From Dryococelus australis (taxonomy: Eukaryota > Arthropoda > Insecta > Phasmatodea > Phasmatidae): a stretch of 64,000 nt of DNA. A program made the translations under genes and the position numbers. This document shows positions 1-64,000 of this stretch, piece by piece; within the stretch, counting starts at the first letter, position 1, and each line of letters starts with the position of its first letter. The notes beneath the pieces were generated by a model. It searched no databases. It was not told the DNA's origin and worked only from the letters and a program-made list of their open reading frames with translations. The stretch lies in assembly GCA_029891345.1 (NCBI GenBank), contig CM056993.1:278954016-279018015 (forward strand), given 5' to 3'.

Positions 1-497
1 TCTTCTTATTTATTAATGCATCGTTTCCTAGATGACTGTGTGCAAGGCTGGTTAGCCCAGTGGCTCGCTTAAGATAGCAAGTATTTGTTTCTTTCCCGCG
101 CGACGTCTGCTGATGAGGTCACTTCACGCCACTATTTGATGATGTCACTCTTGGCGAGTCGTTGCAGGCCGTCTGCCTTGGTGGACCTGCCGCAGCCGAG
201 TCGAGGGCCTTTCGGCGTGGTGATGCATATGTGGTTACAAGACCAGGCGACAAATGTAAAAAACGAATTGAATAAAGTAAAATATTAAGACAAAATATTG
301 TTTTGCAAAATATAAAGTATTGAAAATCGAATATGTTTTATAAAGTCCTGCCTGGAATGTGTTTTACAATAATTATTATATACCTTCTCGTGTATGGAAA
401 TTTAATATTTTAATTTGTAAATAAATATACGCACTGACGAATCGCGCCCTCTAGCAGGCGATGAAAGAACTATATAGATGGTGGAATGGAGCAACTC

Positions 498-615
498 TGT
501 CTAATCGAACAAGTGTGAGTAATCAGAGGAGCAAAGCGACTAATCGAACAAGTGTAAGTTATCAGTTGAGCAAAGGTGACTAATCGAACAAGTGTGAGTA
601 AATGGCCCAACGAAT
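498..615. repeat. 40 bp tandem repeat, three units
   Basis: CTAATCGAACAAGTGTGAGT starts three consecutive units about 40 bp apart (498, 538, 579). Confidence 0.7.
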
Positions 616-639
616 GGCGTCTAACGAAGTTGAGAGATA

Positions 640-1290
640 TATGTAAATGAAGACGTAGAGTGAAAGACAAAATGGAATGATAGAGAGAAAGATATTGAAT
701 GAGAGACGAGAGAGATAGAGATAAAGAGATGGAATGAGAAAATGAAAGGGAGAAACGAAACAGCAAAGAAATGGGCAGGATTCCGTGAAAACCTATGGAC
801 TGACTGAGGGACAAGAGAGTTACAAACTAGAGAAAGGGATAAGATGAGAAACACGAGAGATGGAGATAAAGAGATGGAATGAAAAAATTAAAGAGAGAAA
901 CGAAACAGCAAAAAAATGGAAGGATTCCGAGAAAACCTGTGGACTGTTAGAGGGACAAGAGATGGGATGAGAGAAAGCGAATATGAGAGACAAGAGAGGA
1001 GAGGAGATGGGATGAGAGAATGTAAGAGAAAGAAAGAGATGGTAGGCAAGGGACAGAGAGACGGAATGAGAGAAAGAGAGAGAAACGAAAGAGAGGGAGA
1101 AAGAGGTGGGATGACGGAAAGATATTGAATGACGAGGCAAGAGACAGAAACGAAAGAGGGGGATAAACAGATTGAATGAGAGAGGAGAGAGAAATGAAAA
1201 AGAGAAATAAAAGAAGAAGAGAGAAGCAGATGGAATGAGAGAATGAAAGAGAAATGAAAGAAGAGAGAGAGCATGGAATTATAGAGCATG
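640..1290. repeat. Purine-rich low-complexity tract with a 146 bp direct repeat
   Basis: The plus strand is almost all A and G (GAATGAGAGAAAGAGA-type words). GGATTCCGTGAAAACCTATG (780) and GGATTCCGAGAAAACCTGTG (922) mark two tandem copies of about 146 bp. The long minus-strand Ser/Leu/Phe reading frames here are a by-product. Confidence 0.7.
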
Positions 1291-2620
1291 AAAAAACATG
1301 TCAGTATGGTGGTATGTCATCACGATCGTATGCGTCTTTAAAATACGAGTCCGGCGATATATAACACTCAGTACATGTGTCTTCAAATTTTTTAATAAAA
1401 AAAAAATTATTTTGAAATTTAAAAATATAATTTGTTAAAATAATGTTATTATAATATAGCGATCGTATGTGCCTCGATATATGACACTAATACTTACGCC
1501 TTTAATTTTTTTTAAAATTATATAGCTATATTTTATTTAATAAAAATAATTTTATTTTTTTAAATCCTCATTATGAAGCTGAGTTTTGGATATCTCAGCA
1601 GCGTCGAGGATTTACGTCAGTCACAATTAGGATTGGTGCTTTTTTTTTTTTAGGGAAAAATCGGGAAACTTTGAGGGAAAACGGGAAATTAGTAGGGAAA
1701 GAAGGAGGATTTTAAAGCATTTTTGGGATAAAACATATGACTTTGTGCGAAAATGGGCAATTATTGGGAAAAAAAGGAAAATAATTGAGGCCAAGATCGT
1801 CCAAGGTCGAGCCACCGAGCCACTGTCTAAAGCGTGATGCCTTCGAAGGAATTATATACCACTACATATGTGCTGTAAGTATTTCAATTACGTTTTCTTT
1901 CTCTACTGATGTTTTTGTTTTGAAATATGCAAAATAGTCTGTGTAGAAACAGTTTAAGCCGGCATGCAGTCTGAAGTTAGATTACGCTGCTTTTATGCAT
2001 CCCGAAAAATTCCACACACTATGTTTCCTGTAAAAGAGCGTGTTTATTTCAGTTTGTGATAAATGATAATGAAATGAAAATTACATTGGAATGGCATACA
2101 GTTGACTCAACTGTCTAAACAATAGACCACTATTAGTTCGACAAATGAATGCTAGACATAACCAACTGTTAACAGTTGTGTGAGTTACATAATGATCTAA
2201 TAACCGTTTAAAATACATTTTAAAAAACTATAGTGTGGCGGAATTCTTGAATTAGTGGGCAAATACACGTCTGTAAATGCGTGCTATTTCATTTCGCTAA
2301 ACAACAGTTACGGGTCCTAGTGAAAAATAAATGCACACTGTATATAAAAAGGCAACATCACGTACTTTAGCTATATTTATATTCTAATCAATGTTATTTT
2401 GTGGTATAAGAATATTGTAAATATATTCAGACTGGCATTAATTGTCATTTAGCATAGAAATACATTTTTACAGCCCTAACATTCTAATTTAAACTAATAT
2501 ATATGATATTTGGTGTATTTTACTCTCTTTTCGGCCATCTTGCTTGTTTATGTCGTGAATACAGGAGAAATTCAGTCGAAGAAAGCATTACGTCATTAAA
2601 GTCCGATGAGCTTCATATGT
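1291..2620. other. No gene seen; AT-rich
   Basis: AT-rich sequence downstream of the last gene 2 exon in the window, hence intron. A GGGAAA-rich patch (1650-1800) resembles 31160-31250 near the truncated viral relative; otherwise nothing recognised. Confidence 0.5.
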
Positions 2621-2736
2621 GATTAGTATCGCAAAATCGTTGTTTTAAAGAAGTTTTTGTCGGAATCAGGACCCTGCTGTCCACGGGACTTGCGATGGGT
2701 CAAACTGCAGGCAGCGCCATGGCGTGGCTGGCTCAC

Positions 2737-2960
2737 CCTAATGCTGAGAAGCATAGCGATGCACGTGATCCCGAGGACTGCGTCCCACATCCTCATCTCG
2801 CCGGACAGCGCGATCACGTTGTAGATGCTGTCGACGAACTCGTGCGACTTCATTCTGCTCAGCCCCAGCAGGCCCTTCAGCTGAGCGGCGATGATGATGA
2901 GCGACGTGGCCGTCGTGAAACCCGACGTCACCGGGATAGAGATGAAGTCCACCAGGATGC
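2737..2960 (-). CDS. SLC26A11-like: SLC26 gene 2 exon: middle transmembrane helices
   Basis: It encodes ILVDFISIPVTSGFTTATSL, then LIIIAAQLKGLLGLSRM and a segment ending MLLSIR. This is the SLC26 region after the fourth helix, with the typical QLKGLLGL element. The acceptor is GCATAG; the donor AGG/GTGAGC is phase 0. The next exon lies beyond the left edge. Confidence 0.92.
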
Positions 2961-3987
2961 CTATGCAACAAACCACGTTTAGCATAGATTACAGCACGCG
3001 GCACCACAGCACGCAGAACTGAGCGACGTGGTGCAGTGGTAAAGCACGGGTTTGATTCCCCAACTGATTTTGGTTTTCCGCGGTACTCTTTAACTTTTAA
3101 GTTCCGTTTTGTTACTTGGAGCCGTAATAAGATACGTTAGTGGGAATAACCAAATAACACGCTTGTTATATTCAGTTAAGTAGTTCTTCTATCTCAGTGT
3201 ACTCCCCTCGATAAACGCTAATTATTTACTACGAATATCACCTCAGTGATCATCATGTACGCGCCATGTTGCCAACCTACACTGACGTCCTCACCAAAAT
3301 TTTATGCAAGAGCTCTCCATTGTCGTAGAAATACCTCAGAAATTATAGCCTTAGTGCAATTGTCTTCACGAAAAACCAGCACGAAAATACTAAAAGTAAA
3401 CTCCACACAAAATCTGGACTTTGACTATAGAGCGTTCCACTCTTAGATTGCAGTACAGTGTGAATGGCGCGCAGTGTTGCCAGATTGCTCCAGCTTTGCG
3501 ACGTAACTGACAGGCTGAGTAACAAAAGGGTGACGAAGGTAATGGCCTGATTAAGTGAAGTTTATCTGTTTACCTTCCTGACAACTCTCAAGAGAATGCA
3601 ATCCTGCGACGCAAAGCTAAGTGGCTCCATTGAAACTGAAACCTTCGATAAACCCTATCATTGTGATTGCATGGCGCGCACACAACGAAAATGGCATTTT
3701 TTGAGACTGCAAAAAGATCAATGATCAGGCAACATTGCACGCAGGAACCAGGACACCGTTAACGACGGACATCATGTATTGGAAAGAGAGGGTGAATGTC
3801 CATTACACCACACACTGTAATCTAAGAGTGAGACGCTCTATAGACAAAGAACTATACCAGTCAAATGATCTAAAAGATGTGCGTATATTGCATATATGTC
3901 TCAAATGAAGGACATGTAGATACCAATTTCGGTACATCAGTATGTACACAGATTTACATAGAAATAATTTGTAATATAAGTATACAA

Positions 3988-4036
<49 letters not shown>

Positions 4037-7000
4037 GAGAATAATTACGTAAAGGTATATCTCATGCCAATACTTTTAATCAATAAATGTAATATCCAAT
4101 ATCTTGAACTTAACAAAATAGCATTGCTTTTCAACATCATTCCTAGCTCAATCAGAACAAGATCGTATTGTAAGCGGCAGCTAGGAAAAAAAAAATTAGC
4201 AAATTTATTTGTGTGTACTCACCGAGGTTAAGTATTCCCATCAGCAACTGCACACAGCCACAGAGGAACGTGAGCAGGAAGACAGACTCGATGGGAAGGT
4301 CGTGAGTATACTCAAAAGTCACCAGAGCCATCAGAGACGTGATACCGATCGACACCTCCTTGATGGTCCCAAACACCATGTAGACCAGTCCGCCCATGAA
4401 GGCCGAGTACAAACCGTACTGGCAAGAAACACAATAATTTAGTCCTGTGAGTTACGACCAGAAGTACTTCATTCCAATAAATATAATTTTATAGTTCTAA
4501 ATGGCGAATTGCTATTACAGGTTATAGCAAAACAGAAGAGACAAAGAAAAAGTCACTGATATTATACTTGTATTCAGTATTCAAATATTCTTACAATCTG
4601 TTTCAAATACACCAATGATGGTCAGTTTTACGACTTTGCCTAGGCTAATAACTTACAATAGGATTTGTAGTAATATGTAAATACTTTAACAAAAATGAGG
4701 AGTGGAAAATAGCCATTCCTTAAAAATACATTCTGTCCATGTGAGGTGAGTAGCTGAGTCATCGACCTGCACAAAAGCTGCAAGTGTATATGTAAGAAAA
4801 CATGGCCTGTTTCTCAGAAAACGAGAATAGAAATACCTCTGTATTTTAAATTATACCAAGAGTGAATGACAACAGAGTGAAATTAACACATTGGGGGGAT
4901 TACAAATATTATCAAGTATACCAAAATTTAAAACGACATGCGTTAACGATGAAACAAAATTAGTCGGCACGGCTCACTAAAGGTACTTAACATTTGAAGT
5001 TTCAGTTTTCACTCTGATGATATATTTTCACTGGCAAGTAATGTAATGAAGGTACCTTACCTGATGTGCAGTATTGATTGCATATGGTGAAAGATAATAG
5101 CATCTTTATATTCAGATTTTATAGCGCTGAATTATTGATGAATATGAAACTAATATGTATTTTTTCTTGCCATTTTTGAAGATAGCATGAAGACTTTTGA
5201 TATTTAAATATTATTTTACTATAAATGCCATCAGATATGTATAGAAACCGTTTACACTCTAAGAAAAATAAGTGAATATTATAAACTTCCACTGTTGTGC
5301 AATGTATAAAAATTGTAAAATATTTTCGATGACATATGTACTGCTCATCGCGACCTGATACGGTAGGCACCCATATTGTCATAATGACGTGTATAAGCTG
5401 CTGGTGTTTCCGATAAGGCGGTTTGACAAGAGCTTTTAGGTGAACTGATGCATATGGCCAGGCAGATTACCTAGAACATGAGTAAGACAACATACTTTGG
5501 TGGGCATCTACAGACTGACATTGACGATCAGACGAAATTACCTGTGGGCCAAGAGAAATCAAATGAATGTTAGAAAAACTGGCATGTGTGTTAGGCGAAC
5601 TGACTACTTGGACTAGGCTAATATGACGACTAGGTGTACTAACCTGGGTTTTAAGCTAACCGACTTAGATGGTAGGCGACCACTAACCTACAATGCGTGT
5701 ACGCGAAATGGCCTGTATAACTGGGTGGGCAACTGCAATCTGATCTGGGTGAATATGCACACGGTGAGAATTTTGCAAACTGACTGACGTATAGGTGAAA
5801 TGACCCGAGTCTAACCGAACTAACTTGAAGGTCAGACGAACTGACCTGAGGGTTATGTAAGGTGACTTGAAGATTAAGTGAACTGACCGGAGGAGATGTG
5901 AACTGTGGGTTAGGTAACTTGATCTCGGGGCCAAGTAAACTGTCGTGGGGAATATAGGTGCATAGGCGTAACTACTACGGCAACAACCCGTTAGCAAATT
6001 TTTCAAAACCACATCATTATTCTGCCCTGTTGCTTGATAACCCCAAGGTGGTAGAGTGAGGTTATTATTTTTTTCGTTTTACTTAATGGTTTAATGTACT
6101 AGAGGAAGATGGGCTCCAATATCATTGAAAAAACCTCGCAGGTACATCTGTGGTAGCTTCGGTCAAACTGCATGTTACGTTGAAGTGTTTGTTCCTAATG
6201 GGACCATCTGTAACCACAACACTGGGGAACTGACCTTGGGACTATGTGTTGTGACTTGGGGATGAACTGACGTCGGGGTTAGGCGAACAACCTGAGGATG
6301 AAGCAAAGCGACTCGGGGGTTAGGTAGATTAACCTGGGGGCTGGGCGAACTGATGCGGGGCCTACAGGTCCTTGCGCAATTGAAAACTGAAACATTTTAC
6401 TTTACGATTTGACTTTACGTTTGCTTATAGGCTGTTCACAGTAAAATGAACACTTTTGAAAGCTCTACTTGAAAGCTACTTGTATGCATGTTGTGTATTT
6501 CTTCGCCTTATGTAAAATTAACATTGTCATTAGCCTCATCACTTTATTTATGTGTCAGTCAAGTGAAACTGTGGAATTATAAGAAACGAAAATATGTTAC
6601 AAATCTGGTAATTTTTACACTTAGATGCATTAAAAAAGACAGAAAGCGACATAAATAATTTAAGTTATCACAAATGTTTACGTTTGTGGAACTGTTTTCC
6701 ATCTATTATTACCAATTTCACTCGGTGCATGTCACTCGTTAAAATATATGCGCCCGTTAAAATATATGCATGCAGGGCCAGTGACTTTCTTCTAAGGTTG
6801 ATTTAAAAAGTGAACTGTAAGTGAGGTGTGCTGACCTGAGCGGGCAACCCGGCGAGCGCGGCGTAGGCGATGCTCTGTGGCATCATGGTGAGGCCGAGTG
6901 TGACGCCGGCCACGCAGTCGCCCAGGGCGTCCACTCGCGTGTACCCGGCCAGCCAGTTGAGGATCGTGACGCGGTGCAGCAACACGGCTTGCAGCTTCTT

Positions 7001-7083
7001 GGCCAGTGTGCGCCCGCAGCTCGACGGCGTCTCGGCTGCTCGTCCCACTGCACACACCAAGCACGCCCCATCCGTGTCCTTGC
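2737..7083 (-). CDS. SLC26A11-like: SLC26A11-like anion transporter, gene 2 (first three recognisable coding exons; 3' part beyond left edge)
   Basis: Three exons, read right to left, encode the N-terminal third of a second SulP/SLC26 transporter: 6836-about 7083, 4223-4418 and 2737-2960. Junction phases are 0 and 1 and agree; the last exon ends at phase 0. The product starts with a short basic cytoplasmic segment and ILNWLAGYTRVDALGD, then the SulP signature GLTMMPQSIAYAALAGLPAQ and YGLYSAFMGG, then helices and LVDFISIPVTSGF. Because gene 1 supplies only C-terminal exons and gene 2 only N-terminal ones, on the same strand with gene 1 upstream, they are two tandem copies rather than one gene. 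The rest of gene 2 must lie left of base 1; nothing in 1-2700 looks like a further exon. Confidence 0.9.
3420..3848. mobile_element. MITE with CTATAGAGCG ends
   Basis: TTTGACTATAGAGCGTTCCA plus CTCTTAGATTGCAGT at the left is inverted at the right as ACTGTAATCTAAGAG plus TGAGACGCTCTATAGACAAA. About 430 bp in a gene 2 intron, no protein. Confidence 0.65.
3991..4033. repeat. (TA)n microsatellite
   Basis: About 20 TA units in a gene 2 intron. Confidence 0.9.
4223..4418 (-). CDS. SLC26A11-like: SLC26 gene 2 exon: early transmembrane helices
   Basis: It begins with YGLYSAFMGGLVYMVFGTIK and continues through EVSIGITSLMAL and a hydrophobic FLLTFLCGCVQLLMGILNLG segment. The acceptor is CTTGCCAG, the donor CTCG/GTGAGT (phase 1). 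The match to early SLC26 helices is strong and uninterrupted. Confidence 0.93.
5400..6370. repeat. Degenerate 20-25 bp minisatellite in gene 2 intron
   Basis: The motif GGTTAGGCGAACTGACCTGGG recurs many times with changes (clear near 5825-5935 and 6225-6365), about one unit every 20-30 bp. No coding sequence. Confidence 0.65.
6430..6830. mobile_element. MITE family B, long copy, beside gene 2 splice donor
   Basis: It starts GGCTGTTCACAGTAAAATGA and shares GCGTCAGTCAAGTGAAAC-type and TCTAAGGTTGATTT internal lines with 34438-34860 and 60528-60885. Its right terminal repeat is mostly lost, and it ends within a few bases of the donor at 6835. Confidence 0.65.
6836..7083 (-). CDS. SLC26A11-like: SLC26 gene 2 exon: N-terminus and SulP signature
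   Basis: It encodes HRVTILNWLAGYTRVDALGD, then GLTMMPQSIAYAALAGLPAQ, the sulfate-transporter signature around the first helices. The donor CAG/GTCAGC at 6836 is clear and phase 0. The 5' limit is not certain: acceptor-like AGs occur at 7084 (TTACAG) and 7048 (GTGCAG), or the frame could start at an ATG at 7123. A SINE lies about 50-75 bp upstream and a MITE ends a few bases beyond the donor. Confidence 0.85.
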
Positions 7084-7157
7084 CTGTAACCTGCACTACC
7101 TGCAGCAGCGCAGCCCGACACAATAATTGTGACTGTTAGCGTGAGTGATTGAATGAA

Positions 7158-7376
7158 GAGATTTGGGCAGCTCTTCAGCGAGGTCCTGAGAGCCGATGGG
7201 GGAGATTGAAGGCAATATGGAGCGGCGCCGGAATGAAGGGGCGGGGGAAACGCCGACTAAAACGGCATCGTCTGGCACCATTCCCACTTGCGAAAACCCG
7301 GTGACCCGACCGGGGATTGAACCCGGTTTGCATTGGTGGGAGGCGAGCGCTCTAATCGCTCAGCCACCGCGGCCCC
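7158..7376 (-). mobile_element. tRNA-derived SINE, upstream of gene 2 first exon
   Basis: Reverse copy: on the minus strand it begins GGGGCCGCGGTGGCTGAGCG (A box), has a GGTTCAATCCCCGGTCGGG B box, and a unique tail ending ...CCCAAATCTC. It lies about 75 bp upstream of the likely exon start. Confidence 0.8.
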
Positions 7377-7796
7377 ATTGTAACAGTTAGGATATTGAAA
7401 CAAGTTCAAGGTATTTTTGGAGTACTTTATCAACATAAAACTGTTTTCATGAATTAACTCAATATTTTAAGATACTTAAAACATCGAATTTAGAATTCAA
7501 CTTAGTACAATTTGCAGCCACTGACGTTTGGTACAATAAACTGTTTGTCTTGCTATTTATTCTAAAAAAAATTTGTTTATATTTGAATATTCAATATTAT
7601 ATTATATTGAGAATTATTTCGAAAACTCGTCCATTGTATTATAGTTTTTTTTTAAGGTAGAGGAGTGGAATGTGTATTGCACGTGCATATGCAGGCAGAT
7701 GTATGACAAAACTTGAGATGGGAAATACAATGGACTGACTGTCACATTCTGAACATTAAATTCACAATGAACCGAAAATAGTTTATCTGTATGCTG

Positions 7797-8035
7797 GGGC
7801 CGCGGTGGTGCAGAGGTTAGACTACTCGCCTCCCATCAAAGCGAACAGGGGTCGATTCCCGGTGCGGTCGCCCCCGGATTATCTCGCGTGAGCATCGTGC
7901 CTCTGGTTAGCGGGTTTTCTCGAGGATCTCCCGTATCTGCCGCCCTTACATTCCGGCGCTGCTCCATAGTCGCCTCGTTTCACCCTAATTGGCTCTCAAG
8001 ACCTCGATGTTAACGGCTGCGGAAATCTTTTCATT
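7797..8035 (+). mobile_element. tRNA-derived SINE
   Basis: GGGGCCGCGGTGGTGCAGAG head, GGTCGATTCCCGGTGCGGTC B box, then the shared body with GGCGGGTTTTCTCGAGGATC-like line and the GGCTCTCAAGACCTCGATG tail. Confidence 0.8.
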
Positions 8036-10344
8036 CACTTACAAGCTCCTGGAAATTTTTCTCAGCAGTATTTGGTTCAACAATTTTTAACGAAATTTTT
8101 AAATTGATTTATTTTAAGAATTACTCAGTCAATTACTGCCAAATTTGGCATGCACATAGTACTGTGGAGCGCCACTCTAGAAACGCATAATTTTAGTTTT
8201 TTTTTTTTTAATGATTGATATATTTGTTAGAAAATTATATCTACCGAACAATTAGACTTATCTTAACTGCTTTAGTAAGCCACGTTGAAAGACGTCACCT
8301 AAAATTTAAAATAAAAATGTTTTCTCGGTAAATTCTCAAAAAAAATCATCACAGTTTGCATGCCAACTGTACTGTTAAAGAGAGTGCAATATTTTTACTA
8401 AGCATTTTCTAGTTTTAATATCTGAAGTGTTACTTTTGGTGCCACAAAACTGTTTGAAATCAATCATGGTGTGCTGAAGTAAGTGCTCATAGTATGCGCT
8501 TAATTTGAAGGGCTCTGACACCAAAAAAGTGTTGTTACAGGCTTAAATCATATCACAGAAGCTACTGTACTGAATACCGTCAAGTATGGTAAAAATTTCT
8601 TACAGTTTTTACTCACATGACCGTACTAAATAAGTCTGAGTTCCTCATTAGGTAACATGACTGACATTACTTCAATATTTATGTAGAAGAAAGCAGAGTG
8701 ATTTGTTATGTTTATAAATTTGTTTTAATGCCCTTTTTTAGTTACACGTGTTTTTATGGCGAGATGCTTGAAGTAAGCACAGGAAGAATAGATTACTTCG
8801 AGATCTCTCTGCTGGGAAGCAAGGTCCCATCAACTCTTTATTGAGCCCTACCATAAGCTATTGCGTAGGGCCTATTAAGAATTATGTTTTCCCCAAGTGT
8901 AAATTTCGGTGGTGGCTTAGAAGAAGTTTGTTTCACGTGCATTTAAAGTATGGCGTGGGGTTAACTATCAAGAGTCTGTAATTTTTTACAAGCAACATAG
9001 GTTTCTGTGAAGTGTTCTAACATTTTAAACTGTTCTAACACAATTATAGATGCATTAAATAAAACGCTATTCATGCTTATTCTGCTATAGACGTTCACTA
9101 TACGGCAAAATTAATCATAATTGTCTAAACAGTTTTCATGAGCGATTTTACTATGGGCCTATAAAAGTATTTAATCGCATAGTACTTTAGTCTGTTGGCT
9201 TGTGTGAGTAGACAAGAGTAACGATTGCGTATAGCATTTGAAATAATTGTTCAATTCTAAAAAAAATATGCCAACAATAGTACTTATCGTTCACTCGTAG
9301 CAAAGTGTTCTCAAACTATTTAATGCTCTGTATTTGCTGCTGAATAAATTTTAAAACAATGTTACTATATTTATACGCCTACAAAAATATACATTTACTT
9401 TGAATTGTTGTTCTAAATCCAAATTAAACACAACTCGTTTCTCTGAAACATAGATATGGTAACATATAAGATTATCATTTGAAATGTTCCCTAATATCAT
9501 TACTAAAACAAATATTTCATGAAATTTCGCCAGTAGTCGGGGATTTTAAAAGAAAAAATGCTTAGCGTGTCGCTAAAATGAATTAGTTCAGAATAGCAGT
9601 ATAATCGCTTAGTACTATATTATCAGCTGTGGTGTATTAGTATGTATGTTGATGGAACTTATGTTTTGTTTATTTTTATACTAACTTTTATAGAACATCA
9701 GCAGTTTGCGAAGGGGATGAAGTGGCAGAACTTCCATTTTGTCTTTGACGAAGTGCCTATAGAAATGAGTAATACAATCCACTAGCTTGCATGATTTTAG
9801 AGTGAGCATGGGAGGAGAAGTATACTTGACATCACGTATTTTAGATCCGAAAATCGAAAGTGCGCACAAGTAGATTAATTGCGACAATCATTAAACAGCA
9901 ATACTTTATTTTATTGAGTAAGGGGTAGACATACGCTCCAATACGTCAATCACTTCACCTTGAAGTAGTTTTTCTCAACCCACAGGCGCATATATTAAAT
10001 TAGTAAGTCGTATTTTATGTCCCTTTTCCTACGATCATTGGATGGAAATCGGTAAGGAATATTTCTTCGTTGTCACCCGCAAATGAAAATACACTTCTGG
10101 ATATGTAAATCGCTACACCCGCATAAGTTGTCATCCATTTGCAGTAAAATGAAGACCTCCTACAGTATAAATTAAGAAGTGCAAATGATTCAAGTGATGT
10201 TGCAGAAATCTCATTGCAACATGTGATATAGGAGTCGTTTGTGGCCAGTACCCAAAGCTTAAAACAGCCATACAATAGGCTGGGAAGGTATAATCCCTGC
10301 ATGTTTAGAGACATATTAGTATGCTATGGCGTCGTGTTTACAAA
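8036..10344. other. No gene seen
   Basis: AT-rich, no frame with family resemblance, no clear repeat ends. Confidence 0.5.
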
Positions 10345-11150
10345 GAATGTTCATTAGAACCGAGACCCTCTTGAACAGGGTCGTATGGTCGGACTGAACG
10401 AAGCCTTGGCTGTGCAGTTGCCACTGTGAAACAACGTGTGCAGCCATGGATACATACAGGTCGTACGTCTCGTAGAGTAGTTACTGGTCGTGCCAGACAC
10501 ACTACGGTTGAGAATATCGCCGTATCCGCGGATGTGCTGTAGAATCACGACACGTTGTGTTCGCCAATGAGCCGTGCTACAGTCTTAATGCAGATGGTGA
10601 TCGCAACAGGGTTTGGCGCCGTAGTGGGCAACGCAACATTCCCGAAATGATTCATGGTCACAAGTGTTATGGTATTGGGTGCCATCAGTTATAACTCCTG
10701 GGCACGTCTCTCCTGGTTGTTGAATGCACGGAGACAGCACAGAAATACGTCAGTGAGGTTTTGCGGACTCCATTTTCTGCCAATTTTGCGCAGCATGCAT
10801 AACTATAAAATTCAATAAGACAATGCTCGATCCCATCCAGCTCGCATCACCCAACAGGCTCTACAAGACGAGGCCTGCCAGGTCTCCAAATTTGTCCCCT
10901 ATTGAGCACGCATGGGATATGATGTGACGTTTGCACCGCCTTCAACCACCTGCCCAAACACTGGATGATTTATGCGTGCCTTTGCAGGAAGCATGGTGTT
11001 ATGTGCCTCAGGACACTGTCCGCCACCTGTGTGATGTGATGTCTCGTCACATCACTGACTATAGCCGCGAGAGGAGGCGCTACCCTATACTGAACGTGTG
11101 TTTTGTGGATTCTAAACAACACGCTCTCTATGCGTGAAAGACTATTCACT
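10345..11150 (+). pseudogene. Tc1-like transposase fossil
   Basis: Fragments include LNADGDRNRVWRRSGQRNIP (second catalytic D region), YVSEVLRTPFSANFAQH, LSPIEHAWDM-like coding at about 10900, and a tail with RQCLVTSLTIAARGG-like spacing. The order matches Tc1 family DDE transposases that cut and paste DNA at TA sites. Several stops and frameshifts are present. Terminal repeats were not located. Confidence 0.75.
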
Positions 11151-12120
11151 ACTTTCCTGTACTATAATATGTCATCCCGCGATGTTTTAATGAATGTTCA
11201 CGTAAGGAAGGGGGGTATAGTGATCTCCATGTCCAGCAGTTTATAAGAATACTCATAGCACTCCTACCGAGCGCAAGAAACTTAAGTAACTTAAATGTCC
11301 TCTCTATGGAGGTTTCATTTTATAGCGCTGTCATCACTATGTTGTGACAGATAATAATAAATACAATAATATACACAAGCAAACAAAATAAGATTCAACC
11401 TTGGATTCCTAAACGAATGGTGCATTTCGGAGTGAGCGGTTCTTCTAAAACTTCCACGTAAATCGTTAATATAGTTTATCTTCTTGTAATCAAACAGTTT
11501 TGACTGGTAGTCGTATGTCACTTTCAGAAAAAAAAACGCATTTAAAAAGAACTGTTCTACGCAGTTAGATTGGCAGTGTAAAAAAAAAAAAATCTCAGCC
11601 ACATGCTCCCAATAGCAGCTGAAGTGTTAGGTCTCACTAACACTAACAATCCCAGTTCTGTTATGAATCGTTCACTTCAGAAACAACATAAGTCACTGAA
11701 TCCTAATTTTTCAGGAAATACAAATAATTCTTTTCATGAGTAATTGTCACATAAATAATATGACAAGTTTTTTTTAATATAAGTTCTACAACATATTTAA
11801 GACTACTGCTAGAGGGAAGGCCCGTGTGTTCTCGAGTAACACTAGGGCGGCCATAATAGCAGTAGACCAGATATCCTCGGCAATTCCCCCCAGAGATCAT
11901 CCGATGACAGTATGGAATATTGTTATTTGACTATGGTAATAACATATGAGGTTGTATCAGTTAGAAGTAAGAAAGCGGTGAACATAAGGTTAGTGATCTT
12001 AGCCTGGAGACCGATATTTACATAACAGAAATAGAGGGCGAATGTATTTTGGAGCTCGATGTTCTTCATAGGCTGGGGTGCTGTATTAATACTCGACTTG
12101 GTGTGTTACGGGTAGGCAGT
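11151..12120. other. No gene seen
   Basis: AT-rich spacer between the Tc1 fossil and the mirror element. Confidence 0.5.
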
Positions 12121-13640
12121 AGTAGTAGGGAAAAGGGAAGTCAGGTACAACGGCATCAGCGTTCGGAACCAGAGCTGGAGGATCCGCAATGTTGTTACGT
12201 CACCTGACAGCCATCTTGGATAGCATTGGTCTTTTACCCCTGACCCATGACCTTTGATATTGACCTTTTACCTTGACCCCAAAAAATAAAAAAAAAATAA
12301 AAAAAATCTTCATAAAATGCCCAAATATTGTAAAAAAAAACTCTTAAAGTATCCCAAAAAATTACGATTACAAAATTATTTTTAAATAATAAAATTTATT
12401 AAGAATTATTTAAAAATACACTCAGAAATGACACTTTTTCCGAAGCAGGTGAGATGGATCAGCGACTTCGAACCAGAAGAGCCGGACTCAGGGCCATTGA
12501 ACTTTGACCTTGACCTTTTACTCCAAAAATCTATAACAATCCAAATAATTAAAAAAAATCCTTAAGAAATAAAAATAAACGAAATAAAATGATGATTAAC
12601 ACTACAAATAAATTTATTTATAATGTATTATAAAAATTATTAAAAAATTATTTATACATTATTTTAAAAACTTAAATTTCCCGAGCTTCCCCCCGCCTCC
12701 CTCACCCAGCAAATTAGTCGTCAGATATCCAACCCCCTCGCCCTTACCCAGTCAGTCATCTTGGTAGGTGACCGCCATCTTGGTAGGTGATCATCATCTG
12801 GTAGTGACCGCCATCTTGGTAAGCGACCGCCATATTGGTAGGCATCACCTGTACACCATCTTAGAAGCCAGTGGCCCCTAGCAATTTAACTTTGACCTCA
12901 GACTCTTGACCACTGGCCCATTACCTTGACCCTGACCCCACGATCTTGAATGACTTAGAAAGAAAAAACGCGAGAGAAATCCATAATATTTAGCAAGTAT
13001 AATACGTTACAGACTACTGCCGCCATGTTAGACTCCGACAACCTCGACCTTGATCCCATGACTTTGAATGACCTTGAAAACAAAAACCTCGAGAAAAAAT
13101 ACATAACAAATTCAGCAAGTACAACACATTAAAGACTACTACCCCTATGTTGTATACAGACTACCTCATCCTTGATCCCATGACCTTGAATGACCTTGAA
13201 AACAAAAATCAATAAACATGGCATGAAAGTCATCAATCATATGACATTACGGACAACTACCACCATATTAGATGCTGACTACCGCAACCTTGACCCCATT
13301 ACCTTGAATGAATTTGAAAACCCAAACTCGAGAAAAATCTAAAAAGTCGGCAAGCATATTATGTTACTGATTACTAAGTTAATTTCTCGATTTCACCACC
13401 AAGTGAGTTGTCGGCACTTATGGTTATACACATTAAAAACGTAATTTTCCATCCAATTAAAAAAAAAAATATATATATATTTTACAATCAGTGGTTTACC
13501 TACATGCATGATGCAGGACTTTGACTACACGCTTATATTATTAGATTTTTTAAATGCATATTTTTGTTATTAAAAACTTTAATGCGGATAGGATACAATG
13601 CACAAAAATAATTAGAAAACAATTCATTTACAATATTACT
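12121..13640. repeat. Left terminal inverted repeat with internal tandem arrays
   Basis: It pairs with 17800-20207 on the opposite strand (apart from the Helitron-like insertion). Inside are a cluster of CCATCTTGGTAGGTGACCG-like units (about 12765-12850) and about 120 bp units at 12890-13390 built on TGACCTTGAATGACCTTGAA followed by a CTCGAGAAAAAT-like stretch. No coding potential was seen. Confidence 0.75.
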
Positions 13641-13687
13641 TTATTATTACTTTGTAAATATATTTCGGAAGAAAACAGTTCATCACA

Positions 13688-14143
13688 TCAAATGATATAA
13701 CCCCGATCCTTAAGTTCTCTTATGATCGAAACCACCTCTTTCAAGTTCGAGTAATCCCCACATTGTTGCTTATCGAGCAAATATCTAAATCTGTCTATAT
13801 GTTTGTTAGGATCTTCAATAAACATATATTCAGTATAACCGACGTATTTTGCCTTTTTTTTTGCATCATCTGTCGAAGGAAACTCGTTGGGGAAATGTGT
13901 GGAAATGTCGAGGGAATCATTATCGTCTTCAATACTATCACTACCACCATAGTCATAATCAATGCTGTCGTTATGATCCTCTTCACTTCCGGTTTCATCC
14001 TCAATATCAAGTTTACTTTTCAGTGTAGCAGGAGTTGTGTGTTCATCAGTAATTAGAGCGCGATGGTCGTTTATTTCGAAGATATTTGACTTCACACGAT
14101 CATCTTGCAACTGCACCTTCCGCATAAATCGACTGTACTGCAC
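13688..14143 (-). CDS. Acidic small protein downstream of the ATPase, left-arm copy
   Basis: A 151-codon open frame ends at TGA near 13690. It has a highly acidic middle (many D/E, about residues 45-85) and a C-terminal part rich in charged and aromatic residues, ending IIRELKDRGYII. The same C-terminus is found in the right arm at 17690-17790. The annotated start may be a frame-shifted entry: the matching right-arm gene starts at an ATG (16321) whose left-arm counterpart lies near 14150 in another frame. I do not recognise the family. Its place next to the ATPase in both arms suggests a real gene of the element. Confidence 0.5.
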   Translation of the reverse strand: MQYSRFMRKVQLQDDRVKSNIFEINDHRALITDEHTTPATLKSKLDIEDETGSEEDHNDSIDYDYGGSDSIEDDNDSLDISTHFPNEFPSTDDAKKKAKYVGYTEYMFIEDPNKHIDRFRYLLDKQQCGDYSNLKEVVSIIRELKDRGYII

Positions 14144-14744
14144 TCATCCCGTATTTAGCATTAAATGTGGCGTCATAATAGTCTGCGGAAACTGTAGCCA
14201 TCGATGTGGCAGGAGGTATTGATGACATCACTTGCTGGTTCCCAGTAGACGAGCCCTCTCGGCAGACAGCGATGAACGGATGGAACCCACGCGTGTACCG
14301 TCTCCTATGTAGCAGGCAGTCCTTAACGATCGTAAAAATTCCATACTTCTCTTTCCAGCACAAGGAACATACCATGCATGATAATACGTATTTTACCACT
14401 ACTATCTTGCGGCGAGTGTGGTGCTGATTGCGATGCTGATTACGGTGAGTACAGTGCTGATTGCAGTGCTAACTGCGGTGATTGCATTGAGTGCGGTGCT
14501 GATTGCAGTGTTGGTTGCGATTGAGGTGCTGATTGCTGTGAGTGCGGTACTGATTGCGGTGCTGATTGCAGTTCCAGAGAACCAGTGCTAAAAATTTTAT
14601 AGCTTCTCTTCAAAATATCATTCCGTGTTAACTATGAAATTACATTCTTGAAGTTTTCACCCTGCAGGCTGTTATTTCATGTCGATGCACGCTGCGCATA
14701 GTTGTAAATGCTTTACCACAGAAGCTACAAAGCAGACGCATCAT
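14098..14744 (-). pseudogene. Zinc-finger plus ATPase gene, left-arm copy with ATPase core deleted
   Basis: From the ATG at 14744 it encodes a first finger (LCSFCGKAFTTMRSVHRHEI), damaged second-finger sequence, and the Gln/Ser/Ala/Pro linker (about 14430-14580). Then it jumps directly to the ATPase C-terminus (KYGIFTIVKDC, near 14340), which aligns with right-arm 16105-16300. About 580 bp holding both Walker motifs are missing, so this copy cannot bind ATP. The first finger is better kept here than in the right arm. Confidence 0.65.
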
Positions 14745-15209
14745 TGTAATTTTTCGTCTGTACTGTTCCAGATCTAGAATGATACTGAAACGAAAATATA
14801 TGAAAGCAGCATATTTATACTTTGATGAAAAGGCGTTCGCAGAATTGGTACTGGCAGCAACCAGTTATGTATATTTATATCTTATATATTATTCTATACA
14901 TAATTATGTACATTCCTATCTTATATATGTATTTTAGTATCGTATATATATGATAGTACCTGCGTGTGTTTTCTGGGGTTTATGAGTATTTTCGTTTTCC
15001 CAGAGTGCTCCCATACATCGAAGATGAATTGCAAATATGAAGGTCTGCTTTTACCTCGAGAATCATGGAGCCACGATATACATCATCACTAACTGGTTGT
15101 CGCCAGTACCAATTGTGCGATCGCGTTTTCACCAAAGTATAAATACAATCCTTTTATACATATTCGGTTCAGTATTATTATAGTCTTGAAACAATACAGA
15201 CGTAAAATG
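14744..15209. promoter_or_regulatory. Central divergent promoter pair of the mirror element
   Basis: On the plus side TATAAATA lies at 15138-15145, a TCAGT initiator at 15169-15173 and an ATG at 15207. On the minus side TATAAATA lies at 14819-14812, TCAGT at 14788-14784 and an ATG at 14744. Spacings are nearly the same on both sides (about 31 bp TATA to initiator, about 70 bp TATA to ATG). The TATA/TCAGT pair is the standard arthropod RNA polymerase II core promoter. The two halves are inverted copies. Confidence 0.65.
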
Positions 15210-16307
15210 TCAATTATGCATCTACATTTACAGTTCTGTGCAGCGTGCGTCGACATGACATAACGGCCTGCAGGGTGACAACTTCAAGAATGTTATTTCA
15301 TGTGATTTCTGCCAGAGACAGTTTATATGGAATGATATTTTGAAGAGACATTCTAAAATTTGTAGCACTGGTTCTCTGCAACTATAATCAGCACCGCAAT
15401 CATAATCAGCACCAAAATCACAACCAGCACCACAATCAGCACCACAATTACCACAAACAGTACAGCAATCACCACCGCACTCATCGCAAGATAGTAGTGG
15501 TAACATATGTATTATCATGCAAGATGTTACTTCACCCATACGCGTTCATACTGAGGATGAAGCTATCTTCCACAAATCGCGACATGGAAGCCTATTTCCG
15601 AATACAGTGAGGTGCATCATTGCGGGATCATCGGGTTGGGGCAAGACGTGCGCCCTACTGAGCCTGCCGGAAGAACCGAACGGCCTTCGGTTCGAGAACG
15701 TGTACGTACCTATATTCAAAATTGCTCCAGCAAACCGAAATACCAGCGATTGCCACGAGTACTACAGGCCGTGGAAGGTATGGGTTATTTCCCATGCAAT
15801 GATAAAGAAGCTGTCGTACCTCCGAGTGAAGCACTGTCAAATTCGATATTTGTCTTCGATGACATTGCCTGCGAGAAACAAACTTTCATTCAAGAATACC
15901 TTAACATGAGATGACACGCGTACGTGGACTGCGTGTACTTCGGTCAGACTTACTCTTGCATACCCAAACAGATGCTTCGCAACAATGCTAATGTGTTGAT
16001 GCTGTTTAGCATGGATGATTCGCATTTATGTCACGTTTACGATGACGATGTCAATACGGACATGCCTCTATCAAATTTAAAAGATGTGTGTACTTTGTAC
16101 TGGAAATATAAATATGGATTTTTGACGATCGTTAAGGACTGCCGGCTACAAAGGGGAAGGTACAAGCGTGGGTTCGATCAGTTTATCGCTGTTTGCGGAG
16201 AGGTTTCGTCTATTGGAAACCAGCAAGTGATGTCATCAAAACCTCCCGCTACATCAATGGGTACTGTTTTCGCAGACTATTATGATGCCATAGTTAATAC
16301 TAGTTAA
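15207..16307 (+). pseudogene. Zinc-finger plus A32-like packaging ATPase, right-arm copy (broken)
   Basis: From the ATG the reading frame gives zinc-finger remnants (CDFCQRQFIWNDILKRHSKI), a Gln/Ser/Ala/Pro-rich linker (about 15385-15500), then an ATPase of the FtsK/HerA A32 type. That ATPase has a Walker A stretch (AGSSGWGKT, near 15630) and a Walker B stretch (IFVFDDIACEK, near 15855), ending at TAA 16307. Known relatives package DNA into virus particles. Breaks seen: stops in the linker where CAA reads TAA, a frameshift between about 15700 and 15740, and a TGA at about 15911 where a CGA is expected (CpG decay). The finger-ATPase fusion is read from frame continuity and from the mirrored left arm. 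It cannot make a full product. Confidence 0.7.
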
Positions 16308-16320
16308 TAATATATACGGA

Positions 16321-16488
16321 ATGAGTGCAGTACAATCGGTTTGTGCGGAAGATACACTTTCAAGATGTTTGTGTGAAGTCGAAAAACTTCGAAATAAACG
16401 ACCATCAGCTCAAAATACTGATGGACACTCATTAGATATGATGGCGGGGCAGTTACCTAGTGAAGTTGGCAAACGTGGTGAGCCATGA
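16321..16488 (+). pseudogene. Acidic small protein, right-arm copy, 5' fragment
   Basis: An ATG 14 bp after the ATPase stop opens a 55-codon frame starting MSAVQSVCAEDT and ending at TGA 16486-16488. It aligns with the left-arm gene start in sequence. The remainder of the gene reappears at 17690-17790, so about 1 kb of foreign or diverged sequence splits this copy. Confidence 0.5.
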
Positions 16489-16489
16489 C

Positions 16490-17690
16490 ATGGCGTGTTG
16501 CTTTTTGTCAAATGAAACGTAAATTATTCTTACTCCAAAAAATACTTCAAATTAATTCATCACGTTTGTAGACGTTGTGTTTTTTTAAAACCTACCTAGG
16601 CAAGTTACGATGTTGTGATAAAACTGTGTTTCCACGGCAGTAATAAATATACTGTGACCCGTGTTTCGTTAATCAGTGCGTCTGTGAAATGGCGTGCCTT
16701 TGTGCATCGTGGTCGATACGCTGGCCCTGTGTGTGCGTGATTTCAAATATTTGATTAGCACTATTTATATGTTTTAAATGTGAACTGTTTTTATGACGAA
16801 GTTATTTATTTACATACACGTCTGTTTATTTATCACAACGTTGTACCTTTGCCCTAAGGGGTTTGAAACACAGTCGTGTAACGTAATTTGCCACAATCCC
16901 AGAAGAAAAATACTAAGCCCAGCCCTATAAATTTTAATAAACCTAATAAACAGTAAGTAGCAATTAATAGAAATACGAGGGGAATAAAAGTTACCATAGG
17001 CTTATTTAAGTGCATGTTCACCGCTATCTTTTAAAGTTAGTATGACAAAAAAGAGCAACACGAGTTGTGTGCTTGAATTTAATGTGCCTTTTTCATTGGT
17101 GGTTCCTTCGTTTTAATATTTATCCCAACTGAAGCCGTCCTTTTAGAGAAATGACCCAACAAATATCAATAAGGAAAGGATAATTACAATTAGTACAGCC
17201 CTTTACCTCGCAATTGTAACAGTGTTAAACACAGTTGCGGCAAAATACTAACGTGCATTACATGTATTGAGCTACGTCGGGGAAAACAATTATGTCAATG
17301 TAATGTAATCGTAAGAACTGTCTTCAATTCAGGCATTTTTAAAACGTAATAAAGCTGACCTAAATAATACTAAGAGGCCTAAACTGTGAATATTCATACG
17401 GAATGGTTTTTGGAATATGACAGACTTCTTTGAAAAGCTGTAAACAGTAAACAACACATTTGACCGGTATAAAAGTAGAAGTCACATTTCAATGTTTATT
17501 TTTAGGTGTAGAGAAAGTATACAAACATATGTACACACACACAATGGAATGTAAACATTGATTTTGACAGCTACTACATGGAAGTCACATGGCAATGTTT
17601 GTTTACATTTGGTGGAAGGATACGAAACGGGCCTGCAAGAAGATATTTAGCAGGGCTCCGAGAAAGTTGCTTCCAATGGGGAATGGACTA
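16490..17690. other. Unassigned insertion inside the right arm
   Basis: About 1 kb has no counterpart in the left arm. It is AT-rich. A short inverted pair (GTTGTGATAAA near 16612 and TTTATCACAAC near 16827) suggests a MITE in its first part. A CA-rich run is near 17530. No coding sequence was recognised. Confidence 0.4.
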
Positions 17691-17793
17691 TAGTTATTTG
17701 CTCGCTAAGCAACAATGTGAGGATTACTCGAACATGAAAGAGGTGGTTTAGATCATAAGAGAACTTAAGGATCGGGGTTATATCAGATGATGT
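17690..17793 (+). pseudogene. Acidic small protein, right-arm copy, 3' fragment
   Basis: The translated segment matches the end of the left-arm protein, with the shared IRELKDRGYI ending before TGA, but has an internal TAG near 17748. It marks where the arm homology resumes after the interruption. Confidence 0.55.
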
Positions 17794-17934
17794 GATGAAC
17801 TGCTTTCTTCTGAAAATGTATTTACAAAATAATAATAAATTATTATTGTAAATTAATCGTTTTTTTCTTTATTTTCGTGCATTGTATCCTTCTATCGAAC
17901 TTAAAGTTTTTGGTAACAAAAATTTGTATTTAAA

Positions 17935-18385
17935 ATTAATACTGCTAAATAAAATAGAAGTGTCTGTCTGTGATTTTCAAATTCTTCACTTTTAATAATT
18001 TTTTCATATAGCATAATTGATAACTAAGCCATATCTAATGTTAACTTTATTCGTGTCTGACTGTCTGTCTGTCCGAACGGATTTAGCTCAAGAACCACTC
18101 TACGTATTGTCATCGCATTTACACAGTATATAGATAATAACACCAGGACCAACCTAGTCTTTGTTTCATCGAGATATCTCAAACAATTCCGGAAAAAATG
18201 ATGATTAGGAATGTAAATAGGTACTGATTAAGCTTTTCTTAGGATTACTGCATAAAAAAAAGGATTGTTAAAAAAAATTCCGTCATTTCTTCTTTCTTTT
18301 TTGTCTAGGCTGTCCTCCTTTCCTTCCAAAAAAGCCGTAGTGGCCCAGTGGCTAGAGCTATTCAAAATGGGGCAGCAGTGACTCA

Positions 18386-18447
<62 letters not shown>

Positions 18448-19077
18448 AGTGGGGCCGCAGTAGCTGAGTGACAAGATCACCCAATAAAGGAGCCACAGAA
18501 GCTCATTGGCTAGAGCACCCAATAGTGGGGCCGCAGTAGCTCAGTGTCTAGAGAACCCAATAGTGGGGCTGCACCTGGTCAGGGCCTAGATAAACCAATA
18601 GTGGGGGCGCAGCTGGACAGGGGCTAGAGAACCCAAAAGTGGGGCCGCAGCTGGTCAGGGGTTAGATAAACCAATAGTGGGGCCGCACCTGGTCAGGGGC
18701 TAGATAAACCAATAGTGGGGCCGCAGCTTGTCAGTGGCTAGATCACCCAGTAGTAGGGCCGCAGTAGCTCAGTGGGTAGAGAACCCAATAGTGGGGCTGC
18801 AGCTTGTCAGGGGCTAGAGCACCCAAAAGTGGGGCCGCAGTAGCTTAGTGGCAATAGAACTCAATTAAAAAAGTGGCTAGATCAATTCAAAGTCCTAAAT
18901 ATCATGCTAAAATAAAACATGTGCGAAGCGATGGCAGGGTGTAATTTAATAGCTCCATTAAACCTGAAAGAAGAAATATTATTATTGTAAACATAAAAAC
19001 TTTATTAAACTATGGTGAGTTTAATTTTAATAACTTTACAAAAATATCATGCGAACGAAGTCGCACGGGTCAGTTAG
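17935..19077 (+). mobile_element. Helitron-like non-autonomous element, copy 1, with 38 bp minisatellite
   Basis: It shares its whole length with 22513-23530. The 3' end reads ACGAAGTCGCACGGGTCAG followed by TTAG, with a TGCGA...TCGCA hairpin just before. That fits the Helitron rule of a 3' hairpin and CTRR-like end with no target duplication. The left arm of the mirror element (about 13540-13555) lacks it and serves as the empty site. It encodes no protein. Confidence 0.6.
18336..18875 (+). repeat. 38 bp tRNA-like minisatellite (about 13 units) in Helitron-like copy 1
   Basis: The units read GGGCCGCAGTAGCTCAGTG then GCTAGAGCACCCAATAGTG with changes. Two variants interleave, one with TAGCTCAGTGG (a good polymerase III A box) and one with TGGTCAGGGG. 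A (TA)n run of about 57 bp at 18389-18445 interrupts the array. No B box was seen. Confidence 0.85.
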
Positions 19078-19099
19078 GATGTAATAAATTAAGCATGTA

Positions 19100-20207
19100 G
19101 TCAAAGTCCTGCATCATGCACGTAGCTAAACCACTGATCGGAAAAAATATTTAAAAAAAAAATAGGATGGACAATTGCAGGTTTTTTTAGGTCTATAATT
19201 ATAAGCGCCGACAGCTCGCCTGGTGGTGAAATCGAGAAATTAACTTAGTAGCCGGTAACATAATATGCTTGCCGACTTTTTAGATTTTTATCGAGTTTTT
19301 GTTTTCAAGGTCATTTAATGTCATGAGTTCCAAGGTTGAGGTAGTCTGCATCGTATATGGTGGTAGTTGTCTGTATTGTCATATGCTGATGACTTTTATG
19401 CCTTGTTTTCGAGTTTTTGTTTTCAAGGTTATTCAAGGTCATGGGGTATAGGTTGAGGTAGTCTGCATCCAACATGGTGGTAGTAGTCTTTAATGTATTG
19501 TGCTTGCTGAATTTTATGTATTTTTGCTCGAGTTTTTTGTTTCCAAGGACATTCAATGTAATAGGTCATGGTTGAGTACCAATATGGCTGTCGACTACCA
19601 AGATGGCTGACTGGGTATGGGCGACGGGGCGAGACCTGCCGACTAATTTGTCAGGTGAAGGAGGCGGGTAACCTCGGGAAATTTAAGTTTTAAAATAATA
19701 TTTAAATAATATTTTATAGTTTTCAATAATACATTTTAATAAATTTATTCAGAATTTCTAATGATAATACTTTTTTTTGTATTTTTTGATATTTTTTGTG
19801 ATTGTTTTTTTTTTTTTTTTTAAATAGATTTTGGTGTCAAATGTTAACGTCAAAGGTCAATGGTCCTGAGTCAGGCTCTTCTGGCTCGGAGTCGCTGATC
19901 CCTCTCGCCTGCTCCAGAAAGAATGTGTAATTTCTGAGTGACCTTTATAGTAAATTTTTAACAAATTTAAATAATTTTTAATAATAAATCGTTACGGAAT
20001 TTTTTTTAGGTATGTTTGGGATTTTTAGGTTTTTTGAGCTTTTTGGGCCCAATGGTCCTTGGGATCAAGATAAAAGGTCATAGGTAAGGGGTAAAAGGTC
20101 AACGACACCAAATATGGTGGTCGGGTGACGTAACAACATGGCGGCTCCTCCGGCTCTAGTTCCGAACGCCGACGCCATTGTCCAAGACTTCCCCTTTCCC
20201 TACTACT
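19100..20207. repeat. Right terminal inverted repeat with internal tandem arrays
   Basis: It is the reverse complement of the left arm end. It shows about 120 bp tandem units (near 19340, 19460, 19560) with TTCAAGGTCATTCAAGGTCA and CAAGATGGCTG motifs, then AT-rich spacer and the GTTCCGAACGCCGACGCC block that mirrors left-arm 12155-12175. Divergence from the left arm is visible throughout, so the arms have aged independently. Confidence 0.75.
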
Positions 20208-20860
20208 GGAAGAACAGATTTAGTTGTGTCAACACGGCATGATCTGTCCTCCACAAATAGCTGCTCAGTAATCTGTTGCCAACCCAGTGCGCTATCTGCT
20301 TCTAGTGAAGTCGTCTTACAGGCAGATATCAAGGAAAATTTGTCTGATGTTTGGGACTAATTGAGACACCATAGAAAGGTGACATCTGGCCTGTCTGTTT
20401 AATTGGGGTAAGGATTTCAGTCTCTTCAATCTCTAACAATTTGTCATTTAGAATGGTTCATTTGTCCAGCAGTAATGTTCGTCTTGAGTTGGGGAGGGGG
20501 GGGGGGGGGTCACGATGGGGGTTAGCAAGCAGCAGGTTCTTCAAAATGTCCCAGAAGCTTCTACAGTACCCTCTACCAGAAAAGACTAGTGGAACAGCTA
20601 GGAGGAACAAGAGAAAACCTCAACTGGTGGAGGAAACTACTGTCGCTGAATTACTGAAGAGAAATAAGGGCATCTTCTGTGGACCAAATGACCTTAGAAA
20701 AATTAGTGTGACAACCACAATTTTAATATAGGAGTTTCCAGGCTCATAAAGCAGTCACCAAGGCGAATGAACTAACTTCGCATGAGGAAGTTGAGGGAAT
20801 TCTGTTAGTAAGTGAAGTAGTTGAATGTGGCAGAACCATTAGTTTGCTAATGGTCTTCCT
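20208..20860 (+). other. Stretch between mirror element and gypsy fossil
   Basis: It contains a 96-codon frame (20441-20731) with a basic KRKPQLVEETTVAELLKRNK segment and a G-run. I do not recognise it, and it may be leftover retrotransposon sequence upstream of the RT. Confidence 0.25.
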
Positions 20861-20869
20861 CCATCGTAC

Positions 20870-22512
20870 TTGTTAAGAAGAAGGACGTCTCGCTGAGATT
20901 CCGTGGGGATTATCACCAGCTTAATAATGTGGCAAAGAAAGACTCTTAACCACTTCTAAGTATAGGCGATACACTGAGCAGCCTTGGAAGTTCGCAATTG
21001 TTTTCTACTTTGAACATGAATATTGCGTACTTGCAGAGCGAGGTGTCCCCAGAGGACCGAGAGAATACTGCATTTTGTGTCCAAAAGAAAGGAACCTGGT
21101 AGTTCAAAGTTATGTCTTTTGAGCTGTGTAATGTCCTTGCAACCTTATTCGAACACATAATGGAAAAAGTCCTCCCTTTAGACATATGTAAGTTTTACCT
21201 ATATGGTATCGTTGTGACAGGAAAAGTATTTGAAGAGCTATCATGCTTAACCTCTGTATTCCATAAAGTGGACGCAGTTAACTTTAAATTAGTTCCTAAT
21301 AAGTGCTACCTTTTCTAAAAGAAGATAGATTTTCTGGGACATGTAGCGTTAACCCACGGAATTGAAACGGACTCCGAGATGATCAAATAAATATGAGACT
21401 AGCCGTAACCACCTGGTAAAACCGAAGTGAGGACTTTTCTGGGATTATGTACTTACTACCATCGATTTATTCTTGGGTTTACCGCGATCGCCAAGTCACT
21501 AAATAAAATGACTGATACAGAAAGGAAATTTCATTGGATGCGCTGAATTAATTACAAACACCTATTTTACGAATTAAGGCAAATATGTAAGCACAGCTGT
21601 GAAAGCACACTGGGCACAATGAAATCCCGCCATACTGAAGAATGGCGTGCTTTACAGTAACTGTGTAAATAATGATGGGGAACACATGTGCTTACAGTTA
21701 GTGCTTCCGATATTAAGGGTTTCCGAAGTTTTAAAGGAATTGCATAATAGGGCAGCCAGTGGTCACTTTGGTGTTAATAAGACCCTTGACCAAGTTAGAC
21801 TGAGATTCTACTAGCTTCACCGTCGAGAGGACGTTGAGAAGTGATGCCGAACGTGCGACAAATTCACCAGGAGGAAGGGGTCTAAGGACTAAGATACAGG
21901 GTCACCTCGAGAAAAACAATGCTGGAGTCCTGTTCAAGAGGATGGAAGTAGATATTCTCGGCTTCTTGCCCCCCACAGAGCACAGAGAGGTAACATTTGA
22001 TTTACTGGTGGCCAAATATTTCCTTGCTAGATGGTCCCAAACAAAGAAGCACATGCTGTGGTCGATGCACTCGTAGAACATGTCTTTTCCAGGATTGTAA
22101 TTCCACTAGTACTCCCTTTTGATAAGGGACGAAATGTTCTAGTTGCTGTGTTCCAGGGTGTAAAAAAAAATTCCGGGTATTAAAAAGACTAGGACTACAG
22201 CCTTACATCCTCAGACCAAAGGAATGGTATAGAGGCTTAACCACACTCTTGACCAGTACCTGTCAATCGTCGTGGCATACAACCAAAATGACAGGAAATC
22301 AAAGGTGCCATTGTTTGTACTTACTCTCCTGCTCGGCAGTTCACGAGTCTACAAGGGCAGCATCATCGAGGATGCTGTTTGGGAGAGAGCTACATTTCCC
22401 TAGTGATCTCCTATTTGGTCGGCCGATAGAAGTGGAAGATGTGGCCCCAGAGTATGCCAGCGAATTACGTCACTCGCTAGTTGGCATTCATGATTTTGCT
22501 CCACATTCCTCA
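20870..22512 (+). pseudogene. Ty3/gypsy retrotransposon pol: reverse transcriptase and integrase, decayed
   Basis: Frame fragments in order give LVKKKDVSLRFRGDYHQLNN (RT start), VSPEDRENTAF, a broken RT active site (YLYG where Y-x-D-D is usual), and KIDFLGHVALTHGIE. Then come TFLGLCTYYHRFILGF (RNase H side) and, near 21740-21850, GHFGVNKTLDQVR with integrase zinc-binding-like spacing. Several stops and frameshifts are present. It is split by the Helitron-like element at 22513. Confidence 0.75.
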
Positions 22513-23530
22513 TCTATACTACTAAATGAAATAGTGCGTGTCTGTGATTTTCGTATTTTTCACTTTTAATAATTTTTTCGTATGGTATAATTCATAACTA
22601 AGCCATATCTAATGTTAATTCTTTTCGTGTCTGTCTGTCCAGACGGATTTCACTCAAGAAGCACTTAACGCATTGACATAGAATTTACACAGTATATAGA
22701 TAATAACCCCAGGACCAACATAGTCTTTGTTTCATCGAGATATCGCAAACGGTCCCGGAAAAAATAATGATCAGGAATGTAAATAGGTGCTGGATTAAGC
22801 TTTTCTTAGGATTACTGCATTTAAAAAAAAAGCATTGTTAAAAACAATTCCGCCATTTCTCCTTTCTTTTTTGTGTAGGGGTTGTCCTTCTTTCCTTCCA
22901 AAAAGCCGTAGTGGTCCAGTGGCTAGAGTTATTCAAAATGGGGCCGCAGTGACTCAGTGGATAGATATATATCAAGTGGGGTCGCAGTAGCTCAGTGACT
23001 ACAACGCCCAATAAGGGAGCCGCAGGAGCTCATTGGCTAGAGAACCCAATAGTGGAACCGCAGCTGGTCAGGGACTAGAGCACCCAATAAGGGGGCCACA
23101 GTTGCTCAGGGAGTAGAGAACACAATAGTGGGGCCGCAGAAACTCAATGGATAGAGAACCCTATAGTGGGGCTGCAGCTGGTCAGGGGCTAGAGCACCCT
23201 AAAGTGGGGCCGCAGTAGCTTAGTGGTTAGAGAACTCAATAGTGGGGCCGCAGCTGGTTAGGAGCTAGAGCACCCAATAGTGAGGCCACGGTAGCTCAGT
23301 GGCTAGATAACCCAATTTAAAAAAGTGGCTATATAAATCCAAAGTCCTTAATATCATGCTAAAATAAAACATGAGAGAAGTGATGGCAGGGTGTAATTTA
23401 ATAACTCAATTAAACCTGGAAGAAGAAATATCAGTATTTTAAACATAAAAACTTTATTTAACTATGGTGAGCTTAATTTTAATAACTTTACAAAAAATAT
23501 CATGATAACGAAGTCGCACGGGTCAACTAG
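22513..23530 (+). mobile_element. Helitron-like non-autonomous element, copy 2, with 38 bp minisatellite
   Basis: It begins TCTATACTACTAAATG after an A and ends CGGGTCAACTAG before a T, the A/T flanks and TC...CTAG ends expected of Helitrons. It is inserted in a Ty3/gypsy pol gene: integrase sequence stops at its left end and resumes at its right end. The middle (about 22905-23320) is the tRNA-like minisatellite. The 3' hairpin is weaker than in copy 1. Confidence 0.65.
22905..23320 (+). repeat. 38 bp tRNA-like minisatellite (about 10 units) in Helitron-like copy 2
   Basis: The same 38 bp unit and the same two variants as at 18336-18875, but a different unit number and order and no long (TA)n run. 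The array has therefore changed length between copies while the flanks stayed alignable. Confidence 0.85.
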
Positions 23531-23539
23531 TAATAAATA

Positions 23540-23800
23540 AATACACTAGGAAGACGTGGTATCATCACAGGAAAATGTAAGGCGAGGAATTTCAAGAAGG
23601 ACAACTGGTGTCGTAGTACAACCCACAGAGTTGAAAAGGATATCGCCCTAAATGTTGGAAATGTTCCTACACGATTGTGATGCAGATCAATGATGTGATC
23701 TTTCGGAATCGTCGTCAAGGCTCTCTGTCAAAGCCTAGGGCTGTACACATCCACCGACTGGCTCTCTTCGAAGATCCGGATATTTCAGTCTATTTGGGAT
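23540..23800 (+). pseudogene. Ty3/gypsy integrase C-terminus, continuing after the Helitron-like insertion
   Basis: Fragments EFQEGQLV, KCWKCSYTIVMQINDVIFRN and then RAVHIHRLALFED match the usual gypsy integrase tail (a Y-x-V-x-x-x-N-D-V core and a V-H-x-x-R-L end). It is on the same strand as, and in order with, the pol fossil left of 22513. No LTRs were identified beside it. Confidence 0.7.
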
Positions 23801-24585
23801 GGACAGACTTGAAGAGGCGCAGTGTTACATGCGGCCTCTTTGCACCCTCTTCCTTGCTCCGTCCTCCACTCGGATATGCTATGCGCGGCGCAAAACTACC
23901 CTGCCTTAAGTTTACCTTCGGTGGTTTTGTGTAGAGGGGACAAATACCAATAACCTATATAATGGCATACTATATATAACGATGGAGACTATTCCTGAAC
24001 TGGCTGGCTTTGCAATTTGTAATTCCTCAATTTAACATATTGAAAACAATTACTCTTTAAAATTAATTCTATTAATATACTGGTGCACTACAGAGTTTAT
24101 CGTGTATACACGGACTATTACCACGCGCGTATATTTAAACACACATATAATTCATACATGCAGTAAATGTGTCTTTACCATAGCAACAAACTCTTCGCTA
24201 ATCGGAGTTTCAGTGCAAACGGAACTTCCGGACATCGTGGATAGATATATTTCCAAATATTTCTCATTTACTGGAAGGAAACATTTGACATGTAGCTTAG
24301 TTCTAAGGTCACCTTAAACTGTCCGATCACTGTAGGTGGTTGTAGTAGGTTTGATTAGCTATCACCAAGAACAAACTATGAAGCTACCTGCTTTATTTGA
24401 ATAGCTAGTTTGGCTTGAAAATTTTACATTCGATTATCATCTCGTCTAATTTGTGTTTAAACTTTTTTCCATTCTTGCATAGCTTAGTCTTCTTTGTTTA
24501 TCCAGTTTATTGTTGACAAGTTGCCATGATTGGTAAAATTGCACACCTCTCTCACCAAAATCGTGAACATGGTAATGTGTCATCA

Positions 24586-24860
24586 TGCAGCGGTGGCGTG
24601 GTGGCCAAGGCGCTCGCCTGCCACCACGGCGATCCAGGTTAGATCCCCGGCGGGTTCACTCCCGGGTTTCGCACCGTGGGAATCGTGCTGGGCTATGCCG
24701 CTTACCGGCGGCTTTTCTCAAGGTACTCCCGTATCCCCCGCCTTCTCATTCAGCGCCGCTCTATCCTAGGATGTAATTTCATGTCATGACCGGGATGAAG
24801 GGAACCTACGGGTTCCAGCTTGAAAGCCACTCATTAGGAGAGTGTCACCTCACATTGGGT
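24586..24860 (+). mobile_element. tRNA-derived SINE, variant subfamily
   Basis: GCGGTGGCGTGGTGGCCAAG head, AGGTTAGATCCCCGGCGGG B box, the shared middle, but a different tail (GGTTCCAGCTTGAAAGCCAC), so a related subfamily. Confidence 0.7.
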
Positions 24861-25235
24861 GGGCCAAATGGACTATAGGATCAATACATGCTAGTGTTCC
24901 AATGCCTTAGTGTGTAGTTGCTTAGTTATGCTTAACGCCTGACAAGTCTATGATAGAGACCCTAATATGAGCGATTAGTGGTGCCCTTTTGATATAGTAT
25001 TCGTGTCTTACAACTCATAAAAGCACTAAACTGATCATGCATTCAAATGTAAGAAGATTAGTATAGCTGGGCCGAACATTTCGGGTAACGATTTTGTAAT
25101 CTGTAGCAAAAGCAGTACTTATACACAGAACCAGTTCTACGCAAACTCAAAATAGATCGCGGTAATTGCTATTATTTTAATTGAATAGCCTCATACCTTT
25201 GTGTGAAACTAAAATAATTGCGTCAGTATTATTAT

Positions 25236-28200
25236 CAGGTTGTTCGGAAATGATTGGACGAAATGCACGCTGTCCGCGTTAAACGCTCATTTCCAGCGGT
25301 TGTATGAAACCACGAGTAGTGCCCGTTAAAAAGCCACAATTAATGCAATCCTTCACACCATTTACGACGTAGCTGCAATTTTCGTAGGCAGTGTTACAGC
25401 ACTTTGTGTGTAACATGGCGGAAAATCATGATTTGCAAGACGTTTAGTTGCGTGAAAACAAGCGGCGTAAACATATCTCATTGTGAGCTAACGGGGTGTT
25501 GTGTAAGCACAGCATTTTTTGTACCAGTTATCAATGTCTCCGAGATGACGAAGGTAGAGGGTGCAGGTCGAGGGTGACGAATTGAAGACGTGCGTGGAGG
25601 TAAAACCACACACAACCCTCAAGATTGCCCGACTGCTCAATTTTTTCAGTTTCACCTCTTTCGCTCATTTACAGAAAATAATAACCGTAAAAGGAATGAA
25701 CAACTGCGTACCGCAACCGCAACTGCTCGTTCATCACCACAGTGAGCCCAGACTCATTCGTATCGTGACGTGTGATGAAAAGTGGACCCTACATTTGAAA
25801 GCGAAGTGCGCAATGTTTGTATGTTGGTGAAACTCCCAAACACACGCTGAAACCAATTTTGACGTCCCATAAAGTGTTTGCTGTTAGTGTGTTGAATAGC
25901 ACTGGATGATGTTTATAATCAATTCTCCTTTCTTCCGGGTGGAATAATTGCTGATCTCTTGTGCTGTACAAATATTTACGAGGTTTGCTGGCAGATGTGT
26001 AAAAATTAGCCATCTTTGGAAAATAGGAATGGTCCTTTGTACGACTCCGCGAAACAAAATATCGAAATAGTAATTCTAAGGGCCGGTTTCACCAACACAT
26101 CTAAAATTTAAGCACTACTTAAACACTGAATAAGCTGTGCCTAGCGCATTGTACCATTCCACCAACTTTAAGCTCTTCTTAAAATGTTTTAAGCAGCTCT
26201 TAGTTTAGGCAGCCGAAATCGGATGCCTAACTCTATAAGCTCTGTTTAAATCATTGTAAACAAATTAAAAGGAAAATGGCTGCCACTGAAAAAAGTTGTG
26301 TGTTGATAACCCCAAATGTGCTATAAAGTATTCAGTTTTATAAATTAAATTTTTTGATAAACAAAAATTAGAAATGATCGTGTATCAAAGTTATTGAGTC
26401 TGGGTGCAAGTCTTTATTTGCTGAAATAACCTATGACCTTGGTCGAAAACAAAGCTCGTGGCAGGCTTATATTTGTTTATGTACATTTTACACGTATTTT
26501 CAAGAGGCAGACCCAATTTATACATAGGAAATTGAGTGTAAAGGCAGGTAGCTGATTAATAAAATATGAATTTATTGAGTACGCATAAGCTACGGAAGTA
26601 CCTTTTTGAAATAAATGGAAAAAATGTTTGCCTTCACTACACTGCATGTATGTACGATATATATGCCTAAAAATATATGATTACTTTGATAGAATTTGAG
26701 ACTGGACATGATATAATACATTTACACCTATGTTTTACTACACATGACAAATCTGCAGTACACGTTTTGCACATATTCGACTTTGTTTTGAATTAGAAAA
26801 CTTAACGAGCGCCCAATTAAATATGTCAGACAGGTGTGACGTGGTAATCATATTTTTTTCAAATTCGGGCACTCGGCGTTTCTAAATTGCACATGAATAT
26901 CGCCAGTGTTATTATCAACAAATTATCAAAATTTCAGAAAGTTCAATTCTGGTTAGTGATGAACGCCAACATAGCAGTAATGTGGTACGTAAAATATAAA
27001 ACAGTTGTATTAAAGTAGAAAAATTTGGGATGGCCTTGTAGACTGTAGTAAATGTAGACACAGTGATGTTTTTTAATGGCAATACGATTTTTACACGGAA
27101 TATACATAACGTTTAGGGAATATTTAATCAGTGCCTAAACAAGACGACAGTTTCATTCTAAAAATTCAGTAACCTAAGGTATTATTATTATAAAACATTT
27201 AATATATAAATGCTTGAAGAAAGCCACATAAATATATTTAACGAGTCTAAAACATTACCCGAGTATATAAAATATAAAACAATTAACATTCTGACTAGTA
27301 AAAAACAGCCCAGGCCTAATATAGATCGTAGCTTATGCTGCGAAAAATGACACTTCTTGGCACTGATAATGAATAAAAACGATCATAAAACATCACAGAA
27401 TTGCAACACAACACTTCCACGATAATAAATCAGCCTCGAAAAATAAAAAACTTATCTATTCACGAACGTAGTTTAAACATAAATAAATTTCTGTTCGCGT
27501 AGTTAGTTGAACAAATCGATTACACATATAGTTTTCGTATATGCAGTGACGTTTGTTTGAATTGATTCTTATTATTCGTCAGGCAAACGATAAAGCTTTA
27601 ATCGTTTATTATAAAACAAGTATTTGGTTAGGATTCGTAATGCTCATAACAAAAGTAAACATAACATTTCAGGGAAAAAAATGGTTTTTTTCCCCTTTCG
27701 TTGAAAAATTCTCATTGGTTCGTTTAGTTACATAACCACAATGGGCCACTACCAACATGAGAATATTTGCAACTGGTTTCTTTAAGCAACGCCCAGCTAA
27801 AACGCGCTTATAAAACTGAGTTTCACAATGGTGAAACACCGTGACATCATTAAGAGCCACTTAAACTTAAGTATGGCTTTGGTGGAACCTAGTTTATTCC
27901 TTGTTGGTGAAACCGGCCCTAAGAGTCCTGAAGTATGAAACGATTCCGCACCATCCATATTCCCCAGGATGAAGACCATCAGACTACCACATGTATATGA
28001 ATCTAAGTCACTTCCTGAAAGACAGGATGGTTAAAAAAAATATATATATAGTTCAGAGAGTGCCTTCCGGGACTTCCTTGCATCACGGAAACCGGAAGCC
28101 ATGTTTATTTAGGGACTGGATTGAGAATTTCGAGACTTATTGGCAGAAATGTGTCACTGTAGATGGATTTTTTTTTGGAATGGTGCAGGTATATTTACTA
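25236..28200 (+). pseudogene. Mariner-family transposase fossil, interrupted by a MITE
   Basis: It begins near a TATCAGGTTGTTCGGAAATG mariner-like end. Coding fragments run MAENHDLQDV (25416), then IVTCDEKWTLHLKAKCAMFV (DDE core, first catalytic-type D in TCDEKW) up to about 26075. After the MITE 26080-27919, a segment with HHPYSPG and WQKCVTVDGFFF follows, typical of mariner C-termini. Stops and shifts are present. Removing the MITE plus one TAA brings the two halves together without a shift. Confidence 0.75.
26080..27919. mobile_element. Harbinger-type non-autonomous element (1.84 kb)
   Basis: Perfect 18 bp terminal inverted repeats GGGCCGGTTTCACCAACA / TGTTGGTGAAACCGGCCC, flanked by TAA on both sides (26077-26079 and 27920-27922). 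The TAA duplication and GGGCCGG ends fit PIF/Harbinger. Inside it is AT-rich without a transposase. Confidence 0.8.
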
Positions 28201-30049
28201 CAATTCTCAGTAGTTATGTAAGTTTTAAAAATGGTCGTTTATTAAAAAATAATTTAGTTCTATTGTGGGGCCTAGACCAAAAATAACATCATAATTAAAA
28301 ACCTAATATAAATGAAACTTTAAAGATATGGTTATCTTTATTGCTTTATTGCTTGTACGAATTTTCTACATTAATTCTATTTTATTTACTCTATTGCTGG
28401 AGTGAAGCAGTTTGGTGTCTGTCTGACCCCAGTAAACAAAAAAAAACCTAAACTGACAAGCGCATATTGACAAAATATTATTAGCGAACAAATTTTAATA
28501 AGACGTTCGATATTTTTATTTTAAGTTGTCTGCACATTAAATAATAATATTTATGGATGGAATTTCCCTTCGGAAACTATGTTCATTGCAATACTGAAAA
28601 AGGGTCACCAATATGTACGAAACTATTCAATACTGTAGATAGTTATTTTGTAATTCTATTTGTTGTATTAATCACTTTGATTGCAGTTTGGCCACAATGT
28701 GCAATACCTAAAATCACAAGCTTAAATACTGACACAGTTTTACTAAATTTCAGAAATGACACACTCAGACATTTGAACTATCTTTGTTCACTGCTTATCT
28801 AAACCGTAAAAAAATGATAGGACAATTGTATGACAAGTGTAACTTAATGTTCGCAAACTTGTGGGGAAACATAGTTTTCCTTACAAGTAAGGTATAATTA
28901 CCGCACTCTGGAGTAAAGTTCACGTACATGGTAGTGGAAAATCCCATACATGGAAATGAAAATTACCTTAAAACGCGTGCATCTCTTCAGCATTCTCAAC
29001 AGCTAAAAAGGGGGGGGGGGGGAGAAAGAATATTTAACACGCTAATATTCACTGACTTTGATCTATTGTCTTCGTGGTGTAATGGATAGCGCATCGGCCT
29101 ATTGTGATAGAGGATAACGGTTCTCGCCCACCCACCAGCAAGAGTCGAGGATTTTAGTGTCGAGAGTTCGCTTACAATTCATAAGAGGATATAGGCAATA
29201 GAAAGGTTAGCAGTACAAACACTCCCGGGTGTCTTTAAACATAACTTTAATGTACAATATGGTTAATTTTCCCTTACTTGTAGGGGATTATTCCCCCAAC
29301 TTTGTCAGGTACTTTTTCCGTACGATTGGAGAGCAGTATACATTTACGAGGTAATTTAACCTTACATGCAGAGGTGATTTGCTTCCCTTACATGTACGCA
29401 TTTATTTGATTCAGAAAAGTCCTACAGCTACGTCTTAAAAACTTCTTTTAAATTGTCTCAATACACACTTAACTTTTATAACAGTCAGGAAGAAGTTTTA
29501 AATTAAGTGCAAGCAATTAGTTCAAATTACGGAAAACACTGGTTACTTCATTTTTAGTCTTCTTTTCTTGAATTGTTCCCTGCTGGATAAAGGCCCAAAT
29601 GGTGCAACTACAGAGCAATGCATATATCGCTGAGGATGTGTAATGACAAATAGGCTAAGTCTTAAAAATCAATGCTAAAAACACAATAACACAGTTTTAA
29701 CTCTTAATCCTTGGGTGATGTGCATCTTTTGGTCATCATTATGGACTGAAATATGATAGGAAATCACTTTAACATAAATTAAATTACGTGTAAATTAAAT
29801 TTAAATAAGGTATGAAATTATGAGACGTTGAACATTGTGTAAGACATCTAGGCTCTAGCGAATAAATTCACCTCCTTCTATTTCTCAATGCATTTTAAGA
29901 TTTTCTCTTATTTTCTAACATTGTGGTTTGGAAAATAATTTTGGAAATCACGTGGCAACTCGGTGGTTAGCTGGTTGGTGTCTGCACAATGTATTAATGG
30001 TGCAGTATGATTGGTTAAAAGTCAACATGACACCATAAAGCTTGCCTAT
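28201..30049. other. No gene seen apart from a tRNA-like relic
   Basis: AT-rich, with a G-run at 29010-29022. Confidence 0.5.
29069..29150 (+). tRNA. tRNA-Arg-like relic
   Basis: GTCTTCGTGGTGTAATGGAT plus AGCGCATCGGCC resembles the 5' half of tRNA-Arg(UCU), and AGAGTCG ends it. The T-arm (CGGTTCTCGCCC) lacks the GTTCGA core, so it is a pseudogene or SINE head rather than a working tRNA. Confidence 0.35.
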
Positions 30050-31350
30050 TCTTATATAATAAGCAGTAGGTAGGTCAGCTGAGAGGTTTAGTTTGACAGC
30101 AGCTGCGTGAAAGGTGGATCGTCTCGGCTAGCTTCTGCCTCTTCGCATCTAAGTCTTATTCTGCATCTGCAATGTCTTCGGGCACTCCAGAGTGGCATAT
30201 ATAACATCATTGCTGTCGTTACCTGTTTCTTTAGCTCCAGAACCTATATCTCTAACAGGCATGCCCGTGTCTTTGCCTGAACCGCTGCATCGTCATCAGT
30301 GTCACTTTTGTATAAGGCATTTACTTTCTACCACAATGTATGGCGACATGAGTGCTTTAATTGTGCCAAGTCTCCCTGTTGTACGTCATATTTGTATGAC
30401 AGTTGTGTTAAGCAGTTCAGCTGTAACGACAGTTTACTTAGACATGTAAAGACCTTTAAAGGCGATGTACATTTCTCATCAGTACCGGATTTGCTGCAAG
30501 CAGGTCTCGCGTGACTTTTTTCGAGTATTAGTTTTCAAGGTTAGTCATGGTCATGGGGCCAAGTTTGACGTTTCTTGCATCTATTATGGTGGTAGTAGTC
30601 TGTAATGTAATATGCTTGCTGACATTTATGTATTTTTTCTCTAGAGTTTGTTTTCAAGGTCACTCAAGTTCATGGGGTCAAAGTTGATGTCAACTGTATC
30701 TAATATGGCGGTAGTAGTCTGTAATGTAATATTCTTGTTGACTTTCATGTATTTTTCTCGGTTCTTTGAAGGTCATTCAAGGTCGTGGGGTTAAGGTCTA
30801 GTTTATCTGCATCTAATATGATTGCAGTAGTCTGTAACGTATTATGCTTGGGATGGTCGACATCTACCAAGATGGTGGCCACCTACCAAGATGGCGGAAT
30901 GGGTATGGGTGAGGGGTGAGATCTGAAAAATTAAAATAATTCTAAAATATTTTTTTACAATTGTTAACAGTATAATATTTTTAAAAATAATTTAAATAGT
31001 ATTTTTTTTTTTTTTTTTTTTTTTGATATTTCGGAATTTTTTTAATTCTTTCGGTCAAAGATCAAGGTCAATGGTCAAAGGTCCTGACCGGTCCGCTTGT
31101 CCTGTTCCAAGGTCACCTGGGTTGCTGATCCACCTCGCCTGCTCCGAGAAAAGTGGGAAATTTCTGGTGGTCCTTTTTTGCAAATGGGGAGAAAGAGAAT
31201 TTTTTAGGGAAATTTTTAGGGAAAAAAAGGGAAACGTATAGGGAAAAAAGACATTTTCAGAGAAATCTAGTTTAATTTGAGGGGAGAGGGGGAAAAGATG
31301 GCCGACGGATGACATCACAACATGGCGACCCTCTGAACCTTAATCCTGTG
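30050..31350 (+). mobile_element. Truncated relative of the mirror element: zinc fingers joined to a terminal repeat
   Basis: The right part (30515-31350) repeats the right terminal region of 12121-20207: about 120 bp units with TTCAAGGTCA and ATGGTGGTAGTAGTCTGTAA, then CCAAGATGGCGG, AT-rich spacer, GCTGATCCACCTCGCCTGCT and a CATCACAACATGGCG block. The left part holds a TATATAA/TCAGCT promoter-like pair (about 30050-30080) and zinc-finger coding sequence. The ATPase and acidic gene are absent. Confidence 0.6.
30170..30514 (+). pseudogene. C2H2-type zinc-finger fragment of the truncated element
   Basis: One frame gives HRHQCHFC; a second frame continues KAFTFYHNVWRHE and then CVKQFSCNDSLLRHVKTFKG, two finger-like units needing a frameshift near 30310. 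They resemble the two fingers at the start of the gene in the mirror element (GKAFTTMRSVHRHE and CDFCQRQFIWNDILKRH). It runs directly into terminal-repeat sequence. Confidence 0.5.
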
Positions 31351-31629
31351 CCAGATGCCGTTGTCCATCAATTGGCTATTGTATGCCACTGCTGTGTATT
31401 ATTTCGTAGAGTTATATGGCCATTTTATTTTTATTATTACTTGTATCTCGAAGTCCTCAAACGAGTTTTAGTTTACCTTAAGAAAGTTAATGAATCTGAG
31501 ACTCATATTAACGAATTTCTAACGAACGTGTCATGTAACACGCATGGCTTTCTTTAAAAAAAAATACAACGCATTTGCTACCACAGTCGTGGAATGGCGC
31601 GCCGAGTTCCGGCAGCCACGCAGTACGGA

Positions 31630-32590
31630 GTCCGCGAACTTATTGACTGTACTACGTATTTTAAGGTAGAAATAAGGAATTCTATAAAATACATATTTCC
31701 TCTTTTAACCCTCTCAGAAGGTTAGATTTAAAAGAATCCTTGTATCAGCTTTCAGTAATCTCTATGGGTAGTATTTTAAAGCAAATTGTATAACGATGGC
31801 TTATCGATTAATGAGCTATTAATGAGTTCTCTAAAACCCATTTTAACACTTTTCACGCTCTTAGGGGCTTAATATGAAGAAAATCCTGATTTTTTTTTAG
31901 GTATTTGTATAGCCAACCTTTTGAAGCAAATATCACAATGATACCTCAACCAGTGGCGTGTGGCGAACTGTTGCAAGGTAAGCTGGTGCTTGCTCACTAC
32001 TGTACATTCTCGGTGCACCAGCAGGAGCCTGTAACCACTGTGTAGCCTAGGGGAAACTTGAGAGCATTCCCATTACTCACAAGCGAGCAGCAAGGGACCC
32101 ATTACACACGTCTTATGGCGTCAGCTGGCGAGCTACGTTTTAGTGGTGGAAGTGTAAACTAGCAAGCAACAAGGTACATCACAAGCTAACGCCAGCTTAC
32201 CTTGCAACAGTTCACCACACGCCACTGATCTCAACGGGTTAATAAGCTATTGGGGAGTCCACGAAAATAAACTTTACCACTTTTCACATCTTTCGAGGTT
32301 GAATTCCGAAAAATCCCGAAATTAATTTTTAGCGTTTTAAGAGGAAGGCTTTGAACAGCAAAAGTCACAAAGATATCTCATCGGGTTAATGAGTTATTGA
32401 GGAGTTATCGAAAACATAGTTACCCCTTTTCACCATCTTAGGCGTCGAAATTCGAAAAATCCTTACTTACTGGTTGCCTACAACCTAAGCGGAGGACATC
32501 CTTAAATTTTGATATTTTTGCGTCCAGCTGTCTGGGCTGTGCGTTGGTGAGTGAGTCAGAGTCGGACACTTAATTATATACATAGAGATT
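31630..32590. repeat. About 150 bp tandem repeat / transposon tail split by a hAT MITE
   Basis: Three imperfect units share GGGTTAATGAGTTATTGAGG, an ACCACTTTTCACCATCTTAG-like line and GAAAAATCC, at about 31800-31950, 32236-32388 and 32389-32470. The stretch ends with CTGGGCTGTGCGTTGGTGAG and ACACTTAATTATATACATAG. No coding sequence was seen. Confidence 0.6.
31951..32227. mobile_element. hAT-type MITE (277 bp)
   Basis: Long inverted ends CAGTGGCGTGTGGCGAACTG / CAGTTCACCACACGCCACTG continue inward (GTTGCAAGGTAAGCTGG). They are flanked by ACCTCAAC and ATCTCAAC, an 8 bp target duplication with one difference. It is inserted in a tandem repeat. Confidence 0.85.
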
Positions 32591-32980
32591 TCATTACCTG
32601 GAAAACAGTGTGCATTACTGAACTCGTTACACTGAAGTAATTAGAAGTATTGCAAAGGAACAATTTTAACTTATTTAGTGTTAAATTTCGCTAATTATAT
32701 TTTATAGCGTGTATTACAACAACCCAGTTAAGCGTCACAGAGGAGTATGTGTTATGATTAGAGATCCTACAACTTCGCGTTGGCACTCCTCTTCTTTACA
32801 CGCTCGAGGAGACGTCACTTGTTTATTGGCTGCCGCCGCAGGCAGAACTCATTCTCCATGTTCCACCCGGCCACACGGAGTGAAGCTTTCAGAGTGCTCA
32901 ATGTTTGCTGTTAATTCGGAATCGTGCCGGGAGAGTTGTACTAGCGCAGCTCCAACGACACTCGTGGAAATAACTTATAA

Positions 32981-33196
32981 GGCTGTTCACGGTCAAGCGA
33001 GCATTTTTTACACACTAGTTACTTTTCCTTTTCAGCCAACTTTTATCCCTTAACTACATTCTTGAATAAATATTGCCACATAAGTAATAAACACAGTGTG
33101 TATGTTATACCGCACTCGGAAATTAACATCTAAGGCTAAAGTATATAATATTTATTGAGTATGCTTTCAAAAGTGCTCACTTTACCGCGAATAGCC
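32981..33196. mobile_element. MITE family B, short copy
   Basis: The ends GGCTGTTCACGGTCAAGCGA and GCTCACTTTACCGCGAATAGCC are inverted; the interior differs from the long copies. About 216 bp. Confidence 0.65.
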
Positions 33197-34437
33197 TAGA
33201 GGTACGTGTACGATATATATCTTGGCCTGCACGTATTTCTACGAGGACACTGATCCACTTGTGCCTCCAGAAAGTTAGAAACAACCGAGGGCAAGTACAC
33301 TCTAGATTCGAATCATTGGTAAACCACTGATTCGCAGTGAAATTCAACTACTCAAATCAGTGTAAATGATTCCATTTAGAATAGGCAGAGAACCACTGGT
33401 TGTTCCAGTGAAACGATTTTACTTATTGAATAGTGGCAGCCTACTGCGGGCTGCGATTTAGATATTGGTTTTATTGAATTTAGCTAAATCATTACGAAAA
33501 ATAAACCTATTCCCGATAGTCACTGTTTATATTATGCAATTTAACGTAATTTGAAAATAAATAAATAAAAAATACTCGCGGTACCCAGAATTTGGACTCA
33601 CGCCATCCAGCTACCAAGCAAACGTTTGATGAGGGAAAACATGTGTTCTAAAATGATTTTTTTTTTTTTACAGAAAATACGCAAACTTTAAATTCCGTGA
33701 CCTTTCTTTTCGTTTTTAGTTTAATTTATATTTACCATTACTATAACAAACAGTACGTATGTATGCACTTCACATTGAATACAGTCAAATCCTTCACACC
33801 GAGTGCTATGATGATTACGTGTAAACGAAATGAAAGACGTAGAAACGGAATGAAAGTCTGAATGTTCATGTTGTCTCTTAAGTTTTGCTAAAAATAACAA
33901 AACTCTAAATTAAAAATATTTTTTATTTGTTTTATTAGTTTGTGTGTTCTTTATTTTGATACGCGATGTTTAGCCGATACATCAGTCAAGAAACAAATCA
34001 CTAAAAACAGAGAATGAAATGGTTTACAAATCAGTGGAAAATGTCGCTGTATCAATAAGTGAAAGAAAACTGGATTTTTTTTTCACTATTTTATTAGTTT
34101 AATCGACTGAAGTGACCGTCGAATAAGTCAAGTGCTGTAAACTGATTTAAACCGAGAAATCCTCACGGATTCAGATTTATAGTGTAGTTCCATGCCTTAA
34201 CGTCGAATTAACAGTGTTAGTTAAACCGGAATGATTTCTTTTGCTTAATTTTTTTGGTGTGTACAAGTGTAAGAATTAGCCAGTTTGTAAAACGTTTGCC
34301 TTTTTATAATTCTACAGTTTCATTCGACCGACGTATGAAAAAAGTGAAGAGACCCACAGCAACGTTAACTTTACATATGGTGTAAGAATACGCCATATGC
34401 ATAAAAGCAGATCTTAAGCAGATGTGGACAGCCTTAT

Positions 34438-34860
34438 AAAGACTGTTCATGGTAAAATGAGCAGTTTTGAAAGCCTTGCTTATGATCTACTTGTTTTCAC
34501 GTTGTATATTATTCCGCCTTATGTAAAATCAACATTAAAATGGGCCTCATCACTTTCTTTATGCGTCAGTCAAGTGAAAACGTGAAATTTTTAGAAAAGT
34601 GAATATTTTACAAATCTGTTGTTTTACACTTTGATGCATTACAAAAACAGAAAGTGAAAGAAATAATTTAAAATACCACATATGGTTACCTATCACTTTT
34701 ATTTGACGTTAAGATATGGAAATACTTTCCATCCATCGTTAGCAACTTTACAGGGCGCATGTCACCCAGTGCGCGCGTTAAAGTACCTATATGCAGGCAG
34801 GCGCAGTGACTTTTTTCTAAGGTTGATTTCAAAAGTGCTTCCTTTATTATGGACAGCCTT
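34438..34860. mobile_element. MITE family B, long copy
   Basis: The left end GACTGTTCATGGTAAAATGA and the right end TTATGGACAGCCTT are inverted copies. The interior aligns with 6430-6830 throughout. Confidence 0.7.
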
Positions 34861-34919
34861 AAACTGACCTATGGCGCGAAATAATAGCGTATGTCACAAA
34901 CGTGCCGAGTCTACCGTAG

Positions 34920-35340
34920 AGTCTACTCGCGGTTTCTTCACACATTTTTTAAAAAATAAAACCTTTAAAACATCACCCCACGTAGGGCGTGTTTGATAGT
35001 TTACTAGGTATGCACTTAACACAAGCGTTTTACACTTGTGTTAACATAAAAGTACCTTAATTTCGGTTAAATTGAAATTCTACTTACATATAGTCTATAG
35101 ATTATAATATTGCATTTTAAGAATTAATATGAACAAAAACAGAGATAAATTAAGCGTGTTGGTAATGCCTAGTAAGAAATAGTTGTTTTGTAAAATTCCG
35201 TTACACTGAATGCGTACGAATGCGGTGCGTTGTCTCTTTGGTGTCATTTTCTAGACTTGTTTGATTGCACGAGGCGGAGGGATATCCTGGATGTAGAACT
35301 TTAGCAGGGCTTCGTGAAAGTTGGAAGTGTAGCCCATTCA
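34920..35340 (+). mobile_element. MITE family A, copy 1
   Basis: Its line CGAGGCGGAGGGATATCCTG and GTAGAACTTTAGCAGGGCTT also occur at 54523-54949 in the same direction and at 35342-35754 and 52548-52909 in reverse. The ends are degraded copies of AGTCCATTCACAGTTTCTTC. No protein. Confidence 0.7.
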
Positions 35341-35341
35341 T

Positions 35342-35754
35342 GTTACTTCGGAATTTTCTGAAGCCCTGTTAATGTTCTACTTCCAGGATATTCCTCCGCC
35401 TCATGCAAACTAAGCTGAACAAGTCTGGAGAATTACACCAGAGGGACAACGCACCACATTCGTGCGCACTCAGTTGTAATGATATTATGTATAAGAACTG
35501 TTTCTCACTATACGTTACCAACATACCTATTTTCTCCCTGTTTTTATTCAAAATATTTATAAATGAAGCATTATAATTTATAGATAAGACATTAATAAAA
35601 TTTCAATTTAACAGGGAAAAAAATTAAGTTTTATGAACACAAGTATAAAACGCTTGTGATACAGGGCGTATTTAGGAAATGACTAATCACGTCACACGTG
35701 GGGAGATTTCGCAAAGGTTTGATTAAAAAAGGCCGAAGAGACCGTGAATGGACT
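35342..35754 (-). mobile_element. MITE family A, copy 2, back to back with copy 1
   Basis: Reverse-orientation copy: ATATTCCTCCGCCTCATGCA (35389) matches the reverse of copy 1. It ends ACCGTGAATGGACT at 35754. Only one or two bases separate it from copy 1, so together they form an imperfect palindrome of about 830 bp. Confidence 0.7.
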
Positions 35755-35759
35755 ACAGC

Positions 35760-36800
35760 CATGAGTGGACCATACTTACTGGTGTGCTGGAGAGCTGGAC
35801 GCGTGTCTCGGCGGACTGACACAAGCTGTCAGCAGCTCAGCTGCTCGCAGCCCTCGAGGCAATCGCTGTCAGCTAAGCCCACGGCACACACACCGCGCGA
35901 GAACAATCGCGCGTCTGCCTGCAATCAACTGCTACCTGAGGCACCGGCCAGTCGGCGTCTTGCACGACAGCGTTTGTGTGCACGGATTCCCGAACGTTTT
36001 TAAAACCTAAAAAAAAACTGACTACATAAAAAAAAAAAATTCTAATGTTTTCACGCGATACTGTTTAATTAAAAAAACAAAAAAATAACGTGCAGTGTGA
36101 TATGAAAGTCCTGACAGAACAATTCATGTGTATCGAGATAGTGTTGATTAAGAGTGAACAATGCAGTGATGCTCTAAGTCTTTGCAAGCAAAGGCCTACG
36201 TGGAGTCAAGGTTAAAAGGCTACGTCACAATAGGTAACAAACATTATAATTTTCTCGTCATAAATTTCCCCTCTCTGTAACTCTCCATACTATTTCGTGG
36301 GTTATCACAACGTTCACGTGAACATTTTTTGCAAGAATAATTTTTTTCGTCAACATTTACTCCCAAAATCTATTTGTCAGTATTTGCTCACTGATATGAT
36401 TTTCAGTTGACGTGGATTCGACGACCGTACCATCAGCACGGCGGGAGCCCTCACCATCATCACAGAGTAGCTAATGATGCAGAGGTGAAACAGCCGCTCG
36501 TAGCGGGAACTCCAGCCACACGCGCAAGCAAGATGACGTCAGAGGCGAGCAGAGTGCTGAAACGCCGTTCGCCAATCAGCGCCTGGTAAAGTTTAATCGC
36601 ACGCCGGCAGCCCTGCCGATGGGGGACGTTTCGCAGAGCACAATATCCAATCGGACGACAAGCCCGTTTCCAGAGTCTCGCGCAGCCAGTCAGGGAATGG
36701 GTTCGCCCAATCCAAAGGAGCCTCTACTCCACGTCGTCTCTGTATACTAATATACTCTGTGTCGTCACGCGGTTCTCGTGGAAGCGTAGCGGACGTTACT
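35760..36800. promoter_or_regulatory. GC/CpG-rich stretch, candidate gene 2 promoter or 5' exon
   Basis: This is one of the few GC-rich, CpG-dense single-copy-looking stretches of the window. It contains a palindromic TGACGTCA (about 36533), several CCAAT boxes near 36575, 36650 and 36710, and GC-rich blocks without recognisable protein. It lies between the end of gene 1 and the first coding exon of gene 2. That makes it a reasonable place for the gene 2 promoter and a non-coding first exon on the minus strand. This is inference from composition and position; the short reading frames here look like chance. Confidence 0.3.
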
Positions 36801-36847
36801 GATGGCCGCTGGGATTGCTCAGGCCACTCTCGTTTATTTTATCGATA

Positions 36848-37112
36848 GGGCCACGGTGCCGTAGTGGCCAGACTATTCACTTCCCACCTAGGGGCCACGG
36901 TGGCTGAGCGATCAGCCAGCTAGCTTCCCACCAAGGCATTTTGGGTTTAATCCCCGGCCGGGTCTCTCCGGATTTTCGCATGTGGGAATCGTGCCGGACA
37001 ATGCCGTTGGTCGGCGGGTTTTCTCGAGAATCTCCCGTTTCCCCCGCCCTTGCATTCCGGCGCCGCTCCGTACTCACCTCACTTCACCCTCATCGGCTCT
37101 CAGCACCGATAC
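36848..37112 (+). mobile_element. tRNA-derived SINE with duplicated head
   Basis: A first head GGGCCACGGTGCCGTAGTGG (36848) stops after about 43 bp and a second head GGGGCCACGGTGGCTGAGCG starts at 36891, followed by a full body and tail. Confidence 0.8.
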
Positions 37113-38590
37113 ATTCCGTCGTCAGGGATGACGGAAGCTTATGTGCCTCACCTATTATCTCGTCACTCCGGTGATTGCTTCTCGTAAGCAGAGGTTCTGT
37201 GGATCCGCAAGCCAGCTGCGCACTAGCCCATTTCAGGGACCTAAAAATAAACGAAAACTTTATTACCACTATAAATGTCAAAATCACGTGATATGGTCAT
37301 AATTTATATTAATATGCGTTTTTTTAATGTGTGTACAACGACTGGGTCCAACAGTCACAGAAATATTACCAGAAAGTATTGTGACAGCAACTCGATAATG
37401 ATTTGGTTAATTATGTTTAAAGAAAATAAACTCTACTAACTTATATCACAACTGCAGCTAACCAAACCTCTGATCACTGAATCCTGAACAAAGTGCAGTA
37501 AATAAGAGTGTAATATTGATAGAAATGTCTAATACTGATGACTGATAACAGAGAATATGGCGACAAAAGTATTCTTCAACGTTTTCCCTACATCAGAAAA
37601 TGCCCCAGATGTTGTTCGTAATACACACATCCATACCCGCACATATATACTTAAGTGCTCAGTCTTGGCTTTAACAATGTTAAGGTATACGACACTTATA
37701 CTTTCCCTGGCCAGCAATACCGCCAGTACTAGAGAACATTAAACAACAGGGGTAACATTTTTTCTCTAAATTTTAAAACAAAATTTGAAACATATCTACA
37801 ATAAATATTTATTTGTACGTTTCACATACCATTTTTAAGGAACTGGCTGTCAAACATTTTCTTGTGTTACTACAAGAAAAATACTGCAATTTTACAATAA
37901 ACAATTTTATGAAACAAACATAATATTGTTTACGTATCTTCATGTTCATGATAAATTTAAATACTTCGATACTTGCTTGTTATAATTCAACATTTTTTCG
38001 CAAATTGCAATCAAAGTGTTGAAAAATTAGTTCCAATACAATTGTAGTGTTAGAAAAATAATATCGGCAAATAGTTTTCAAAATTGCTTGTAGAAATACA
38101 AAAATTTTTACAGTGTGCCTGAAACCATCGTTATTATACTGTTGTTGGCTGACATATCTACTTGAGTCAAGTAATTCATTAAAATTGGATCACTCGATAA
38201 AGCGGCAACTTTCTGTGCCGTTATTTCGGAAAAGGTTTGGAGATATGTGTTACAAAAAATGTGTATTTTTTGGTACCTTTGATAAGCAAAATTATTATCG
38301 GCTTACACATCTGCCTTAATTCGTTACGTACGCCCATTTTACCGTACAAACATGGCGGTATGCTCTATTTTTACTACGATGGGGGTTACTGTCAGCAGTG
38401 AATAGTTTCACAACTGCGTAATCTTATACAATTTCAATGCATACACAACAGCATCGTCTCACCTGCAATATATTATGATGTAATGTAAATGAACTGATTC
38501 CAGTATAGCACTTGTACGGGGGTACACCACCCTCGGGAATAGTTATAGGTCATAAGTCGTAAAATGTGTTCGACAAGTCTAGTTGTCGGA

Positions 38591-38718
38591 GGGGTCGCGG
38601 TGACTGAGCAGTTAGCCTGCTCGCCTCCCGCCAAGGCGAACCGGGTTCAATCCCCGCAAGTGGAAATCGTGACGGACGATGCCGCTGGTCGGGAGGATTT
38701 CTCGGAGATCTCACGTTT
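38591..38718 (+). mobile_element. tRNA-derived SINE, truncated
   Basis: GGGGTCGCGGTGACTGAGCA head, GGGTTCAATCCCCGC B box and the ACGATGCCGCTGGTCGGGAG line, ending early. Confidence 0.75.
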
Positions 38719-40689
38719 CCTCAACACTTGCGAGTCAGATTTATCAAAATTATGTCCATGTGTTCCATAATCTTTTAGTGACAAAATTCTGCAAACAAGA
38801 ACATTTTGAGTAATCAAAAGCTTTAAATTTATTTGTAATACGATCGTGTAGATATACCTACTTTATATACTTAAAGGTTTGTTGTGTTAGGTATTATGTT
38901 AGATTTTTTGCCGAAGTTCTGGAACGAACTAGTTTATAATGGTGTGTTAAATAAAAAAAGTGTTCTCTTAATTATTACATACAGATTCAGTTCTAAATAC
39001 AAAAGCGGCTCTTTATGCAAGTAATACGATAAACAAGCATTTTGTCCTACCAAGTGTTCGTTCATACGGTTATGGATGTCTAAACCGTATTCAGGGATGT
39101 TGTAAGAACGACCTGACCCGAATGCACTAAAGGTGATTTATTCCGACAGATTTTTCAAGTCCAGTCAATGTAAATTTATATGTAACTCTCAAACACCCCT
39201 TAAAGAAGTGATATTTGATCATTGACCCTGTAATGCAAGTCAGCACACACAGCAAATATATAAAAATAATCTGCTAACAGAAAATTAATTTGGCGAAAAA
39301 CTTAACTATATTTTAAATGGCAAAATAAAAAAAATGACAGATAAAAAATACATTTTAAAAATACACATACGTACATTTTTTTAACATTGTAAGTTTCGAA
39401 AATTTAAAAATTTTGTGATAAGGTAGTAATAAAGCTGAGCTACAATAACAGGAACCACTTTACCTCACTCATCTGTGCACGGAGTTACAGAACAATAATC
39501 TGAATAACAAACGTAATGCTACGTACTTAATGACACCGTGCGCGTTATATAATTGAAAATTTTGTTGCATTAATAATTACATTGGTAATGATCTCTTATT
39601 ATGTTCGTACAAGGAGTTGCAGTTTATCATTTACGATGTGGCACCAAATGAAACTGCATATCAGAAACACACACACTCAATTTTTTTATATCTTTGGTTC
39701 AACATACCCAGAAAAGTAACAACAAATCTGAATCACCAAAAAATGTTTTAATAATAAGCCCCAAAATAATGTTAATTTAATTACAAATACGTTTTGTGCG
39801 AGATGTTAAAACCTTTTAAATGTAAATAATCTTTTTGAAAATACGTCATAAATATTTCAAAATCGAATTGTTTCTTGCATCTGGAATTTTTTTTTGTTTG
39901 TCCTACGATATTATTGTTGATCATACTTTTTTTATATGTTTTATAGTTGATCCATTTCTCGTCTACAGAAATAATGAAATGCGACTCAGCGACGGTGCGT
40001 TGTTAAAAACCAAAAAGCTGCAGAAAAGTACATTACGTTTGGCAACAACAGTGAAGTATTTAAGAATACGCAGAATGTAACTGTAATTGTAAGTGAACTG
40101 AAAATAGGATTACGTTAGCATCAAATTACAAAACAGAGTAATTGTTTTTACGGAGTGTAAATGTCACTACTTGTGTGCACTCATCACTACACTCAAGTGT
40201 CGCGTTTCGACTTCTCCAGGGACGAAGTGATCGTGCCGAAAGCGCATGCACGTGACGTCACGGATAATGGGGCAGAAACACGCATACATTTACGTGACTC
40301 GTCAGTTACAGCAAGTACCATTTGCCAGGCGCACGAATGTTTTATTTGGGTGTTCATTCAAGGGTCCTATGCATTGAAACGTTTTCTGTGAAATCGTTGT
40401 TTACGAGTATACGCGTGTATCGGTAAATAAATGTTCTGGAAACACGACGTTTTGCCACACAGAATAAAAACCTATTGTCTGTGTCGCTATCTTTTTACTT
40501 TTAACATATTAAGTGTATTAATGGAGAACAATTTTCGTGGAAGTGGTCAAATATCGCATTTTTAAAGCTTGCTTATGAAGTTTCTTTAAGCGGCAAGAGA
40601 AAAGTACGATTGTACGCAGGTAGTTTGATCTGTGTACTTTCATTGCGTGTAATAAAACCCCACAGTTACAGATCTAGTTTACACAGTAA

Positions 40690-40830
40690 AGCGTTAGGAC
40701 GGAAACACTGCACGCCTTGCGCGTAGGAGCGATGTGGCGCTAGGCGTGCGTGTTAGTGTCGCCCGTATCACTCCCTAGCTTCTTGACCTTCAACGCGCAG
40801 CTACATAGTCCTCTTAATAAAAACTTATAA
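40690..40830. repeat. Dispersed repeat shared with 44865-45010
   Basis: GCGCGTAGGAGCGATG and GTCGCCCGTATCACTCCCT match GCGCGTAGAAACGATG and GTCGCCCTTATCTCTCCCT at 44928-44992. Type unknown. Confidence 0.5.
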
Positions 40831-41002
40831 GCGTTTCTATTATTCCTTTCCGTAATTAACTACAGAAACTGAAGATATTTAATAGATTTAGCATATTGAA
40901 GACATTAGGTTGAAGCATTTCAGGTAGCAGGTAACATCGAATTAACAGCTTCAGTTATTTATCTGTAAGTTGAATTTCTGTGATTGGCTAGTCACTTTCG
41001 CT

Positions 41003-41013
41003 TTATTTATTGA
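41003..41013 (-). promoter_or_regulatory. Candidate poly(A) signal of SLC26 gene 1
   Basis: On the minus strand this reads as overlapping AATAAATAAA, about 660 bp beyond the gene 1 stop codon. The position is plausible for a 3' UTR end, but in AT-rich DNA such hexamers are common, so confidence is low. Confidence 0.3.
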
Positions 41014-41670
41014 CACGAGCACCAAAAATTATAATCATCACAGAAACAATTATATTAGTACTACAGTCCTCCCTCCCCAGTGTCGTTTTTGAATACTACC
41101 CGTACCTTCAACTTATACACACGCTAAATTTCCAAGCTCTTTAAAATGAAAACATAATCACTCAATATAAGTGAAACATGCTGAAGTGACAGTCCGCTAA
41201 TATGGTGGCTGGATCACTGCTAAGACCTCACGTTGGGATGCGATGGGTCACTTATAGGCGTACCAGTACTGTCCTTGGAGATGAAACCTGCAGTGTACCT
41301 GTGAACGAAGCTGCTGTGACTGGCCGATTCTCCTCTGAGAAGCGGGTGGAGCCAGACTATTGTTCACACCTTGCAATTAATTTACGCTGGACTCACGCAA
41401 TTTGTCCAAAATAATCCTTGTTTTAAACTCGACACCTGTGATTCATCCGAGAATTTTAATTCCTCTCCTCCCTTTTTTTCTGTTGCGTCAGGCTCTCCCG
41501 GCAGTTTTCCCGGCGCCTGCGCATACGCTGTGTCCTCCAGGCTTCGATATAGCTTGGCAGTCTTCGGTCGCGGCAGACCCGGCCGAAAGTTCACTATTGA
41601 TTGAGATCCAGCGTTCGTATCACAGTTGGCACATGACGGCTTCTCCGTGCAGCGGCGCAGAGGTGAGAGG

Positions 41671-41801
41671 TCAGTAGTGGTGGGGCCGAGAGCTTGCGCC
41701 GGCTGTAGCGTTTGCCTCGCCATCCAAAAGCACCCTCGTCTCCAGGCTGTCCAGCTCCAGCCCCGAAAGTGCAGGCACCTTGCTCGGGTCTTGACTGCTT
41801 C
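41671..41801 (-). CDS. SLC26A11-like: SLC26 gene 1 terminal coding exon
   Basis: A TTCCAG acceptor followed by two bases completes the split Gly codon from the previous exon. It gives a 43-residue tail with LELDSLETRVLLDGE, ending in TGA at 41671-41673. Vertebrate SLC26A11 tails also end in an acidic/aliphatic segment of this type. Support is frame agreement plus that weak similarity; the acceptor has a poor pyrimidine tract. A longer overlapping minus-strand reading frame (41382-41816) is in another phase and is not the gene. Confidence 0.65.
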
Positions 41802-44800
41802 CTGGAACATCATCACACAGGGATATACCTACTTGCCATTCAACAGTAAATAGAGACAACTCTGCCGCGGTCAAATGTTAAGAGAACAAGGTGATATGGA
41901 ACTTTAATCTCATTATTTTCTTATTGACACTTATGTTTTATGACTTTAGACTTGTCACAGGTGCTACCTATACGTTAAATTAAACCTAAACCTGTACCTT
42001 GAATGATGTACAAATATGGCTTTACAAGGGAGTCGAATCCAGAAGTCTAAGTCAACAATTCAGTGACTTTGATCATGAAGGTCACCTTTCGTGGTGCTGC
42101 CAATATTATAACACGTATTGAGATATTGTTACGTGCGGACACCGCGCCGGGCGCCGTTTTGCGTGCGGACACGCGGGCCAACATTGTGAGGGGGTGGGGG
42201 TAATTCACCACAACCCGTCCCTCTCCCAGGTGGACCCAGCCACAGCTACGTCTTTGGGCCGGGGCGAGGGGAATGATTTACAGCTGAACTGGACTGACGT
42301 CATTGCCCATCCCCTCCTGCTGGAGGAGTCTGCGGGTGCGGGCTATTGCACGAACTTTCTGGTCATCACCTGCCTTGGCGCAACCCGATGCATGAAGAAT
42401 GTTCTGGGGCAGCGGTCGGCAGTCTGTGATAGTCACCTGGCTTATGTTCGGTTGCACCATTGTGGTTCAAAACTCGATCCGAGATCGCATCTATGATTGA
42501 CACAGAAAACTGTTGCACCATTCGAGTTCAGAACTGGACTGGAGACCGAGATGAAGTTCATTTCGAACCGCCGAAATTGGTGGTTCTAAAACTCGATCTG
42601 AGATCAGCAACCATTGTCGACAAATGTAGCCTCAAAATACGCCAGCAGATAGAACTACGGTCGATTGTTTTCTTGGGAAATTATAATATTATACGTAATT
42701 GAATATTATTCAGTAAAATTCGTATAACAATAATTCACTTAAAGCAGATAAAACATCGCGCATCTAGTTCTATCTATAGTGAAAAATACGCCTACTTCCA
42801 TGACGTCAAATATTATGAACCAATAGGAAAATTTGTCTCATACTTAATCTTGATCTCTCACTTTGGAACCAAGATCGAAGAATCGGAGGTCAAGAATGGT
42901 GAAATTTCGTTGGTGCAACACTTTTACATTGGAACCAAGATGAAACTGGATCCTGGTTCGGAACTAGGATCATTTGATCTCGGATCGAGAAAGATGTTGG
43001 TGCAACCAGGCATTAGTCCGAAGATCAGGGCACCAAGTAACTTGGAAGAAAAGGGCCGGCAGCAAACGAGGGCGTGAGAGACTGTGGCAGATACGAGCGA
43101 AAGTAAGCGAGTGCTACGAGAGACTGTGTGTCCAACTAGTACAGCGCTACTTTGTATTGGGCGCTCAAGACGCTCCAGAACATTTCGGACAGAAAATACT
43201 GGTGATATCGGGACTGAAACAAGATGGAACTGAATGGACGGTGATACAGACTTGATTGTAAATACTGGAACTGTCAGATGTCAAATATGTAATTATATTA
43301 TTATTAAATAGGTGTTAATAAAGGCTGATTTTAACGATTTGATTGTTTCAATTTCTCTTAGGTTACGCATGATTAATTTAGCTGTAGAGAGCAGGTGGTA
43401 GCTATTAATGTCAAGATATTAAATTTTAAATACTTATTTTGTGAATACCTTATAAATAAATAAGAAAATTACTATAAATTCTTTAATTTAATTATAACCT
43501 AAAGACTATGACAAATTTTAACACGGGTATAAGAAGTGGAATGGAACCATTTTTTGAACTAGACGATTTTTAAATAATGTAATAAAATAAATTAAAGTAA
43601 AGATTGTATTTTACAGCAGTTAGAAGTTGACTTCCACTTCAAGCTCGAAAAGAAATTATGACTTGCAAGCGTGTTTGAAAATACCTCGTTAAGTTGCCAA
43701 AGTGGCTCACAAATTCAACATAGTCTTGGAGTTGTTTCAACAACAAAATGTGTGTTTCTGGACGCGTTAATTGACATTTATTTCACGCGAAGAGATAGTG
43801 GAAGTCACTCTTGAAGCTTGGGAAAACGTTTCACAAACTTAAATACGTTGTCAAGAATCGTAGAAAGTTTATATCACCCAACTATCATTCTCGATTGTGT
43901 GTTCAGAAATTTCACCATAATCGCATCGTGTGTGACCCAAAAAGTATAAGATTTTCGGATATGTATGTCAATTACAATCAACTTTCCTTTATGGACGTGC
44001 CATACAACGTTCGTTAGTTGTGTATTCTGTCGGCAGCTTACCGAAAAGTGTGCTAGCGAGTTCTGCCTCCGAGCTGACGTGTTGGAAGCCTTCCAAGTCG
44101 CAGTCGTAAAGGTACTCCACCAACCCGCGGTGGGCATCGATGAAGATGAGAGGCTGCTCATAGCACTTGAAGTCCTTCAGTATCAGTTTGATACCCTGAA
44201 ACAAATGACAAGGAGATAAAACATATCCTTTATTTTCTTCCAAATTTTAAATATGGGAGGAATTTTTTACGGGCTATGTTTGTGATTGTGCTAGGTAATA
44301 TTTAATTTATAATGGTATTTACATGAGTGTGTGAGTAAGGCAAGTAAGGTGTGACTATGTTCTCGGTTTTCTTTCTTTAACACGTGGTAATTGCGGATAC
44401 GGCGTTATCAAATCTCAGTGTATAAGAATAATTAAATCTTTGCGCTATGTTTCTCATCATATACCATGAAACTCGGACTTTCCAATATATTTCTACATAC
44501 TTCTACTAAAGAAATAAATACTGGATGTAACAAAGTAAACTAAGGTGCCCAAATACCTGGCCGGAAAACTGTGTTGCAGTATTTGAAACACACATTTATT
44601 TTACAGAACCACTTGAGCTGCCCGTAGTCTGCTTTTATACGAAAATATTCCTTAGTACAGACTCTTTCCATATTCAATTGTAAAGACATGTCGCACATTG
44701 AACTATTATTTTGAAATCATCCCGCATATCTTATAAACGACATTATCATTTATTCAGTATCATCTTGTAACACTCTTCGTGTGAATATCTGTGACTCTTG

Positions 44801-47800
44801 TATACGCCATCGCATTGAGCATTGCTACAAACTTTTCACCAATAATATGAATACGGTTGCCACTTCAACTCCCAAAGCTGAACGCAAAGCGAGGAAAAGC
44901 CTGCGCACCAGTACAGTATTTTGCGCGTAGAAACGATGGTTTAATTGATGCGCATGCTATTGTCGCCCTTATCTCTCCCTTGCACCTTTGTCTCAGACGT
45001 GTAAATAACCCCTGATTCCAATTAGACGAGAGTCTTTGTATGTGCCTTTCCACCAGAACAACATTTTGGTCTCCCTCATTGCATAAAAGGAAATAAAGAT
45101 TAACATCAGTCGATTCGTATTTAATTGTACGATTTTAAGTCAACCTTTAAAAAATCCCTACACGTTAACAATGATTAGGTACACTGCAGTAATGTTGTCA
45201 GCGTATGTAAAAATGTTGTATGATTTAAAGTTTTATGTTTAAAAAGTTAGAGTGGAAAATAAGGCCTGATTAACGCACTTTAGAATAAGAATTTTCGTAA
45301 GATTAATACTATAGGCTGTTCGCGGTAAATACAAACACTTTTTAAGTCCGTGCTGAACAGTTCCTTTCGCCAATTGTTATTACAAAACTTACCATGTGAC
45401 AAATAAATACACAGTGCATATATTTTATAGCTCTCAACATCTCAGGGCACAATAAAATATAATTTTTTGGTTATGATGCCTGCTCGGAGGGCCTTAAGTA
45501 GTGTTCATTTTACCGCGAATAGCCAATAAAAAGTGTGTTGAAAATGTTCGTGACGTAACTTAAACTTCGCAATGTGCGGCGAACCAGTGACATACTGTAG
45601 AGTTGGTGAGAGAGGGCGAGGTTACCTGTGCGGAGGTGTAGTCGGCGGCCTTGAAGTAGGCGCAGCTCAGCACGACGGGCAGCTTCCTTCTGGCGTCGTG
45701 AACTGCGATCCTGCCCAGCTCGGTCCTCAGGTAGTCCATGGCGGGGTACAGCATCCCGATGTCAGGCGTCACCAACACGTACTCGCCGCCGTGCTGTCCC
45801 TGCGACACATCACAACCGTTCAACATGCTGTAAGCTTCCCTATGTAGTAGACTCTCTTCAGCCTATATTTTGTCTATGAAGTAAAAACACAGCCTGTTCC
45901 AAATGTTCGGGGTGTATCGTGCACACGCAGACGACTGGGATGAGATCTCGTGGAGATTGGAAATTGAGAGATTTGGGCGACTCTTAACATCGAGACCCTG
46001 AGAGCCGATGAATGAAGGTGAAGTGAGGTGAGTATGGAGAAGTGCCGGAATGCAAGGGCGGGGGATACGGGAGATCCCCGACAAAATCCCCGACCAGCGG
46101 CATCGCCCGGCACGATTCCCGCATGCGAAAATCCGGGAGCGACCCTGCCGGGAATCGAACCCGGCTCGCCTAGGTGGGATGCGAGTAGTCTGATCACTAT
46201 ACCACCGCGGCCCCATGAGCTCTCGTGCAGTGGTAGACGTGTGGTAGCATTGTACGACACTACGGCAAAGTCGCTTCCCAGGTTGCCATTTAGGTGATTC
46301 ACCAGGCGGCCTTGCCCGACCTCCATAGGAATACAACAACGCCAGGGAGCCCTCGTGGACCAGGACTGAGATACACTCAATCAGCGCGAAGCAACAATCA
46401 ACTAACGTCTCAGTTGACTGGCTGCAAACCCCGTACTGAAAATGCGATGTGTCGTCCTCTTCCCTCCCACATCTACCTGGGACCCTCACACCCAGAGGCA
46501 TGGTACTAAGAAAGAGACCCAGAGGAACCCGTGGTCAGGCCGGGGCACTACCCAACCTCTACTGTCTCTCCAGGACAGTACAGGCGCTGTGTAACCACTC
46601 ACTGCACTCACAGGCATTGACCAACTGACGTCCCTCACCTGTGTTGATCTGGTATTGCACTCTAGAAAGCTCATTAGTGATGAGAGGGCGGCGCTGCTGG
46701 CAGTTGCGAAGGCTTATAGAACGGTGTCCAGTGAGGCGCTCTGGGTGTTGGTGGGTGTCCTGCCTGTAGATCTTCTGATCAGAGAACGTGGACTTCTGGC
46801 AGAATAAATAAGGATTAGAAGGTCAACAACCCAAGAACGAAAGTTATTCGGGCAGGACGTCCTCAGAGTATGGCAAGAAAGATGGGATTCCTCGGAAAAA
46901 GGAAGAATCACGAATGAACTAATTCCAAGTTTGGAAGAGCGCATGAAAAGGAAGTGGGTCACCATGAACCTTTACAGTGCTAAGCTGTTCACCGGTCATG
47001 GAATCTTTAAGGCCAAACTGCATAGTGTGAGGCTGGTTCTGTTATCCCTTTGTGATGTCTGTGGAGTTGACGATACATTGGAACATGTACTTGTACATTG
47101 TTTGAAGATTGAAGACATCAGAGAATAGCTTGAAGAGGTGGCAGACCGAAGATGTCTGCAGTTGGATTTACAACAGGTTATGGTGGATAAATATCTACAC
47201 AGATTGTGGAATAGATTTGCCACTAAAGTTGGCAAGAGACTCGACCAGTATGACCAGTGGCAGTGTGAGAAATCCGATGACCCATGAGGGAGTGTCCGGG
47301 TAAAGGCTTTATGTCAAAGCACTTCTGATTGGAGAGTAGGACAGGTTTTCACTGAGAAAACTGGTTACGGCAGAGTAAGATATCAAGAAGGCACAAGGCA
47401 TTGAAGAATGAAGACCAAGAGGAGAAAGTGCCACGCACTGCCTTACTCATCAGAGTACAGTCGCAGTGCAGAAGGATGGAAGGTGTGCTGGCATTCGGGC
47501 AATGGAAACCTGACGTCCCTCACCTTGCAGAGTTTGACGTCCACCACAGGCCGGGCCCAGTAGTAAAGCAGCTGAAAGGCGTTGAAGATAGCTCCGATCA
47601 GAAGGCCGACTTCCACACCGAATGCCAGGCAGGTCGCCAGTGTCAGCAGCAGTGCGAGCAGATCCCGCGCTATAACAACAAAGAATCGTCTCTTCACGGT
47701 GCAATTACTCTATGGTAGTTTGATCACAGTTATCTGAGAATTATCTGAAACATCGTTTGAAAAAGAGTCCCTCTCCATAACTGCACATATTTTGACGTAA

Positions 47801-50800
47801 GATCCGACTATAATACTAAAAACAATATTGGCGGAGATCTGAGAAATTATGTTCTATGTTTCAGTTTCTATCTTTGATTAAATAGGTCTTATAGAATTAG
47901 ATATGACTGAAAGTTTCACTAGATATTTTATGTTGGCAAGCATGCTGATGATGGACTCAAGCCTTCACTGGTACTGCAGCCCAGGTCAGATTGAGGTTGC
48001 ACTCGTGATGGCGGTGGTTGAAAAATCGTTTCTCAGTACCCCACAAGACACAGTAGGGAGAACAAATGATGCATGAGGCTAAATATATATAAGACATGTC
48101 TTGGAGAACCGTACGGCTATGAAGGGCGAAAGTGCTCTATTCATGTAATGTTTACGTGCAATATTTATTCGACTCATCCGAGATAACCTACTTCTTTCCA
48201 TTCTTTGACGACTGAACATCTTAGCTTTTCGTATAGTGGTAAAAACTAAACCTATAGGCAGTTTATTTTGGGTCGTCGTAAAATACGTACTCATTGCTCT
48301 CAATGTCTTCTGGCTTCTGCAAATCACTAGTCACTGTCTTCTGAAGCTCGTCCGTTTCACGCGAAAGTTTGTCAAATATGTATTTCGCAAGAACAGAACG
48401 TATCGACACTGTATGCCACAATCATCAACTTCATATCCTTCACTAGCACTACCCGTTAGAGATGTTACCGACGAATCGGCAAGAGATCGGAACCGGCCGA
48501 TTTTCACTGAATCAGAAATTAAAAAAAAAAAAACCGGAAAAGTACCGATTTATTCCGATTCCGATTTTTTTTATTGCAGACATAATCTACATGCAATATA
48601 ATTTATCACACTTCTAATAAATAAACGGGCATACAAGCGTTACTCAAAATGCTGGCCAAAGTTTAGGATAGTACTTAAAGCTTGTCTCAAAAATAAAGTG
48701 CCATAGAATATTCAGCAGCAGTATGTAAGACTATTTTTGTAGCGTATCTAACATAAAACTTTGATTTGACTATGTTGTTCACAAACAAAACAAACTCAGA
48801 CTTCACTTGGTCTTGGAATAATGCCGGTAAAATTACTTATAGCCTCACTTGCCGTATTATAAATCCACCGTTATTTCATTGTTTTCAACAATCAAAATTA
48901 CCACTAAGCCTGAAAATGTGTCACCGGTATTTTATTTGGTGGACTACGGGAAAAAGGGCTGTTAGGATAATGTCACTAGTACATAACACAAACTGTAAAA
49001 GAGAAACGGTAATATAACACATATTAATAACTTTTTTTTTCATAAAAAAATTCACATTACGCAATATTTGGCTTTATCATTTGGTTGGAATTTATAACTT
49101 TTAACGGCCCAACGTAAGTAAACAACACACCGGCCGCCATTGTGTATTTTTACACAATAGCCAGCTAAACAATAGCGGACAACAAAATTACAACTCCAAG
49201 CGTTGATCATCATAAAATTCAAGTTATTACTGAAAAAGTTTAACAAAACGTAATTTAAAATCTTACGTTATTGTTTTTGTCATTTGCAAACAATGCATTT
49301 TGGCGTTAGATTTTCTACAGGATATTTTACAAAACATTAACTTTGTGTATGCATTGGATTTGATTTTAATTACGTAACCTTTGTTTTCACAGGTTTGGGA
49401 GTCGCAGCACTGAATATATTTTGTTAAGTTTAAAAGCCCTTATCTTGTACTGAAAAAAAAAAATATATATATATTTTTTAGATAAGTTACTAATATTGTT
49501 TTTTTATTTACTATTCTGAAATTGTATTAATACATACAATAATTTTTATTAAAGTGCCATTTCACTTTGTGATCAAATCTGTGTATGACAGAAAAGAATC
49601 GGAATCGGAATAAATTGAAATCGGAAATGGTAAATATTTGAATCGGCAATTCATATCGGAATCGGTTTTTCAGTGAATCGGCACATCCCTATTACCCGTA
49701 TCCCCTTCGTCTGAAATCTTCTCGTCATTTGTGTAGCAACTCATGCTACTTCCCAGTTTGCGATGGAACGATACACTTACTGGACCTGATATGTCTATTA
49801 AAATTATGACTCCGAGAAAACTGCTTAGTACACTTTTCGAAACTAAAAATCGTTCAAAATCGTTCGCAACGCACTCCCTCGTGTATAAATTCAATGAATC
49901 TAAAGGTGAAAACTCTATGTAGCTTCTTAGTTATGTTACAAATACCGCATTTTTTTTCAATCAGTCATTATAAAAATGATTTTCGGCCATTAAAAAAGGT
50001 TTATGGCATGAACTTACAAACTCAAAAGTACTTCAGGTGAAGCGTTGGAATATCGGGGTAAACAGTTACTCCACCTGATATCCACAGTGTGTCGGTATAC
50101 ACAAGTACAGGGCTGTTGTGCATTCGTATTAAAAGGAACCCAGTCACTCAGTTTAGTAATTCTTATTATTTCATCGAAACTATGCGCTAGAATGGGGTTT
50201 TCTGAAGAAAAAAAACTTTTTATTTTTCAAATATAGGCCTTCTACACATCAGCATGATTATACGTCTCCAGAATAGCGACTTGAAAACCTTACGATGATA
50301 TGTCATATAGGGCAGCCACACCCAAGCAGTTTTCAGTTGTAACAGATCAATGCGTGCGATGTGTAAATACAATATAACAAAAATTGCATTAAATGAGGAA
50401 TTTCCCATTGTTAGAAATACGTTGCAAAGAAATTTGTCCACTTGGCGGATCGCCTTTGATATCTCAGCAGCATCTTTTTCTTCTGTAATTGGACCAAGTA
50501 CTACATATTACTGAATGGAACTTGCAACGTTTTATGACAAATTAAAGATAGATCATCACAAAAATGTAAATATATCGTATGAGTGATGATATTCATCACG
50601 CAAGGATAAAAATAAAATTCGGTTATAAGCTGTCAGTTCCAAATTCGATTTAAATAAATAACTTCAAAAATCAAATATATTCTCAGCATAATACGCGTGT
50701 TACGTACCTCTAACCCAAAGCATCTTATAACCTAAACGTTGAATAAATATCGACAAAAATATCTTCAAATAGCTTTCGTTATTTCAAAAGTCTATACTTC

Positions 50801-53800
50801 GTAAAACTAACTACAACTGCGTCAAAATATTTTCTTCGTATTTCATAAATATAAAAAAATTTACACAAAACTATTTGTCTTAGATTACAGAATGAGATGA
50901 GCCAATATGTTGTACACCTGTGATGTATATCACATAGCATATACGAGATGAATTAACACGAATACAATAATACTTATATTCACATTGTGAAGAATTTAGA
51001 GAGTTCTTTTAGGGATAACCACACACTGCTTGTAGAGAACATACGTTCCAAATTTTCTGATATATGCGTGGACAAGAACTCTGCAGGCAGAGGTTCATAA
51101 GATCCTATAATGAGTAGGTATATAGCCTAGGCTTCCAGTTATGTTAATATTAACCGCTTTCTTCAGAAGTTTCTTAATTAATTTAGTAAATGCTTTTAGA
51201 AGAAAATATTATGAAGATAGCCGACTTTAAACTCTTCATCTCACCTAGGTATTCATTAGGCATTCTTCAGGGAAAATGAAACACTGCAACAACAAAAAGG
51301 CGTGCACCTTTCTGTGTGTGACTGAGTGAGGTTTGAGGTAAAAATTCTCACAAGTATCAAATGTGAAAATATACTAAATAGCACTATAAAAACAAATGTC
51401 ATCTATAGGAAATCTTACAAAAATCTTAAAATAATTGTACGAATACGTCCTAACATTTATATTCTGTAGATCTATACTGTATCTATACTGTAGATATTTG
51501 GGAATATGTATGAAATCATACTGAATATTCCTATGTGGTCATTATAACTACAAGAGTACATTTGGCCCATTTTGTATATATATCCACCTTATACTCACAT
51601 AAGCGTATCCCGGCTGAAGCGGTCCCCTTAAATGACGAAAATAATATCTGATAAAAGGTTTAGATAATGCAGCGATGATTTTTTGTGAAAGACAGATAAT
51701 GATTGGAAATAAATGCAAGCATGACCATACGACAGTACTGGCAGAAGTCAACTACTGAAATTTATCTATAACACTCAATAGAAATAAGACCCTGGTCACT
51801 ATTAGGAACCTTATGTGCCATATTTACGTTAAGACGATTAGTATATACTTTACAATAAAGAGCAGAAATAATAACATTATAACATACAGCACAATTTATG
51901 AAAAATAATGAAGTGTTGCTGAACTGTAGTACCTGAGATAAGACCTGTAAAATGTTTTGACATCTTCACAATATTTGTCCACACACTTACAAAACCTTGA
52001 CGAACCAGTTCACATTATATTCTAGAATACCGATTAAAAATGTTATTTAATACTTGTATCAGCTATAATACCGGTATCAATTGACAAGCATTCATCGTTA
52101 ACACCTATAGCACCTTTCTTTACCCGATATCTTAAATGAGAAATGTTTCACAAAGGACTGGGTGTATCACGTACCCATACACTCATATATCTGACACGTA
52201 TCTCAACCTTCATTCACTGCCAAAGTAATGTTCAAGCACAAGTACTGAGTGAAGTACTGAAAAGTGACGGACGGGGGAGGAGTCCCTGTAATTAAAGAAT
52301 GACGCGGAATACTCACTGCTCTTTTTCCACAGTTGTATCATGACGTCGTACTCGATCATGAACATGACGGCCGAGATGAGCACGGCGGAGAGTGCTGCCC
52401 GCGGGATGTAGTAGAAGTAAGGCGTGAGGTAGCTCAGTGCCAGCAGGATCAGGGTCGCTACAACACACATACACACAGTCCGCACTTGGTCCCGCTACAC
52501 TTAGCAGCACCATCTACGTCACAGTCCATCGGCGGCTACATCCAACTTTGTTGAAGTCCTTCTTAAATTATACTTCCAGGCTATTCCTCGGCCTTAATGA
52601 AAACAAAGCTTAACTCAGTCTCAAAAATTACACGAAAAGGGGCAACGGACCGCATTCGTGAGCGTTTAGTTTAATAAGGCTCTGCGTAAGAACAATTTCT
52701 TGCTAGGCATTACCAACACACTTATTTTCTGTCTGTTTTTATTCGTTATAATTACAAATGAAATAATACCATTTATAAATAAAATATAAATAGAAATTCA
52801 ATTAGAAAAATTTGATATACACGACATATTTAGGAAACTATCAAATACGTCATACATGAGGCGATTTTTCAAAGGTTTGATTTTAAAATTGTGAAGAAAC
52901 TGTGAACAATGCATATGCACGCACTCTTTCATCGCTGCGAATGTTCTCCAGGCAGTGATTATACTTAAGGAGCGTATGGAACATAATTAACTCCAAACAC
53001 GTTAGTTGAAATCCACAGATTTTCGGAAGCCAACATGGGAAAACTGAGAAAGCGCAGTTCTATATTCCTAGATACTAGTCTTTGCCAAATTTTTTCTCAA
53101 ATATTTTGCCAGAATGGCGCATTTATTTTGCGCGTTATCTTGCGCCGCAGTGGCATGTTGTCACGTGGGAGAAATTTGCTTCTGCACCTGGTTGCGATCT
53201 GTTCTTTTGGAGTCTATCGTTGGCGCGCCTGGAATGCCGCGAGGATCAGGAAATCACGTAAGGCTGGTGTCACACTATGCGTTTGTGTCGCTGCGGCTAA
53301 ACGGGATGCGGTTTTAACGGGACGGGCACAACACGTTGTTGTGAATGCGAGGTGTCACACTAGTGAACGTCGCACCTGTGTGACACCTCGCATTTACAAC
53401 AATTTGTTGTGCCCGTCCCGTCAAACCGCATCCAGTTTAACAGCAGCGGCACAAACGCATAGTATGTATGACACCGGCCTAAGGTGGTCATCGCCATACT
53501 AAGATGTGCTGATATTTCTCGGACGTGTCTGGCGGGGTCAGTAACTCACTTCCGACCAATGTGCAGTTTTCGCCGGGAGATCGGAGGCCGCATGTTGTGT
53601 AAACTTATGGACTCGGGACCAATCATTACCGAGATATCGCTGGGCTAAGCAGTCGTGGCGCGGACGTGACGTTAACGATGTTTTTGGGTCGGCGATAGGT
53701 AGTCCGGACGCGGAACAGAGTGGTCGGTTTCACAAAGAATGCGTGTCTTACTTAAGCGGGGCCTCGGTCCTGCCTAGCAGTGTTTTTGATCGTAGGCTAT

Positions 53801-55366
53801 TCGCGGGTAAAGTGAGCACTTTATAAAGCCCCCTCATTTGGGATAATAGTCAATAAATATATTTTATTGTACGCTTATACGTTTACTCTCAATCCGGTGT
53901 AATATATACACTGTGTTTATTAATTACATGGCAATATTTACTTAAAAAAGTGCCGATGGGAGAAAAAATGGCTGATAGGAGAAACGTAAAGACAATAATG
54001 CAGATAAAGTCCTTTCTTGGTTTTCCTATATCGGCTTCCATACCATTTTATAATGCGATTTACTTTTATAGTGTTAATTTATGTCCCACTCACTTACTAC
54101 TACCGTCCCTTGTTCATCTCACAAGGACGCTGCAAAGAAGAAGTTTTCATTATATAATTTATTGTTTTGCCATTCGATGTTCAACTTGTCTGTGGGCGTA
54201 GCCAGCGTGTGTACAGAAGTGTACCTACTCCACCATGGGCCTCAGAGAATAAATAACTAGGCTAAATTTAATCCAGAGAAATACACTATATGTAGTACAT
54301 CTTAAGTCGTACAAATAAACCTCGATACGTGTTTCTTGTGTGAACACGAATTCAATAAACTGATTCAGTAAATATGTAGATTTTTATATCTCACCCTCAA
54401 GATTTATTTATCTACCACGCTGACTAAACCCATCATTATATGAAATAAGAATTTTAAGAAAATATTTTCAGCTTCTGAACAATCAAATAAAGTAAATCAA
54501 AGCATTTACAAATAACTACTATAGTCCATTCACAGTTTCTTCGGTCTTTTTTAATCAAACCTTTAAAAAATCTCCCCATATATGACGTATTTAGTAGTTT
54601 TCCTAAATACGCCCTGTATCACAAGAGTTTTATACTTGTGTACATAAAAGTTACTTTTTTTTTCTGTTAACTTGAAATTTTATTCATATTTCATTTATAA
54701 ATTATAATGCTTCATTTATAAATAATCTGAATAAAAATCAGGGAGAAAATAGGTATGTAGGTAGCTCCTAGTTAGAAATAGTTTTTATACAAAATACTGT
54801 TAAATTTAGTGCGCACGATTGTGGTGCGTTGTCCCTCTGGCGTAATTCTCCAGGATTAGTTAACCTTAGTTTGCACGAGGCGGAGGAATATCCTAGAAGT
54901 AGAACTTTAGCAGGGCTTCGGAAAAGGCTGAAGTAACCGTGAATGGACTATAAACAAGAAAGCTGAATAGAGTCACCTTAATTTATTGTACGAAACAACT
55001 GGCAAGAGTTGCATTATAATCATTCAGGTACAGCCATAAATAAATAAATGTAAATATGTCTGATTCTCACATCAAAGTGAAGAATTTTTTTCAGTATGAT
55101 TATCTAAATATGCTGCGTTGACTTATGGGCCATTTTCACTGCAAATTATCTCATTTCTGTAAATGAGTATTTTTTTATCCGTTCCAAAGTTCTGTCCACA
55201 TGTGACGGTTTTCAACCGACACACATGCAAACAGCAGCTCCGTCTCTACTTCGTCAGCTCGTTTGTTCTTTCCCAACGAAATAGACCCCCGTAGTGGGGC
55301 TCAAATTAAAGGTAGTTCAATCTCATTTCAGGTTTGCACAGAAATAAAAGAGTGGGATTCCTTGTT

Positions 55367-55433
<67 letters not shown>

Positions 55434-58400
55434 CAGCAGACCTTCCCCCCCCCCCTTCCCTTCATACCACCCTAGAGTTCCGACCTAGTTCAGTTCCTTC
55501 CCCTGTTTCCTCGCAAAAGGGAGAACACGAGCCTTATATTCAATTTACGCCCCCTTCTAGAAGGATTTCTGATGTTCAAGTAGAATAGAGAGTCCCTGGT
55601 GACGTCACAAGCGGGCCCACGTCGTCTGTTGTCCTGGAGACGCGCAAGGGAAGAGTGAGTGAATAGATTTTAATGGCTCTTAACATCAAGGCCTTGAGAA
55701 CCGATGAGGGTGATTGAGGTGAGTGTAGAGCAGCGCCGGAATGAAAGGGTGGGGAAACAGGAGATCCCAGAGAAAACCCGCCGACCAACGGCATCGTCCA
55801 GCACGATTCCCACATGCGTAAATCCGGAGTGACCCGGCCGGGGATTGAACCCTAAACGCCTTGGTGGGAGGCGAGCAGGCTAATAGAGTACGATGCAACA
55901 GAAACCGGCCTAAATACTAAAAATTATATTAAATATATACGACAATGGTACGAAAGTAAAATCAATATAGATAATAGTGCTTTGAAAGTAATAACGAGAC
56001 ACTGTTAAATCAAAGAATATTTATCTAAAATAAATATAATAGAAGACGACAGTTGTCGATGTGAAAAGGGAGCTCAGACGGTATACCATATCTGTACTTG
56101 TGTGACATGTTTAAAGAAGAAAGGAAATAAATTAGAACAGAAATTAAAACCTTTTAATGACAAATGGCCATTACAAAACCATAGTATATATGACAAGGAA
56201 ATTGTAGAAATAATAAATGAAATGATTAGAAAAATATATTATTTGGTAAAAACTATACATGATGATTTAACTGAGTAGTCTAGGGAGTGGATGAGAGTGT
56301 GCTAGAACTAAGGGAATTATTGAGTAAGTGTTTGTGTTTTTCTAGTGTTTTATTGTTTAAATTAAATTAAAATTATAAATAACTCTCTCTTTTAGATAAG
56401 AAACAGAATTTCCAGTAAATATTAAAAATTGAAAAGCTCCAAACATGAAACAGTTATAAAGAAGTACACAAGATCCGAAATGAATGCAAGAAGAATTTGA
56501 AGTAAATATGGAGAAAAATAGAAGAACAAGAAGGAGGGAGAGAAGAGAAAGAAGAGAAAGAAGATGAGGAAGGAAAATGGGGATGAGAACAGAGAAGGAA
56601 AGTAGAAGAACAACAGAAGTGAGAAAAAGAGGAGGAGGAGCAGCAAGTAAGAGAAGAAGGAAGACAAGACCTGAAACGGATGAAAGAAGAACGGAAGGAA
56701 CTGTGTAGAAGAAAATCTAAATGAGGGAAAGATGTGATTTGCGATAATATGTTGGTTGATGTCTGTGTATGTGTCTGTGTGAAAAAAAAGGGCGGAGCGT
56801 AGGAGAGGAGCTCCATTCCCTCGTCCGCCGGGAAACAAAGGCCTGGGTGTCCAGAAGAAGTACTTCGATGTCCTGGACGATGCTTAGGTTAGAGCATAAC
56901 GGTGGGCGAGGGGAAAAAATATAAGAAATAAAATAGAATAGTACAGATAGGGAGGGGGGTGGTGGCCTTCGGGTTCGTGGGCGGGGCCATTCGACCGTTG
57001 GGTGCCATGACGGACCGGCCCAAAGGCTAGTTAGCTGTGTGCGGGGTCGACGCCGTCTGGTCTCGCGGGCGGATTCGCGGGCGTCCCGGTCCCTGGTCTG
57101 TTCCGGTGGGGGCTGCGAAACGGGGGGCGGCCGAAAGGATACCCGTCGGGGAGCTCTTCTCGGTCGGGGCAGAATAGCTCACCACCTTCCTAGGAAGTGT
57201 GAATGATGTTTTTGAATAAAAATAGAATTTGTAGCTTAAATTACGGGCGCCCAGACGAACAGCCGCCCTCCCACAAAAAAAAATTGTGAATTTTTATAAA
57301 TTATATACTGTTTGTTAAATTGCAGTAGTCATTGTAGAATTGAACACCCTGGGTGGCTGTACTGTTAAGTAGGGTTAGTAAAAATTAATTTAAAAAATAA
57401 ATTCAAACCGCTCAGCCACCGTGGCCCCTACAGGGGAAGAGGTCAGGCAAGACGAGCGCCCCGCGCGCTAGTATATCGCCAGCTCTCAAGCCGGCACACT
57501 GCAGTAGCTCGCACTCAGGTAAGACAAGTCCACATTGTCACTTCCCACGTAGCTCACGAAGAAACAAGGCCCAAACACGCCACTTCCCTCACCAGAATTC
57601 TGTGCAAGCACCACTCTGGTTAAAGCCAGCGTACCCTCGCACAAAACCAAGGCAATTGGAAAATAAAGTTCCTGTCACCTCTATACTAGTTTTTTTTATC
57701 TCTACTAACAAGAGCATGTTTTCACACACTCTAATATCCTGTAGCATTTCTGATTAATGCATGCAACAATTTCGAATTATTTTCTGCCGACTGGGGTTTT
57801 ACGGAGTCTATGCCGGTTTTTACTAGTCTCTTCTTAGTCATAGTTTAACAATAGGTATACTTAGGGAGGTAGTCATTGTCCCAATTGCTGGCCATGGCGG
57901 CCCAATCCCTCTCTGCTACGACGCATGTCTCCTTGCATGATTTCCTTCCATTGTAGGCGTAAGGGGTTCTCCCTGAGACGCACTTAGTGCCCCGATCCTA
58001 CCCCGGACGTACATCTAACTCGTAGAATTAGGGTAGGTTAGGAAAACAAAATCACGTAGAAACCAACAGAAAAGTTGGCGAGGACTGCAGGTGCTTACAC
58101 CCGGTGGTAGGTGTGACACCGTCACAGTATTACTATGGCAAAATTTACCGTATTTCATTTCTTCTGTTTGCGGAAAATGACACTGCGCTTAGTGCTTACA
58201 TATTTAATTGTGTTTGGGGTAAAAACAAAATAATAATTAATTTGCAATCAATGTCTCTAGAGATGACATTAATTCCTCCCTTGTTTAACTGGTCCTACTC
58301 AAATAATAATAATAATAAACAATATTTTACTATTGCCGCCACGGTTCCCAGTTACGTTGAGTGGTCACTCATGGGTGACTCCAAGGCAATAATGTGGATG

Positions 58401-61113
58401 GAAAGTTTTGTCTTGCAAAATAGTATTTGACTTTGATGTGATTAGACATGTAGACTGTAAAATAAGCGATTATTTTCAAGGCAGTTAAGCCAGTAGACCT
58501 GAAGCGACCTTTGGAAAAGTGATTGACTTGATAACAGCTCTCTTACTGGATCTTTGTAACAACGCTAACATTCTCTCATGACCCATTAAATCAATATTGT
58601 TGTAAATACACACATATTGCAGTTCATTAACTGAACGAATACTGCAGTTTATTGCAATTTATTGCAGATTATTAAAAGTGAGCTTGTGAATCAGTACGTA
58701 ATTATGCAAGAATACTGAAGTTCAATACAAAAAAATTGCTGGGATAACAGGTCGATCGTGATTAATTGAGCACTTTCGAAAGATCTGCTTATGAACTGCT
58801 TTTCTCTTCATTTTTTATCCTTTGGCCGCGTGTGAAATCTACACTGTCATTGGTTTGATATGACTCCCGTGTGAGTGAGTGAAGAGTTTGGGTGGCTCTT
58901 AACATCGAGATCTTGAGAGCCGATGAGGGTGAAGCGAGGTCGGTACGGAGCACCGTCAGAATGCAAGGACGGGGAAAACGGGAGAGATCCCTGAGAATAC
59001 CCGCCGAACAGCGGCATCGTCTGGCACGATTCCCACATGCAAAAATCCGGGAGCGACGCCCGCCGGGTGTCGAGCCCGGTTCGCCTAGGTGGGAGGCGAG
59101 TAGTCTAACCACTACACAACCGCATCCGCGGCTCATGTGTGAGCTAAGTGAAAACGTGAACGTGTTAAGAGCCTAGATGTTTAACTATGTACGTCAGTTC
59201 GTACTCTAAACTGAGTGAAGCAAAAAAAATGCTGACTCAATTTTACATTAATTAACAATATTACACTCGCAACACGTCAGAACTTAGAACTATTTTACTT
59301 CATCCGCTGCTAACATTAAGACACGCCTTCGGGAGTACCCGGGTTCGATTCCCGGTCTGGGATGTTTTCTACGATTTCCTGCGATCATCACAGGTGAATG
59401 CTGGTACGGTTTCTTACTGCACGTCATATTTTATTCCTTCCGTGTTCCCGCTTCTCTGAGAAACTTGCTCCGTCTCTAATACCCTCGTTGTCGAAGAGAC
59501 GTTAAGGCCGTCTACCTCTAGGTTGTTCGCGGTAAACTGAGCTCTCTTGAACGCCCTACTTGAGAACCACGAGAATCAACAATGAGTAGGGACATGCAAA
59601 ATTCGCGTAGTTTTTTGGCATCAGGCTGAACTGCACAGTACTGTATGCACTTGAGTCGACGTCGTTTCTCCATTGGCTGCTTCAAAAATGTGAATTCACT
59701 CCCTTTGCGATTGAACAACACGTGATTGGGGCACACACTCGTGAAGCGTTCATTTATTGGTGGAGAGGTACCCAGGGCGCATCACATAAAGCATGGTCCA
59801 ATGACAAACATAGAATTTTGCATGTCTGTAAAGCCCCTGTCACACTGTCAAATTTTCGCCTTTAACTATATTTGACAATAAAATTGGAAGACAAATTACG
59901 GTTATCAAATTTTTCCTTCCAACAAATTTTATTAAATAATGTTGAATGTGTTTGAAAATGTGTCACACCTTCAAATTTTTTTACTGGGAGAATCAAATTT
60001 GAATTATTATTTTAAAACTATTTTCATAGTGAAATATTGCTTTTGTTTTTCCATGTGGTCTATTAGAGGAAGAAATGATGTAATTTATTTTCGCTTCTTT
60101 ACTAAATTAAAATTTTATTTGTCAGAGGTGTTTCCTGCACAATGACATTTAATGACCCCCGAGCTCGTAATATTATGTGCAATATTCACTTAAAATAGCA
60201 TTCATGCCCACACAACTTCTACATTAATTATCTTTTTAACCTACTTCGTTTCCAGCAATCATTCGGTATTTCTTGACGTACATATCTGCCGTGCAGGATT
60301 CTGATTGGCTGAAATAGTCAAACATCAAGTAAATTATAGATCCGGTTCAATGTTCAAATGTTTGATGGAAATTGGAGGCATCCACCTTTTTCAGACAAGT
60401 ATGGCGGCATTTCTAGCGTTTCGATGACGTCATAACTGTCCAACTTTATTTGATCAAACTTATTGGAAGCTGATTGACAGAAAAATTAAGAAAATTTGAC
60501 TGTATGACAGGGGCTTAACAATGAGTATTCTTCCAACGTAAGTAATATTAATAATACCACGAGCGTAATCACTTTATTTTTGCGTCGGTCAAGTGAAACT
60601 GTGGAATTATTAGGAAAGTGAATATTTTATAAACTCGCTCATTCTTACAGTTATTTACGTTTTAAAAAAAAGCAGAAGTCAAAATATATCACTTCAGTTT
60701 GCTCGAATGTTTACCTAACACTTTTAATTAAATGTAGCGACACAGAAGTACTTTCCCTCCGCCATTACCAACTTATCTGGTCGCATGTCAGCCAGTGTGC
60801 CCGTTAAAATATACGCAGGTTGGGGCAGTGACATTTTTCAAAGGTTGATTTCAAAAGTGCCGAAGTACTTCACCGTGAACAGCCTGAAGTTCGCTCAGAT
60901 CCACAGCTGCATCCGACAACGGGGATACAAGGCGGAGTGTCGTGCACGTACCTGAGTAGAGGCCGGCCATTGGCGTCCTAACGCCGCTCGCGTTGCTGAC
61001 GGCGCTGCGCGTGAAGGCTCCCGTAGTCGGCGTCGACTGCACGAACGACCCGAACACGTTGCACAGTCCCAGCGTCAGCATCTCCTGGGTCGCGTCCAGC
61101 GACTTGCCCGCAG
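41671..61113 (-). CDS. SLC26A11-like: SLC26A11-like anion transporter, gene 1 (last six coding exons; 5' part beyond right edge)
   Basis: Six exons, read right to left, encode the second half of a SulP/SLC26 transporter. In order they are 60952-61113, 52317-52457, 47524-47669, 45626-45799, 44042-44195 and 41671-41801. All introns are GT/AG and the phases agree at every junction (1, 1, 0, 0, 1). The protein shows the conserved KSLDATQEM loop, the last hydrophobic helices, then a STAS domain (LVTPDIGMLYPAMDYLR) and a short tail ending in TGA. Family members move sulfate, chloride or related anions across the plasma membrane; the STAS domain lies in the cytoplasm. About 10-12 N-terminal helices' worth of sequence must lie beyond base 64000; I found no exon for it between 61114 and 64000. 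Introns are 1.4 to 8.5 kb and filled with mobile elements. No frame break was seen, so the gene looks intact. The substrate is inferred from family only. Confidence 0.9.
42127..43345 (+). mobile_element. Possible solo gypsy-like LTR split by a MITE
   Basis: It starts TGTTACGTGCGGACACCGCG, a form common at insect gypsy LTR starts. The part right of the MITE ends with TTAATAAAGGCTGATTTTAA, an LTR polyadenylation-like region. The 3' limit and target duplication were not found, so this is tentative. Confidence 0.35.
42450..43014. mobile_element. MITE with GGTTGCACCA ends and repeated inner motifs
   Basis: Inverted ends GGTTGCACCA / TGGTGCAACC. Inside, CTCGATCCGAGATC and its variants, and TTGGTGCAACACTTTTACAT-type lines, occur near both ends in opposite directions. 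It sits inside a possible LTR. Confidence 0.55.
44042..44195 (-). CDS. SLC26A11-like: SLC26 gene 1 exon: STAS domain, second part
   Basis: It encodes GIKLILKDFKCYEQPLIFID followed by LVEYLYDCDLEGFQHVSSEA, matching the end of the STAS fold in SLC26A11-type proteins. The acceptor is TTTCAG. The donor is TTCG/GTAAGC with one base carried over (phase 1), which fits the exon at 41801. Confidence 0.9.
44865..45010. repeat. Dispersed repeat shared with 40690-40830
   Basis: Second copy of the repeat described at 40690-40830, diverged, in a gene 1 intron. Type unknown. Confidence 0.5.
45314..45524. mobile_element. MITE family B, short copy in gene 1 intron
   Basis: The ends GGCTGTTCGCGGTAAATACA and TTCATTTTACCGCGAATAGCC are inverted. 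About 211 bp, AT-rich centre. Confidence 0.7.
45626..45799 (-). CDS. SLC26A11-like: SLC26 gene 1 exon: STAS domain, first part
   Basis: It encodes GGEYVLVTPDIGMLYPAMDY and then KLPVVLSCAYFKAADYTSAQ, the first strands and helix of the STAS domain, including the ADYTSA stretch that precedes the conserved STAS helix. It is 174 bp, exactly 58 codons, with phase 0 at both ends. The acceptor is TCGCAG and the donor CAG/GTAACC. A tRNA-derived SINE lies in the intron just upstream (45956-46214). Confidence 0.92.
45956..46214 (-). mobile_element. tRNA-derived SINE in gene 1 intron
   Basis: Reverse copy with GGGGCCGCGGTGGTATAGTG head at 46214 and tail near 45960. A 212-codon minus-strand frame that crosses it is an accident of its GC-rich body. 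Confidence 0.8.
46641..47510 (+). mobile_element. R1-type LINE, 5'-truncated, in gene 1 intron
   Basis: It encodes the end of ORF2: ALWVLVGVLPVDLLIRERG, KGRITNELIPSLEER, LFTGHGIFKAKL and the cysteine-histidine knuckle CDVCGVDDTLEHVLVHC. Stops occur at about 46805 and 47127. It is flanked by a perfect 15 bp duplication TGACGTCCCTCACCT (46626-46640 and 47511-47525). No poly(A) tail is obvious, as is usual for this clade. Confidence 0.85.
47524..47669 (-). CDS. SLC26A11-like: SLC26 gene 1 exon: last membrane segment before STAS
   Basis: It encodes RDLLALLLTLATCLAFGVEV, then GLLIGAIFNAFQLLYYWARP, the last hydrophobic hairpin and the start of the linker to STAS. The acceptor is TTATAG; the donor is AAG/GTGAGG and the exon ends at phase 0. 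The donor sits inside the 15 bp target-site duplication (47511-47525) of an R1-type LINE, so the intron begins almost directly with retrotransposon sequence. Confidence 0.92.
48457..49691. mobile_element. hAT-type non-autonomous element in gene 1 intron
   Basis: The ends are TAGAGATGT and ACATCCCTA. Subterminal repeats built on CGATTC/GAATCGG run inward from both sides. It is flanked by CTACCCGT (48449-48456) and TTACCCGT (49692-49699), an 8 bp duplication with one change, as in hAT elements. The AT-rich interior contains no transposase. Confidence 0.75.
49692..52316. other. Intron of gene 1, no repeat recognised
   Basis: AT-rich with only short chance frames. Confidence 0.5.
52317..52457 (-). 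CDS. SLC26A11-like: SLC26 gene 1 exon: late transmembrane helices
   Basis: It encodes ATLILLALSYLTPYFYYIPR and then AALSAVLISAVMFMIEYD, two hydrophobic segments typical of the SulP core. The acceptor is TTGTAG and the donor AGCA/GTGAGT. Phase 1 at both ends matches the exons on either side. It is followed by a 4.6 kb intron with a hAT-type MITE. Confidence 0.92.
52548..52909 (-). mobile_element. MITE family A, copy 3, just upstream of a gene 1 exon
   Basis: It matches the family in reverse (ACTTCCAGGCTATTCCTCGG near 52573, AAAGGTTTGATTTTAAAATT near 52870). It lies about 90 bp beyond the acceptor of exon 52317-52457. Confidence 0.6.
53261..53480. mobile_element. Foldback MITE (220 bp near-palindrome)
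   Basis: AGGCTGGTGTCACACTATGC at the left returns as GCATAGTATGTATGACACCG at the right. Pairing continues through GGGACGGGCACAACA to an inner GAGGTGTCACAC / GTGTGACACCTC, leaving a loop of about 17 bases. It is GC-rich and would form a strong hairpin. Confidence 0.8.
53795..53960. mobile_element. MITE family B, partial copy
   Basis: It starts GGCTATTCGCGGGTAAAGTG and continues with a centre like 32981-33196 in reverse (ACACTGTGTTTATTA near 53910). The right end is damaged, so the limit is approximate. Confidence 0.5.
54523..54949 (+). mobile_element. MITE family A, best-preserved copy
   Basis: Terminal inverted repeats AGTCCATTCACAGTTTCTTC and TGAAGTAACCGTGAATGGACT are both present; length is 427 bp. 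TAT/ATA bases flank it, suggesting a TA-type target site. No protein. Confidence 0.75.
55370..55430. repeat. (TA)n microsatellite
   Basis: About 30 TA units in the 8.5 kb gene 1 intron. Confidence 0.9.
55651..55882 (-). mobile_element. tRNA-derived SINE, head truncated
   Basis: Reverse copy with the body lines (CCGCCGACCAACGGCATCGT on plus) and tail TTTAATGGCTCTTAACATCA; the tRNA head is cut at about 55882. Confidence 0.75.
55905..57250 (+). mobile_element. LINE 3' end: ORF2 tail and GC-rich 3' UTR
   Basis: From 55915 to 56278 one frame (single internal TAA) encodes YIRQWYESKINIDNS, the knuckle CRCEKGAQTVYHICTC, and a tail ending at TAG. The CxC...H...C spacing is that of LINE ORF2 ends. 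A purine-rich stretch (56450-56720) and a GC-rich block (56950-57180) follow and may be its 3' UTR; the end is a guess. Confidence 0.55.
57251..58869. other. Intron of gene 1, little recognised
   Basis: A SINE head scrap (CCGCTCAGCCACCGTGGCCC, 57408) is present. The 108-codon frame at 58104-58430 resembles nothing I know. Confidence 0.4.
58870..59132 (-). mobile_element. tRNA-derived SINE
   Basis: Reverse copy with complete head (GCCGCGGATGCGGTTGTGTA on minus), B box and tail TTGGGTGGCTCTTAACATCG on plus. Confidence 0.75.
59300..59515 (+). mobile_element. Second SINE type, 5'-truncated
   Basis: It has a GGGTTCGATTCCCGGTCTGG B box followed by a different body (CACAGGTGAATGCTGGTACG, GTCGAAGAGACGTTAAGG). 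This body is not shared with the other SINEs here. Confidence 0.5.
59587..59830. mobile_element. hAT-type MITE nested in MITE B
   Basis: The ends TAGGGACATGCAAAATTC and GAATTTTGCATGTCTGTA are inverted. An 8 bp ACAATGAG lies left (59579-59586) and again to the right of the next MITE (60518-60525), which marks the original duplication. No coding sequence. Confidence 0.65.
59832..60515. mobile_element. Harbinger-type MITE nested at the edge of the hAT MITE
   Basis: The ends AGCCCCTGTCACACTGTCAA and TTGACTGTATGACAGGGGCT are inverted. TAA flanks both sides (59829-59831, 60516-60518). An ATTGG-rich AT interior, no transposase. Confidence 0.75.
60952..61113 (-). CDS. SLC26A11-like: SLC26 gene 1 exon: conserved KSLDATQEM / GSF loop
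   Basis: The exon encodes KSLDATQEMLTLGLCNVFGS followed by the TTGAFTRSAV and ASGVRTPMAGLYSG stretches. These are hallmark positions of SLC26 proteins between the middle and late helices. The acceptor is GCGCAG at 61114 and the donor is CAG/GTACGT after 60952. Both exon ends are phase 1. A MITE ends 67 bp downstream of the donor. The acceptor position is slightly less certain than the others because neighbouring AG dinucleotides exist. Confidence 0.9.
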
Positions 61114-62086
61114 CTGCGCCAACATTATAAAACACCAACTTGGTTATTCCTGTTTCTACATTAATTAACAACTTTTCACATAAACCCTTGGTGGTTTTTT
61201 TTTTTTTTTTTTTTTTGTGACACTAGAATTTTGTAGATGACAAGTTTGCTGCTAATTCTATGCGAGGTTCCATAACAAGATTCGCAGAAATTGAAATCGA
61301 ATACTTAAAGATAGAGAAATTCGAATATTCAGGTTGTGGCCACGTTGAAGGGTTCAGAATAATGTTTGCAATAATCGAGTTGTGTTGAAAGCAGTATACT
61401 GCGTTTTTTTAAATGAAAACACTGCAAACATGTACAGCAATTTCTCTTAAATGGTCTTATTATAAACCCACTGTAACGCAGTTCATAAATCAGGCAGGCG
61501 AGCGCTTTAAGGGAAGAGACGGATGGCGTCTTAGATATATTTATTTTACTAGATCTTTCGTTTAAGATTTCTTTGTGTAAATTTAACACCTCGTGGGCAC
61601 TGTTATCACACCTTCAAAAACTAATATAAAAAAATGAAAATGAACAGAGAAATAAACTATTTCTCTGTGTCTATTAGTGTCATCGCTCAGCATCATATCC
61701 GTGGATAGTTGACTTTAGACTTGCCAACGCTTCAGTCATTTTTTCACTTTTTCTCTTTGAAATAAAGTAAAAGCGCCTGTAGTTGATACTTTTAGAAGTA
61801 AAATTGCATAAGTGCACATATTTAAATAATGACTAATATATTTAACAAATTTCAGGCATCAGTTATATTTGTTAATACTCTAAGAAGGGATATTTTAGTT
61901 ATATAGCATATTTTAAAATATTATATATTTTAAACCCATATTATATTGATACATGTAAATGCATCAGTAGCTGACACTAACTGTCAGTCTTCAAAAATTG
62001 AGTTGTTGACATATAGGTGCACCAATAGTTGGTATTGTGTAACAAAAACACAGTACATATAGAAATAGCTAAATGTAACTTACTGT

Positions 62087-64000
62087 TTAAATAGTATTAA
62101 TACATTGCATGGCAGAATAGTGGAATTCATATTGTACTAGGTCATAGTGCACACAACACAATGGTTGAGGTAGTAAATTCACTATCTGTGTTGCCTCGTC
62201 AGCACTTAAGTCTCTTGTGTCTCTGACAAATATTTTTCTGGCTGTTGTGAAATCGCAGTGCCTTTTCTTCAATTTCTCCATTTCCATACACCGCGCGTCT
62301 GAATAATACAAACATTAGAAAAGCGTTTTTCTTCACAGGAAAATAAACGCACAAAACCACCTTTCTCAGGACATTCACTTTCGCTGTTAGGTTTGATGTA
62401 ATTTCTTTTCCCTAGATCACTTTAACTGCTACCTGGATCTACGAACTCTTCCTCCTCTTCGACGTCAGACTCATGAAGTGATGTTTTCTTGAATTTTCTT
62501 ATTATTTTAGTTTTCTTCATTCCTTATAGCTTGAGCATTTCAGCATATTCTTGTTGTTCTTTCTTGGCCTTTCGTGCCTCTGCTATATATTTTTTGTTTA
62601 GTTTTTACCTTTCTATTAAAGCCTTCATCTTCTTTTCGCGATACACTTTCCATTGCTGAGATGTCATAATTCCTGATAATTTTTCTTTTCAACCTTCGTT
62701 TCCATACATTTTGTCTGTATTATGGCCGGAATAAGGCATTTTTAAAAGGAGATGGCATGTCTTCGTTTCTTGTTGTAAAGCACGAATGCCATTTGATGTA
62801 ACGTCTGGAAATTCGTGTTAATTTAATTTTCTTTTGCATTATTAGACACATAGATTTGGATTTATAATTCTTTTCTGTCTCCATTTCCTTTATGACTGTT
62901 ATTCTGATTAACTTCTGAGTCATGGTTGGCTTGATGTACAGTGTTTAGTGTGATAACTTTATTTAATTTGCTAGTTATGATTTTTCATTTTCTTCATTGT
63001 TGGTTTCTTAGTTTTGTTATGTACTACCTATGCTATACCGTTCATTAGCTTGAAAATTGTCTTGAATGTGACAGTGAAGTACGCAATATTCAATAACGTT
63101 TTTATACAACAAAAGTAGAGAAATCACAACAGTATCCTTTCCGTTCACTGTCATAATATCAAAAACTTTGAAGCTTACCTTCCCCTATACATCCTCCCAG
63201 GAATGCTGCTCATAGTCGTTCTGAGGAACTTTTGTTAGTAGCTGCAGAAGCAGCGTTCATTATTGGAATTTTGGGTGAATCGCGAATAAATTTTAGTGCA
63301 TGGTAGGCTTCAATACTATAAGCACCCAACAGCAATTTGTCTTTTGTTATTGGTTGCTGTCTGCTTGAGAAGGCATTTTCATATTTGACCGGGCCACTCA
63401 GAATTCGGCAACATAGGTACGGCTCCTGCGTGATTCGTGTGCAGACAATTAACACGTGTCAAAAAGTAATTCAGCCAATCAAGATATGTATACGACCCTA
63501 CAGTGTTTTGAAATATAACCTGTCTTGAGATCTTATCGATAAATTTCACTGCCCCTGTTCATGGCACAATACCACGCTTCCTAAATCATTTTTTTTTTTT
63601 TTTTTTTAGAATGGATGGTGTAGTGTATTCACTTAATATTTCTTCCATTGAAGGTGTGGAGTGAATTTTCTGCCACATTGGATCATGTAAGTGCTGTATT
63701 TTCCACTGTTGCACATTTTTCTTCATGTGGAATATAGCAACATCTATGGGCTGAAACAGGTGAGTCGAATATGGAAGTAGTGCTATAAGTATTATTCCAT
63801 GTTCTTCATTAAACTTGCTTGTATGCAAAGTGAAATGAGATGCATGCCCATCAACGAAAATGATAACCGGCAGGACTATCTTCCGTTCTATGAGAAAGGG
63901 ATGTAAAATGTTTGTGATAAGTTCAAAGAAGAGAGGAATAGTCATCCAAAAACTCTCAAATTTTCCGATGCCCCAGTAATTTCAAACACGATTTGCTAAT
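62087..64000 (-). pseudogene. CENP-B/pogo-type DDE transposase fossil
   Basis: Read from the right edge: WGIGKFESFWMTIPLFFELI, then VIIFVDGHASHF (catalytic D), and ALLPYSTHLFQPIDVAIFHM (second catalytic D in the QP-x-D motif), up to a poly-A run (T-run 63588-63607 on plus). Downstream lie a coiled KKEQQEYAEM-like segment, an acidic ESDVEEEEEFVD-like segment (about 62450-62480) and a tail with IVNLLPQP (62180). This order is typical of DDE_1 transposases domesticated or mobile in insects. Multiple stops show it is dead. Confidence 0.7.

Follow-up and report, generated by a model that had tools for sequence, protein, structure and literature searches.

Within the window, the whole 64,000-nucleotide stretch of Dryococelus australis DNA that was analysed, blastn comparison of the sequence against itself delineates a mirror-image element at 12121-20207, composed of two inverted arms (12121-14881 and 15075-20207). 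The mirror structure is real: the arm-to-arm blastn blocks are collinear all the way from the tips to the promoters, with a best E of 9e-143, and are accompanied by off-register matches between array units. Outward from the centre, the arms follow the order TATA/Inr-like promoter, finger and Q/S/A/P-rich segment, A32-like ATPase, acidic C-terminal ORF, poly(A) signal, 118-bp array and a tip of ~650 bp, with the following features.

12121-12785, minus strand: left tip block, the flanking domain of the long inverted repeat (blastn to 20207-19577)
12757-12842, no strand: 19-bp subterminal repeats CATCTTGGTAGGTGACCGC, 4.6 copies (TRF)
12922-13376, minus strand: left 118-bp tandem array (TRF, unit scan, unit tree)
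13548-13787, minus strand: left 3' block with the acidic ORF end, stop at 13688 and AATAAA at 13645; pairs with 17935-17691
13688-14143, minus strand: acidic ORF of 151 aa (ORF list), its end kept in the right arm
14265-14375, minus strand: left ATPase remnant, C-terminal part only, without the core (tblastn of relatives; HMM E 1.1e-7)
14443-14631, minus strand: open stretch with second-finger remains, then the Q/S/A/P-rich linker
14664-14729, minus strand: left C2HC-type finger motif (zf-C2H2_4), in a frame different from that of the left linker
14788-14819, minus strand: left outward core-promoter-like pair, TATAAAT at 14819 and TCAGTA at 14788
14882-15074, no strand: centre, 193 bp, unmatched elsewhere in the window
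15138-15174, plus strand: right outward core-promoter-like pair, TATAAAT at 15138 and TCAGTA at 15169
15301-15363, plus strand: right C2HC-type finger motif, not the same finger as on the left (weak profile matches, all below cut-off)
15511-16193, plus strand: A32-like packaging ATPase, broken (tblastn, HMM of relatives)
16432-17690, no strand: 1259 bp without counterpart, replacing left 13788-14035
17691-17935, plus strand: right 3' block with the acidic end, one internal stop and AATAAA at 17834
17936-19078, plus strand: nested repeat insertion with a 38-bp minisatellite, second copy at 22516-23542 (TRF, blastn)
19246-19576, plus strand: right 118-bp tandem array, collinear with the left one (TRF, blastn, unit scan, unit tree)
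19577-20207, plus strand: right tip block (blastn)
30513-31390, plus strand: third arm, array and tip only, a more distant copy with an approximate outer end

A preliminary description of the locus had the inverted arms running from both tips to a short centre, an arrangement borne out by the collinear blocks, the centre measuring 193 bp by blastn or 222 bp by ungapped alignment. Its premise that the arms align over most of their length holds for the left arm (82% aligned, summed from the blastn blocks) and not for the right (42%). By segment, ungapped identity between the arms is 80-91% (72-88% in blastn, with gap columns included), and 324 of 2115 ungapped sites differ over all segments. In six of the seven segments, 13-20% of the ungapped sites differ; divergence in the 3' block is lower than elsewhere (21/237 versus 303/1878 mismatches, p 0.003). 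The tip blocks differ at 108 of 612 ungapped sites, their identity being 82.4% or 74.7% (divergence 17.6% or 25.3%) depending on the aligner; given this dependence and the less diverged 3' block, a single uniform clock is unsupported. Both gene copies are broken. The left arm lacks 553 bp present in the right (15533-16085), and the Walker A/B core is retained in the right arm only (15511-16193), where the reading frame of the ATPase gene shifts between 15708 and 15732 and meets a stop at 15912-15914. Conversely, the long acidic ORF exists only in the left arm, the right having kept about the last 32 codons and the stop. The arms are thus not equal in gene content, which corrects the original description.

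The gene in the arms is, on the evidence of its relatives and of a structure model, an A32-like (FtsK/HerA) packaging ATPase, as the preliminary description had proposed. The right copy is 57% and 61% identical to relative P0001 (tblastn, E 5e-72), one of 12 metagenomic relatives with 45-61% identity, and its three pieces match the HMM of these relatives with E of 3e-37, 4e-22 and 2e-17. All 11 of the relatives that were scanned match Pfam Pox_A32 (PF04665) with E no higher than 0.1, P0001 reaching 34.1 bits where the cut-off is 22.8, and the top PDB match of the ATPase model is the packaging NTPase B204 of STIV2. The broken pieces themselves gave no match to PF04665, a protein search with the 127-aa piece found nothing, and a PDB sequence search returned no convincing match. 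Viral and prokaryote contigs yielded no confirmed relative and no exact pattern match, phage records queried with 14036-15540 yielded none, PHROGs gave weak matches only (best, a terminase at 0.047), and NCBIfam gave nothing past cut-off for three relatives. Between the ATPase C-termini of the two arms, dN/dS is 0.50 (p 0.046), which hints that the gene was still of use when the arms diverged and fits a one-off palindrome less well. Mismatches in this region number 10, 11 and 17 by codon position, a weak test; in a likewise weak test of polarity, 11 of 36 residues compared differ, the relatives favouring the right arm at five, the left at two and neither at four.

The acidic ORF probably belongs to the ATPase gene as its C-terminal part, with the frame relation blurred by small indels. 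Its length alone is not significant, being reached in 21 of 300 simulations; none of 16 candidates in the homologue search matched at E up to 0.1, and no loci were found; in the right-arm remnant, mismatches are not enriched at third positions (1, 4 and 2 by codon position). On the amino-terminal side, an established finger-ATPase fusion is not accepted, because the 12 relatives measure 182-268 aa and mostly begin close to the residue aligned with 15517 (earlier in P0003 and P0005, with P0004 and P0008 being shorter) and the finger profiles score below the Pfam cut-offs, the left finger matching zf-C2H2_4 with E 0.006 and 17.6 bits (cut-off 27). A fusion is possible, as judged from the reading frames: the right arm has its finger, linker and ATPase start in a single frame interrupted by two stops, and the left linker is in frame to the equivalent of the ATPase start with one stop, the left finger lying in another frame. 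Aligned between the two arms, the linker shows gaps of 2, 24, 18, 15 and 2 bp. Upstream, the TATAAAT and TCAGTA motifs face outward with the same 31-bp spacing in both arms, so that the shared central promoter suggested earlier is plausible, while the motifs themselves are present; the looser pattern TATAAA, 16-26 bases, TCAGTW occurs four times in the window on both strands, two of these being the arm pairs. A bacterial promoter scan has no bearing on this genome.

The arms terminate in tips and arrays that recur once more in the window, in the third arm (30513 to about 31390), the sole further copy seen. The core CCATCTTGGTAG, allowing at most one mismatch, occurs seven times in the window, each time inside the arms or the third arm. 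The left and right arrays align in register across 13043-13546, and the unit tree pairs L1 with R1 (0.92), L2 with R2 (0.83) and the third unit of the third arm with L3 (0.86). Because of the in-register alignment and the L1-R1 and L2-R2 pairings, the 118-bp array seems older than its copying into the palindrome, the positional pairing leaning mainly on L1-R1, since R2 is about equally close in raw identity to R1 (82.1%), C1 (81.5%) and L2 (81.4%). The left and right tips are mutually closer (74.7%) than either is to the third arm (63.1% and 61.3%).

Kinship with Polintons or adintoviruses was previously suggested. Maverick/Polinton elements have inverted ends and a 6-bp target-site duplication. 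The matched arms do begin with AG (12121) and end with CT (20207), but a two-letter match is not diagnostic and the precise position of the tip is uncertain. The flanks do not match as a target-site duplication, the best 6-mer pair agreeing at 5/6 positions (12107 with 20204) and being offset from the tips. Six-frame Pfam scans of 12121-20211, which also missed the ATPase itself, detected no pPolB, RVE integrase, protease or capsid gene, the sole match being DUF3669 below cut-off (E 0.036). Given that this insensitive scan found no other core gene and that this ATPase family is common to many virus lineages, a link to Polintons or adintoviruses in particular is not established. Insect Mavericks have an A32-like ATPase (PMC5803895), as here. 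Polintons span 15-20 kb and encode PolB, an integrase, a protease and capsid proteins (PMC4028283), whereas the present element measures 8.1 kb including the 1.1-kb nested insertion, and each of its mirror-image arms has a single recognisable gene.

Other systems share different aspects of this architecture. Snap-back or symmetric defective genomes of linear DNA viruses likewise show an inverted duplication of one genome end with the terminal repeats retained, but are known from infections, whereas the present element is an old chromosomal insertion. Tlr elements of Tetrahymena resemble it in their long terminal inverted repeats (TIRs) with 19-mers, but have many genes and are not known to be duplicated head to head. 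These large transposons also share an FtsK-like ATPase with it (PMC4028283). The TIR of the foldback element Tetris comprises a flanking domain, a tandem-repeat outer domain and an inner domain; the middle domain of Tetris apparently codes for nothing, and conserved ORFs are absent from its complete copies (PMC4079207). The arms described here match this anatomy, which we compare with Tetris and Galileo, in having long TIRs with 118-bp and 19-bp arrays, but differ from Tetris in that a broken virus-type ATPase gene and promoter-like motifs lie inside the inverted repeat. Among published titles in one open-access collection, we found no palindromic Polinton-like element or ATPase-bearing foldback.

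Our main reading, to which we assign a rough probability of 0.47, is that the locus holds an old, decayed, integrated palindromic non-autonomous element that stems from the end of a virus-like element with an A32-type ATPase and that bears foldback-type ends. A terminal segment comprising tip, subterminal repeats, 118-bp array and the ATPase gene with its promoter would have become an inverted dimer during replication of the element, for example, when a displaced strand folded back or a template switch took place on it. The dimer would have two like outer ends, maybe sufficient for a helper integrase or transposase acting in trans, and one gene in the two divergent copies seen in the sequence, outward from a common centre. 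Both arms have since decayed, with loss of the core on the left and, on the right, the frameshift, stop, acidic loss and nested insertion. No complete parent element was seen in the window. Should the palindrome be a single copy, it may be a fossil snap-back genome, one of the two readings in the preliminary description, beside a palindromic non-autonomous class.

A persistent foldback-type family that multiplies as a palindrome, with a viral ATPase captured in each TIR and the transposase elsewhere, is a rather unlikely alternative, although the Tetris-like TIR anatomy (PMC4079207), the more distant arm of the same family with its unit pairing and the modest purifying signal between the arms all speak for it; a single palindrome is seen, the third arm is just array and tip, there is no target-site duplication, and the insensitive scan found no transposase domain in the element. 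If further copies have this centre, they would constitute a class of mobile elements in animal genomes that multiply in mirror-image form with a viral packaging motor as their only cargo; such a palindromic class, if true, would link foldback transposons with Maverick-type viruses and make satellite-style packaging theft in animals testable.

Joining of the arms after integration, whether two elements inserted independently or one element end was duplicated in inverted orientation in place in the chromosome, we regard as improbable. The separate third arm indicates that lone arms exist nearby, no target-site duplication surrounds the arm pair and arm divergence is not perfectly uniform, but the left and right tips resemble each other more than either resembles the third, and the shared arm ends close to where homology to the third arm fades, near the family terminus. 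Since an inverted duplication of the chromosome should have no preferred end point, an origin of the palindrome in the life cycle of the element appears to fit better, and two independent insertions would both need to be truncated at nearly the same inner point, to within about 193 bp.

It is highly improbable that the element represents a distinct class of palindromic packaging parasites, that is, satellites with two divergent copies of their sole gene, a packaging motor fused to fingers that would recognise their own arrays, which would travel in the particles of a helper virus-like element and reinsert by two like ends. A false hairpin join is hardly credible: palindromes are a known assembly error, but an artefact would yield near-identical arms, and it is ruled out by their divergence at 324 of 2115 ungapped sites and by insertions and deletions that differ between them.

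A window-wide Rfam scan at the gathering score and a tRNA scan returned no match. Positions 17632-17669 of the right arm are similar to a repeat at 35286-35323.

The element at positions 12121-20207 is an unusual and real structure, with a tested gene identity, that combines a mirror-image layout, outward-reading A32-type genes and foldback-like ends with clear decay. The preliminary description had inverted arms running from both tips to a short centre, and comparison of the element with the window (blastn) bears this out: the inversion within the window is genuine, consisting of the following collinear blocks.

Arm pairs of the element (blastn)
12121-12785 with 20207-19577, minus-strand match
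13043-13546 with 19576-19079, minus-strand match
13548-13787 with 17935-17691, minus-strand match
14036-14372 with 16431-16086, minus-strand match
14362-14411 with 15532-15485, minus-strand match
14482-14881 with 15489-15075, minus-strand match

In the same comparison, array units of the arms also match each other off-register. The centre devoid of similarity spans 14882-15074. The arms differ at 324 of 2115 ungapped sites (seven segments), with blastn identities of 72-88% when gap columns are included. The expectation that they align over most of their length holds for the left arm (82% in summed blastn blocks) but not for the right (42%). The symmetry is broken by 553 bp of the right arm (15533-16085), containing most of the ATPase core and absent from the left arm; by right-arm positions 16432-17690 (1259 bp), which stand opposite only 248 bp on the left (13788-14035); and by a nested repeat in the right arm (17936-19078), with another copy at 22516-23542. 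The ancestral arms were probably more symmetrical than the present ones. The nested repeat carries a 38-bp minisatellite, and its ends look, we presume, Helitron-like.

The right arm encodes an A32-like ATPase reading outward. With 6 of the 12 known relatives as queries, matches were located in the window; the metagenomic protein P0001 matches 15511-15708 (57%) and 15732-16193 (61%) in two frames (E 5e-72), with a stop at 15912-15914 inside the match. The 12 relatives, obtained by a protein search in which the query stop was written as X, are 45-61% identical across about two thirds of the query. Precomputed PF04665 annotation is present in 10 of them, all 11 of those scanned hit Pox_A32 with E values no higher than 0.1, and P0001 scores 34.1 bits where the cut-off is 22.8; none of the window's own broken ATPase pieces reaches PF04665. 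An HMM built from the relatives matches the right-arm pieces at 3e-37, 4e-22 and 2e-17 and the left-arm piece at 1e-7. For the predicted P0001 model (mean pLDDT 75), the closest PDB structure is the STIV2 packaging NTPase B204 (E 6e-6), and the closest viral model is a Cotesia bracovirus protein (32% identity, E 4e-8), followed by giant-virus and virophage packaging ATPases, with an adintovirus FtsK-like protein at rank 26. The relatives, their Pox_A32 matches and their HMM confirm the packaging ATPase proposed earlier, and assignment to the A32 motor family is sound, at family level only. The same gene order had been ascribed to both arms; the ATPase C-terminus is indeed in both, but the core is confined to the right arm, the left retaining just the C-terminal part (14375-14265).

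Each arm carries one C2HC-type finger motif, differently placed (14664-14729 left, 15301-15363 right) and scoring under profile cut-offs, followed by a Q/S/A/P-rich linker with between-arm gaps of 2, 24, 18, 15 and 2 bp. A homologue search with the left arm's 151-aa acidic ORF (13688-14143, minus strand) found none, and an ORF of this length appears in 21 of 300 simulations. The right arm retains its end, differing at 7 of 100 bases, one of these differences creating a stop, and AATAAA follows the acidic-part stop in each arm (13645 and 17834). We think that the acidic part may form the C-terminus encoded by the ATPase gene and that small indels have obscured its frame. A shared central promoter had also been proposed and is plausible: each arm has an outward TATAAAT and TCAGTA pair, spaced 31 bp; a further TATAAAT lies at 14879, and the looser TATA/TCAGTW pattern, which we take to be an arthropod core promoter, occurs four times on both strands of the window, the arm pairs being two of these.

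Ungapped divergence is 13-20% in six of the seven segments and 8.9% in the 3' block, comprising the end of the acidic part and AATAAA (p 0.003). The simplest account is a single copying of the whole arm with decay afterwards, though perhaps not on a uniform clock, the 3' block being less diverged and the tip value depending on the aligner. Between arms, the ATPase C-terminus has a dN/dS of 0.50 (15 synonymous changes in 61.5 sites, 28 non-synonymous in 208.5; Fisher p 0.046), which, being one among several tests and including some codons past the right-arm stop, would argue only marginally against strict neutrality. Compared with 11 relatives, the arms differ at 11 of 36 ATPase residues, the relative-like residue being in the right arm at five, the left at two and neither at four.

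The ends are built of a tip block, 19-bp subterminal repeats and a 118-bp array. A third arm (30513 to about 31390) consists of array and tip only, and its homology fades about 30 bp before reaching the positions equivalent to 12121/20207. Tip identity between left and right is 82.4% with one pairwise aligner versus 74.7% with MAFFT, which places them at 63.1% and 61.3% to the third arm. In a tree of eight array units, the first left and right units pair (L1-R1, 0.92), as do the second (L2-R2, 0.83), and L3 joins the third arm's own third unit (0.86), whereas by raw identity R2 is equally close to R1, L2 and the third-arm unit C1. Because of the tree pairing and the in-register blastn alignment of the left and right arrays, the array may, with moderate support, be taken to predate the event that copied the arm. 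The element flanks gave no target-site duplication; their best imperfect agreement, at 7 of 9 bases between 12107 and 20204, is offset from the tips. The motif TCAAGGTCA, presumably an FTZ-F1/ERR-type nuclear receptor half-site, occurs eight times in the window (12505-31070), always within arms of the element's family, against a shuffle expectation of 0.49, the sites being non-independent through tandem repetition. Within the 19-bp repeats, CCATCTTGG, which we assume to be a YY1/Pho-like core, lies at 12756-12841, 19595-19606 and 30864-30894.

The inverted copying may have happened within the element's own life cycle, since the sequence common to both arms ends close to the terminus of the family and their inner ends are no more than 193 bp apart; this argument is weakened by the coincidence of ends being in part true by construction, and the separate argument from unit pairing is also weaker than it first looks. 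Helper proteins would have moved the element via its ends, and the protein product of the arms would be a DNA motor. An A32-like ATPase is common to the element and insect Mavericks (PMC5803895). Polintons are characterized as 15-20 kb long with several core genes (PMC4028283; PMC3671162), and foldback Tetris, which has the same TIR anatomy, as lacking apparent coding capacity (PMC4079207), whereas the element has an ATPase gene. Since it matches part and fails part of each description, we assign the element to neither Polintons nor foldbacks; in how it works, it comes closest to a non-autonomous foldback that derives from a virus-like element.

Elsewhere in the window, scattered exon-like ORFs on the minus strand (2623-7135 and 52210-61222) are presumably SLC26 sulphate transporter parts, possibly of two tandem genes flanking the element, and a minus-strand ORF at 63586-63981 is what we take to be part of a pogo-type DDE transposase. 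A 76-bp tRNA-like repeat family (7303, 46141, 55831, 59056), in which ARAGORN called no tRNA, is perhaps, we assume, a SINE head. Another inverted pair (35541-35758 and 54519-54737) is 83-90% complementary, with 19 kb between its members.
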